Positions 1 through 64,000 of a DNA stretch of 64,000 nucleotides are shown piece by piece (position 1 is the first letter of the stretch; each line of letters starts with the position of its first letter). The notes under the pieces are model-generated. The model searched no databases. It was not told where the DNA came from and worked only from the letters and a program-made list of their open reading frames with translations. The stretch is from Collybia mongolica. Lineage: Eukaryota > Basidiomycota > Agaricomycetes > Agaricales > Clitocybaceae. Where the stretch lies: contig JAAXNY010000010.1 in NCBI GenBank assembly GCA_013420905.1, positions 1,550,001 through 1,614,000 of the forward strand. The letters are read 5' to 3'. The position numbers and the translations under genes are program-made.

Positions 1-637
1 CCCATGTAAACAATGGGCCGTGGATGTGCAAGACTGGTCACAGCCATGCTTTGACCACCTGCATGGTGTGATGCATCACTGGACATGCTCCAATTGGGGC
101 GTTCTGATCACAATTCTTCAGGAAAGAATCTGTCTCCTGTAGGTGCGGTGCTCCCCTGGAAACCATGCAACACGTCCTATATGACTGTCCGCGACATGGA
201 CGGGAAGACAAGCCCAGCCATCAGCTGTGCTATGCATGGCTGGTTGACTTCCTCTCAGAGAACGAAAGCGCTTTTGCGTTCAACATTCCCTAGTCTTAAA
301 CAGGCTAGGGGCGGTACTCAGTGTTCTAAGTGACAGCTATAGGGTGCTCCCTGCCCGAACATGCAAACCTGGATAATCGGTGGACTTGAAGCCACCACCC
401 ACTGCGGGGCACCGCAGTGGGGGGCCTACCCCCTGGCGTAGATTGGCCTTTCCGGCCTGTGTACAATGAGCTCTGGCTCCATTCGCTAGCTCGACCTTGG
501 TTGGGCAAGCATCCCAGCTCCGCAGCACTTTGTCCTCTGCCCCCCCTCCCCATTCCCCCAATTACTACTTGTAGTGACCAGCACATGTATTAGGTACAGT
601 TGGTATATAAAATGTTGGAAAAAAAAAAAAAAAAAAA
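1..637 (+). mobile_element. 3' end of a LINE (non-LTR) retrotransposon, copy A
   Basis: Degraded C-terminal coding sequence of a Tad1-like fungal LINE followed by a 3' UTR and a run of A at 619-637. In one frame the reading ETMQHVLYDCPRH (about 165-205) is the cysteine/histidine motif seen after the RNase H domain in fungal LINEs, followed by a FLSENESAFAFNIP-like tail and a stop. The same sequence recurs at 36784-37285 plus 46674-46840. Its 5' part lies outside the window. In-frame stops elsewhere show the copy is dead. The LINE assignment rests on the poly(A), the motif and the target duplication of the second copy; the clade name is inference. Confidence 0.7.
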
Positions 638-747
638 GAGGTGATATTATGAAAATTGTAGGTATAGGAGGTAATAGGGCTCTAACCATTTAGTATTTGT
701 TTATAAAATGGTGTAAACTAAACATTTACCAAATAACAAGAAGGCCA

Positions 748-1560
748 TTTTTTTTTTTTTTTTTTGGGTCATATAATAATATTAGGCGCATGTGGGTTTG
801 ACCCAGCTACATGCAGGCAGAAACACCTATTACCACTAAGTAATCTGTAATGGGCATGGTCCCCTCCCTTCATGTTGGTACCCCGTTCCACTCCCCCCCT
901 TGTATTTTCAGGTCACCCTGGAAACCCATTACTCCCCCCCCCAGTGTTGAAGATAAATGTCCAATCTAAATGAATGACCTATACCTCAAACCTGCTCCCC
1001 CTCTCCTGAATCCCCCCTATTACTTTCCCCCCTGTTCCACACTGCTCTCCCAAAGTGATGACTCCCCTCAAAATGAGGCTGCCAAATCCCACCATTGGTC
1101 AATAAACTGGCATTCTCCCCAAGAGGTGTGCTCTGTGCAGGGACAGTAGCTGATCAGGGGCCAGACCCCTTCCTCCTTTTGTGTTTGGGTGTAATGGTTA
1201 AGCAAGTACGAATGAATCATCAAAAATGTTGGTGGTGATGCTCCCTAAGGATCTGTGCAAAGCAGAGTACAGGAGTTGTGGTGTCCTTGTGTGGCCTGGT
1301 AGTTGATGAGGTGGATGTGAACAGATTAGTGAAGCCCCCTGTACAGGCAAGATGAGATGACCCTGCAGATAGTCAGGATCAGCTCTGATAAGTTAGAAAT
1401 TTGGATATGGTGTAAAAGGATAGTGGCCCAGGCTGAAAGAGTGGTCTGATGAAAGGCAATGTTGATTAGGGATGAGGTGTTAGGTAGTTTAGGGACAACC
1501 TAGTGCAGGAGGGACAAATTCCCATGGTCGGATGGTGGTGGTAAAAGATCAAGAAGCGTT
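748..1560 (-). mobile_element. Poly(A)-tailed dispersed repeat 'S', copy 1 (internally deleted)
   Basis: One of four copies in this window (also 11296-12238, 21519-22453, 31182-32110), all in the same orientation. The T run on the + strand is the 3' poly(A) tail of a minus-strand retroposon. This copy lacks about 165 bp present in the others, between the GGG of ...TAATGGG and GCATGGTCCCC. No long ORF is shared by all copies, so it is probably non-autonomous (SINE-like or a LINE derivative). No clear target duplication is visible for this copy. Confidence 0.75.
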
Positions 1561-2893
1561 GGCTTTTGGCCAAGTAATATATGAATGTGATATCAAAATA
1601 GATATAACAAGAGATTATGATCAAATTTGGAAAGGTACAAACAAATATAAATATACATTTCCTGGTGTACCCCCTCCATTGGCCTAGGAGTAGTAGCAAT
1701 TTCAATTGTGTCTGTTAGCCTTGTATTTGCTGAGATATGCATCATCTATATTGTTTGTTTGACCAGATGTTGGCAAAGTGATATACAGATGATATTCATT
1801 TGTAATATGCAGTCAAAAAGTTGTTGTGAATAATGTGATTTGGGAGGGTACAAACAACTACAAATACATATAAACATACACATAATGTAATCCTTCATGA
1901 TGTCTAGTAGTAGCATGTCCATCAGCTTTGTATTTGCTGAGATAAGTATCATCTATATTGTGGGAAATTTCTTTACTATTATTGTTTGTTTGGCCAGATG
2001 TGTGGTGAAATGATATGCAGACAGTATTCATTTACAATATGTAGCAAGAAATTTGTTGTTGATGAGGTTTAGAAAAATAAAGACAAATATAAACACTTAC
2101 AAACATATACATGAGGTACTACTTCACCATATCTAACACTAGCAATTTAAATTACATCCATAGGCCTTGTTGTTGTTGAGATATGCAATGATTTATAGTG
2201 TGGGAACTTTGATGGTATTGTTTGTTTGGCCAGCTGTGTAGCTAACTCATACACAAATTTGATATTCATTTGTAACGTGCTTGTAGTGAGAGAGCTGCTT
2301 TTGATCATGATATTTGATGGTGTACAAACACATACAAATATACATAAATACACCAATTGGGTAGCCCTTCACCATATCTAGTAGTAGCAATTTAAATTGT
2401 GTCCATAGGTCTTCTCATTATGGAGATATGCAATATTTTGTATTGTGGGAAAAGTTTGACCCAAAGTGGAACAAGCCTCTTGTAATTGTGCTTACGTTTG
2501 TCAACTACACTGTTAGCTCTAACAGCGTAGTTGACAAATGTAAGCATGATTATGCAGTGGACAGTTATTAATTAATTCTTGAGATATCCCAAGAAAAAGA
2601 CCAATTAACTCAAATTTATATCATTAAATGCAGCCCATGTTAGCAGTTGCCTTTTTTGCTCAAAATCTGCACGTCAGCTAATTTTGATTCCCACAGTTAG
2701 AAAAATATTTCCATGACTACAAAGTCTTACTGACATACTTCAAAATGTTTACTGATCATGTTCTAATGAAATCTCGGAACACTTCAAACTTACTAACCAT
2801 GGGAAAAACAACACTGGATCTTGTTGGGTATGCTGAATTTTCCCCGCAAACCCAGGATGATGAATGAGTTACTTATGTAAACATAAGGACTCG
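1561..2893. repeat. Dispersed repeat 'R', copy 1, with ~220 bp tandem subunits and a terminal segment
   Basis: From left to right there are 3-4 diverged tandem subunits of about 210-240 bp. Each has a GAGATATGCA box, a TTTGTTTGGCCAG-like box, a CATTTGTAATATG box and an A-rich ACAAACAAATACAAATA-like end. Then come a long hairpin (2489-2546), a ~350 bp conserved segment and an end at GGACTCG followed by TAA. The tandem part recurs at 34449-35663 and the end segment at 10935-11295 and 30606-30750. No coding capacity is seen. It behaves like a non-autonomous DNA element; the TTA/TAA next to three ends would fit a PIF/Harbinger-type TWA target, which is inference. Confidence 0.65.
2489..2546. repeat. 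Long hairpin inside repeat R
   Basis: Near-perfect inverted repeat with arms 2489-2516 and 2521-2546 and a 4-6 nt loop. The same hairpin, with compensating-looking changes, occurs at about 35403-35465. In the third copy it is cut by the S insertion at 11296. Confidence 0.8.
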
Positions 2894-4860
2894 TAATTGG
2901 AGCAGGTGATTGGAGCAGGTGACTTGAGCAGGTGACATAGCATGTGACTTCAACAATTTTCCTGCTTTGTCATCCTTAGTCAGCACTCTACTTAAAAGAC
3001 AACTTTTCTGCTGCTTTGTCAGACTTAGTCAGCGCTTAGTCAGGATTAGTCACAATCAATTCCCATGTTCCTGGTACTTTAATATATACAAGCTTATTAC
3101 TACCCATGCCTTCGGCATGGGGGGGTGGCTTGTCCATTCTGAGGGCAAAATTATATTTATACAAATATATAAAGGGAGTTCCAGATATATGGTCACTGGA
3201 GTGTGGATTGCAGTTGGCCACAAATGGCGTTGATTTTTTTCCCCCATACCACAGGCTCCCAGAAGCTCCCCTATATGTTTGGAATTTTTTTGCAGATTTG
3301 AGACTCCCAAAATGATGGTTTTCCCAGCCCAAAATAGTGGATCTGAGTGATTCTGGCAAAATCCTTGGCCTAAATATAGCAGATTTCAGACCTTCCTTGA
3401 GGATTTCTTTCAAGTAATGGGTCACTGGTTCATTTGATCTGTTTCAGTTTGAGAAGAGCCAGAGCCCAGATTCACAATCCTCAGGAAGCACTAAAAAAAA
3501 CTTGGTCCTAGTATGGCAAGAATTGTCATGTTTTTTTTTCCATATGCTTTATGTTTAATGACATAAGCCCTGGCCCATATAGTGGATTTGAGTCCCATTC
3601 TGGCAAAAAACTTTTCCAAACATATAGGGGAGCTTCCAGGGGCCTCATACCACTCTAAGGAACAACTGTAAAATTGAAATTTACAACAAATTACATTGGT
3701 ATTTCAGAAGAGATTCATCTGCTTCATTCTTATTTTTACTGTGGCAAGAATAGATGATGACTCATTATTAGGGCTTTTGGTTTTGTAAATGAGATGGTAA
3801 TTAGTCTCACAACAAATACATGTGATATGTTCCTGCCTACAATCAAGGCACTCTCTAGATTGCATACAATCTTATATATTTCCCTGTATACCTCAATTGA
3901 GCCTCAAAAATGCATGCTTTGATAAGTATTTTGTAATCAACAGGCTATGGCCATGGAATTTTATTCAATTGATTTGACCTTTCCAGAATATTTTATGAGA
4001 GGGGAGAAAGAAGAATGACACCACTTCCAGATCCCAGCAACAAATGGACACATGAGCTAGTAGTTAGAAGCCTGAGGGCACACATTTTACAAATTTGATG
4101 CTGGACGCTTTTTGGTCACATGACTAAATGATGTGTCTGATGGCAAATGCCGCCTGCTTCTGTTTCAGGCATCCGTTCAATATTTGTCATCTTTTTTTGA
4201 TTAGTCATATTTTTAGTCAGCAAAGCGAATATTAGGTCAGCAAAGCTAGGGTCAAAACACCCAGCTGTTTTAATGTATAGGACAGATAACCCCACCAGCA
4301 TGCTGATGCTGCAAAGCCCACTACTTTTTAGATTCCACCGTTATTGCATGGTTCTCAGGGTGCCCTAGAAATTTATGTTTTGTATTTGCTTCAATAAAAC
4401 ACTACTGCAGTCAACAATCTCTCAAATTAATGGTCTTGAACAACCATTTTGAATTGTTTAGCTAGTGTGTTTGATGCAAGCAATTTCTTGATCTCACATG
4501 ATTATTGTTAGGGACAGACATAGTCATGCTCAATGACCTGGTTCTGTGCCAGGTCTGATGCAAAAGAAGCCAGCACAGCTTACCCATTACAACAGGTTTC
4601 AAACGGAGTGGCCACTGTGCACCCAGAAGGGGGGGGTTTTTCAAACAATTAACTGTGGAAACCCTAATTTCCTACTTTAAATGGGTGGATTAAGGCCAGA
4701 TTAATTTTGGATGAAATTTCATACCTTACTTTTCAGCCATCCAGGAGGTGAATTTCATTTGTAATATATGTTGACATTTTTATATATTAATTGGATGGAA
4801 TTTAATCTCACAAAAGGATGAAATATGTGGGATGTTTTTGTCAGCAATGCAACAATAACA
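2894..4860. other. Non-coding stretch with an internal inverted repeat
   Basis: No gene is recognised. The only clear structure is an inverted repeat of about 35-40 bp with arms near 3245-3283 and 3607-3650. Both arms contain a CTCCCCTATATGTTTGGA-type core and they are separated by about 330 bp. The minus-strand open frame across 3036-3425 has no recognisable motif and overlaps this palindrome, so it is taken as chance. Confidence 0.5.
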
Positions 4861-5363
4861 GTCACTGCAGGATATCAGAGAGTAGAAGAGGAGAGATAGC
4901 ACAAGAGATAGAGAGTTGAGAAGACCTGTCTGTATTGCAGAGAATAGATAAGATCAAGACTACAGAACAAGTAGCTAGAGGTGCAGTATATATACAACTA
5001 CCTAAGGGGGACCAGAGTAGAATAAATATGGAGAAAGGTAAACCAAACATAACCAGGGTAGTGCACAGCATCAATCAAATGATGAAATGGAATGATGGGA
5101 ATGATGGGAGAATTGTAACTACTGGGGATAGATGAATTAACAGCCGATCCCCCTAGATAAGAGATAAGATAAGATCAAAAAGACAGAGATAAGGTGGGAA
5201 TATAATTTTCATGGCATCACCCCCCAACTAGCTTTGTGTTTTCCACAACACAATTCAGTCATTGTGTGTGGTTTGTGGGCAACTCTTCTAACTATCTCTT
5301 GGGGAGAGTAAAGATAGGCAGATAGTACCTCCTATCTTCCTCTAGGTCTTGTTCAACAGACCA

Positions 5364-5810
5364 TCATGATTTGGGAGTGTAAGGCTCCACAGAGTCAAAC
5401 CAAACATGTGCAGGTGGTGGGAGTGATGGGAGGGGAGTGGATTTAGTTGTTGTATGTGTGGGTGGTGGAATTGACATAAGAGAAGTGAGTTCAATTGGGG
5501 CAGAAGGGTTCAGGATGTGATGGGGGCAAAGAGAGTGAGGGCGATGATGTCCAGCTGTTTGAGGGCTGGGGTTTTGACCCTCGGCTTTGGCTTGGATTGC
5601 CTGAGACAGCCGGTTCAACCAACTGTCTGGGTTTCTTTGCTCCCTATAGGTAAAATAGACTGCCACAAGGAAGAGGGTCCAGAAGACAACAGCAAATATG
5701 ATGATGAGTATAGTGGCAGTTTGGTCAGACATGGTGTAGGATGATGTTATGGTTGTGAAGGGGTTAAGCGATTGTTGTCTGGCTTGGTTAAGTTGTACAG
5801 TGGTTTCCAT
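5364..5810 (-). CDS. Putative single-pass membrane protein ORF at the 3' end of the chromovirus
   Basis: 148 codons, still open inside an otherwise broken element. Residues about 32-54 form one strongly hydrophobic segment (ILIIIFAVVFWTLFLVAV core), followed by a basic YFTYREQR stop-transfer-like sequence and a proline/threonine-rich tail. It overlaps the end of the integrase-chromodomain frame by 64 nt and lies in the -1 frame relative to it, so it could be read by frameshift or its own start. There is no signal peptide, no cysteine pattern and no similarity I recognise. It is either an env-position accessory ORF or a chance survivor. Confidence 0.45.
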   Translation of the reverse strand: METTVQLNQARQQSLNPFTTITSSYTMSDQTATILIIIFAVVFWTLFLVAVYFTYREQRNPDSWLNRLSQAIQAKAEGQNPSPQTAGHHRPHSLCPHHILNPSAPIELTSLMSIPPPTHTTTKSTPLPSLPPPAHVWFDSVEPYTPKS

Positions 5811-6337
5811 GTGATCTGATTATATAATGCTCCAATTTGCCGAGGGGCCCCTGGCCTGGAGTGATGGAATTCCTGAACAGCATCCTTTGCATGTCCCATA
5901 TTATGTGCAGGTTCCCAAGTGTTCTCTTCATGTGGATACCCTTTCCACTTGACAAGGTAGTAGAGGTGTTTCTGGATCATTTTGGAATCTAAGATCTTCT
6001 CAATCTCATATTCTTCTTTGTCTTCAATGAGTACTGGTGGTTTGGGTACCTCTAGAACTTTTCCAGGAATATTGTCTGCAATGTGGGGTTTTAATTTTAC
6101 CACATTAAATACAGGGTGAACCTTCCATGTTGCAGGGAGTTTGAGTTTGTAAGCATGAGATCCAACCTTCTCTAGAATTTCAAAGGGGCCCAAGCATTTA
6201 TCATCAAGTTTCTTTGAAGGTTGGTTTGTCCAAAGGTCTTCAGCATCCAACCACACCTTTTGGCCAATTGCATAATTGGGTGCCTCCTGACATTTTGCAT
6301 TGTAGAACCTGGACATGTCTTCTGCTGCCTTTTTCAA
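5747..6337 (-). pseudogene. Chromovirus integrase C-terminus with chromodomain
   Basis: 196 open codons. The first part (VWLDAEDL..., PFEILEKVGSHAYKLKLP, HPVFNVVKLKP) is the GPY/F-type C-terminal module of Ty3 integrases. It is followed by EEYEIEKILDSK and YYLVKWKGYPHEENTWEP, a clear chromodomain with its aromatic residues. Chromodomains target integration to methylated histone H3 in known chromoviruses. The upstream core continues to about 6991 but with stops and frame changes. Confidence 0.85.
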
Positions 6338-6991
6338 TGTGGCTTGGGCCTCCTCTCGTGCCTTCTACATTTGTTGTGCAAAGTCATTTGCTGCCTCTAC
6401 TGATGATTCCCTGTTGATTTCCATTCCTGTATAGGGGTGTCTGCCATATTCCAGAAAGAAGGGAGATTGTTTAGTTGCACTTTGGATTTTGTTGTTGTGC
6501 GAGAATTCTGCAATTGACAATCATTCTACCCAATCATCCTGGTGGTAGTTAACAAACAGGCATAGGTACTGTTCTATCTCCTGATTCAGTTGTTCTGTTT
6601 GACCATCAGTTTGTGGGTGATAGGCAGTGGATAGCATAGTCTCTACTCCAAGCAGTTTGTTTAAGGCCTTCATAAACCGAGATGCAAATTGTGGACCCCG
6701 ATCTGATATATTCTCTTAGGAATTCCATGGTGTTTCCACACATGATCATGATAAAGGCAAGCTGTTCCTTCTGCTGTTTGTTCTATATTTGTAGGGAATA
6801 TGTGAATCCTTTTGATCAACCTGCACACAACAACTTGGATAGCATTGTATCCTTGGCATGATGGTAACCCTACAATCATATCTGTGGAGATGTCCTCCCA
6901 TGGTTGGGTTGGTATATGATTTGGAGATAATGTTCCACTTGGTTTTGCTGGAAATGTCTTTGTACATTGACAAGCTTGATATGAGTGGACA
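6338..6991 (-). pseudogene. Chromovirus integrase catalytic core, 5' end cut by Tc1 insertion
   Basis: Minus-strand fragments read PWEDISTDMIVGLP (first catalytic Asp region), [15 protein letters not shown] (second Asp; frame broken nearby) and [23 protein letters not shown] (catalytic Glu). All are typical of rve-type Ty3 integrases. The 5' end, ...YQACQCTKTFPAKPSG, is the second half of the HHCC zinc finger. The first half lies at 8604-8700 on the other side of the Tc1 element. Confidence 0.8.
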
Positions 6992-6993
6992 TA

Positions 6994-8601
6994 CAGTGGC
7001 TCAAAAAACTGCCCCAATGTTTGTACATTTTTGAAAGATCAATATGGTATGAAGTGCTGACATAAGCAGGGGACCTGGGGTAATTATGTAAGATACTATG
7101 ACATCGTGGCTTTCCAATGGACCCTGGATCATGTGATTTGGATCAAAACCCATTAAGCTATAGGCCAAACAAAATGATTACTCATTGGGGCAGTTTTTTG
7201 ACCCTCTATTAATTTTCTATCTAATACTTTGTATGACCACCTTTTGCCTTTATAACTGCTTGTATCCGCCTGGGCATACTTTCTATCAGGTTTTGGCATA
7301 CCTCTGGTGGAATTTCACCCCACTCTTCAGCCAATCTATCCCACAACTCATGTACTCCTTTGGGTGGTGTCGGATATTCTTTAAGACGGCGCTTGAGATG
7401 TTCCCAAAGGTGTTCTATTGGATTCATGTCAGGGGATTGGGCAGGCCAGCCAAGGACTTGAATGTTGTTGTCTTCAAACCACTGTGTGGCCAGTCCAGAT
7501 GTGTGTTTGGGGTCGTTATCTTGCTGAAAGTAGCGCTCGCCATCCACCATTTCCAACTTCTCAAAACTTTCCTGAACTCCACTCTCCAAAATTTCACAGT
7601 ATTGAACCTTGTCCATGTTCCCCTGCACCTCTATGAGCTTTCCCACTCCATTCCACCCCATACAACCCCATACCATGAGGTTTCCTCCTCCTCCATGTTT
7701 GACAGTAGGTGATGTTGTTCTATCAGATGGTGGTTCTCCCCTTTGTTTCCAGACATAAACCTTTCCATCTGACCCAATCCTATTGATTTTGGTCTCATCT
7801 GTCCATAGAACCCTTTTCCAGTCCTCCACAGTCCAGCTTTCATGATATTTTGCAAACTGGAGACGCCGGATGCGATGGGCTCGTTTGAGAAGAGGAGCTT
7901 TCCTCTTTGTAGCAGCATAAAATTGATTTTCCTTGAGTGCATTTCTGACTGTCTGGGGTGTGACAGGATTGGGGATGATGCCATTGATGAATTGGGTAGC
8001 CTGAACTGCATTATCAAGCTTCCCTGACTTGATTTGACGAATAATTGACTGTTTGTCACGAACAGACAGCTTGGAGGGGCGGCCACCAAGGTTGTTTTCT
8101 TTGTTTCCATCCACATCTTTGCTGATCCTACTGATGGTACCCTTCCCTAGACCAGTTTTCTCCTTGATTTGACGCTGAGAATAGCCCTCATTGAGGAGAG
8201 AAACAACAGTATTGTGCTGAGCAGTAGAAATGGCTTTCATGATGGTGGTAAGAGGTCAAGAAGATGATTGAACCAATTCCAACATGTCAAATTGATACAA
8301 ATAAAGTCACATGACATTGTTTATTCTTCCCACAGTCCATAATGTTCTTGCATTGGATCATAAATGCCAGAATAATGGAAAATAAGATAAGGGTCAAAAA
8401 ACTGCCCCAATAAGTAACCATTTTGTTTGGCTTATAGCTTAATGGATATTGATCCAAATCACATGATCCAGGGTCCATTGGAAAGCCACGATGTCATAGT
8501 ATCTTACATAATTACCCCAGGTCCCCTGCTTATGTCAGCACTTCATACCATATTGATCTTTCAAAAATGTACAAACATTGGGGCAGTTTTTTGAGCCACT
8601 G
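6994..8601 (-). mobile_element. Tc1/mariner element 1 (complete, 1608 bp) nested in the chromovirus integrase
   Basis: Bounded by TA at 6992-6993 and 8602-8603. The terminal inverted repeats are about 211 bp (6994-7204 and 8391-8601) and almost identical. Each TIR begins with CAGTGGCTCAAAAAACTGCC and ends internally with an inverted version of the same 22-nt motif, so each arm is itself palindromic. The transposase ORF (7221-8240) is intact, making this the best-preserved DNA transposon here. Confidence 0.93.
7221..8240 (-). CDS. Tc1-family transposase (DD34E), intact
   Basis: 339 aa, the usual Tc1 transposase length. It cuts the element out and reinserts it at TA. The N-terminus (about 1-120) carries paired HTH motifs (YSQRQIKEKTGLGKGTISRI, then GGRPSKLS and a second HTH with TPQTVRNAL). 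The catalytic domain shows WTDETKINRIGSDG (first Asp), a GGGG/WGCMGW block, QQDNDPKHTS (second Asp) and SPDMNPIEHLW. The last Glu is 34 residues after the second Asp, giving DD34E. All three catalytic residues are present and no stop interrupts it. The start is the ATG at 8240 just inside the right TIR. Activity is possible but not shown. Confidence 0.93.
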   Translation of the reverse strand: MKAISTAQHNTVVSLLNEGYSQRQIKEKTGLGKGTISRISKDVDGNKENNLGGRPSKLSVRDKQSIIRQIKSGKLDNAVQATQFINGIIPNPVTPQTVRNALKENQFYAATKRKAPLLKRAHRIRRLQFAKYHESWTVEDWKRVLWTDETKINRIGSDGKVYVWKQRGEPPSDRTTSPTVKHGGGGNLMVWGCMGWNGVGKLIEVQGNMDKVQYCEILESGVQESFEKLEMVDGERYFQQDNDPKHTSGLATQWFEDNNIQVLGWPAQSPDMNPIEHLWEHLKRRLKEYPTPPKGVHELWDRLAEEWGEIPPEVCQNLIESMPRRIQAVIKAKGGHTKY

Positions 8602-8603
8602 TA

Positions 8604-8940
8604 TTTCAGCATGTATTGGTGAAGGTTTGGCCACCAGTAATTCCTAAGGACCAGCTCAGCTGTTTTATATCATCCTGGATGTCCAGCAATAGGGGTACTA
8701 TGGTGTTGCTGGATAATTTTGTACATAACTTCTCATCCCTTGGAACATAGACCCGACCTCTGTGTAAAATGAGTCCCTGTTTTTCAGCCCATTCTCCATC
8801 CCTCTCCTTAGCTCCTGTACTCTGCCTCAGCTCTTGTACTGCCTTGAGGATGTTGTCCTCATAATCCTTACAGTTCCAAATCTTCTTCAGAATTGTGGAT
8901 TCCACACCTTCAACTTCTAGATGGCCTTCTTGAAGAGCAT
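8604..8940 (-). pseudogene. Chromovirus RNase H end and integrase zinc-finger start
   Basis: Continues the RNase H/integrase linker: LILHRGRVYVPRDEKL, then in a shifted frame a HSTPIAGHPG...TAELVLRNYWWPNLHQYM reading. That is the HH half of the integrase HHCC zinc finger and its YWWP motif. It stops at the TA where the Tc1 element entered; the CC half resumes at 6991. Confidence 0.75.
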
Positions 8941-10453
8941 TGATGCAAAAGAAATTTGGTTTGAGTAGGATAACATCCTCATTGTCATCCTTCCCCTTTC
9001 CATGGTCTGCTCATCTCAACAGACCATCTGCCTTTGCATTAGACTTCCCAGGTTGGTGTTTTAATGTAAAGTCAAATCTTGACAGGAACAATGACCAACG
9101 AGCTTGCCTCCTATTCAACTTTTGAGCCTTCATAAAGTATTCCAAGTTCTTATGATCATTATATATGGTGAACCTGTGCTTAGCCCCTTCCAGAAGGTTT
9201 TGGCATTCTTCCAGAGCTCATATAACAGAGAGCAGTTCTTTATCATGGGTTTCATAGTTCTGTTCTACTTCATTCAGGGATTTGGACAAAAAACAGACTG
9301 GATGCCATTTTCCATCTGAATGTAATTGTGAAACAACTGCTCCTGTGGCAAAATCTGAACTATCACATTCTAGTTTGTATTCTCCATCATCTAATGGAAG
9401 CACTAAAATAGGGGCTGTGGTGATAGCTGACTTTAAGTTGTCAAAGGCCTGTTGTGTCTCAATGTTCCATTCCCATTCATGATTTCCTGTAAGATTGTAT
9501 AGCAGCCATGCTATCTTTGAATAGTCCTTGATAAATCTCCAGTAGAAGTTTGTGAAACCCAAAAATGACTGAATATCCTTCTTAGATTTGGGTATAGGCC
9601 AATGGGTGACACCCTGAATTTTGACTGGATCCATTTCCACATGGCCATTTGAAATCATGAGACCCAAGAATTCTACTTTCTCTGCTTCAAATGTGCATTT
9701 CTCTGGTTTTAAGTAGAGTTTGTTTTTCTCAAGAATTTCAAGAACCTCTTCCACAATCCATTGATGTTCCTCCAAGGTTTTGGTAAATATTAGGATATCT
9801 TCAATATAGACAACAACTACACCTTCAACAATCAAGTCACAGAATAAATGGTTCATCATTGTTTGAAAGGTTGCTGGTGAGTTTGTAAGTCCAAAGAACA
9901 TCACAGTAGGTTCAAATAATCCCCTATTTGTCTGAAAGGCCCCCTTCCACTCATCCCCTTCTCTAATATGTACATTGTTATATCCCCATCTCACATCAAA
10001 TTTGGTAAAGTATTTGGCTCCCCGAAGTTTGTTGGTAAGTTCAGATATAAGAGGTAGGGGGTAACAATTCTTAATGGTCATCTCATTTAGGTGTCTGTAG
10101 TCCTGGACTGGGTGCAATTTCCCATCCTTCTTCTTGACAAAGAAGAAAGGTGAAGCCATGGGTGATTTTGAAGGTCAGATTCTACCTGTCCTGAGATTTT
10201 CATCCAGAAATGCATCCAACTCCTTTTCTTCAGTAAGGGATAGTGGGTAGACCTTACACCCTTTCATTTCTGCATCAGGTACCAGTTCAATTGCATGGTC
10301 CCAAGGTTATTTTGGGGGTAACTCACCAAATTGAGCCTTTTCAAACACCCTTTTGTATTTGAGGTATTTAGGGGGAATCATCTCTTCTATTGGTTTGTCA
10401 CCCTTGTCCTTTAGGGCCTCTTCTGCTAATCTTTGTGAAATGTTGGATGTAGC
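8906..10453 (-). pseudogene. Chromovirus reverse transcriptase and RNase H, degraded
   Basis: The longest open part is 9218-10159 (313 codons). It contains MASPFFFVKKKDGKLHPVQD, LPLISELTNKLRGAKYFTK, FDVRWGYNNV, FGLTNSPATFQTMM and then VVVYIEDILIF in place of the usual Y-x-DD, so one catalytic Asp has become Glu. RNase H follows (KLECDSSDFATGAVV, YETHDKELLSVI). Upstream stops interrupt TGRI*PSKSPMASP and QYI*ATSN, and downstream SVI*ALEE. Each is TGA where arginine is normal in this family. Inactive. Confidence 0.85.
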
Positions 10454-10876
10454 TCAAATGTATTGCATGGAAATGTAATTTGCATTTACAGAGATGAGCT
10501 TGTCTCCCTCCTCAATATTCATTTCAGCAATGTTACAGATTGTCTGAATGTAATCTCCATGATCTTCTTCATCCATGAGGTTTGGTAGATTACCATGCAT
10601 GTTACATCCTGGAGCAAATTGTTCCATAAGGGCTACCTCATCATAGCCACTTTCATGTTCATACATCTCAAAGGATACAACATATTCATCTGCAGTGGAA
10701 CGTCCTTGATGGAGTTCCCTGAGTTTAGTATGAGCAGTATTTCCTTCATCAGGATCAGCAAACTGCTGTGTGAGGGCCTGTACAAATGTCTTCCAGGTAT
10801 GGGCATATCCATCCTCAGACTCTCTGATCATGTTGTCAGCCCATGAGCCAGCTGTACCATCCTTCATGTAAGACAT
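10454..10876 (-). pseudogene. Chromovirus gag fragment joined to protease-linker remnant
   Basis: 140 open codons. The first ~85 (GTAGSWADNMI, WKTFVQALTQQFADPDEGNTAHTKLRELHQGRSTADEYVVSFEMY) are a retrotransposon gag capsid core. The next part (NIEEGDKLISVNANYI) belongs to the region just before RT. The zinc knuckle and most of the protease appear to be deleted between them. The 5' end of gag is lost where repeat R begins. Confidence 0.75.
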
Positions 10877-10934
10877 GGCTAAGGTAATGCAGTTGTTGTC
10901 AAATTCATAATCAACAGGGTTTGCCTGGAAGTTA

Positions 10935-11295
10935 CAAGTCCTTATGTTTACATAAGTAACTCACTCATCATCCTGGGTTTGTGGGGAAAATTCAGCGTAC
11001 CCAACAAGATCCAGTGTTGTTTTTCCCATGGTTAGTAAGTTTGAAGTGTTCCAAGATTTCATTAGAACATGATCAGTAAACATTTTGAAGTATGTCAGTA
11101 AGACTTTGTAGTCATGGAAATATTTTTCTAACTGTGGGAATCAAAATTAGCTGATGCACAGATTTCAAGCAAAAAAGGCAACTGCTAACATGAGCTGCAT
11201 TTAATAATATAAATTTGAGTTAATTGGTCTTTTTCTTGGGATATCTCAAGAATTAATTAATAACTGTCCACTGCATAATCATGCTTACATTTGTC
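10935..11295. repeat. Dispersed repeat R, copy 2 (end segment, reverse orientation)
   Basis: Reverse complement of about 2497-2893. It starts ACAAGTCC or CAAGTCC right after TTA (10932-10934), with a 16-nt palindrome CTTATGTTTACATAAG at 10941-10956. It runs to the middle of the hairpin, where repeat S copy 2 interrupts it. It truncates the 5' side of the chromovirus. Confidence 0.7.
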
Positions 11296-12238
11296 TTTTT
11301 TTTTTTTTTTGGGTCAAATAATATTAAGCATGTGTGGGTGTAACCCAGCTACATGCGGGCAGAGTCACCTACTACCACCAAGTAATCTATAATGGGCCAT
11401 CAGAGTGGAGCTGTACACTAAGTTTCTCTCCAGGTCATTTTATGGGTCTAGACTGAGGATACATACCTGCAGTCCAACAGTATTGTACTGTACCATGTCT
11501 GAACCTCCCAATGCCTTAAAGGTTTGCCTTCACTTGTCAGGGCATGGTCCCCTCCCTTCATGTTGGTACCCCATTCCACTCCCCCCCTAGTATTTTCAGG
11601 TCACCCTGGAAACCCATCACTTCCCCCCTGGTGTCAAAGATAAATGTCCAAACTAAATGAACAACCCATACCTCAAACCTGCTCCCCCTCCCCTGAATCC
11701 CCCTATTACTTGCCCCCCTGTTCCACACCGCTCTCCCAAAACAATGACTCCCCTCCAAACTGAGGCTGCCAAATCCCACTATGGATGATAAACTGACATT
11801 CTTCCCAAGAGGTGTGCTCTGTGCAGGGACAGTAGCTGATCGGGGGCCAGACCCCTTCCTCTTTTTGTATTTGGGTGTAGTGGTTAAGTGAGTACAAATG
11901 AACTCATTGAAAATGTCAGCAGTGACACTCCCTAAGGATCTGCACTAAGCAGAATGTGGTGTCCTCATGTGGCCTGGTAGTTGATAAGTGGATGTGAATG
12001 GATTAGAGAAGCCCCCAGTACAGGCAAAATGGAGAGGACCCTGCAGATAGTCAGGATTGGCTCCAATAAGTTAAAAATTTGGATATTGTATAAAAGGATA
12101 GTGGCCCAGGCCAATAAAGTAGTCTGATGAAAGGTGATCTTGATTAGGGATGAGGTGTTAGGTAGTTTAGAGACAACCTAGTGCAGGAGGGATGAATTCC
12201 CATGGTCAGGTGGTGGTGGTAAAAGATCAAGAAGTGTC
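11296..12238 (-). mobile_element. Poly(A)-tailed dispersed repeat S, copy 2
   Basis: Full-length type copy of about 940 bp. T run at 11296-11310 (the 3' tail on the minus strand), 5' end near 12238 (...AAGATCAAGAAGTGTC). It was inserted in the hairpin of repeat R copy 2. A short GTC or TTGTC identity at both ends may be the target duplication, but this is weak. Confidence 0.75.
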
Positions 12239-12970
12239 AACCCATCAAGGTATTAAATTAATCCCATATTGATAGGAATTACCCCCCACAATGGTTGTTT
12301 GTTCCACCTATGGTGGAATTAAATTCATCCCATAGCCTTGACAATCAGGGGTATGAATGAATACAGACAAATTTTGTATGAAATTCATCCACTAAATCAT
12401 ACCTTAAGGGGGGGGGTTTTCCTCCTTTTTTCCCTCCACAGAGGGTGTTTTTTCATACATCTTTGGGATGAAATTCATATATTAATGTGTTAAATTCATT
12501 ACTTAAGGGGATGAAATATGGGTTGAATTTCATCCATTTCCAGTTTCACAGTGTAAGTAATCTAAATAAAGAAAGTGTACCAGTTTCAAATAAATGTTTG
12601 ATCTAAATGAAATATAAAAGTGGAACAATTAAAGCCAAAGTCCAAATGTGATCAGGGTCCTTGAGGCAAGTTAGATGTTGCTGAAGGAAGTGATGTGGTA
12701 TCTAATTTGGTACTGGTCCAGGTCCAGAATGGAATGTGAATGAACTGGCAAAGTCACTAAGTCCAAACTGGTGAACAAAGGGGGCAAATGAGTATGAACA
12801 AACAAGCAAATAAAGTTAAGGTATGGCAAATTGAAGGAAGCTGGTGAAGGAAGTAGTATGTGCAATCCAGAGATGCTCTGGGGCATACAGTGCAAGTGAA
12901 ATGTGGTGAATGGGCAAATTAACATGCCTAGAGCATAGCTAGACTTGTCAACAGTTTAGTAAGAGGGATT
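12239..12970. other. AT-rich non-coding stretch with GATGAAATTCATC-like repeats
   Basis: No gene is recognised. From 12290 to 12540 the palindromic word ATGAAATTCATCC and variants recur in both orientations. Similar words occur at 4690-4830. They look like the remains of an inverted-repeat element, but borders cannot be set. Confidence 0.4.
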
Positions 12971-12974
12971 ACAT

Positions 12975-13420
12975 TGATCATAACTTCTTAGTGCTTCACA
13001 CTAAGTTGGACTTCAAACTATGTCCAAGCCATCTCAAAGGCAGCCCCTGGATTTCCAAAGTGTTCAATAATAACACTTTCACTGCCAGATCAGTGCAAGC
13101 TGTCACAGGTCATGTGCCTATTGGAGCATATGGAGAACAATTCTTCCCCCAGGAGGATGTGGCCCCCTGTGACTGTAGTGCCCTCATGGAAACCATGGAT
13201 CACATCATAAGGGAATGCCCCTGAATGAACAGTCCCAAGACCATCTGAGCCTTTTGTGGCTCACTGTTCCTCTCATCCAACCCAGAGGCCTTTGCTTTCA
13301 AGGTCCTGTAGGCCTGCAGCCTATAGCCAGGTGCAGTACTGGTCCTTCTCCTTTGGTCCTTAACAGCAGGTGTGCATGCCTTCTCCAAGGGTGAACTAGG
13401 GCTAAGTCAAGGGCAGCTAC
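12975..13420 (+). pseudogene. LINE remnant: RNase H end and cysteine motif
   Basis: Reads ARSVQAVTGHVPIGAYGEQFFPQED, then CDCSALMETMDHIIRECP, the conserved end of the RNase H domain and the C-x-C...H...C motif of Tad1-like fungal LINEs. A FLSSNPEAFAF-like tail follows at about 13260-13310 in another frame. It is related to, but diverged from, the LINE copies at 1-637 and 36784. Confidence 0.65.
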
Positions 13421-13797
13421 AGTTGCTCTCTGGGAGGTGGTGCACCACTACCCTGAACCAACCACCTGGTGTCCCTCCCTACAGGGGGACATGTGAACTG
13501 AGGATCCCCACCCCTCTGCAGCAGCCCTTTTGGGGCATGCTACCATTGGGGGTGGGCAATTCCTGGTAGGTGTGACATGTGTCACAGATGCGAGATAATC
13601 ACGCTGTGACACCAAACCTTGATACATTGTGTTTGTGAGTGGCACCACTTCCAGATGATAGAAATTTCAGTGTAAATATAGCTTATAGTACTCTTTTAAC
13701 ATCCTGATGTGATAGATTTTCCCTGGAGGAGTGTAAAAGTATGAGAACCAACCACTTGCCTGCCAAATGGTGCCATTCATATAGGGCAAAACTCATA

Positions 13798-14072
13798 TCT
13801 CAATCTCCTCCTTCAATTTTCACACAATTGCTTTGGTCCAAGGGGCAAAATAGCACTATTTTTTGAGCTCTACAAGCTCATTAGAAGGGATTTTAAATTT
13901 TTTATCCCCTTCCTTTAAGAAAGCCTATTTTTAGTGGTAAAATAGGACATCCTGGGTGAAGGAGGAAGAATATTTAACATATCTTTTAATGGGTTTGTAG
14001 AGCTCAAAAAGTAGTGCTATTTTGCCCCTTGGACCAAAGCAATTGGATGAGAATTGAAGGAGGAGATTAGGA
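13798..14072. mobile_element. MITE, 275 bp, long TIRs, TA duplication
   Basis: Terminal inverted repeats of about 75-80 bp (13798-13874 and 13995-14072) that begin TC(T/C)(C/T)AATCTCCTCCTTCAA, flanked by TA at 13796-13797 and 14073-14074. The centre (about 120 bp) has no coding capacity. The TA target suits a non-autonomous relative of Tc1/mariner or of pogo-type elements. Its TIR differs from the autonomous elements in this window. Confidence 0.8.
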
Positions 14073-14279
14073 TACAAGCTTTACCTCTGGTTTTGCTGGG
14101 TCACATGGTGTCACAGAGTGTGATCACAGCCTCAATGCCTCATGGTACAAACTCATCCACTCTTAAACCCCCACCTTCTACTCTGCTTGCCCTACCTTCC
14201 TGGTGAGCCTATCCTCAGGTAAGTATGAGTTATATAGGCTATAGCATCTAGTGAAAGTGACATCATCATTAGCTATAGT

Positions 14280-15060
14280 TACACATTGATTAGAATATGC
14301 CAAAAGCCAAGAAGCAAGCTCAGGCAATGCTAGAGAGGGTTGCTCATGCAAGATTAAAGGCTCATGAGTATCATGAGCATCACCTGGTAGTGGAAGCCCT
14401 CCAACAGGCTGAAAAGTATAATGCAAAGCTAGAGACAGAGCTGGCTGGATAATAGAGAAACTGAGGCATCTCACTACTGCTCTTGCAACAGCCAATAGGA
14501 AACTGGCTGAGACCTTTCAGAAGCTCCTTGGTGTTGAAAATAAGGCTGATAAGTGGTATAAAGCTCTATGTACTGAGAGTCTACTGAGGTTAAGAAAGCC
14601 TCACTTCAGCAGCAGTTGAATACACAGTATAAACCAACTGCCCAGAGCACACAGGAAAAGGCAGTCTCTACTGTAGAGTCTCTTATGAAACTTGAGAAAG
14701 AAAATATCAAGTTGCAGTGGGAACTGCCTTCTTTATTGGATTTATTGGAATTTTCAGCATCTGAACAACAACAATATCAGGACAAAAACACTATGGTGCA
14801 ACAAGGATTCAAGAAATGTCATTCAAAACTTCAGAAACTCAGAAAACAAGTTGGATCAAACAAGAAATCTTTGAAAGAGAAATCAACTTTCAGCCTACTG
14901 CACAAAGGTGTATATACTGAACAGGCTCAAAACTTGATCCAACTTCTTGTTAAAGCTGGCTGCTCAAAGAACAGTGTTGGTGAAGTCATTCATGCTGTTT
15001 AAGCTTACAAATATCAAAACTCTACCAAGCAACACACAAGCTGATAGTATGAGAAAAGCA
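14280..15060 (+). pseudogene. Fossil of an unknown coiled-coil protein, probably transposon-linked
   Basis: The best-preserved part is 14616-15002 (128 codons): Glu/Lys/Gln-rich helical stretches (ENIKLQWELPSLLDLLEF, HSKLQKLRKQVG), then HKGVYTEQAQNLIQLLVKAGCSKNSVGEVIHAV. The last block resembles a motif (KGVYTEE...LVRLLV.AGC....V) that I associate with multicopy basidiomycete proteins of mobile elements. Upstream, 14300-14460 reads AKKQAQAMLERVAHARLKAHEYHEHH in another frame. Stops and frame breaks make it a relic. No function is claimed. Confidence 0.45.
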
Positions 15061-15894
15061 CTTGAGAAGGCTGTAGACAAGAAAGGAGGCTGAAGACATG
15101 GCTATCAATGAAACAGATCCAGTAGAAGAAGGGGAGAGTGCTTGTAAAGATTTCTTTTTTGCAGAAAATTGAGGGTTAGGTGAGATATATTTACATGTAT
15201 TCACAGCATATATACATTACATATATTTTGGGAAAAGAATAAAGGTTATAGTGGCTCAGGAGTGGGGGAAACAGGTGAGGAAACAGAGTGTATCAAGATT
15301 TGTGACGTTTTTGGTCACAGGCCGTGACGTCACGCTTTCAAACAGTAACAGGGATTGCCCACCCCCACTACCATGTCATTGTGTGACAGCCTCTAATGCT
15401 CACCCCTATAATTCCTGTCTCTGCTTGTACATCTATTAAATAACAGTGAATTGCATCTGTATTTATTACAGTGGTATATAAAAGTTCAAATAAAAAGGTA
15501 AAATTACCACCATTATGGTGGTTATTCCAGACTCCAAGCTGTCAGGTAGGCATTTTCACTACACTATGCCAAACTCCCATTATTAGCCTACATTTTTATT
15601 TACAGGGAATAAATACCAGACTGATACCTATGTCGATAATTATTTTCATTTTAAGTATTTACAAACCCTTATCCGTTTCCTCCCAAAACTCTGATGACTC
15701 GAGCGACACGAGCATGCCGATTCTAGGAGCCTGCAGCAAAACCTGAATAAAATTAGAGACTTGGCTAATTTTCGGTTAGAGTCAGACCTTCCTTCCTTGA
15801 GCCTCGGTTAACTTTGATCGAAATTTCTACAAGATATTGACCTCAAAAAGTCCCTAGTACCTAACAACTACATTGTCCAGTCCAAAGGATGTAA

Positions 15895-18800
15895 TCAAAT
15901 AGCGAATCCGATTATTTTACTCATTGGTTGCAAGCTGATTGCGGGTTGTCCCTCAGAAGCGGCAGTTGCAGTGGGAACACCTAGCTCGTCATCGTCGTCG
16001 TCGCTCTCTGATGCTCGTCGAGGCCGTGGAAACATGCTGAGTCGATTGGCATCCGATTTAGAAATCTTGTACGAATGATGCGCTTTCAGAGATTCTGCAC
16101 TTTCCAAAAGCACTGACACCAATTCTGGGTTCAATTCCAGATTGAAAAGATCAATGATATATCGTCTAACGGGTAGACGATACCGTCGGGAAGAGATGAC
16201 GTGGAGGGCTCTGTAGAACATTTTTGGTGATGTGAAGATTGCACGATACTCGGGTCGAGATTTCATTCTGAGGGTTGTCAATGGGTAACCTGGCTATGAA
16301 CATGAGGTACACATACCTGGCCAGCGATCGCGAAGCGGCGTTTGCGATGACGGCATTTGATAAATTCTGGATAGCCGTTAAAACTTCGATTTCAGTATCG
16401 GTCGTTGGGGGTATCAATCTTGATTTGTTGTTACCGGGGGGGTTTTGTGCCCATGTAGGTATCTGGTGTTCCGTGTGTGTTGCAGACTGCTGTTGAAATA
16501 ATAAACAAAACATACCGATGTGAAGGCCTCAAAATCCACAGGTATACACAACCCAGTAGGCATGCCGAGTGGTGAAAGTGTAGCTTCCCAATGGTAATCA
16601 TCAAGGATTTCGGCACCCTGAGAAGTCGAAGATATGAGGCCCAAGACAAAGAAGCAGGTTCTAAGAGAAAACTGAGTCACTCCAAAGGGAGCCGAATGAA
16701 GTTCAAGTACCCTCGTATTGACGGAATAGGCGACTTCTCTGCGATTTCCAGGACAGCTGGAATTATCTCTTCCTCTTCTAAAAAGGGAAGGCCTCCCTCC
16801 GTCGCGCCAACGTTGCCCTAACGATTATGAATGAGCGTGGGGCATAAGGGCTTATGGGCCACGCACCACAGCCCACAGGATACTTTTGAGCTTCATGATC
16901 AGCTCGGAGTCCTCACTTTCGTGACTGTGTTGTCGGATAAATTGCGAGAACTCGGCAAAATGACCTTTTTCTTGAAGGATCTGGCGGCCAGGTTCGGTTT
17001 TGGCCATCTCCCCGTAAAAATGAGGAGGAACAGTCCCATCAAATGCCCTAGGTTACATAATTAATGATTATGATGATTGGTAGGGGATATTTCGACTGAC
17101 AACATTTCTTCATCCTCATCGCTGATACTGTGGAAGACTTTGGCAAGAAAAACCTCGACTTGCACGACATAATAGATATTGCGTTCCTGGAACCCAATGG
17201 TATCAATGCAGCTGATCTCCTAACGATCGAAACAAAACGTGCGTTAAACCACATATCCATTTCCCGGTCAATATATCCTGCATCGTAGAGATATCGAAAT
17301 CCCATTGGCGTTGACATGAACCTGTTACCCGACGACGTAAATCAGCTATACACATTGGGACAGTCGTCAACCAACTTGAGAAGGAGAGGATGGCCTATCT
17401 CGCCAAGGTGGTCCATAGTTGGTTGCATGTCGACGACCAGCTGTAAGATATCTTTAGACTCACAGGCCTCTTCGAGGAAATGGACCGCGAGCTCGCAGAC
17501 TTCGGGTGAGGGATCGTATAATTGGGTCAGGAGAAGGCGAAGAGTCCAGGCATTCGCACTAGCTAAGCCACGTATCAATTCTCCGAGGTGTTGGGTAGCA
17601 TATAGCCGGATGTGCTACCAAGCAAGACTTAGCAAAGTTACTTCCAGCGGCCCCAAAGAGCACACCTTGTAGCTGGAAGTCAAAGCTTTTGACAAGACAA
17701 TCCGCGGATGACCATCGCTGTGTTGCGTTGAGATGAGAGAAGTTTTAAGATATAGCACACGAACATGTTATAGTCTAGATTTTCAATGATGCCTTTTATT
17801 AAATCTTCTCGACTCCGTAGTTCACTCAGGTGATAAAACGCGGTAAAAACTTTGAATTTTTCCAGTAATCTATGATGAAGAAGTCAGCCGGAGTATATTC
17901 AAAGGCGGCTGGCTGTACATTCACTCACTCTATGCCTTCCTTATACTTGCTGAGAGTCCCAAGCATCTCCAGATAACCATATGTCAATGTTTCTGCTACC
18001 CGCTTCTTCGAAAATACTGGATCCGAGTCAGGTACGCCATTAAACTACCAGGCGCATTGATTCTGAGTCATACATATTTCGGGGGGTGGGCAAACGTACG
18101 GGGTCAAGTTGTGCAAAACTCTTGACGATTTGTGTAAGAAATTGATCTTCCGTTGCGAGGTATCTGACACCATCAGAGCTTGCCATCATGGTTGTCAACA
18201 GGGAGCACCCTAGTCGCACCCAGCGAGAATTTATCTATTGTATACTTAGCGTCTCATAAACGGCGAGCATATATGGTAGAAGATACCTTATTCCTGGGCA
18301 TGTCCGAAAACCTATGGCTGAAAGGATGGAAAAATGACATAAGTCGGCGGATGAACCGTGAAACTTTGATCGCCTCCTCCATTCGTTTGGGATTTAGTAG
18401 AGGTCCTTCAATGAGTTCTTGTAATGTATCGAAATTCCACTTTGTATACTCTTTCGTGAGCATAACCTGGGTTACGTGAGGGATGAGGGTTGAACGGATA
18501 AAATCACTCGTACTTGTGTTTCAAGTAGACATGCTTGGAAGGTCCTGTCGTCCATCTGCATACTCATTTTCAGTTTCACTTGCTCGACATGCCTTTGACC
18601 ACGCCGAACTGCGTCTTCCACAGAGTTGGCCCTATGTACGATATTAGTAAACTGATGGACCATATGAGTTGTACTCCCACCTAGGACGGTTGTTCTTAAC
18701 GGTACTGGGCTGTAGCCTCGCACGGTTGCGATTGAAACTATCAATCGCTGACATGGCTGATGTACCGACTATCCTGTGCTCTCCTTCACTATAATCGATC

Positions 18801-21220
18801 GCCATGCTAAATAGGTTAGGAATGGCCTACAAGGGAGAGTTAACAAGTATCAACCAATAGACAGAAACCGGCATCGTGCCTGTATTTTAGCTGCTACAGA
18901 TAGAGGAAGAACTCTGTTCGCCATCTCAAGAACTTCCGCCATTAGCAGGGTGGCCTTGCGAGATAAGTTGGACCCGGTCGTGGATTCTTCCAGCATCGAA
19001 GTCAAAGCCTGAGGAGCTGAATACTTAGCTGAAGTATCAGAACCATTATATATAAAACCGACATCAGAAAGTCCCGCGTGCGTCAAAACTAAGACCAAGA
19101 GTGCGAGATATTGATCTGTAAGCTTCAGCGTTTGGTGCACACGGTCGATTGAATCTGGCTCCGGCCCCTTTTCTGGTGCATCTCCGGCCTTACGATACAC
19201 TGGCAAGAGTCAACTATAAATATTTCACAGTTCCCAAGGAAATACAGACTTGTCAGTCTCCGACCATCGATGAACGTCTGATACCACTCTGGTGATTTGA
19301 TATTCAAAAGATCGAAAAACATGTCTAAAATGATCTCCTACGTTATAATTAGTACACAGCACATCGGGTAGAGGAAACAAACCAACCCGGGTGTCTAGTG
19401 AAGGTATTCGAAGAGTGTCGATCAGCGAGCGAATAGCCCGCATGTCGTCCATGCAAAAATACATGAGCCCTGGACGTCAAATTGAAGAGACATCATTTTG
19501 AAGTAGTTGATCGCCTACCGCTCCATGTTCGCAACATCAGTTGTATAACTTTCGTGCACCCACGCATACGGTCAGCATGGTCGGGCCCCTTCCCATAAGC
19601 ATCGGTCACAGCCGATAACACTATCTGAATGAAATAAAGGCTCAGCACAGCGATGCAATACTTGGGAGGGAGGATACTTACCTCTAAATCTACACCCACT
19701 CGCAGGTAGGCTCTGGTACCTGGCGAGTCGACGATATGTAAAAACGCCGCCGCCAAAATGGGTGTAATTTCAATTGGGCCCTCTCCGAGAACATGTAGTA
19801 GGAACAAGATGCCACCCGTTCTGGAAACCAGATCAATGTCGATGAGCACTGTAACAGGTTGAGGATTTAGATGAGTAAGCTGCCAGAACAAGTCAGGAGC
19901 ATACAAATTTCTGTAAGGGTCTGTATACATATCGGTCGAAACGGATCCTCCGGTTGTTCAGCGACTGCAATAAGGGCGCGCATGACAGGTTCGGTGAGGG
20001 GAACCATTCCAGTGCCTCCGACCGCCGGAGAGTCACGACGAATAGTACCAACCTCAATGAGTGTACGAACCAATTTGAGCACCTGCTCCTTTTCAACTGT
20101 GTGCTTATTGTCGCGATTCAGTGACCTGCATGGTTTCAGCACCTCACTTTCATTGATATCTGGTAGCAAGAGCTAACTTCACAATGTACCAGTCAAGAGC
20201 TTGACCCATGCGTTTGACTGATTCCGAGTCAACCAGTGCATGCCGTATCAGCCTATAGGCAGTGGCCCGACATTGTTTTGAGTGCTTGTCACCCAAGAGT
20301 GGTACGACACTGAGGGAAGGAGGTAAGCGGAAAAACCAAAACACGAACGCGGGCGACCCACGCTTGTAAGACTTCAACAATGTTTAACTCGTATCGGACT
20401 CGAAGACTTCGACGAAGAATACCGGTGAGCTTCGACATTAAATCGATTTCCGCGGAATTGGTAGAGGTGGCAGCCGAAGAGGATGGGGTTGTGGAAGGTG
20501 ATAGTGAGCCCGAACGGCTCAATGATTCAAGTGTCTTAATGTATATTGAGACATTATGCAACACTGTACGAAGGTCGTCCCCACCTGCCCTATGTTAGAA
20601 AGATAAAATTGCAAGAATCGTGAAACCAGTACTCTTATCATCTCCATCCTTCGTTGACCTCGTGTTTGTGGATGTGCCTGGCCCTTGAAAGGGCTTCCTT
20701 TTGTGGGACACCATTCCATTCGTCTGTCTACTTTTGCTCCGCGAGGATACTCAAGCTACCGTGAGCGAGAGAGTACGTACTTGCGAGGAGCTACTCACGG
20801 GTATCGATTCGTTTCGTGATTGCCTCGATCTTGTTCTTCGCCATACTCAACTCGGTCTCCACCTGCAAACGGAGAGAATCCTGATTGCACAAATCTTATT
20901 TGATAGCTGGAGCTTGAGGAAATCAACGACTCACATCCAATTGTATGTTCAGGAAGTTCTCAGCACCTTCTTTGATTCGGCGCTCTAGAGCGAGTTGGGT
21001 GTTTAAAGCTTCTAACTGCAGTCGTGTAAGCAAGGGGTCCATCAAGTGTAGAGGGTACACTAGTCACCTGTTCAATAGGATCCTTCCCTTCCAGCACAGA
21101 AAAGGAGAATACACTACTATCGGCTTCACCACCAAGGATATTTGGCCCCACCAAGGTGAAGGAGGACGTGCCTGTCCCAGCGGAGCCTGTCCCATTCGAC
21201 ACATTGAGATGCGACGGCAT
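15895..21220 (-). CDS. TORC2 subunit, Rictor/Ste16/Avo3 family (many introns)
   Basis: Scaffold subunit of target-of-rapamycin complex 2, which phosphorylates AGC kinases and controls actin and lipid homeostasis. Likely start ATG at 21220 (MPSHLNVSNG...), then a coiled coil of HR1 type (EALNTQLALERRIKEGAENFLNIQLD, after an intron near 21070-21010). Rictor N-terminal domain: RRSLRVRYELNIVEVLQAW (~20400), VRTLIEVGTIRRDSP (~20040), VLIDIDLVSRTGGILFLLHVLGEGP (~19830). Middle: YTKWNFDTLQELIEGPLLNPKRMEEAIK (~18440). C-terminal: GFRYLYDAGYIDREMDMWFN (~17290) and HWEATLSPLGMPTGLCIP (~16590, RICTOR_V). It ends GFAI at 15895 after an acidic run. About 15 short introns break the frame; I did not fix every junction. 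It is the only host gene in the first 53 kb, and its GC and CpG content contrasts with its flanks. Confidence 0.88.
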
Positions 21221-21518
21221 TCTTCCCGAGCTGGTCCAATAGTTGTGTACCAAAATTCGAGTCGCAGTGAGGATGCCTTGAGCTTCAATCACCCTGAAAG
21301 GTGTCGATGAGGGAAGGAATAGTTGACCAACATCACTGCAGTGTGGTCAGGTGACTCATGGGATGGAGCTTTGGACAGATTCGGATTTTCCCGGACCGAC
21401 AAATAACCGTTGCGATGAGTCCTGGTATTAGATAATATTTTCTTCAATTACCTTACGTTTCATGTACCTAAATCACAGAAAATGTGTCACCAGCAAATAA
21501 ACAGATAGACCAGTATTT
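21221..21518. promoter_or_regulatory. Upstream region of the Rictor gene
   Basis: About 300 bp between the Rictor start and the S repeat copy 3, so the gene's promoter abuts the repeat island. No TATA or named operator can be singled out. Confidence 0.35.
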
Positions 21519-22453
21519 CTTTTTTTTTTTTTTTTTTGGTCATATAATAATATTAAGTGCATGTGGGTTTGACCCAGCTACATGCAGGCAGAAACACCTA
21601 TTACCACTAAGTAATCTGTGATGGGCCATCAGGGTGGAGCTGTACACTAAGTTGCTCTCCAGGTCATATTACTGGTCTAGACTGAGGATACCTGCAGTCC
21701 AACAGTATTGTACTGTACCATGTCTGAACCTCCCAATGCCTTAAAGGTTTGCCTTCACTTGTCGGGGCATGGTCCCCTTCCTTCACATTGGTACCCCATT
21801 CCACTCCCCCCCTAGTATTTTCAGGTCACCCTGGAAACCCATCACTTCCCCCCTGGTGTCAAAGATAAATGTCCAATCTAAATGAACAACCCATACCTCA
21901 AACCTGCTCCCCCTCCCCTGAATCCCCCTATTACTTGCCCCCCTGTTCCACACTGCTCTCCCAAAGCAATGACTCCCCTCCAAAATGAGGCCACCAAATC
22001 CCACCATTGGTCAATAAACTGGCATTCTCCCCAAGAAGTGTGCTCTGTGCAGGGACAGTAGCTGATCCTTTTGTATTTGGGTGTAGTGGTTAAGCGAGTA
22101 TGAATAAATTGTCAAAAATGTTGGTGGTGACACTCCCTAAGGATCTGCGCAAAGCAGAGTACGAGAGTTGTGGTGTCCTTGTGTGGCCTGGTAGTTGATG
22201 AGGTGGATGTGAATGGATTAGTGAAGCCCCCAGTACAGGCAAGATGAGATGACCCTGCAGATAGTCAGGCTCAGCTCTGATAAGTTAGAAATTTGGATAT
22301 GGTATAAAAGGATAGTGGCCCAGGCCAAAAGAATGGTCTGATGAAAGGCAATCTTGATTAGGGATGAGGTGTTAGGTAGTTTAGGGATGGCCTAGTGCAG
22401 GAGGGACAAATTCCCATGGTTGGATGGTGGTGGTAAAAGATCAAGAAGCGTCG
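21519..22453 (-). mobile_element. Poly(A)-tailed dispersed repeat S, copy 3, with 15-bp target duplication
   Basis: The best-defined S copy. The 15-bp direct repeat GATAGACCAGTATTT flanks it (21504-21518 and 22454-22468), as expected for target-primed retroposition. T run at its left end is the poly(A) tail of a minus-strand transcript; its 5' end is ...AAGATCAAGAAGCGTC. It contains short open frames (up to ~75 codons on the minus strand, FEVWVVHLDWTFIFDTRGE) that are partly shared between copies but not extended. Confidence 0.88.
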
Positions 22454-22512
22454 GATAGACCAGTATTTAAGGTTGGTGGGAAGTCCACAGTCAAAATTTT
22501 GCACAAGTGGTT

Positions 22513-22560
22513 ACTTAACTTTGGTCTTGCGAGCTTGTGAGCGTGACCAAAAAGTTAAGT
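22513..22560. repeat. Hairpin upstream of the DIRS-like gag ORF
   Basis: Arms 22513-22526 (ACTTAACTTTGGTC) and 22545-22560 (GACCAAAAAGTTAAGT) with an 18-nt loop. It may be part of the left terminal repeat or a structured leader. Confidence 0.6.
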
Positions 22561-22772
22561 TTGGGCTTTGTAAGCATGCCATGAAAAGACAATGTCTGCT
22601 GTGTGTTTCACTCTCCGAGAGCTTTGAGGTCCGTGCACTCCTACAGATAGGAAGCATATGAAGAAGAAACACACTCTCAACTTCTTTCTTCCCACTTTTC
22701 ATTTGGCACAGCCCATCTGCCAAAAATTTTCATTTCCCATTTTTCATCCTCAATCACTTACAAAACCTCACC

Positions 22773-23771
22773 ATGACTGGCAGTGCACCTCCCATGGCTG
22801 CATCTAACAAGAATACCTCTACAATCAATGCTGGATCCTCCTCAAACTTGGCATTGACCTCCCCCGCTAGCTTTTCACCGTCAGTCTCCAATCTTTTAAC
22901 TGATACTCAAATCACAGCCAAGAATCTTCTCCAGACCGCTCGCAACAAAGTTCTCCAAGCTTGTTGCAACACGAATGAGACCTCTGTTCCCACTGACAAA
23001 ATTTTACTTATGCTAAACCCCCCACATACTACTACTCCCCCACCAAATAACATTTTAATACAATTTGCATCTGCCTTTTCCCAATTCTCCCCAAATACTC
23101 AGAACCAAGCTATGACCCTACTCAACTCCTCAACTGTCTCCACAGTTCCATCACATCCACAATTTCTTTTTTCTACAAATGAAGAACTCCCTGCTTCCTC
23201 TTCATCCAATGATTTCAGATATCCTGTCCATCCTTTCATTGTAAAGCTCGCAGAAAACAAACTACATATTCCTCTCACACTCTTCACATCCAAATCCACA
23301 AACAGGTTATTCAAGGAAACAACAACAATCAAACAAACGACCACCTTCAACACTAACAGTATCAAATGCCACATCATCGACCTCTCTCAATTCCCCAAAG
23401 AGGACTCAATGGACATCATGGACTGGCATGAAGCCTGGAACCGCTACAAAGACTTCCAGATGACATACTGCATACCCAAGATTGCCAAGAGGTGGCAAAA
23501 TTATTATGTCTTTTTATCTAAACATGATGATTTTTGCACTCACTTTCCTGCCATATTGAAATTTGACATAGAACAGCATACCAAATATTCAGTTGACCCT
23601 CATGCCTTCAACAAAGACCAGTATCTTTGTAATCTCGAAGCTGTGAAGCTGGACGTCATGCAAGCTGAAATATGCAAGGCTACACAAGACATGGCTCTCA
23701 CCTGCGCACTGGGTCCATCCACTGCTGGGGCACACTTCGAACCTTATGAAAGAGGATACTGCAAATTTTGA
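22773..23771 (+). CDS. gag-like protein of the DIRS-like element
   Basis: 332 aa beginning MTGSAPPMAAS. The N-terminal third is Ser/Thr/Asn/Pro-rich. The second half (SMDIMDWHEAWNRYKDFQMTYCIPKIAKRWQNYYVFLSKHDDF) is a globular region of the sort seen in ORF1 of mushroom tyrosine-recombinase retroelements. A TGA at 23769 ends it, but reading continues (QNLEGPRSSFCDCDD...), with a cysteine-rich stretch at 23790-23890 that could be a lost zinc knuckle. The true ORF1 was therefore longer. Confidence 0.6.
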   Translation: MTGSAPPMAASNKNTSTINAGSSSNLALTSPASFSPSVSNLLTDTQITAKNLLQTARNKVLQACCNTNETSVPTDKILLMLNPPHTTTPPPNNILIQFASAFSQFSPNTQNQAMTLLNSSTVSTVPSHPQFLFSTNEELPASSSSNDFRYPVHPFIVKLAENKLHIPLTLFTSKSTNRLFKETTTIKQTTTFNTNSIKCHIIDLSQFPKEDSMDIMDWHEAWNRYKDFQMTYCIPKIAKRWQNYYVFLSKHDDFCTHFPAILKFDIEQHTKYSVDPHAFNKDQYLCNLEAVKLDVMQAEICKATQDMALTCALGPSTAGAHFEPYERGYCKF

Positions 23772-24183
23772 CAAAACCTTGAAGGTCCCAGGTCTTCCTT
23801 TTGTGACTGTGATGACAAGCCCGCATCCACCCCCTCCATTCCTCAATGCCTCTGCTGTTGACACAATGGACACAAATTCAGTGACTGTAAGGAAGACACG
23901 ACACCATCAGGCCTTCTGACACACTCGTGCTATCAAAACAACAAACTCACTCTGTGATCCAACTCTAATCCCTTGTGCATTCTCTTCCAACTCAACTCCT
24001 CTTGATGGCCATGCAAGCAGAACCATCCTGAACAGCACCTCTGCTCATGGTGCGGCTCTGCTAGTCACAGAGCCTGTGCACAACTCTGTCAGTGAGCCAT
24101 TGGCTCATATTTTCTTGGAATCACCTCTTGCTTTGACCCATTCCTACAGAGACTGGTGATCTCTCCCTACTTCCAATGATACC

Positions 24184-25648
24184 TTGCCTCCACACATTTA
24201 TTTTGACAATCTCCAGCCTGAACCGCCCTCACCTTATGACCTCAATCTGGACTACATGAACATCCACACTCCTTATTCAGCTCCCCAATTCGAACTCTTC
24301 TTGGAATGCACTGGACTTCTCAAATGCTATCCTGAACTCCCTTTCAAAATTGCCAATGGGTTTCCCCTTGGAAACCTTGCACCTGTCACAAACACACATG
24401 CACCCCCCAACCTCCCAGGCACCACCATCCACTCAGATACCATCCAAGCTTACATAGCCAACAAACTTCATCTTGGGCGGTTCTCTGGTCCACTCACTCA
24501 TCAGGAACTAGAAGAAAGAATCAGGCCCTTCCACTCCTCACCTCTTCAGGTTGCCACAAAGGAGGGTGTGCCAGGCAAACTTGACAAATATCATGTTTGT
24601 CACCACCTCTCATATAAGGGCAAACTATGCTCCTCTATCAATGACAAAATTGATATGGATGAATATCCTACTTGCTGGGGTAAAGCAACCGACATTGCAG
24701 AAATTGTATGTTGTCATCCCCAACTCTCTTCTCTCCCTCTCCCCCACATCTCTCTCATATCATCCCCTCTTATATACTATCATGTAGCACTCGCTATGAT
24801 ATGTACTCTGATATCAATCTATCAATCTATTACCAAATCTTCATATCATCTACCTCTTCTTCATTTCTCAGAATGGAAGTTATTTGCAGAATGGGGCCCC
24901 ATACCCTCAATTTGTTTGAAGGACACCGCTTAGACTATGGATGCTTGTGCATTCCATTCATTTTTCCAAGATGATCTCTCCCCACACCATTGTGTTGTCA
25001 ATCACATAATCTGACAAAGATTTCTCCCAGGTTATGGCAGCTCCTCCTGGTGCGCAATCAGCCACTCTTGACGTCGAAGGTGCATATTGCACAGTGCCCA
25101 TCAAACCCAATCACAAGTGCTTCCTCATTGTTTGATTTGAAGATGTCTTCTACATTGACCATAATGTCCCCTTTGGACTCACCTCTGCTTTGGGCCTCCA
25201 AGGCAAAATTGCCAATGCAACCATTGACATCTGGAAGCACTATGAAGTCACCCCTGCAGTCAAATGGGTCGATGACTTCAATATCTTTCATTTTCCCAAG
25301 CCTCATGGTTTCTACCTCGGTATCAGTAATGGTGTCAAATATCATTACAGATATGATCTCACATCTATCAAAGATGTTATAGCTCTGTTGGGAATCCCTT
25401 GGCACAAGGAGAAAGGCCAAGAATTCTCTGACATGTTTACCTATGTTGGTTTCTTTTGGGACCTCCCCAACAAGACTGTATCCCTCCCCAATGCTAAACA
25501 AGACAAATGTCTTCATTGCCTCTCGCGATTCATCTCAGTGTATGAGAGCTCTCAAGTCCCCAAGCACAAGGCACAGAAAATCATTGGTGTTCTCTCTCAC
25601 ATCATGTTTGTACACAGACATGGTTGTTCCTATATGACCAACCTTTAT
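24184..25648 (+). pseudogene. Reverse transcriptase of the DIRS-like element
   Basis: First part (24184-24700) reads PFKIANGFPLGNLAPV..., VATKEGVPGKLDKYHVCHHLSY, INDKIDMDEYPTCWG, the conserved N-terminal RT region. A non-homologous ~250 bp stretch (about 24720-25020) interrupts it. The second part (25028-25648) has GAQSATLDVEGAYCTVPIKP (catalytic Asp), FYIDHNVPFGLTSALG and KWVDDFNIF (catalytic pair as VDD), then KTVSLPNAKQDK. One TGA sits between CFLIV and FEDVFYIDH. Not functional. Confidence 0.8.
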
Positions 25649-25699
25649 TGATGGCTCACCAGCTTCCTCAGCAACTACATCCCATGATATCTCAGTTCC

Positions 25700-26225
25700 T
25701 TGGCCCTATCAGACCTTCATTGGTGGTATAATCTTCTCTCTGGGACCCACCCACCCCGTTCCCTTGCACCTTGTGAGCCAACACGCAACTACAACATTTG
25801 GGTTGATGCATCTACCGAATGGGGGATTGGCCTGCTCTGGGGCAAATGCTGGGCAGCATGGCGCTTAAAAAAAGGGTGGAGAGGCCCAGGCAGAGATATT
25901 GGCTGGCTTGAGGGCATAGCCGTAGAACTTGCTCTTCTTGCAACAAAAGGAATGGGTGTACAAAATGTGGATGTTCTCATCCGCAGTGACAACAAAGGGG
26001 TTATTGGTGCCTTTGTGAAGGGCTGGTCCTCTAATTTTATGATGAATCTCTGCATCCGTTGCTCAGATGAACTCTATGCCACAACCAGTATTTCTCCAAC
26101 GCTTGTCTATGTAAACACAGCTGTTAACCTCGCGGACCCCATATCCCATGGCTTATTCCCATCCCCCTCATCTCAACTTGCCATAACCATCCCCATACAC
26201 CTCTCACTCACTCCATACACCACAC
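25700..26225 (+). pseudogene. RNase H-like domain of the DIRS-like element
   Basis: Reads LHWWYNLLSG, NIWVDASTEWGIGLLWG (first Asp), WLEGIAVELALLA (Glu), VLIRSDNKGVIGAFVKG (Asp) and NLADPISHG, the RNase H order found after RT in DIRS-like elements. The frame is open here but isolated by stops upstream (TGA at 25649-25651 and 25684-25686). Confidence 0.75.
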
Positions 26226-26556
26226 ATGTCTCCCTCTGATCTCACCACATTCCTGCAAGGTGTCAATGTTGAAGTGCAAGCAGCTGCCTTCTATGCTAAC
26301 ACACCCTCATTAAACATTCGTCGTGCCACTTCTCTATCCATTCACAGTTGTCTATGTATTCCCTGCAAACCTCGCAAAGATACTCATATCACACCCTCCT
26401 CTAATCAACCCCCAGTGCTTGCCAGCAAGCGCCTCTTACTCTGGACTACACCTCACTCCAACACATTTCAGACCTTGCTTGAAGCTAGTCTTCCAGATGC
26501 CACCATCCTCAAACTCTTCAAAGTCATGTTGCACTCTCTTGATGAGAGCACACGTA

Positions 26557-28173
26557 CAGTAGGTCAAAAAACTGTCCCAATGTTTGGTCATTTTATAATG
26601 ATTTACTTATAACAGAGTACTGGGAATTAATATCATTCTGAGAAAAATATATATGATACTACACCATATTAGCTTTGAAATGAGCCCTTACTTTCCTTAT
26701 TTGAATAAAAACTCATTTCATAACAAATTGAACAAAATAATTACTCATTGGGACAGTTTTTTGACCTATGCTTAATTTTGGCAAGATCTTTACTGCAGCA
26801 AGCTTTAACATCATGTGATGTATTGTGGGAACAATAAACAAAGTCATGTGACCATGTTGATATAAATTCAACATGTTTCCATCATTACAATCATTCTTTC
26901 CTTCCCCCATCATCTCATGAGACCTACATCTTCTACCCAATGCCTTTCTGTGATCTCCCTTCTTCAAGAAGGTTATACCTTGCATCAGATCCAGTCCAAA
27001 ACCACTCTGGGAAAGTCTACCATTGGGAGAATCAAGAAGGAACTGGATATGGACAAGGAAAACCACAGGGGGGGACGTCCTTCTAAGCTCTCTCCTGGTG
27101 ACAAATGGTCAATTATTTGACAAATCACCACTGGAAGGCTTGATAATGCTGTAGAGGCCACCCATTTCATCAACCAAACTCTTCCCAACCCTGTCACACC
27201 CCAAACAGTCAGGAATGCACTCAAAAAGAATGACTTTTGTAGTGTTGTCAAGAGAAAACGTCCTCTTCTCAAAAAGGCTTATCAACTGCAACATCTTCAA
27301 TGGGCAAGATACCATGAAAACTGGACAGTGGAGGATTGGAAAAGGATCTTATGGTCAGATGAGGTCAAAATCAACAGGATTGGGTCAGATGGAAGGACTT
27401 ATACTTGGAAGAAGAAGGGAGAACCACTTTCTGACAGAACCACCACTCCTACTGTCAAACATGGAGGAGGAAATAATCTTATGGTGTGGGGTTGTATGGG
27501 GTGGAATGGAGTAGGAGTGCTTACATAGGTCCAGGGGATTATGAATGCAGACCAATACTGCCAGATTTTGGATGGGGGAGTAGTGGAAAGCTTTGAAAAG
27601 CTGGAGATGCCAGAGGGAGAGAGGATGTTTCAGCAGGACAATGACTCCAAACATGCATCCAACAAGGCAACCAAGTGGTTTGAAGACAACAATATTGATG
27701 TTATGGTCTGGCCAGCACAATCCCCTGACATCAACCCCATTGAACATCTCTGGGTAGTGTTGAAGAAGGCACTCAAGAAATACCCAACAGCCCCCAAAGG
27801 AGTACATGAGTTGTGGGATAGGGTGGTAGTGGAATGGAATGGAATTCCACCAGAAACATGCCAGACACTTATAGAAAGCATGTCTAGAAGGGTTCAAGCA
27901 GTTATTAAGGCAAAAGGTGGTCATACCAAGTATTAATTGTGTAAATAGAGACTTTGGAGTGTAGGTCAAAAAACTGTCCCAATGAGTAATTATTTTGTTC
28001 AATTTGTTATGAAATGAGTTTTTATTCAAATAAGGAAAGTAGGGGCTCATTTCAAAGCTAATATAGTGTAGTATCATATATATATTTCTCAGAATGATAT
28101 TAATCTCCAGTACTCTGTTATAAGTAAATCATTATAAAATGACCAAACATTGGGACAGTTTTTTGACCTACTG
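26557..28173 (+). mobile_element. Tc1/mariner element 2 (1617 bp) nested in the tyrosine recombinase
   Basis: Flanked by TA at 26555-26556 and 28174-28175. TIRs about 210 bp begin CAGTAGGTCAAAAAACTGTC. As in element 1, an inverted copy of the outer motif closes each arm (near 26745-26768 and 27963-27985). Related to element 1 but clearly diverged, and in the opposite orientation. Confidence 0.93.
26917..27936 (+). pseudogene. Tc1-family transposase, two in-frame stops
   Basis: The same 339-codon layout as element 1: HTH (GKSTIGRIKKEL), GGRPSKLS, WSDEVKINRIGSDG, QQDNDSKHAS, SPDINPIEHLW, so DD34E is kept. A TGA after KWSII replaces the arginine present in element 1, and a TAG follows GVGVLT. 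These two changes inactivate it. The rest of the frame is uninterrupted, suggesting recent loss. Confidence 0.9.
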
Positions 28174-29161
28174 TAGCAATTATGGAGCAGGACTCCTTTG
28201 CTTCACCCAATTCTGTGATGCTGATAACATCCCAAAGACTGATCAGATGCCAGCATCCGAACCACTTCTCTCCTTTGCTGCCTCTGCTGCCAGTCTCACC
28301 TCAGAGAAGACTCTATCCAACTGGTTGGCTGGTCTCCACTATTGGCATGTTGTCAATGGTGCTCCCTGGCATAGTGCTGACATGCTTCATCATATACGGC
28401 ATGGATTTGCCAAACTTGTTCCACCCTCTGCAAAATGTGCAAAGCGTCCCCCCATCACCATTGAGGCCATGGTCACCTTAAAAGCCAGACTAGATCTCTC
28501 TAATGCCTTTGATGCGGCAGTCTGGGCAACCACATGCGTCACATTCTGGTCTTGCTGCAGACTTGGCAAGCTTCTTATTCCCAGCCTTAATCTCTTTGAC
28601 CCCACTAAGCATGTCTCTTGCATCGCCATCACCATCACCAACCATGTACTTCCCAATGGTACTGCCTACACAACATTTCACATACCATGGACCAAGACCA
28701 CCACTCAAGAAGGTGCCAATATCTCTATCACATCATGCAAACATGCATGCTGTTCCCTGGCAGCCTTGTGACATCATCTATCTGCCAACACCCTTATTCA
28801 TAACACTGCCCCTCTGTTCTCCTTCGAGACGGCTGATGGCACTTGGGTGCCAATGACCAAGCCCTGGTTCATGTCACATTGCAATGATGTTTGGGTGGCG
28901 GCTGGGTTCCCAGACATGCCAGGCCATGCCTTTCACATTGGCGGGGCCACTGAACTGCTCCTGCAGGGCATCAACCTTGACATTGTTGTAACTCAAGGGC
29001 ACTGGAAGTCCTGCACTTTCCTTGAATATTTGCAGAGAATTGAAGTCATCCTTCCCCTGTTCATTTCAAACTCTTTGAACTCTTCTCGTATGCTTAACCT
29101 TGAAGCCTCTATGTCTCCCTTTGCTCACCAACATTGTCTTACTCTCCCCTGCTCCATGTAG

Positions 29162-30101
29162 TTGTTGCTACTTCATAGCCTTGTTTACTCTCATAGTATT
29201 ATCATGACAGTCTGGAAGAAATGTATCAAATGCTTCTGTTATGTCTTTTAGCCAATTCTTTAATTCACTTGCCCAGCTCTGGTTTGGTGTGCCTGGCTCC
29301 AAAGGAGACTTGACCATTGTGAGCTGTGCTCTTTTCAGGTGCAGTCTTGTTTCCCCTTCAGACCCTATTTCCATCTGCAGGACCAACAGGGCACACTCCG
29401 AAGATTCTGATTATACATCTCGTTCTCATCTTTCCATTTTGAAAGAGATGCATTGCATCTCAAGATGTAGCCTGTCACATGATAAATCACAGGACTTTTA
29501 GAATCTTCCCCCAAACCATGGAAAATCTTACTTGCAATGTCACAGCAAATTAGATTTTACATTGATCTCACATGTCTTTTAACTAGCGCATCCATACAAA
29601 GCTGCTGTCAGATCAAATTATTACCTGCAATATCTATCTTATCTCTTGCCATCTACAACGATGTGCAATTAAAATATGAACCTCCCCATGGCCTTGCCGT
29701 GGCTAGAGTCATGTTTTGAGTGTGACAGAACATCTATACATTATATTTCCCTCATTTTGGCTTGTGTCTGTTTTTCTGCACCACTTCCACACACCTTGAC
29801 CATCTTGGGAACCACTTCACTGACAAGCTCTCAATGCCAAGGAACAACCCATCAGGAAAGAATGCACATGGAGAAAAAATATGTCAGTATCATCTGAAGA
29901 ATATCCATTGAGCCATGTTAATTTCCCCTCTAGATCCAGCAGACCCAATCCTGAAGGACACTTTACATCAATATGCAAAGGAGAGACTTACTGTCAAGGA
30001 ACAACTTGAGTGCCTATGAGTTGAGTTTAAGCTTGTTATTGGGTAAGTCATAAGATGTAAGATTCTTTTTTTTGTGCTTTGTTGAATGAAGCTGGTCATT
30101 T
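29162..30101. other. Non-coding stretch downstream of the DIRS-like element
   Basis: No gene or clear repeat is recognised. The right end of the DIRS-like element should lie here. Confidence 0.4.
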
Positions 30102-30602
30102 TTGAACAGGAAATCAAAGTTAATGGAGCTAAACAACCAGTTTGATGTGCCTTCTGTAAGAAAGCTGCCATCTAAAGATGTTGCAACATGTGCTATTCTC
30201 AAGAAAATTGCTGCTGATCTGGCACAGAGGAATGGTGTAGGTGCCATTGGTACTTTTTTGAGCAACAATGGAATGCCAATCCCAGATTTGTCATGCCAGT
30301 ATATGCTCCTTGGGTTTCAACATAAGTATTTTCTTGCAGAGACTTCATTCACCATGTTCTTTCAGAGCATGCACCTGAAGGCCTTGCAGCACAATTCCCT
30401 GGTGCATGTGTAATACCATGCTCAAAACTGTCAGCCATTGGACTGTTTCATCAGGATTACTCTGATGGTCATGATAAACTTAATGCACAGGCTCTCCAGA
30501 TGGGTGATGTGTCTTTGCCAATTTACAGGATGAAAGATCAATGGTCAAGCTTAATTAAATACCTTGTCACTGTTCCTGATAATTGCGTAACAATTGGACA
30601 CA
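30102..30602 (+). pseudogene. Relic of an rve-type integrase-core protein
   Basis: Readings VRKLPSKDVATCAILKKIAADLAQRNGVGAIGTFLSNNGMPIP and, in other frames, HHVLSEHAPEGLAAQFPGA and DGHDKLNAQALQMGDVSLPIYRMKDQWSSLIKYLVTVPDN. This order matches multicopy basidiomycete proteins with an integrase catalytic core, where the Asp of DGH starts the DDE triad. It is cut at VTIGHI by repeat R (30606). Broken frame, no function. Confidence 0.6.
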
Positions 30603-30605
30603 TTA

Positions 30606-30750
30606 CAAGTCCTTATGTTGACATAAGTAACTTGTTCATCATCCTGGGTTTGCGGGGAAAATTCAGCATACCCAACAAGATTCAGTGCTGTTTTTCCCAC
30701 AGTTAGTAATTTTGAAGTGTTCCAAGATTTCATTAGAACATGATCAGTAA
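30606..30750. repeat. Repeat R, copy 3 end segment (left of repeat M copy 1)
   Basis: 145 bp matching the R terminus at 10935-11080, starting after TTA (30603-30605). It stops at GATCAGTAA, where repeat M begins. The expected continuation (AGTAAACATTTTG...) is found in opposite orientation ending at 35663. Confidence 0.75.
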
Positions 30751-32341
30751 TTACAAGTTCTTTAGTTTACTAAAGATGAGTTCTTTATCAACCCAGTTTT
30801 TGGGCAAAAAATTGATTGATTGATTGATTGATTGATTCATATTTCAACACCGTGGGAAAATATTACCATAATGGGTTTTTTCTTCTCTTATAGCTTTTTA
30901 CAGCATTTCTCCACAAATACAAAGTATTGTGACATAATTGGGATGCTTACATAATGCTTTTGATGGTGCCATCAAAATTATGCATATCTAATGTTTCAAA
31001 GCATCATGTTTCAAAATTTATTTTGTGTTTTTCTCCATAACCAGTAAAGCTATTAAATTTGTTTTTATATGTTTGGAATGTACAAACATGGCTCTACAAT
31101 TTCCTTGTTGAGCATATTTTTCCCACGGTCCATTTTGAGCGAAATATCAGAAATGTCCAGATTCAGCTAGTTTTGAAGGTCTTTTTTTTTTTTTTTTGGT
31201 CATATAATAATATTAAGCGCATGTGGGTTTGACCCAGCTACATGTGGGCATAGACACCTATTACCACTAAGTAATCTGTAATGAGCCATCAGGGTGGAGC
31301 TGTACACTAAGTTGCTCTCCAGGTCATATTACTGGTCTAGACTGAGGATACCTGCAGTCCAACAGTATTGTACTGTACCATGTCTGAACCTCCCAATGCC
31401 TTAAAGGTTTGCCTTTGCTTGTCGGGGCATGGTCCCCTCCCTTCACATTGGTACCCCGTTCCACTCCCCTCCTGGTATTCTCAGGTCGCCCTGGAAACCC
31501 ATTACTCCCCCCTGGTGTCGAAGATAAATGTCCAAACTAAATGAACGACCCATACCTCAAATCTGCTCCCCCTCTCCTGAATCCCCCCTATTACTTGCCC
31601 CCCTGTTCCACACCACTCTCCCAAAGTGATGACTCCCCTCAAAATGAGGCTGCCAAATCCCACCATTGGTTGATAAACTGGCATTCTCCCCAAGAGGTGT
31701 GCTCTGTGCAGGGACAGTAGCTGATCCTTTTGTATTTGGGTGTAGTGGTTAAGCGAGTATGAATAAATTGTCGAAAATGTTGGTGGTGACACTCCCTAAG
31801 GATCTGCGCAAAGCAGAGTACTAGAGTTGTGGTGTCCTTGTGTGGCCTGGTAGTTGATGAGGTGGATGTGAATGGATTAGTAAAGCCCCCAGTACAGGCA
31901 AGATGAGATGACCCTGCAGATAGTCAGGATCAGCTCTGATAAGTTAGAAATTTGGATATGGTATAAAAGGATAGTGGCCCAGGCCAAAAGAGTGGTCTGG
32001 TGAAAGGCAATCTTGATTAGGGATGAGGTGTTAGGTAGTTTAGGGATGACCTAGTGCAGGAGGGATGAATTCCCATGGTTGGATGGTGGTGGTAAAAGAT
32101 CAAGAAGCGTTGAATGGTGTTTTCTCCATAGCCAGGCAAGCTATGGCATTGGGTTTTGTGCACAGGCATTTCTTGTTTACTTGGTAACATTTTCCCATGG
32201 TCACATGACCTCTATAAACTATCACCTACATTGTTTCTAGTCATTTTTACAACTTCCTGAATGTGGAATGGACTTATTTCTCCTAAGAAAAGAAATAAAG
32301 AATGAGTACATGCCACACAGTGTGTTGGCCCACTCCACCCA
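30751..32341. repeat. Repeat M, copy 1 (contains S copy 4)
   Basis: Matches 35664-36548 in inverted orientation. Starts TTACAAGTTC after AGTAA, carries a (TTGA)n microsatellite at 30813-30838, and ends ...CACTCCACCCA next to another AGTAA. About 240 bp present in copy 2 is absent here, at the place where S copy 4 lies. No coding sequence. Confidence 0.7.
31182..32110 (-). mobile_element. Poly(A)-tailed dispersed repeat S, copy 4, inside repeat M
   Basis: Same structure as copy 3: T run at the left, 5' end ...AAGATCAAGAAGCGT at the right. The flanks TTGAAGGT and TTGAATGGT may be an imperfect target duplication. Confidence 0.8.
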
Positions 32342-34448
32342 AGTAAAGTAGGGACTCAGACTCTCAGATGGACTGTGTGAAAAGATTAAGAAGCTTGAAA
32401 ATGTAGATCTATATTTGTATATTCCAAATACACAACCAACTCAGTAGCTTCTCTGGGGACTTTACACTGAGCTACATGAGCCACACAGACCACACAGACA
32501 AATGCAGATGTCTGCAGACTGAGCTCAGACCCTGTTTGGCAGGGAGTCCTGCTTAATTAGCAGTCTATACCTGAGCCAAGTCAAAGCTAAGTCCATAAAT
32601 CCATACTGTTAGTTGGATGCTCAGACCCAGCTTAGAACAACTCCTCATGGAGTCTATGCAGACTGTCCAAATTGCTTGCTTCATTATACATAGTTACCAT
32701 TACTTATTTAATGCATAAAAATGCAATATTTTGGAGAGTCAAATACAAGGCCTCAAGTTACCTGTCATGTGCATAAAGCATGCAGATTAACCATTTGGCA
32801 ATATGAGCTTATCATTCCAAGCTGCTTGTTGTTATAATGACCCCCTGCTGCCCACTCTTGGCCATTACTGGCAATGGCTGAGCATTGTTGATGGGTGCCA
32901 CATCACCCATCAGCCTTTTTGTCAACCACCACCACTATATCCCCAGTTGCACCTTCCATCACCTCCCTGCTTTATGATTGTACACAACACTGCCAAATAC
33001 AATGCCAGGTTCTACTGCTATGGATACCACTACCCTCTCTTATACCTACCTCTCTCAGTGATAATGACAACTGCCAAATCACAAGCAATAAGAGCTGCAG
33101 CAAGAACCACAGAGGGACTTGCCACATTACCAGTGGCTGCCTGCCCACATCTGCTAGTGAGCAGCTAGCATGGTGGACATGGGTGGTGCAGTGATATATT
33201 CCCTATGGTAGAACCATCACCTGGTGGGTGGGTGTGCACCCCTAGATGTGCTGTCTAGGCCAAGTAGTGCCAACCTCTCCTGTGCCTAAACCAGATGTGT
33301 ATAAGGTGAGTGCATATGTGCCCCACATCTAGTTGCTCAGATATACATTGCTCTATTGTATATACACCTATATGCTGCTGTATACCTTGAGACTATCTTA
33401 GTGTAATTCTATATACCTTGTGATATGTTCCTTATCCCTTTCACAGATATTAGTTTACTTCTGACTAACACCCCACCCCTCTAATATTTGCACAGCTCTA
33501 TATTAGAATTTGAAAAAACCCAAGAAGAGAGAAGTTCCAGAAGTGTCCAGATGAAGCACCAGAATGACCACAACAGTTGTATTGGCAATAATCTGGCTAA
33601 GTCTAGTACAGGTGGCTCAGTGATTTGGCATTGAGTATGTGAGACAAAAAGTCATGTGAATCTAAATCTAACACTCTAGTGGGCTGATATAGACTTCTGG
33701 TATCCCCACAGTATTTATCCAATGTACCTATATATAGATGGGGTTGCCTAATTACAGATAGCACCTTTGCAATGAATTAGACCCAGATTTCTTGTAATAA
33801 AGCCCATTTGTCCTCTGTTGCCCCCTTTCCTGTGTGACTGAACCCTGCTGCTCATATCAATTCCCCCTTCTAACACTCAGTGTAATACAGCCCTTTACAG
33901 TATGGTAGGGTATGGGTAGTATTTTACTGATGCACAACCCCAGACCATAGACAACTCCCATCCTCTAGAGTACCACTACATACAGAAGACCACCTACTGC
34001 AGCAGCATGCAAACACAACCCACCCCTTACACATCCTACACCTACAAGCACTAATGCAAAACCAAATAAGGGGGCAGTGGTAGCTGAGAACAGCAGGGGA
34101 GTGGCAGGCTTGGGTGGGGGACAAGCTCTTGTGTAAGCTTGATAAGGAAGTAATATCAATTCAAATGCCTATAATAGAAACAAGTTCCCACAGTATTGAA
34201 ATGTATATCAACTATTCAACACTTAATAACTTTTTTTTAGTCTTGCATCCTGGGTTAATCAAGAACTTACCAGATATGCTAAAAATAGATATATGATCAT
34301 CAAACACAAACCTCAAACAAATGTATATATGCCTGTTGAGTGTTTTTTTGTTGTAATATCACATACTATATTTAACCATACTCAGATAGCTAGCCATTGT
34401 CAAGATATTGAGCATGCTATATTCCAGGAACATTCACATTGACTTGTT
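32342..34448. other. Non-coding stretch (part of an apparently inverted segment), with a Q repeat copy
   Basis: No gene is recognised. It holds a copy of repeat Q at about 33710-33900; the rest is unique by eye. The open frame at 32803-33168 has no motif. Confidence 0.5.
33710..33900. repeat. Dispersed repeat Q, intact copy (empty site for the Ulp1-DDE transposon)
   Basis: Shares an AATGTACCTATATA...GATGG start, GCACCTTTGCAAT, a CCCTTTCCTGTGTG block and a CAGCCCTTTACAG end with the two halves at about 47895-48026 and 52371-52439. It shows what the target looked like before insertion of the transposon. Confidence 0.7.
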
Positions 34449-35663
34449 TGGCTATGCTTTTGGCCAAGTAATATATGAATGTGATATTAAAATAGATATA
34501 ACAAGAGATTATAATCAAATTTGGAAAGGTACAAACAAATATAAATATACATTTCATATGATACCCCCTCCATATGTCTAGGAGTAATAGCAATTTCCAT
34601 TGGGTCCATTAGCCTTGTATTTGCTGAGATATACATCATCTATATTGTGGGAACTTCATTAAGATTGTTTGTTTGACCAGACGTTCACAAGGAAATATAC
34701 AGATGACATTTATTTGTAATATGTAGTAAAAAAGTTGTTGTTAATAATGAGATTTGGAAGGGTACAAACAACTACAAATACATATAAACATACACATCAT
34801 GTATTCCTTTACAATGTCTAGTAGTAGCATGTACATCAGCTTTGTATTTGCTGATATATGCATCATCTATATTGTGGGAAATTTCTTTAGTATTATTGTT
34901 TGTTTGGGCAGATGTGTGGTGAAGTGATATACAGACAGTATTCATTTGTAATATGTAGCAAGAAATTTGTTGTTGATAATGTTTAGAATAATATAAGCAA
35001 ATATAAACACATACAAACATATACATGAGGTACTACTTCACTATATCTAACACTAGCAATTTAAATTACATCCATAGGCCTTGTTGTTGTTGAGATATGC
35101 AATGATTTATATTGCAGGAATTTTGATGGTATTGTTTGTTTGGCTAGCTGTGTGGCAAAGTCATACACAAACTTGATATTCATTTGTAACATGCTTGTAG
35201 TGAGAGAGCTACTTTTGATCATGATGTTTGAAGGTGAACAAACAAGTACAAATACACATAAATATACCAGTTGGGGAACCCTTCACCATATCTAGTAGTA
35301 ACAATTTAAATTGCATCCATAGGTCTTGCCATCATGGAGATATGCAATGTTTTGTAGGTGGGAAAAGTTTAACCCAAAGTGGAACAAGTCTCTTGTAATC
35401 ATGCTTATGTTTGTCAACTATGCTATTAACTCTAACAGTGTAGCTGACAAACATAAGCATGATCATGCAGCAGACAGTTATTAATTAATTCTTGAGATAT
35501 TTCAACCAATTATTGTAACTTGAATTTATATTATTAAATGCAGCCCATGTTAGCAGTTGCCTTTTTTGCTCAAAATCCGCATGTCAGCTAATTTTGATTC
35601 CCACAGTTAGAAAAATATTTCCACAACTACAAAGTCTTACTGATGTGCTTCAAAATGTTTACT
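34449..35663. repeat. Repeat R, copy 3 main part (tandem subunits and hairpin)
   Basis: Same order and orientation as 1561-2770: ~220 bp subunits (34449-35390), hairpin (about 35403-35465), conserved segment, ending ...CAAAATGTTTACT at the border with repeat M copy 2. Confidence 0.75.
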
Positions 35664-36548
35664 TGAGTGGAGTGGGCCAACACACTGTGTGGCAGGTACT
35701 CGTTCTTTATTTCTTTTCTTAGGAGAAATAAGTCCATTCCACATTCAGCAAGTTGTAAAAAGACTAGAAACAATGTAGATGATAGTTTATAGAGGTCATG
35801 TGACCATGGGAAAATGTTACCAAGTAAACAAGCAATGCCTGTGCACAAAACCCAATGCCATATGTAGCTTGCCTGGTTATGGAGAAAATACAAAAACCAT
35901 CAGAACTAACTTTTACCAGGATCATGTACACTAAATAAGTGTTCAGATTGTTGTCATGTATTTGGTATACTTATGTGGTGGAATAGATCATGTGACATGT
36001 GTCAATAAATAGAGAAATCAATCCTCTTTGTATTTCAGGTAAATATAGTAGTAGTTGTTGATTACTCCAATGTTTAGTGTAATTTCCCACAGGGGTCATG
36101 TTTGATCAGGGTCATTGTTGTTATAAGATGTTTGTTCACCCCTGACATAACACACAGACCTTCAAAACTAGCTGAATCTGGACATTTCTGATATTTCGCT
36201 CAAAATGGACCGTGGGAAAAATATGCTCAACAAGGAAATTGTAGAGCCATGTTTGTACATTCCAAACATATAAAAACAAATTTAATAGCTTTACTGGTTA
36301 TGGAGAAAAACACAAAATAAATTTTGAAACTTGATGCTTTGAAATATTGGATATGCATAATTTTGATGGCATCATCAAGAGCATTACGTAAGCATCCCAA
36401 TTATGTCACAATACTTTGTATTTGTGGAGAAATGCTGTAAAAAGCTATAAGAGAAGAAAAAACCCATTATGGTAATATTTTCCTGTGGTGTTGAAATATG
36501 AATGAATGAATGAATGAATCAACTTTTTGCCTAAAAACTGGGTTGATA
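35664..36548. repeat. Repeat M, copy 2 (inverted relative to copy 1)
   Basis: Starts TGAGTGGAGTGGG and ends AAAAACTGGGTTGATA; the outermost ~40 bp of copy 1 is missing. Includes a (GAAT)n run at 36498-36520 and about 240 bp not in copy 1. Confidence 0.7.
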
Positions 36549-37285
36549 GTAGCACTAATCCCTCTTATTTATGCTTATCAGACTATATGTATATGTATAT
36601 ACCCTGTACTCTACTATACCCTAAGCCCTATGGCTTTTGCTACTACCACTTACCAATTGTTACAATATTTTTCACTCTCTCTTACAATAGTGGGCCATCT
36701 TGGCTCATCCATTCTTTATGTATAACTCATAGACACAATTAGTTACCAGAGAATTGGAGCCCCATTAAATTCCCCATTTGTCATGAAGAAAGATACCCCA
36801 CTCACTCCAACCCATGTAAACAGTGGGCTGTGGATGCACAAGACTGGTCACAGTCATACTCTGACTGCACACATGGTGCAATGCACCACCAGACATGCCC
36901 CAATTGGGGTGTTCCAATCCTGATTCTTCAAAGAGGAGTCTTTCGCCTGTAGGTGCAGTGTCCTTATGGAAACCATGCAACACATCCTCTATGACTGTCC
37001 ACGCCACAGACAAGAAGACAAACCCAGTTGGCAACTGCACTATGCGTGGTTGGTTAACTTCCTCTCAGAAAACAAGAGCGTGTTTGCGTTCAATGTTCCC
37101 TAGTCCTAAACAGCTAGGGGCAGTACTCAGTGTTCTATGTGATGGCTATAGGGTGCTCCCTGCCCGAACATATGGACCTGGATAATTGGTGGACTTGAAG
37201 CCACCACCTGCTGTGGAGCACTGCAGCGGGAGGCCCACCCCCTGGCGTGGATTGGCCCTTCTGGCCTGTGTACACTGAGCTCCGG

Positions 37286-38281
37286 TGAAAGGGGGCTCCT
37301 GGGCTATAAGTGCACTGATGCTATGAAATGTAATCTCTCTCACACACACACCAAACCTAACAATCAACACACGAACAGTAGGAATCGCCTGTTTTGAGTT
37401 CGGGTTCAAGTGCTTAGAAGCACTAAGCTTTGAATAGTACTAGCCAAAGCCCTTTCCAATGATCTCTCGACGGGTTCGATTTAGACAAAAGCTTCAACAC
37501 AGGTTCAAAAACCTGCTAGGTATATTTATAATATCTCTCGATCCAATAGACTGAGTACCAAGTGTACGTTCAATTATTAGTGATCCCAAGCGGATCTATA
37601 AGTCCAAGCGACTTATCAAACAATACAGTGCCAAGTGCACTAAGGCCAAGTGCCTAGTAATTCCAACGGACAATACGGTACTAAGTTCCAAGTGAACTAA
37701 GTTTCTTTAATTCTGTGGTTCTTCAATCAATTCCAATCAAGACACGTTGAAGCAATCTGATCCTTAATTCGGGCACGCAATAGTGTTTTAACAAATGTGA
37801 TTTGTATACTCTATAGTCGCGCGAAGTGGGGGCAAGATTCCTTACCTTAGCGCTACTCATCTACAGTCTATTTATAATGTACAAACTAAATATCATACGG
37901 AATTGTAAATTTTACACGGAACCGCGCTCCCGCGCGCCAAGGATCTGTATTCAATACCGACACATCTACTACAGCTTGGCGTGCGCGCCACGCGTGCCAA
38001 TTATGTCGTTTACTGGTTACTTATCAAATATTGAAAGAGCGGGCTAAACTCTTATCAAGTCCCGACCGCGCGCTTTGTTATTTAAAACAGCGCGGCACTG
38101 TCGTTTACTCCCCCTGATTGTCCCGGTTGTTATTCACGGTGTCCCGTCGCTTCCGGTAGTTAACACCAAGTACCCCTGACTAGGATCGGGTTGTGCAAGT
38201 CCCGAATTTACAATTACTTTTACTACTTAGCTTAGTTGCTTATACTGTCTTTACTGCTTCTGTTTCCATACTGATTTATCA
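37286..38281 (-). repeat. 3' LTR of the Ty3 element
   Basis: The outer end reads TGAAAGGGGG on the + strand (CCCCCTTTCA on the coding strand). It matches the other LTR through 38219, then differs. The integrase stop codon TGA at 38279-38281 coincides with the probable LTR start TGATAA. It contains CpG-rich palindromic words such as GGCGTGCGCGCC. Confidence 0.8.
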
Positions 38282-40612
38282 CCTATGCAACTTCCGGTGT
38301 GACATAGTAGTTTGTGGTAGCGCCGGCGCTATCCCCTCCTCAGTGTTCTCACTAGAGCTTGACTCTGAATCGGACTGATCCAATTGGACTCTGTCAAAAG
38401 TATAGTCACGCTCCTTGTAAACTTGCCTATTAGCGGGATCTTTCGATTCCACTAAAGCATTTAGTGTTTCGCTAGAGATGTCTATTAGATCTTGCAGATT
38501 ATCCGGCAGTTCAATTGTACTCCTAGCAAAATAGGGAATAACCCTAAACGCCCCCACTTTATGTTGCCACACCGATCCATCCATTTCGCAAACAATATAG
38601 GCTCCCCCGCGGTTTCGTCTCAGGACTATCATTGGTCCCAGGTACCGTGGCTTCAGCTTTTTATCGAGCGAACTTTCGACCTCGGTATTTCTAACTAGTA
38701 CTAAACTTCCTGGTTTGAAATCATAGTCTCTGATGGTCGCGCTGTGATCCTTCTCATACTGTAATAGTCTCCTTCGTTTTTCTATATTGATACGTTTCCT
38801 CATATCGGCCACATGCTGGACGTGCTTAGCTAGAGCCTGCGCTCTAAACCCAATGAGTTCCTCTGTAGTCAATATTTTTCCTGGTAACTTTACTAACCAA
38901 GTGGCTTCAATAATATCTAACGGTAAGGTTGGGTGCGCGCCCGTAATCATAAAATAGGGGGAGCAACCCGTCCCTTTCCGTATAGTAATTCTGTCAGCCC
39001 ACATTACATGGTGGAAGAAGTAGTACCACTTCTTTACATCACCACCTGTAGCTTTGAAGACAGCTTGACGCACATCCCAATGTGCGCGCTCGGCGATCCC
39101 ATTTCCTTTGGAATTGTATGGTGATATACTTATTCCTGTAATACCATACTTGGATTCCAGCCACGCTTTGGCTGCGACAAAGGCAGGACCATTATCCGTT
39201 ACAATTTCCATTAGGGAACCCCATCTACAAATTACTTCTTCGAACAGCCACCTTCCCAAGGTCTTGCCATCCTCAGATTTGAGGGGCGCGCCTTCCATCC
39301 ACGAAGACAGCGCACATCTTCCTTGGACAATGTATTTATAACCATTAGACGATGGGCTCATATACATGGTGTCCACATGCAATACTTGGAATATAGACGG
39401 CGTGTGGGTTATGACAGGAGGGATTCTCAACAAAGTTAAGAGCCTTGTCTGACAGATGTGACATGACTTCACATACCATGATACATCGCGTTCCATTTCT
39501 GGCCACCAAAATCTTTTATCTATTAAGGATTTTGTTGCATAGAAACCCCTATGTCCAACAGAATCGTGAGACGCCTTCATCATATATGTTCGGTGATTTT
39601 TATCAACAACAAGCTGGTGCGCGCTATCGATACTTTTCCTATACATCCTGCCTTCTGGATCCAAAAAGAAATTAGACGCCTGCCTTGCAAACTTTAGGTA
39701 GGCGCGATCTGTCATTCCTTTTGGTCTCTTTTGTGGTCTTTTTAACCATTCTTTTATTAAAGGTAGGTTTTTATCCTGTTCCTGCGCCGTAGGTGTTCGT
39801 TTAGACTCGTCATATACTTCCCTTACATTAGGGTCATATTTAAACTTTTCATCGGGTATGACAGTAGTATTTACAAGTTGCTTTAGATAAGCTTCTCTTT
39901 GAATACCGAACCGTCCTAAACCTAAGTGCTGTTTTACTTCTCCAATAAATGCTGCTTCACCAGCCCAGGCATTGTTTACTTCAATTTCAAAATCAGAGAT
40001 TTCCTTCGCAAGTTGGAATAAATATCCGCCGCGCGTGTCGATCTCCTCTTTAAAATCTGACAGCTCCAAAGGGTCATCCAATCCTTCTGTTGGGTTGATA
40101 AACCTTAAAGGACCTGAGGGTTCGTCGTAACCATCGTCTGGGTCCGGGTAGACAGGATCCCCTAGCCGCGCGTCTCGTCTTGACAGACCATCCGGGCCAA
40201 AGCCTTTACCAGCTTTATGAACCAGAGTAAAGTGGAACATAAGTATCCTATCAATCCACCTATTTACCGTTGCATTAGGTCCTAGACTTGGGTTTGATAA
40301 CATCCCCTTAATGTACTTTGCATCTGTTTCCACTACCAAATTTCGTACTCCAATAAACCAATAATAACATGCCATTAGAACTCTCATCAATCCGAATAGC
40401 TCTCGTTTGGGTTGTGAGAAGCGCGCTTCGCGCTCATTCAGAGTTATCGAGTCAAATCTAGCATAGTGCTTTCTTCCAGGTATATCAGGGTCTTCCTGAT
40501 AGATATAGTAGCCTACGGCTTTCCATGACGTATCTACTGACAATACCACTGGCGTATTCCAGGTGTAATTAATTGGACGGAGCGCGGGGCTATTTTTAAG
40601 TGCGTCTAACAA
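38279..40612 (-). CDS. RNase H-integrase of the Ty3 element
   Basis: 777 codons from the listed Met, but the frame opens a little upstream ([12 protein letters not shown] before MLDALKNS is in frame), so it is probably made as a fusion with RT. RNase [57 protein letters not shown]. Integrase zinc finger: [12 protein letters not shown] and [10 protein letters not shown] (HHCC), with RFWWPEM between. Catalytic core: [22 protein letters not shown] (DDE). C-terminal GPY/F-like block: [16 protein letters not shown]. No chromodomain. It carries out cDNA maturation and integration. All catalytic residues are present. Confidence 0.92.
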
Positions 40613-42150
40613 TAGCTGCTGCGCTTCTTCTTGTCTTGCTCAGGCCCCCATATCCAAGGTTCACTACTTCTAGTTAACTTTTGAATTGGTTGGCCTATAC
40701 GGGCGAAGTCTTTAATGAAATTCCTGCATACACCAATAGTTCCCATGTAAGCGCGTACTTCACTGACATCTTTGCATGGTCCCCATCTTTCAACTACACC
40801 GATTCTATCTGTAGTAGGTTTTCGTCCTTCATAGGTACATCTATGTCCTACCACTAGAATTTCACTTGCACATAACATAGACTTATATCCTGAAAATGTT
40901 CCTCCAGAATACTTCATTCTCTGTACTACGCGATTTACATTTTGCATATGTTCCCAGAAGAAGCGCCTAACACCTGGAGCACCAGGTAGCTCTTCTTCTG
41001 TTCCGTCCGGCAGTTCGTAGCGCGTTGCTGGACCGCGCACGGGTACATCATCAATGTAGGGTATTGTGACATGTGGTACCTCATCCTGTAGGATGTATGT
41101 GACATCATCATGAAATATTGGAACTGAATTCGTCCATCCCATAGGAAGTGTTACTAGTCTCAGTGCGCCAAACGGTGTTTGGAACGTGGTTAGATCGCGC
41201 GAGGTTTCTGCCAAAGGCCTCTCATCGTATCCTACATATAGATCCATCATTCCGCCACAAGCGCGCCCTGCGAAGTGTTCTGCTAGTTCTTCGGTAGCGG
41301 GTGGTAAGCCCAAGTGCGCTATTGTGACTGCATTCAGCGGTTCTAGACTATGTACAATTCTAAGCTTCTTTCCTGGGCCTTTCTTTAATACGGTAAACCA
41401 TCTAGACCTATATGATGAATTGGATCTCTCATAGACTCCTGCATCAATTTTAGTTTTGATGATTTTACAAACATCTTCATAGATCCCTGGTGGGATTCTA
41501 ATGTTCCTTTCTGTCCACGGCGTATGTGGGACTACTGGTATCTCGACGGGAGGAAAATATTCCTTCTTAAAGCTACCGCGCTCACTATCATTCCAAGCAA
41601 AACCATCATTATGTTTGCACATAAAGTCGTGGATTATATCCATCTCTTTAGGTTTTAAGAAGCTCTCTTCTTCGTGTACCCTTTGGAATTCCGCGCGCCT
41701 TTCCTCAGTATACCTTCCAGTTGGTTTAAACGGAGGTGGGTTAGGCGTTAGAACTGGTAGGGCCGCTAAAGGGTCACCCTTTATATCTCTGATAATTCTA
41801 AATTTATCAGGCAGGTCCGCCAGTGTTGGTTTTGTTTTCAAATGTACTGGTTTATACTTCTTTCCTACTAGCTGATCCATGGGCTCAATATTACACTTTT
41901 CACTTGTTGCAGTTCCAAGACCGCGCTTGTTGGTGCCAATTTGCCACTGCTTTAATTTACTTAAAGCTTTATCGATCATGGGCTGTTCTTGAGCGTATGT
42001 CATAGGTCTAGTGGGTGTACTTGCTGGGTCACTGCTGTTCTGCTCGTAGTTTATTACTGGTCCATCGCGCTCATCTACGGAAGCCAAGTACGTGGCTAGT
42101 AATTCGCGTTCAGGTACTGTACTATTCATGTTCACATCACTTCTAGACAA
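40606..42150 (-). CDS. Reverse transcriptase of the Ty3 element
   Basis: 514 codons from the first Met, but the frame is open further upstream into the protease end (GAGFSAFDELIQ...), so the native N-terminus probably comes from a -1 frameshift at 42297-42303. RT motifs: [54 protein letters not shown] and [10 protein letters not shown] (catalytic YIDD intact), then RTYMG-like connection motifs ([21 protein letters not shown]). It ends [13 protein letters not shown] and a stop; the next ORF lies in the -1 frame. The family is Ty3-like but with an atypical fingers region. Confidence 0.9.
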
Positions 42151-42278
42151 AAAGACATCTCTAAGTTCTTTGTGACCAAAATTCCGTTCATCAGTAGGGT
42201 GTCTATAACCCGTTATAATAAAGTTTCCGTTCTCATCTTCAGCAATTTCTACGGCTAGCTCTCCTTGATCACTTTGGA

Positions 42279-43484
42279 TTAATTCATCGAAGGCCGAAAA
42301 TCCTGCTCCGGTTGTCTTTTCAACAGCTTAGGCGGTGATCCCTTTGCATGGGTAGGGATAGTACACCTTCGTCCCGTGTTAGGGTCCGTGATAGTGACTA
42401 CTTGTCCCCCGTCCCGAGCATTTTTGATCTGACTTTCCATGAGTGTATCAAACGGTCTCCTGAGCAATACTTTGTATGCAGGTGAATTTATGATATGTAC
42501 TTGGAGGTAGATGGCCATGTCATTAAACAAGAAAGGAACATTGTGCGCTAATCCCGCTGTTTTCTCAACTTGTTTATTAGCACTCTGCATGTGTATGACA
42601 ACGTCCGGATCCCATGAAATATCTAAGTCTAAAGCCGTTTGTTTAGCCATTGATACTATTTGGGATCCCCCATCTAATAAAGATTCCTCCGTTCCTACCC
42701 CATTTATTACTGGATATACTGCGCGCAAAGAGGCCGATTCTTTTGCTACATACAACTGTTTGGGCTCTTCCCCAGCTGGTAAAGATTCTAAATACTGTAG
42801 GACTGGGTCTCCGCATATTATAGATCCCTTAGGTATTCCGCCGCGGTCATACTCCGAGATGAAGAAAGACTGGAATGGGATTGACTCTACTGGTAGCGCG
42901 TCATGCCGTAAGTAGTTATCATCAAGTTCCCAGTCCCCTCCAAAGGGTAAGACGTCTTCCTCATCTATTCCGTTTATTTGCAAGTTAGCGTCCCTTTGGG
43001 TGAGGGACTTATGTCTGGCAGTTACAATATTCTTTATCCCATCTCTAATGGTTTTTGACGAGCCCATTAACTCTCCCGTGGTCAATGTGATAGGGTTGTC
43101 TAACACTTTAGCAATTATATTGCCACCTTTTAATTTTACTTCTATCGGGGACTTAGTTTCATAAGTCGGACCGCGCTTAGTGTTAAAATTAGGTAGCGGA
43201 TCAACTGGTTCAGGGTTGCGTTCCGTTCTCCGGGGTATGTAGGGTACCACGGGCACATTGATGTAGGGTAATTCTTTTCGTACTGGAGACTTTACTGATG
43301 GTTCAACAAATTTTACTTTCTTTTTCCTAGGAGACGGCGCTACCAACTCCTCCTCGCTACTATCCCGACTACTCTCCGAATCGTTACTTTCTTGACGACT
43401 ATTTCTGTTTTTATTTCGGTCCTCTGGCTGTCTCTTGGAACGCGACCTAGTCGTAGGTCTAGCGTGTTCCTTAGCCTCCTTCAT
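42279..43484 (-). CDS. Aspartic protease-containing ORF of the Ty3 element
   Basis: 401 codons. The N-terminal 90 residues are Ser/Arg/Glu-rich and disordered. The C-terminal part contains ESLLDGGSQIVSMAKQTAL (retropepsin active-site loop with D-G-G-S in place of D-S/T-G), followed by VPFLFNDMAIYLQVHII and YKVLLRRPF, which fit the flap and the second hydrophobic-G/R block. It starts 6 nt after the gag stop and in the -1 frame, with its frame open about 20 nt into gag. It probably cleaves the Gag-Pol polyprotein. Confidence 0.8.
   Translation of the reverse strand: MKEAKEHARPTTRSRSKRQPEDRNKNRNSRQESNDSESSRDSSEEELVAPSPRKKKVKFVEPSVKSPVRKELPYINVPVVPYIPRRTERNPEPVDPLPNFNTKRGPTYETKSPIEVKLKGGNIIAKVLDNPITLTTGELMGSSKTIRDGIKNIVTARHKSLTQRDANLQINGIDEEDVLPFGGDWELDDNYLRHDALPVESIPFQSFFISEYDRGGIPKGSIICGDPVLQYLESLPAGEEPKQLYVAKESASLRAVYPVINGVGTEESLLDGGSQIVSMAKQTALDLDISWDPDVVIHMQSANKQVEKTAGLAHNVPFLFNDMAIYLQVHIINSPAYKVLLRRPFDTLMESQIKNARDGGQVVTITDPNTGRRCTIPTHAKGSPPKLLKRQPEQDFRPSMN
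42297..42303 (-). other. Candidate -1 slippery heptamer at the protease-RT junction
   Basis: Coding-strand G GAT TTT in the protease frame, five codons before its stop. The RT frame is open across it in -1. The sequence resembles the G GAU UUA class known at a betaretroviral pro-pol junction. Confidence 0.55.
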
Positions 43485-43489
43485 CGGAC

Positions 43490-45001
43490 CTAATTGAAAC
43501 CCGACTCTTTAACCTTGTTTTGGTTATTGAGTTCTGCTACCTGCCCTAATAAAGTACTCATTTGTGCTTGTAAGGCTGCTATGTCAGGATTCGGCGCGCT
43601 CTTTGCCGTAGGATTATAGTTATTATTTATATATTCCTGTTTCTGCATCTGAGGTGGTACTGGCAACGCAGTTTGCGCGCTCTGTTGTCCTAACATTTGT
43701 TGTGCTTGAAATTGTGCCATTTGTGCCATTATGGCTTTCAAGGTTCCAATGTCGTTACTATTGTCTACTGCATTATGTGACTGCATAACGGACAATACTC
43801 CTGGAGCGGGTCCTTCCGTGACATCTCCATAATAAAGGGCCGCTACCTTCTTTGAATGGAAGTGTTCCACTTTATCTTTCAATGATACCGTTTCTGGTTC
43901 TCTTGGAATATATGATCCGTCTGGTAAGCATACTCCTCCATTTGCGTTGGTTTTTATTTTCCCTTCCTCAAAATGTTTCTGTTTCTCGGGACAGGCCATT
44001 ATGAAGTGTCCGGGTGTAAAACAGTAGTGACATTTATACGCATTTGGTCTTTGCGGTTGTCCTTCTTTAGGCTTTCCGTACTGATTCTGATACTGATGCT
44101 GCTGGGGTGCGCTATTTGTAGCATGGTTCTGAACAGTTGCTTGTTGAAGCGCTTTCATTACATCCTCGAATCCACTCCTCGTATTCTTCTCATTTACTTG
44201 GAGACGGTCTAACAAATTAACTATTTGTTGTTTTATTTCATCCATCTCTACTTTGATTTTGGGCGCTGCTGTTGCTGTTATGGACGTTATAAACGATCTA
44301 TTCGTGTCTGGAATATTCATGTTGGCTACACCTTCAGAAATGCTGATTGCAGTTGCTATAACTTCCTCCAGATCGTACTGATCCCCTTTTCGTCGCACGA
44401 GCGCGGCGGCTTCAGCAATAGTATTAGGATCTGCTCGGTTGTTTGTAGCAACGGCTTGTCCTGCCTGTGTAGCATTAGACTGATTATTCCCTAGCAGGGT
44501 TAGCCTTCCTTGTACTTGGGATCTGAAGACTTCGTCTAGACATCCCAAGAACTTGGTAACTAATTCTCGGTTAGAGATAATAGGTGGCCTAACTCCCAAG
44601 AGTTTAATAGATTCTGCTTTGAATTCACGCTTCAGCTTTTTCAGCGCGGCCTCATCGGTTACTCCAATACGTGGGTTGGCGCGACACACTGCTTCTAACT
44701 TGGCTACTGATCCTTCTACTTGATCGAGTGCTTCCGGATAACTAGAGATCAACTCTGTCTTGAAATCCGTCCAAGTGCCTGTCTTATAGTGGTCTAATGC
44801 CCTCCACTCATTCTCTGATTGTAGGTCTGCATATTTTCCTAACATTAACTTCTTTTCTTCATCATTTGTAATGTTACACTCCTTCCATAGGACCTCCATT
44901 CGCTCCAGAAACCAGATTAAACCCGTGGGCTCTTTTCCTTTGAATACTGGTGCATCACGGATGCCTGGTTGGGGCATATATTTACGAGGGGGTTCAGTCA
45001 T
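43490..45001 (-). CDS. Gag of the Ty3 element
   Basis: 503 codons from MTEPPRKYMPQPG. The capsid-like core spans about residues 15-170 (FLERMEVLWKECN, WTDFKTELISSYP, FLGCLDEVFRSQVQGRL). A zinc knuckle CHYCFTPGHFIMAC (CCHC) lies at about 325-340. Gln/Asn-rich C-terminal end. It packages element RNA in virus-like particles. The frame is also open for 116 codons upstream of the ATG (45002-45349), without any ATG. Confidence 0.9.
   Translation of the reverse strand: MTEPPRKYMPQPGIRDAPVFKGKEPTGLIWFLERMEVLWKECNITNDEEKKLMLGKYADLQSENEWRALDHYKTGTWTDFKTELISSYPEALDQVEGSVAKLEAVCRANPRIGVTDEAALKKLKREFKAESIKLLGVRPPIISNRELVTKFLGCLDEVFRSQVQGRLTLLGNNQSNATQAGQAVATNNRADPNTIAEAAALVRRKGDQYDLEEVIATAISISEGVANMNIPDTNRSFITSITATAAPKIKVEMDEIKQQIVNLLDRLQVNEKNTRSGFEDVMKALQQATVQNHATNSAPQQHQYQNQYGKPKEGQPQRPNAYKCHYCFTPGHFIMACPEKQKHFEEGKIKTNANGGVCLPDGSYIPREPETVSLKDKVEHFHSKKVAALYYGDVTEGPAPGVLSVMQSHNAVDNSNDIGTLKAIMAQMAQFQAQQMLGQQSAQTALPVPPQMQKQEYINNNYNPTAKSAPNPDIAALQAQMSTLLGQVAELNNQNKVKESGFN
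43496..43502 (-). other. Candidate -1 slippery heptamer at the gag-protease junction
   Basis: Coding-strand G GGT TTC, a canonical X XXY YYZ site in the gag frame, two codons before the gag stop and inside the short overlap with the protease frame. A TAGGTC/GACCTA pair just downstream could form a stem. Confidence 0.7.
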
Positions 45002-45437
45002 GATTACTGAACGGTTCTGAGTAGCTAACGAGTTCGGGTTTGCTACTGGGTTTACTACGGACGATCTTCCACGCGCTACTGGTTTACTAGTAGTCGATAT
45101 GTTTCCTAAGGGCTCTGGAGTTCTAAATACTTGCCTTGGTCCTGAAGATCCAAAGGCTGGTTGTGAAGATCCTCGTGTGCGCGCTCGCCTAGGAGGTGGT
45201 AACGACTCTGTTACTCCAGCGTTTTGCGAATTTTTAGTCTGCCGCGTTTTTGTAGCTACTTGTCTTGCAAGTGGCTGATTAGTTAGTCTGTTTGACGAGC
45301 TGGCTTGTGGGCGTGGCTCTTGAGACAGATTGACTAAACTTTCTCCGCTCTACTTCAATTTGTAGACGACGTTACTCGTCTTGGTATAATATTTTTCAAA
45401 GAAAGATGCTCTCTTTAGACTATTCAAAAACTCTGAA

Positions 45438-45455
45438 CCCTCGCGGTGGGCTCCA
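45438..45455 (-). other. Putative primer-binding site
   Basis: Coding-strand TGGAGCCCACCGCGAGGG, two bases after the 5' LTR's terminal CA. The leading TGG and the position are typical. The matching tRNA was not identified. Confidence 0.65.
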
Positions 45456-45457
45456 GA

Positions 45458-46673
45458 TGAAAGGGGGCTCCTGGGCTATAAGTGCGCTGATGCTATGAAA
45501 TGTAATCTCTCTCACACACACACCAAACCTAACAATCAACACACAAACAGTAGGAATCGCCTGTTTTGAGTTCGGGTTCAAGTGCTTAGAAGCACTAAGC
45601 TTTGAATAGTACTAGCCAAAGCCCTTTCCAATGATCTCTCGACGGGTTCGATTTAGACAAAAGCTTCAACACAGGTTCAAAAACCTGCTAGGTATATTTA
45701 TAATATCTCTCGATCCAATAGACTGAGTACCAAGTGTACGTTCAATTATTAGTGATCCCAAGCGGATCTATAAGTCCAAGCGACTTATCAAACAATACAG
45801 TGCCAAGTGCACTAAGGCCAAGTGCCTAGTAATTCCAACGGACAATACGGTACTAAGTTCCAAGTGAACTAAGTTTCTTTAATTCTGTGGTTCTTCAATC
45901 AATTCCAATCAAGACACGTTGAAGCAATCTGATCCTTAATTCGGGCACGCAATAGTGTTTTAACAAATGTGATTTGTATACTCTATAGTCGCGCGAAGTG
46001 GGGGCAAGATTCCTTACCTTAGCGCTACTCATCTACAGTCTATTTATAATGTACAAACTAAATATCATACGGAATTGTAAATTTTACACGGAACCGCGCT
46101 CCCGCGCGCCAAGGATCTGTATTCAATACCGACACATCTACTACAGCTTGGCGCGCGCGCCACGCGTGCCAATTATGTCGTTTACTGGTTACTTATCAAA
46201 TATTGAAAGAGCGGGCTAAACTCTTATCAAGTCCCGACCGCGTGCTTTGTTATTTAAAACAGCGCGGCACTGTCGTTTACTCCCCCTGATTGTCCCGGTT
46301 GTTATTCACGGTGTCCCGTCGCTTCCGGTAGTTAACACCAAGTACCCCTGACTAGGATCGGGTTGTGCAAGTCCCGAATTTACAATTACTTCTCCTATTA
46401 ATGATGATCCCCGGACTAATGATATCATACTACAACGGTTACTTATGAACAAAGACACCGAGGTTGTAACCGGGCATGGTGAATAGGACTAATAATAGAC
46501 CGTACTCATAGTCCTCTGTACTGATAGTGTATTATCCATTAGACTAGTTCACTCTGATTAGCCGTCTTGGAGCTCGACTCTAATCCTTTATTACTGCTTA
46601 CTTGGTTATTAGAAATGACACTAATAGCCTTACTTGTCGACTTTATAAGTGCAAACAATTTCGGGCCCTATCA
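45458..46673 (-). repeat. 5' LTR of the Ty3 element
   Basis: 1216 bp, coding-strand TGATAGGGCCC ... CCCTTTCA. Positions 45458-46391 match the 3' LTR nearly perfectly. The outer ~282 bp (46392-46673, start of U3) has no counterpart in the other LTR. Confidence 0.85.
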
Positions 46674-46840
46674 CCGGCTCCATTTGCTAGTTCAACTTTG
46701 GTTGGGCAAGCATCCCAGCTTTGCGGCACTTTGTCCTCTGCCCCCCATCCCCCCCTCCTCAATTACTACCTGTAGTGACCAGCACATGTATTATGTATGG
46801 CTGGTATATAAAATGATGAACCAAAAAAAAAAAAAAAAAA

Positions 46841-47880
46841 ATTCCCCATTTGTCAATACAACCAACCACATTAGAGAAAAGTGTTCTTCTGAGTTGAGAT
46901 CCTCTAAAGGAAGTAAAATCTATTTAAGGACTTGATCTTTGGATAGCATTGGTACCCAGTCTGAAACTGAGACCAATTATTGTTGTTGCCTTGTCAAAGG
47001 TCTGAGTTGAGGAGACCTAGTATTGTGAGACCTGCCTTTCCATAGAAATCTATCTAGAGTTTGAAGCTCTGGGATAGTGTCATCACTTGGTTTGGAACCC
47101 AAGGCCAATTATTGCCTGAGTCTGAGAGATTGAGTCAAGGACTTAATGATGCAAGACCCTTTTCAAAGAATTCATTACAAGTCTTTTGACCTTGTTATAC
47201 CTGCCTCTACAAGTATGCATCTTGTTGTGACACAAATAAAAACTCTTACCCTTAAAACTGGTCTGATAAAACCCTTGTGAAATCTGTGAAGTTTTCTAGC
47301 TTCCTCCCTCAAACTTAAACCCATGATCCTGTCAGATTGTGTGTGTGTGTGTGTGTGTGTGTTGTGTGTGTGTTGTGTGTGTGTATAGATTGTGGTCATT
47401 AGATTATGTTTGGTACACACATACATTCCCCCAGGTTTGCCCTTTCAATGCTAACCCAAGATCAGCCAGAATGAGATCTAGCAGAGGCATCCAAAGCTAT
47501 ATTATAGAAGGCAAGTAACAGGCTATCTACTTACCTACAGTAGCAGAGGAATCCAAAGAGAATACCCTGAGGACCCTCTGCCAGGGGTCTCTGTCCTATA
47601 TACCTATTCCAGACAATAGCTATGAAGTCCCATTGTTGCCATATGATTCAGAGTCATAAAGTACATTATCTACAAGCAAGCCATTGTACTCTGATGGCAA
47701 TGCAATGAGTGGGGCATGCAAGTGCCAATAGCAGGCATTGTGGCAGTGAGGTGTATGTGTGATGAGAGGTAATGCCAATAGCAGAGGGTGTTGCAACAGT
47801 GGGATGTCCAATGAGCAATGAGCACATGCCAATATCAGAAGTTGTGATAGCACATGTAGAATTGGGTATTCCCCTTATAA
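46841..47880. other. Non-coding stretch with a GT microsatellite
   Basis: No gene is recognised. A (GT)n tract with two TTG interruptions lies at 47338-47384. Confidence 0.6.
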
Positions 47881-48026
47881 TATCTCTATAATATTTCCCC
47901 AATGTACCTATATAGATGGGCCATCCAATTGTGGATGGCACCTTTGCAATAATCTAGGCCTGGATCTCCTTCTTGTGACAAAGCCTGCTTAGTCCCTTGG
48001 TGCCCCCTTCCCTGTGTGGCTGAGTA

Positions 48027-51000
48027 CTGTCCTGATACAACCTACTCTTCAGTCACATGTCACAACAGTCTGTGAAGTGAAGAGATACAGCCCATGTCAT
48101 TGGTCACAATGAGTTTTGAAGACCGTGACAAAAATCACTTGAAAATTTCCTAAAAGGGAATATTCACAGCTAAAAAATTTCTAAATCTACTCCTCATTGC
48201 TGCCGTCATTTGTGACCCAAAAACTTGACAAATAGAGGACATTTGCACGCTTCTTGTGCTTACCACGTCCTTCTACGGCTTGGCAACCCTGAGTTGCATC
48301 AATGATCTTGCCATTAACAGATTCCCTTGAAGCACACTCTGCATCAGCAGTTGATACAAGGCCCCCTTCCTCCCCCGCTATGTACAGCTTGTTGTTGTCA
48401 TCACAATCCATAGAGTTGGTGCATTGTGTGTGTGCAGAAATGACGTCAGCCATGGGAACTTCACTGTCATCACCATGGATATCAATAGCGCTCTTGTCAA
48501 GATCCTCCAACTCTTCTTGTTGGGAAGTAAGTGTTGGTAGAAAATGGTGTGGTATGCCACCTTGTGAACACAGCTGCGTGATCTCAGCCCAAAAAGCTGG
48601 GTCCACCATAACGAGCTTGTGGAGTGCTTTCAAAACTTCATGGCTTGTCAAGCTGGCATAAGACAGGTTAAACTCTCCTGCCTGGCACATCTCCCAAGCC
48701 TGACAAGATCGTAAGCAATGAAGCAATGGGCAACATTGGAACTCACCTTCTTAATAATGTCAGGCTTATTGAGAGCCTGATACGCTGTCCAGATCCAGTG
48801 TACAGTCCAATCCTGCAGTATCTTGATTCCGGTATCAAGTTTTATGTCTTGCACTGGACATCTGACTTTGAGTTGGCTAAGAACTTTGGGTACAACATCT
48901 TCATGAGCTGAATTTTTCAGTGAATGTTTGAAAATTCGCTGTAAGCCAACATCACAGGGCTGAAATAAACCAGTCATGCCAGCAGGAATAAAGATAACAA
49001 TGATTAGTGGATGCTTTGAAGCCATCCACTCCAGGAATTCCTTCGAGTGATGGACAGACCAGCAGTCAATGAACCACAAAGCCATTTGGTCCGGGTCAAG
49101 CCCAAGCTCCTCTCAAATGTTATCAAAGTAAGGGGCCAGCGTGATGTTCACAAAGTTCTGCATTGTTGTGATAGTGGACCAGTACGTGGTTGTCTTCGAG
49201 AGCTCAAATAGAAATCCGGCCTTCTCTAACTCATATCAGTTCTGTGCAGTAGGGCTAGGGAGTGACTTGTTGTTCTGGCCTTTGTAGATGGCTTGGATTG
49301 GTAAGAGCTTGCCATAATTCATGACACTCGGGAGGATCGTGATGGCGTGTTTCTCCTCAGCGCCAACTGTGGCAACCTGATTCACACCTGACAAAGCATA
49401 TGTCATGTGACAGCCTTGTGCCAGCACAACCTGGGTCTGATTGCTGTTGACAAGAAGCGCTGATGGTATCTGCTCATCTTTTACCACCCATGCTATACGC
49501 AAGAATGCCTTTTGTAGGACCTCATCTGCATTTGCTGGGATCTTCCAACCTGCTTGTGTGGATTGCCACATGTTCCAGCCCAGCGCTCTATGGAGAAACT
49601 TCAAGGCAAACTTCTCCAAGCACCAGAAGAGTGTGCCATCAGCTGATGGCTCCTTGAAGATCTGAGGGGCAGAGTGTTGGAGATGAGCAATCATCAATCC
49701 TCAAACTGTGTTCAAGGTGAGTGTAATGGATGCCTCGCGAAGGGTGCTGAGGTATTTCAGCACTTCTGCCATTGTGTTGGGGTATTTTATCTTTCCTAAA
49801 GCATGAGTTGGCAGTAACATCAAGGTGACACAACCATACCAGTACTCCAACCCTCGTTGTAAGTCCTCCTGGCCTGTTGCCTTTTGTGACCCGCTGAAGA
49901 GTTTTTTCACTCCAGACTGGATGATCACCAGATTGATCAATCCAATTGCCAAGAGTTTGAGTTGCAAGTTTGGCAAAGAGGATCGGGTCCTTCAATTTGA
50001 GTTCATTGACAATCTTGGTAGGTCTCATTTTTGGATGGCGTTTTGATACTCAGTCAATTATAGACCAGATAACAGGTGACATCCAGTTCGTCAAGACCAC
50101 TTCCTTATACTCCTTCACTCATGGCCGTCCAACGTCTGTTTGTTCTTGGCAGGTTTCTTCTTTGAAAGCACGATTTGGCCGCGTTGCTTCAGCAAGGTTG
50201 AATGATGAAGCAGGTTTGAATCGAGCACCATAGGCTTCAAAATATTGGATCAACAACCATCGAAGAAAATATGGATTGGGAATAACCTTGGTATGGATAA
50301 TCTTCCCATTTGAGTCTTGCCTTCCTGATTGTATTTCACTAGCCGTCTTCCTACTCCTGCATTCGCACTGGCGCTTGGAAGCTGCTTCTGTCTTCTGTTG
50401 CTTGGCCTGCGCAACATGTGCATCATTGCCCACTCTAGATCTCTCCATGTTCTCTTTCCATTCCAACGTCATCCATGCCCTATCAGCTGATGCAACCTCA
50501 GCTGTAATGGGCTTGAAGAACCTATCTAATCGCCCTGCTTTCACAATTGGATGACGTACAGCAGATGTGTTGTGTTTATGTTTCTTGGCATTATCAATGC
50601 TGAGGGGCCCAGTTGAGGATGCAGCTACATCCTCAGATGGTCCAGTCTGAAGGTGAGATGGTGTCAGGAGGCTGTCAAGTGATGCGGGCATGGTAGCTGG
50701 TACATCGGATGATGCAGATGAAATATCAGAAGGCTCGGTAACTCTTGGGGAGTGTTCTGCAGGCGCAGCCTCTGATGAGTTATCAATTTCTAATGGTGTT
50801 TGCTTCCACAGAGGAATTGTAACCACTGGGGGAAAAAAGCCTCTGTTGCCTAGAACAATGTTAAAGGTATTGAAATGGCCATCAGGTGGGTCCCAATCGG
50901 CTGGGTGCTACCCAACAAAACCAATGATTTAGCTTAATAGCTTTACAGCACTTATTGACATTGTAACTCACCAGCTTTAGGTCACGCTGAGCAACCTGCA

Positions 51001-52370
51001 TGAACATAGAGATCCTCTCTTTGGCGGCATCCTCAGCTCAAAGGAGCGGTATTTGTTCTGGCAGGATAAAGTGTCTGGCTGCATTGGTAGCAAAGATAAG
51101 GCAGGAATGGCTGTCTTGTTGGCGTGTTGTTGGTAAGTCCTCCTCAAAGAACACATGCGGTATGTGGGTATTAATCCACCATGCTACTGCAGCTTTAACC
51201 TCAGTATTATCACGACCCAACAAGTCCCCATATCGGATTGCTGACCAGGTAGCATCAACCACAACTGCAATCCAGTGATTGTCATTGACATTTACAATCC
51301 CAATGATTGTTGTGCGTATACCATTTGCAAGCTCTTCCCCCATGTTCCATAAATGGCAAGTTCCTGCTCCTGCACTATATGGAGTCGTATCCCTGGTACG
51401 ATATATTTGCACCACCTTTTGGAAGAAGCTGAGATTCATGACTTCACAGAGAGACTTTGGATCCATTCCAGAGCGGGCTAGCTTCCACCGGAGAAGGTCA
51501 AGTTGGTGGTTACCATGAGTAGTTGCCAACCAGTTCTAAGATAGCACGCTAATTTTATAGTAGGCTCAGCTTCAGTAAACCCATGCATGTCACCAGCCCA
51601 TGGAATGGCTAGGAACATAGTTTGGGCTTCTTTGCAAAGACGGTGCCTATCCAGAGAGCAGTAGGATGCCATGCCACTCTTCTCCTTTGTCAACCATAGC
51701 TCTGCCCTGCTCCATGGCCCTATAATGTACATGCATAACAAGGAAGTTTCTTGCCAGTAGGTCAAGATCCAAAGTGGGAAGTAGAGTTGTCAAGCTGGAT
51801 GGGATGTGGGTAGATGGGGATAACAAATGAACTTTGCTTGCATTTCAACAGCCTTTGCTTGGATGTTGTGGAGAAGGTTGTGAGATGGGATTGGCCATGT
51901 CTTCAGGACCTCTACGTTGTCAGTGAATGTAGGCAATTGTCCAGAGATGAAATGAGCTATGTTCACTGTTGTTACTGCCATTTTCAGTGATGAAGGTAAT
52001 GTGAATGTGAGGATCTGAGATATAGACCAGTCAGGATCAGGGAGGAGGGTTTGACGGACTTCAGTTGGGATAATGTGGCTATCAAGCGTGCAAGTCATGG
52101 TAACTTGTTTTTATCTGGAACACGTAGCAATTTTAACAATTTTTAACATTGAAATCCTGATGCGCTCATAAGACTTAAGTGCATGTCAAGCCAACATTGC
52201 GGCGTGCGCACCAGGAAGACTTGCTCATGTGACTGCATATGATGTTCAGTGTGATTAGGTTTGAAGAGATTTGAGGTCTGTCACATGGGTTTCCCAATCT
52301 TGAAGAGTCAACTAGTCATCCAAATCTGTCACGTGTCACATTGCATGAAGAGTAGGTCGTATCAGTACAG
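48027..52370 (-). mobile_element. DNA transposon with Ulp1-DDE fusion, 4344 bp
   Basis: TA at 48025-48026 and 52371-52372. The terminal inverted repeats are about 25 bp with two mismatches, starting CTGT(C/A)CTGATAC(A/G)ACC. Sub-terminal CACATGT/CACGTG words lie next to both TIRs. The sequence outside the two TAs joins to an uninterrupted Q repeat similar to 33710-33900. Inside is one long minus-strand coding region for an Ulp1-like protease followed by a DDE transposase. It is inactivated by stops, mostly TGA, and at least two frameshifts. Confidence 0.85.
48187..52098 (-). pseudogene. Ulp1-like SUMO protease fused to DDE_1-type transposase (degraded)
   Basis: Starts at the ATG at 52098. 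N-terminal region QLYFPLWILTYWQETS...FLAIPWAGDMHGFTEAEP, a frameshift near 51530, then THGNHQLDLLRWKLARSG. Ulp1/C48 peptidase at 51300-51038: NDNHWIAVVVD (His), IRYGDLLG (Asp), TTRQQDSHSCLIF (Gln, Cys). A GT-AG intron of about 90 nt (near 50987-50908) leads in frame into a Ser-rich linker (50826-50119). Then come KMRPTKIVNELKLKDPILFAKL (HTH-like) and the DDE_1 core: LLVNSNQTQVV, LLPIQAIYKGQ, MALWFIDCWSVHHSKEFLEWM, FIPAGMTGLFQPCDVG, and an acidic tail ending at 48187. Two TGA stops between linker and HTH lie in the same frame, so the ancestor was probably a single protein. Confidence 0.78.
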
Positions 52371-52590
52371 TACTGCCATTCATATCACTCTCCTCCTTGG
52401 ACACTTGGTGCAATGCAGCCCCTTACAGGCACCTTTGCAATAGGCTTGGATTGGGTTCTCTACCTGTAATCAAGCCTCTATTGCTCTATGCTTGTCCCTT
52501 CCCTGCATGGTTGGTTTTCCTGTATATAATGCTTCCTGCCTGAGCCCCTTGGCAACATGGCCCCTTACAACCTGTGACTGACAGATTGAT

Positions 52591-53212
52591 TGAAATGTTA
52601 CAGTATCTTGCACATAAAATCACTTTCCAATGGAGGACATACTGACTGTCTAATCCATCATAGTTATATACTAAAGAGGGTCAGAAGCTAGTATACAGCA
52701 CTTTTAAATGGAAAAGAACAACTATGGCACCAAAAAGCAGATGTATGGCTCACAAGCCCAGGTTGTGATCACAATTAAATCACATTGAATATCTTGAATT
52801 AGGAAGGTGTTCTATTTGAGCATTGTACTAGCTACATACTGTCCAAAGAGGTTAAAAAAACTTGGAAGTAATACTTGCTCTACTTGGAATCATCGAAATG
52901 AGCAAGTAACCAGTTGAGGTGTTGGAATTTCGGCATTCACCTGTCTGGTGAGTTATGTTATAATTAGGATTGCTGTCTAGACATATGTAGCTTCATTTTG
53001 CACTTTACCTTATGAAAGGGGGCCAAGAATTGCATGCTTAGAGCTTCAGCAATGTGTGGCTAATTTTGTGACTTATTCAAAGTTTATTTGCCCTATCGAA
53101 ACGGATTCGGCACCTACCGGATAACTACAAGATTAAGGTTTCAGCCACGCTTGGCGAATTACTTACACCTTCACTACCTGCGAATTCGGCTCGACAACTT
53201 CAAGACTTCAAG
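52591..53212. promoter_or_regulatory. Intergenic region upstream of RPL17
   Basis: No gene is recognised. CpG-poor repeat-like sequence gives way to CpG-containing host sequence at about 53080, where the RPL17 promoter and leader should lie. Confidence 0.4.
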
Positions 53213-54057
53213 ATGGGTTAGTGCTGCCCGATCGCGACACCACCATGTACACGCTAACCATAATATAGTTCGTTACGCCGCAGCTGCGCTTGCCACCAAC
53301 CCCGAGAAAAGTCAGTCAAAACTGAAGGGTTCGACGTTGTGGGCTTTCACTGATGGACTGCAACAGCCTCTCGCGCACGCGGAGAGTACCTCCGCACGCA
53401 CTTTAAGAACATGCGCGAGGTTGCTGCCGCTTTGACAGGTAAAGGCATGATTTAAGATCAGTGCAAAGTCAAGAGTCTGAAGTACAAACAGGTCTCAAAC
53501 TCACGAAGGCCTATGCGTACCTCAGTGATGTCAAAGATCACAAACGTGTTATTCCATTCAGGCGGTTCTCAGGTGGTGTTGGACGGGCGAGTCAGGCAAA
53601 GGAGTTCAAGGCTACCCAGGGTGTGTCCATCATAATCTTGATTCTCCACTTCTTTGTTCTAATTTACATTCCATAGGTCGTTGGCCTGAGAAATCGGTTA
53701 AATTCATTCTGCGCCTATTGAAGAACGCTGAATCGAATGCTGATGCAAAAAATCTGGACCTTGAAGACCTGATTATAAAAAATATCGTCGTACAGCAAGC
53801 CCCGGTACGTAACGTGGACTTTTATCGTTCCTAGACAACTTTTTGAACGTTTTATGCTCTAGAAAACTCGTCGTCGCACGTATCGTGCCCATGGTCGTAT
53901 CAATCCTTTCCAGGGCCATCCCACACATGTCGAAATTATCCTGGCCGCCACAGATGTGGAGGTTGAGAAGAGCACAGACAAGACCTCAGCGATCTCACTA
54001 ACCGGCTTGAATCGACGACAGGTGGCAAGAAGGCGGATCGAGGCTGGTCGTGCATGA
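53213..54057 (+). CDS. RPL17: 60S ribosomal protein L17 (uL22 family)
   Basis: Large-subunit protein lining the exit tunnel. Six exons join to 570 nt, 189 aa: 53213-53216, 53269-53310, 53367-53438, 53492-53620, 53677-53804 and 53863-54057, all with GT-AG introns of 50-58 nt. The product reads [80 protein letters not shown] and [14 protein letters not shown], collinear with fungal and animal L17. The first coding exon is only ATGG, so the second codon is split by an intron. Dense short introns are usual for basidiomycete ribosomal genes. It converges with the RasGEF gene. Confidence 0.95.
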
Positions 54058-54500
54058 ACATAGGTTATCTGTCATACATCTCTTAGGAAGAAATTGACGC
54101 CTGGAGGGGGTGTATGCACATGCTTATCATATACATGAGTATCCTATGCATTATGCCATGCTACGAAACGAGTTTTGTATAATGCTTCTACTGCAGTGAA
54201 GGGAAGCAGTCCTATTGGAACTTTCGAGGTACAGCGTAAATGCACATCTTCCATGGCATTAAAACATACAGTATGATTGTATAAGAAAAGTTTTTAACAA
54301 CCAGGAAAGAATATCTAGAGGTAGCTCGTAGCTGTCAAAAGCCAACGGAGCTGTATTTCTTTGGAAACATTCAGGGCTGCTGGGATGGAAGTGCATGAAA
54401 TTGGTATTGTTTTTGCAGCGAACCTATCATGGTGTATGACCAGGCATCTTTCAAAGTGTCTAGAAGGGGCTCTTTGGGCTCAAGTTCGGAACTAGGTGGT

Positions 54501-57006
54501 TTAAGTCGACATTTTAAAGCGGGTTCGCAATACACACCTCGTCTTGTAGAAGTTATCAGTAATTGCTATTTCCAGGTCTGATGGGAAGCTATCAAGATGA
54601 GTGTTTAAGCAATTTTGGAACGGTTCGTGCTGGTCGATTTTGTAAGGAATCAAGCAAGTTTCCATAGCTGACCATGAAGCCCGACTGGTTTCAGTCATGA
54701 CATCAAAGGAGAGTGAGCTTTGTGAGACAAACCTCGTACTGTTTTCGTGATGACTTGGTAAGAACGAAAGTTGACAAGAATCTTGTCGTCACTGTCGTGG
54801 ATAGATTTAAGAGTGGTTGGAACCACAGCCAAGGCAGAAATAACGTCGCGGATAAGGGGAGCTAGGAAGGATATGAGTAGCGTAATTAGACAGACGAATG
54901 CGAGACGCGAACCTATCAAAGGGACGGTAGGTTCAGCTGAAGTCAGTGTTTGTCGATACCCGCTATAATTATCCTGGCCTCCCAGAAAGGCTTTGAGGGC
55001 CTGGAACTGAAGTTTGCTCGATACGCCCACTCCCTGTTATTCGAGATTCAGAGAAAAGTAATCGCAGAAAAATACAGTGGTCTACAAGTACGGTTTTTTT
55101 CATGCGGTGTATTGCGCTGTGTGAGACCCCGCCCCATATACAGTTAGCGCTGCTGAAATTTCGAAGACGCAGGCAACGCTGTAAAAATGATCAGGACGAC
55201 AATTCATGAAAAGCATGGAGAGGACGGAACTGATGCGATATCGAGCCAAAATTCCAGTATGCTACACCTTTCCACCTGGGTAGGCTGATCGAGGACAGTC
55301 TCTGTCACCCATGCGCAAAGAGAACGCTCAAACAAGACTATGTTCCGAAGAATTTTCCCAACATCGGATTCACCATTCCGATGCCAGTACATGACTGCAT
55401 CTTCGGGGTCAACTTGCTTGAAGCGATCTGAGATGTTTGCTGTTAATTGGCGGGCGAATTCTTGCCTTCCTGTTGGCGTATTGAAAGCCATGAGGTGGAA
55501 CGTCGGACCCGTAATTAGGGGGGCAAAATCGAACTGTGGGACAGCTGGAACGTCTCCCACGGTTCTTTCATAGATAAATTCAAGGTCCTTCATTTTCTGT
55601 GTCCTGCGGCATACTGGTCCTTCTCCCCCTACCAGATCAAGTCCCTCCAAAATATGAGTCGCCATTCCCTCAGGCAGCTCCTGAACTAAGCGGTCAAGTG
55701 TGAAGGCCTGGAGAGGTTCGAGTACTTCGAAGTCAGCCTCCGGTTTCCAGTAAAGATTCAACCAAGTCAAGATCGCCTTTCCAACCCGAATATGAACTCC
55801 GACCGCATTCTGCATCCATATCCTCAACTGAGCGAAATTCAGATCCGTGGGTGGTTGTTCGTCGAATCGCTTTACTAGTTCTTGAAAGAACAGTAGTGGT
55901 GTTGTGAAGAAGCGGAAACAAATGAAAAAGGTTGGCGTGAAATCCTGATCAAGTACACTCTCCTTCGAAGTCAAGATTCGAACAAGTGCGGGAAGTGAAG
56001 CCGCCTTCATTTCTCCGTTTTGATTAAGACGGACAGCCACGGCTTCCCCAGTGGGGACTGGCATCTCGACATCAACTTCTGGGCAGTATGGATCCGCGAG
56101 GTAATATAGTGCTGACTGACGAGGCAAGTAAACGGGTTCAGCGGGTCGAGGTTTAATTTCCGCCTCAAAGGATTCTTTGATAAGCGTGAGCGCAGGATCG
56201 TGAGAGAAGAGAAATGCTTTAGATGATGATGTGCATTTCACTATTCGTCGAATAATGTTTCCTCGATGCAACCTCCTTTTTTTCCTCGACGAAACATCCT
56301 GAGAATGATTGGAGCCACTGATTGGTTCGGGTACACAGATCGAGGATGATATGGAGGCTTCATCACGGAGAGCCTCCGCTACAATATTTACAAGTGGCGC
56401 TGGCCCTTTATCCACATCTGGCGTTGGAAGAGCGGGTGATAAGTCACCAACTGGGAGCGGCGGCAAAGGTTTTTTCGCCGCAACTAAGCGCTCCGCAACC
56501 TTGAGAAAGCCCTGCAGGCTTGCAATGGTCATCTCCGCCAACTCAACGACTCTTGCTTGGATCTGTTGTTCTCGTGTTGCTCGACATAAGCTGAGGACTT
56601 CGGTTGTGAAGAATTTCTCGGCCAAGATGGCAGTGCACTGGGACACCTCGTACGAGGTATCGCGGCGTGTCCTGTATGGCAGGTGATCTAGTGAACGAAC
56701 GATCGCCCGAAAGCAAGTCGAGAAGACCTCAGCGAGCGAACGAAGTCCCACCAGATTTTCCTCCTCTCGTAGTGTTCGCATGATATTGAGAGTCGATAAT
56801 ATGGAAGGGAATGATTTCTGTAAGTCGAATACCGGAATGGCAGGCACAAATATGTCGGACGATGAGGGAGCGGGACGATCACTTGCTACACTCTCCGTTT
56901 TCTCGCTGAGCGTGTCCGTCCGATAGGGTGAAGCCACCCTCGAAAGACTGGCAGCAGGTCTTGAATGATTCCGAGAGCTGATGGACCGAAGGCTGCGAGT
57001 AGACAT
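54501..57006 (-). CDS. Ras guanine-nucleotide exchange factor (REM + CDC25 domains)
   Basis: Start ATG at 57006; the first exon runs to 55231 (592 codons) and about four more reach the stop at 54501. The N-terminal ~320 residues are Ser/Pro-rich with helical parts. The REM (RasGEF N) domain is at about 340-470: MKAASLPALVRILTSKESVL, PTFFICFRFFTTPLLFFQEL. The CDC25 domain follows: LQAFTLDRLVQELPEGMATH, MAFNTPTGRQEFARQLTANI, RNIVLFERSLCAWVTETVL, QVERCSILEFWLDIAS, then after an intron RCLRLRNFSSANC, HSAIHRMKKT, KLQFQALKAFLGGQDNYSGY, ILVNFRSYQVITKTVR. This catalyses GDP release from a Ras-type GTPase. It is shorter than Cdc25p and has no SH3 domain, so it is not assigned to one named gene. Confidence 0.88.
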
Positions 57007-57667
57007 GTCAGTTCGAAGTCAAAAGAGGGGGTGCAAGTCAAGTAAACTAGGGTCAGCATATTTACTAAAAAGGCCTGAGTTACCTGGTTGGCCATGGTTT
57101 TGTCCATTAGTGCAGTACTCCATTGTAGTAATGCAAGAGGTTCGGCTATCTAGTCGAGTTCTCCAGCGCATTGTCCTTGAGGTCCTGCGTAGACCACGGG
57201 CTGAATCCCGCGTGCCTTGACATATCCCAGATCAGTGCTATTGTTTAACATACTCGGGAGAGTCGATGTGTGGTATGAGTCGCGTTGACCGTCGACCGAT
57301 AAGGTGGAATACGGCGCCGATACGGGCTTGAACCTTCTCCGAGGCAAAACATGTATTGCCTTTATTAGCCCTTTTCAGGCTGCAATCCTTCCTTGTTGGG
57401 CTCGATGAGGAACAGAACTGTGCCCACCATTTCGAGTGTATGAACATTCCGAAAACTATGGCCCCACCAAATGGTTGGCTATTGAGGCAGCCCTAAATGG
57501 CCCGTTGACGCCGACAGGGCACGTGGACGTCGCAATCACTGGTCCATTTGACGCAGCTCTGGCCTGTCGAGACTTTACACGCCCATTCCACTGTCCGCAG
57601 TCTACTACCCCACCATTGACTTGCGTGGGCGTCGACCCCCTCACTAGTGGACACGTTCGCCTACATC
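57007..57667. promoter_or_regulatory. Divergent intergenic region between RasGEF and the HECT ligase
   Basis: 660 bp holding both promoters. No TATA or named site is assigned. The open frame at 57436-57696 overlaps the HECT start in another frame and is taken as chance. Confidence 0.5.
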
Positions 57668-60523
<2,856 letters not shown>

Positions 60524-61123
60524 TATACGTCCCTTGTATTTACCGATCTGAAGTATTTGCCAACCTGTTTTGTTCGCTTTGTACGTATCTATAATCTATG
60601 AAGCTTTTCTGATGAATTGGATGATGGCGACATGAATGACCTAACATTCAGGAAGACCGAACACATTGTTACTTTTTTCTGGCGTTTGCTAGTAGTGCCT
60701 CCTTGGGAAGTGTTTATAGAACGCTTGGTTGTGCACACAAAAGGTCAAGCTTACCCAAAACCAGTGATTCCCCGGTTCAATTGATGTTGTTCCAGAATCA
60801 CTCTGTCACGGACACCGCACGAAGCGCGAGGTCATTTGAAATTAAATTTCTAAACAATCGCTTGAGTGGTCAAATATTGACCAATGATAGTCCCAGGCCT
60901 TTTGGATAATTTCTCACCACAATAAAACAGGGCTACGACGACCTGTTGTGTTCAACTGAATACCAAAAATGTATTAAAATTTCAATCCTAAGTTACGTCC
61001 GTAATCTAGGCCAAATCGAGACGATACACTCGTGTTCACTTTTGTAGAGAGCATCTTCGCATAAAATCCTGGTCATAAAACCTCAGGTTCTCGACTTAGA
61101 CGTACTATTATGCATTTATCCAC
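60524..61123. other. 3' flank between the HECT ligase and the secreted-protein gene
   Basis: The two genes converge here. Only short frames without motifs (e.g. 60703-60909). Probably UTRs. Confidence 0.5.
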
Positions 61124-61857
61124 TCAAGACTGGTCAGGGTGCAGAGCGGAAAATGCATCGCGAGCTTGACTGAAGGCATCATTAACCGTGGCAGGAGATG
61201 TCTGATCATTCCAGTTCGAGCCACCAACGACGACAGTCTGACTTCCAACATCATGACCACGGAAGCCTAGATCATTGGAGGTGAGGGCGCCATCTGAGCC
61301 GACGATGCTTCCGAAGTGGCTGGCAATGTTGTGGTCAAAGCCAACCTGGTGCCCAGAATTGTGTCTCAAGTCATGGCTGAAGCCGCCAAGGCTGCTGTGG
61401 AACTGCTCGAACACAATAGTCTGTGTTTCAACTTCGCAGATTTGCTCGGTGATGATCCTTGCCGATGTGAAATTAGTATCATTTTGGGTCCATGCTTTAG
61501 AGATGAAAATACCTTTTAGCCATCTCTTGCAAGACGACAAGGCGTTGTTGGATGATCTCGACTTGCTGAGTATGGCAAACAAGCTCTTGGTCGTGAACAA
61601 CAACTTGGCTAACGTGAGAGCCGTCGAAGTTGTCGGAGCCATAGAAATCGTCGAAGTGGTCCAAAGATGCATGGCCTCCCCAGTTGTTGAAAGAGTGTAA
61701 TTCGGTGCGGAGAGCTATTAAGTACTAGTAAATTTAGAGTGTACAAGTGGGGCAACCTCCGCATACCTAGACCTCTGTTGAGTTTAATGGGCTTAGAAAT
61801 GACGCCAGCGGTGAGAGCAGAGACAAGGAGCAAAGAAGTCACGAGTTTGGAGAACAT
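61124..61857 (-). CDS. Small secreted protein of unknown function, conserved in mushrooms
   Basis: Three exons (61857-61767, 61714-61513, 61457-61124) with GT-AG introns of 52 and 55 nt join to 627 nt, 208 aa. Residues 1-21 (MFSKLVTSLLLVSALTAGVI) form a signal peptide. The mature part reads HSFNNWGGHASLDHFDDFYG, ELVCHTQQVEIIQQRLVVLQ, EMAKRIITEQICEVETQTIV, FEQFHSSLGGFSHDLRHNSG and ends DAFSALHPDQS. Two cysteines lie in the helical Gln/Glu/Val-rich core. I recall similar proteins in many Agaricomycetes but know no function. A long antisense frame at 61275-61700 is a shadow. Confidence 0.82.
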
Positions 61858-63191
61858 GTCGAACGATTGAGTAAACTAGGACAGCTCTTGGGCACTAATC
61901 AGTTGAAAGCAAATTGGGTAGTCTTATAGTGAACATACTAAAGGGATTGAAAATTTGACGAAAGATCGTAGATGGGCTACCTGGCGCCAAAAGAAAGTCG
62001 GAAGTGAAGAGAGAAGAGAAGAACGAATGAGGAAAGGACTCCCAGGAGTTTACACTTTTATAGCATGGCTTGGTGCTGAGAATAAGATATAAATAAATCG
62101 CCAAACATCAGCTTGGTTGGGCGCTGGGTGTCAATGTGAACTATACCCCCTGCCTTCTTTGACTTTTGATTCAAGTCGCTATCATCTAGCCATCATGCTG
62201 TTCACAAAACCGAGATATCCGAGAACGCAGGCTTTCCGCTATCTCGGGCTCGATTCCCAACTACTTTCCTTTCCCTTTGGCCTTAAGGTTGAATGGATCA
62301 AAACGCAAGTCCAACTCGATTAAGGGAGCTAGAATCAATTCTTTGAATAGGATAAATTCCAGAGCTACCAAGGGGAGCGGTGAAAACTCACTTTCAGTTG
62401 TACCTCGCGTTGGGCTAGAACGCAAAGCAAAGGAAGTTAGGCAGTCGCGGTGGGCGCTTCTCAGTGCAGTGTTCTATCACAGTTGCAACAAGGCAGCTAA
62501 GTTTTTTATTGTAAGAATTAGCACCTGAAACACACCACTTATCACACATCACGATACAACCAGATTTGCCTGTCAGGCAATACAAGGTAAGAGTGAGTAG
62601 GAGCAGATTTAGCGATCCGCTCATATGACCGACCAATGCCCAAAATGTCGAAAATATTGACAGCTCCCCTGTACTGTTTGAGTCTAAAAATGGGTTCCAA
62701 ACTGGACAGTATATCGATAGATGGTAACCCACACATTCAGAAGATCATATTGCTTTGACAGTGGCCTCGTTGTGGCAGGCTGTGGGTAGCAAAAACCTTA
62801 GATGGTTAACACCATCAGCCCTTTCTTGTGAAGAGATTGTATACGGTAATCGATGGTTGGAACGGGCAGAGTCACCGCAGCAGCGGCAACCTTTTTCCGG
62901 CAGAAAACACGATAAAAATGAGGCTGAAAGGTTGCTTTGGCAATGAGCTTTTTTAGCTAGTTTCTAAACCTCTCGGCTTTCAATGGGACATTGGAACATG
63001 GCTTCACCGCAACGAGGGGTTGCGCCGTATTGCGATAGGGAACCATTCACGAAATAGGCGACCGTAAACTGGCTGTAATTTACCGTGTTGACGCCAGTCC
63101 AGCCCAGCCACAGGCTTTAGGAGTAAACAAATGACAATCGAAGTGCACCCCAGAGTTTCTGACTCGCTACTCATTTAACCACCAAGGCACG
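61858..63191. promoter_or_regulatory. Intergenic region between secreted protein and DEAH helicase (divergent)
   Basis: About 1.3 kb with no recognised gene. Promoter of the secreted protein at 61860-62100, of the helicase before 63192. Short frames at 62117-62946 have no motif. Confidence 0.45.
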
Positions 63192-64000
63192 ATGTCGTCT
63201 GAACTTACGCGGTACATTAGTGACAATTCTCTTCGTGTAAGCTTAAATTCCCCCCATTAGAATCCTGGCTCATGAACCCGAAGTTATTTGGAGTAGCTGA
63301 TCGAAATATGATCGACTTTGTTATAGCTTCAGGTATGTCTGTTGTTGTATTCAGATTGGGGCGGTTGTATATATGACTCTCTAAGCATCCTCCTCAAAGT
63401 CCGCCGACAGCCTTTTCGCGTCTCTTCATAATGCAGGATTACCAGATACCCCGGACGCCCACGAATTTATAGCCGAGGTTTTCCACAAGGTTCCGAGGAA
63501 ACATAAACGTTCCTCTGCCGAAAATACACGGAGGCAGGGCGAAAAAGACGCGAAATTGTTACGGTCGCAAAAATTTGGATTTCTTTTGGACGACGACGTA
63601 CCTGGTGGCGACGAATTCGTTCCAGTGAAGAAGGAGAAACGGAAGGGGGAGGAAAAAGGCAAAGATAAGCGGGACCGGCATCTTCGAAAAAGAGAATACG
63701 ACGAAAAGGAATGGGAAAGTGATGGGGAGCAAAAATCAAGGAAGAGACGGAAGGGGGACGATGATGTCACTGAAACGATGGACGATGAATTGGTGCTGGA
63801 CTCCGTTGAAGATGAAGATTCCCGGCGAGAAAGGGAACGGTTGGAAGATCTCAAAGATAGGGATGCGTTTGCGGAACGTGTGCGAGACCGGGATCGCGAG
63901 CGGACGAAAAAAGTAGTGGAGGACCGTTCATCAAAGAACACGGGTGCTGCTGCTGAGGCAGCACAGCGGCGGCAATTAGCAGATGATGCTGAAGCTCGAG
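63192..64000 (+). CDS. DEAH-box RNA helicase of the DHX16/Prp2 (cdc28) family, N-terminal part, cut by window end
   Basis: Exons 63192-63234, 63261-63332 and from 63386 to beyond 64000. The junctions give SDNSLQSWLMNPKLFGVADR, NMIDFVIASASSSKSADSLF, then GLPDTPDAHEFIAEVFHKVP, a long charged Lys/Arg/Glu/Asp region and RERERLEDLKDRDAFAERVR followed by DRDRERTKKVVED. This N-terminal layout (PWI-like helical domain, KVPRK, then DxxERDAFAERxxxRDxxxT) is that of DHX16/Prp2, which activates the spliceosome before the first splicing step. The helicase core lies outside the window, so the family call rests on the N-terminus only. Confidence 0.8.

Follow-up and report, generated by a model that had tools for sequence, protein, structure and literature searches.

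A TA-flanked transposon and its copies

The window (64 kb; C10:1550001-1614000 of a 46-Mb genome in 26 contigs) holds a DNA transposon whose minus-strand gene reads, in order, through an Ulp1-type (C48) peptidase domain with His, Asp, Gln and Cys all present, an intron, a linker and a DDE_1-type transposase (Table 1). A preliminary description of this DNA had proposed both these bounds and this gene order, and both are borne out: TA stands at either end, the 25-bp terminal inverted repeats (TIRs) match at 23 of 25 bases, and a full copy on contig C6 and an empty site define the same unit. If the TA and two bases of flank are included, the inverted repeat extends to 29 nt at 93% and is the longest among the 14 listed (6.5 kb).

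Table 1. Features of the transposon, in positions of the window
Feature	Position	Strand	Remarks
Whole transposon	48027..52370	minus (coding strand)	4344 bp; TIRs, full second copy, empty site
TIR, 3' end of gene	48027..48051	+	
TIR, 5' end of gene	52346..52370	-	
TA target-site duplication, left	48025..48026		empty paralogous sites
TA target-site duplication, right	52371..52372		empty paralogous sites
Sub-terminal double TGTGAC box, 3' end	48052..48064	-	candidate; end comparison
Sub-terminal box, 5' end	52328..52340	-	candidate; nt 31-43 from end; TGTGAC and a copy one base off
Exon 1	50972..52098	-	N-terminal region and Ulp1/C48 peptidase; premature TGA stops; 4-base gap relative to C6
Catalytic part of Ulp1 peptidase	about 50975-51547	-	inside exon 1
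Intron 1	50908..50971	-	64 nt, GT-AG, phase 0; end of Ulp1 domain
Exon 2	49840..50907	-	linker, basic helix, putative first DNA-binding region; further intron near end possible
Linker island LDRFFKP	50509..50532	-	position matches LTKWFKP of P0056
Intron 2	49791..49839	-	49 nt; from homologues; at block boundary
Exon 3	48747..49790	-	putative second DNA-binding region and DDE_1 transposase core
Intron 3	48700..48746	-	47 nt; from homologues; P0001 reads through there
Exon 4	48187..48699	-	C-terminal region and stop

The window copy is inserted into a dispersed repeat, and a single TA occupies the junction in all five of the closest uninserted paralogues of the site (L082-L086, the top five matches); in the more distant paralogues L077 and L078 a clean TA was not found at the junction. 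A divergent element at C13:2530228-2535383, with its own TIR (TACTGTTCCATTTT..., 26 nt, 88%) and the gene order of the window element, shares 30% identity with it in the Ulp1 part and 42% in the DDE part. At its empty site, L079, 60 of 60 bases are identical to the two flanks joined through a single TA; around the TA, L080 and L081 are consistent with this. The presence of single-TA empty sites for both the window copy and this distant relative therefore indicates that TA was duplicated at insertion. Nested in the C13 linker is a repeat of 645 bases, which has over 20 near-full matches elsewhere in the genome.

A second full copy (C6:3159770-3164123) is 94% identical to the whole 4.35-kb window element, and shares its ends. 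The TIR core CTGTNCTGATAC matches the genome at 32 places, compared with 13 for its reversed control, and forms pairs at C5, C6, C8 and C10, the paired ends lying 5 kb apart at C8, 12 kb apart in a second C10 copy and 21 kb apart at C5. These last three copies are rearranged or carry insertions, and their ends are like those of the window element. Because the whole element recurs at C6 and its ends recur in pairs at C8, C10 and C5, the bounded unit is not a product of chance. TIRs thus flank other copies, as the preliminary description had anticipated for a genuine transposon: five of the window family and the divergent element on C13.

The sub-terminal CACGTG-like words reported earlier are real, although the actual word is the more specific TGTGAC. 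At the 5' ends at C6, C10, C5 and C13, two TGTGAC words stand seven bases apart from nt 31 and both are exact, with the one-base difference confined to the second word of the window box; at the 3' ends of the window family the complement begins at nt 26 and again at nt 33, and the C13 3' end has a single complement at nt 33. Within the first 60 nt, TGTGAC or its complement is present at 11 of 12 ends (six elements, the ends being not all independent), versus 50 of 1066 background 60-nt blocks; the one end lacking it is the rearranged C8 5' end. A genome search with a combined end and box pattern gave seven matches, versus none with the reversed control pattern, of which four are known copies and three represent a further TIR type. 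For the ends at C1:5746654, C9:1563232 and C9:1806975, which fit this pattern, no Ulp1 or DDE match was found nearby at E 0.001. Their conservation makes the TGTGAC boxes the best candidates for transposase binding sites.

A fused peptidase-transposase gene

Gene models joining Ulp1, linker and DDE domains are present in four Agaricales, named as annotated at source: Hypsizygus marmoreus (P0053), Gymnopilus dilepis (P0054), Tricholomella constricta (P0055) and Pholiota molesta (P0056, 1192 aa). The fifth and last match of the fused-protein search, P0057 (Tricholomella), is a transposase lacking Ulp1; about 30 residues of the queries for this search and for the Ulp1 homologue search came from a wrong frame. 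Peptidase_C48 and DDE_1 both exceed the Pfam cut-off in P0054 and P0056, DDE_1 alone does so in P0055 and neither does in P0053; the window's own frames stay below it for both domains. Partial relatives were found in Crepidotus, Pluteus, Russula, Tricholoma and Mycena (Hypsizygus belongs to the Agaricales, Russula to the Russulales). A second-frame reading of part of exon 1 was discarded, as homologues show the true frame running straight through.

P0056 aligns with the window in five collinear blocks, at residues 3-189 and 184-376 (both exon 1), 455-680 (exon 2), 677-1026 (exon 3) and 1025-1185 (exon 4). The limits of the blocks fit the predicted introns 2 and 3, which would account for the apparent frame changes in the window gene. 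The same blocks are collinear in the C6 and C13 copies, with no match in C13 to the P0056 linker (about 368-583). Intron 1 lies at a conserved place: homology to six Ulp1 proteins (P0041-P0046) ends at its position, in a comparison where P0047 stops before the intron and P0051 and P0052 have diverged too far to be informative. The gene models, this intron and the collinearity support a fusion, and with it the single ancestral protein that the preliminary description had deduced from two TGA codons between linker and transposase, which do share one frame.

The two parts might instead be neighbouring genes of one element that gene prediction has merged. Many database ORFs carry just one part, Ulp1 or DDE, which is expected for intron-blind gene calls but also for separate genes. 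However, frame and homology continue across the phase-0 intron into a predicted hairpin adjoining the Ulp1 fold, and fused models occur in four species, two of them (P0054 and P0056) with both domains above the Pfam cut-off; homologues are thus not always separate genes, the point on which the earlier description had staked its reading. We consider the merging of two genes quite improbable.

The association between the two parts extends beyond the fused models. Three genomic loci match P0056 at length across the transposase (window, C6 and C13), and in each of them the Ulp1 part is kept upstream, in the same orientation. C1 holds a fourth, decayed locus, where a single-locus search gave a weak Ulp1 match (E 0.003) at the expected place. 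For two of the 12 Ulp1 matches, the contigs are equal in size to those of a DDE match (P0041/P0005, 3792; P0044/P0002, 5138), which suggests that each pair comes from the same contig. Eight elements, or pairs resembling elements, give 28 pairwise comparisons in which identity ranges from 29 to 76% in Ulp1 and from 46 to 85% in DDE and the two values increase in parallel (Pearson 0.89, Spearman 0.65); the comparisons are not independent, and two of the eight are putative pairings from equal-sized contigs.

The linker contains a PCNA-box-like motif (L..WF/FF before the long helix), kept in position, not in sequence, and lacking the canonical Gln. The pogo transposase binds PCNA.

The Ulp1-type peptidase

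The residues His-Asp-Gln-Cys occur in this order in 13 of 13 relatives covering the site (12 of 12 by motif, and P0046 by eye; P0048-P0050 stop before the catalytic site and are left out of the count). Searched against the PDB, the Ulp1 profile matches 7fiu best (E 1.2e-6) and also matches yeast Ulp1 (1euv, E 2.9e-4). An AlphaFold model of P0056 has a mean pLDDT of 68, with most ten-residue blocks of both catalytic cores at 74-97, and in Foldseek about residues 142-400 match Ulp1/SENP/NEDP1 structures, so that an Ulp1/SENP fold is predicted. The region between the cores is partly disordered; it also contains a long basic helix (470-527) and further predicted helical stretches with a possible DNA-binding role.

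Given the catalytic residues, the predicted fold, the fusion to a DNA-binding enzyme and retention through deep divergence, the peptidase very likely has a function in the transposition cycle. Captured gene fragments have been reported in plant transposons (PMC2528002, available in part), and the Ulp1 part could in principle be a host fragment acquired passively and devoid of function. The complete tetrad in every relative covering it, together with Ulp1 at the equivalent place in distant elements, makes passive capture very improbable.

Its possible substrate is SUMO, or else NEDD8 or ubiquitin. A peptidase that acts on ubiquitin or NEDD8, or that trims the fusion protein and thereby releases the transposase, would fit several observations: NEDP1 and OtDUB rank beside SENP/Ulp1 in the Foldseek list and NEDP1 recurs in a second structure search; the best PDB match, 7fiu, is a ULP_PROTEASE-domain protein; and a Gly-Gly (PGG before TR) is kept in the putative DNA-binding part of relatives aligned there. 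On the other hand, the sequence match to yeast Ulp1 is significant, the C13 copy lacks that Gly-Gly spacing, and no processing site of the fusion protein is known. We regard such activities, in place of SUMO removal, as rather unlikely.

The transposase and its classification

All nine transposase relatives match PF03184 (DDE_1) at E<=1 (best 6.1e-8), and a genome search places DDE_1 above the cut-off in the window copy (C10), C6 and C13; in a single frame of the window, DDE_1 falls below it. The last two catalytic Asp residues are 37 apart in 31 of 32 rows with both motifs (72 in P0039), a spacing inside the pogo range of 29-59 given in the available text of PMC7386202. About residues 755-1036 of the P0056 model match the Mos1, Metnase and Sleeping Beauty transposases; the AlphaFold model of the transposase alone is poor (pLDDT 56.5). 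An NCBIfam search returned no match, and a search of solved structures with the transposase profile returned nothing relevant. No Pfam match at E<=1 to CENP-B_N, HTH_psq, HTH_Tnp_Tc5, ABP1 or Brk was found in nine relatives, some of which reach the region; helices are predicted there.

The TA target site, the DDE_1 domain and the predicted fold place the element with the IS630-Tc1-mariner/pogo group. The genome has 61 DDE_1 matches, its own pogo-like elements scoring far more strongly (4.3e-38 in the row shown) than the window family, and the profile-profile link between the window family and six strong open-frame pogo-like elements is weak (E 0.0013, probability 18%). A motif search for the catalytic spacing in those pogo-like elements of the genome returned no match. 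Measured against the descriptions in the available part of PMC7386202, the DD37D spacing, the protein length and the missing DNA-binding motif are not a neat fit to any of the six pogo families. We tentatively propose a new pogo family.

The preliminary description had pointed instead to KDZ elements, for which an Ulp1 association is known, and a single sub-threshold CxC4 match (E 0.034, very weak) leans the same way. Target duplications of KDZ elements are 7-8 bp (PMC12730594, seen in part), as opposed to TA here, and no KDZ/CxC model matched at E<=0.1 in the eight relatives scanned. The TA duplication and domains exclude KDZ membership and identify a DDE_1/pogo-like group as nearest; that the window element is a KDZ element is exceedingly improbable.

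Decay of the window copy

The window and C6 copies differ at 248 aligned positions, 240 of them transitions. The 387 CpG-suspect columns account for 217 of the mismatches, the remaining 3961 columns for 31 (0.78%). As read from these substitutions, the pattern is the mark of methylated-cytosine decay following a fairly recent spread. The observed/expected ratio for CpG, 0.50 in the window as a whole, falls to 0.34 within the element. Seven premature TGA stops interrupt the window gene, each at a position that is Arg in at least one relative, as CpG decay would give; the genome search adds one TAG, at the 4-base gap relative to C6. The first catalytic Asp of the transposase is Asn in the window and Asp in C6. 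Judged by sequence, both full copies are dead, and the CpG decay suggests that the host methylates the element.

These results identify the window element, very probably, as a CpG-decayed copy of an autonomous TA-targeting DDE_1 (pogo-like) transposon with one fused gene.

A proposed role for the peptidase

The intact element would encode one protein of about 1200 residues, with an N-terminal Ulp1-type peptidase, a flexible linker that includes a long basic helix, a DNA-binding region, a DDD transposase (DD37D) and a C-terminal tail. The DNA-binding part would hold the sub-terminal TGTGAC boxes; because of its family membership, the DDD core would act by cut-and-paste, cutting beside the CTGT...ACAG ends and inserting at TA. 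The tethered peptidase could then strip SUMO, or a related modifier, from host silencing factors or from the transposase at the ends. The preliminary description had likewise proposed that the peptidase frees silencing factors or the transposase of SUMO, and we infer the same.

Taken by itself, a role in countering silencing or protecting the transposase is a real though tentative possibility; jointly, the element's identity and this role form a reading that we hold reasonably probable. An anti-silencing role is favoured because the host appears to methylate the element and because other fungal transposons carry TET dioxygenases, which are thought to counter silencing (PMC12730594, in the text available). 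Protecting or activating the transposase is a further possibility. The peptidase might alternatively aid repair after excision by acting on repair factors that carry SUMO or ubiquitin. Bao et al. proposed help with repair for Ginger1 (PMC2836005, available in part), yet a link to repair is not seen here beyond the weak PCNA-box-like motif of the linker, and we judge it unlikely.

Our most far-reaching model, advanced with caution, is a new pogo-like family of Agaricomycetes in which an N-terminal SUMO eraser, brought by the DNA binding of the transposase, opens chromatin or keeps the transposase unmodified. The family combines defined termini and target site, one fused protein and gene models from named mushrooms with catalytic residues. 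Since the protein is fused, the ends are defined, the catalytic residues are recognizable and the decay is methylation-like, any benefit from the peptidase could be tested with a one-residue mutant.

Comparison with known systems

Ulp1-type peptidases recur in unrelated transposons, where, in the literature read, their role is a matter of guesswork. Iyer et al. (2014) reportedly described KDZ elements and their association with Ulp1; MULEs are said to have been described by Hoen et al. (2006). The window family would extend the association to the TA-targeting DDE_1 group. We found no report of an Ulp1-bearing pogo-like or mariner element in the literature searched (Repbase and most subscription papers being outside its scope), and the main text of two pogo surveys (PMC7325037, PMC7386202) contains no word beginning with SUMO.

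The window element shares DDE_1, the TA duplication and short TIRs with the pogo superfamily (Fot/Fot-like, Tigger, pogoR, Lemi, Passer and Mover), and its size is within the superfamily range, as far as the available text of PMC7386202 describes it. According to the same partial source, almost all Fot elements are DD35D and Mover is DD36D, in contrast to DD37D here, a spacing that Lemi and pogoR allow; pogo proteins span 300-977 aa, compared with about 1200 aa. Unlike the superfamily as described there, the window family has an N-terminal Ulp1 domain and lacks a Pfam pogo DNA-binding motif, although Mover likewise has no detectable one.

Ginger1 resembles the window family in joining a DDE transposase and Ulp1 in one protein, but its transposase is Gypsy-integrase-like and its Ulp1 C-terminal (PMC2836005, in part). 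Plant Mutator-like (MULE) and CACTA elements also carry an Ulp1 domain in a DNA transposon, with rice proteins combining Tnp2 and ULP1 reported, whereas their transposase superfamilies and hosts differ (PMC2528002, in part; the association is also noted in the text seen of PMC2836005). Oomycete CryptonF and CryptonS have a C48 peptidase but use a tyrosine recombinase (PMC3212892, in part), and Ulp1 is known in Polintons as well (PMC10175614, in part). The TET/JBP dioxygenase transposons of fungi (KDZ, Plavaka and others) likewise carry a possible eraser of silencing marks, though one directed at DNA and combined with other transposases; the available text of PMC12730594, which describes them, does not contain Ulp1, protease, SUMO or Mariner. 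If our model is right, the Ulp1 fusion would be the protein-mark counterpart of the TET dioxygenases used against DNA methylation.

Genomic setting and related copies

The window is a mosaic in which strongly CpG-decayed blocks alternate with gene-like stretches. Across 1–16000 and 24001–36000, seven 4-kb blocks have CpG observed/expected ratios of 0.03–0.21, and these decayed blocks are probably methylated. Seven of the remaining nine blocks have ratios of 0.66–0.93, the exceptions being the block at 20001 (0.48) and that at the element (0.32). The element itself is inserted in a dispersed repeat, copies of which number in the dozens across the genome.

Related copies carry nested insertions. 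The linker of the divergent C13 element contains a 645-base repeat with more than 20 near-full copies elsewhere (92–95% identity), while the rearranged C8 copy holds an open frame of 344 aa that, judged by eye, looks like a Tc1/mariner-like transposase. Near the decayed C1 relative lies a 229-base inverted repeat (95%).

Three more transposon ends, with a third TIR type, carry the same TGTGAC double box at an identical or nearly identical distance. Ulp1 or DDE matches were sought near these three ends and none was found; the ends are possibly non-autonomous relatives.

Coordinates of features in the window and in the host genome (G000)
Feature	Location
Linker motif LDRFFKP	window 50509–50532
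Dispersed-repeat flanks	window 47500–48024; 52373–52430
645-base repeat, C13 element	L041:3548–4192 (element bases 2320–2964)
344-aa frame, C8 copy	L023:5137–6171
Inverted repeat, C1 relative	L042:107–335; 1490–1718
Third-type ends	C1:5746654; C9:1563232; C9:1806975

Linker motif

At the LDRFFKP position, fused Ulp1-linker-DDE relatives have retained an aliphatic residue together with an aromatic pair or near pair. The window motif resembles a PCNA-interaction box, minus the Gln of that box.
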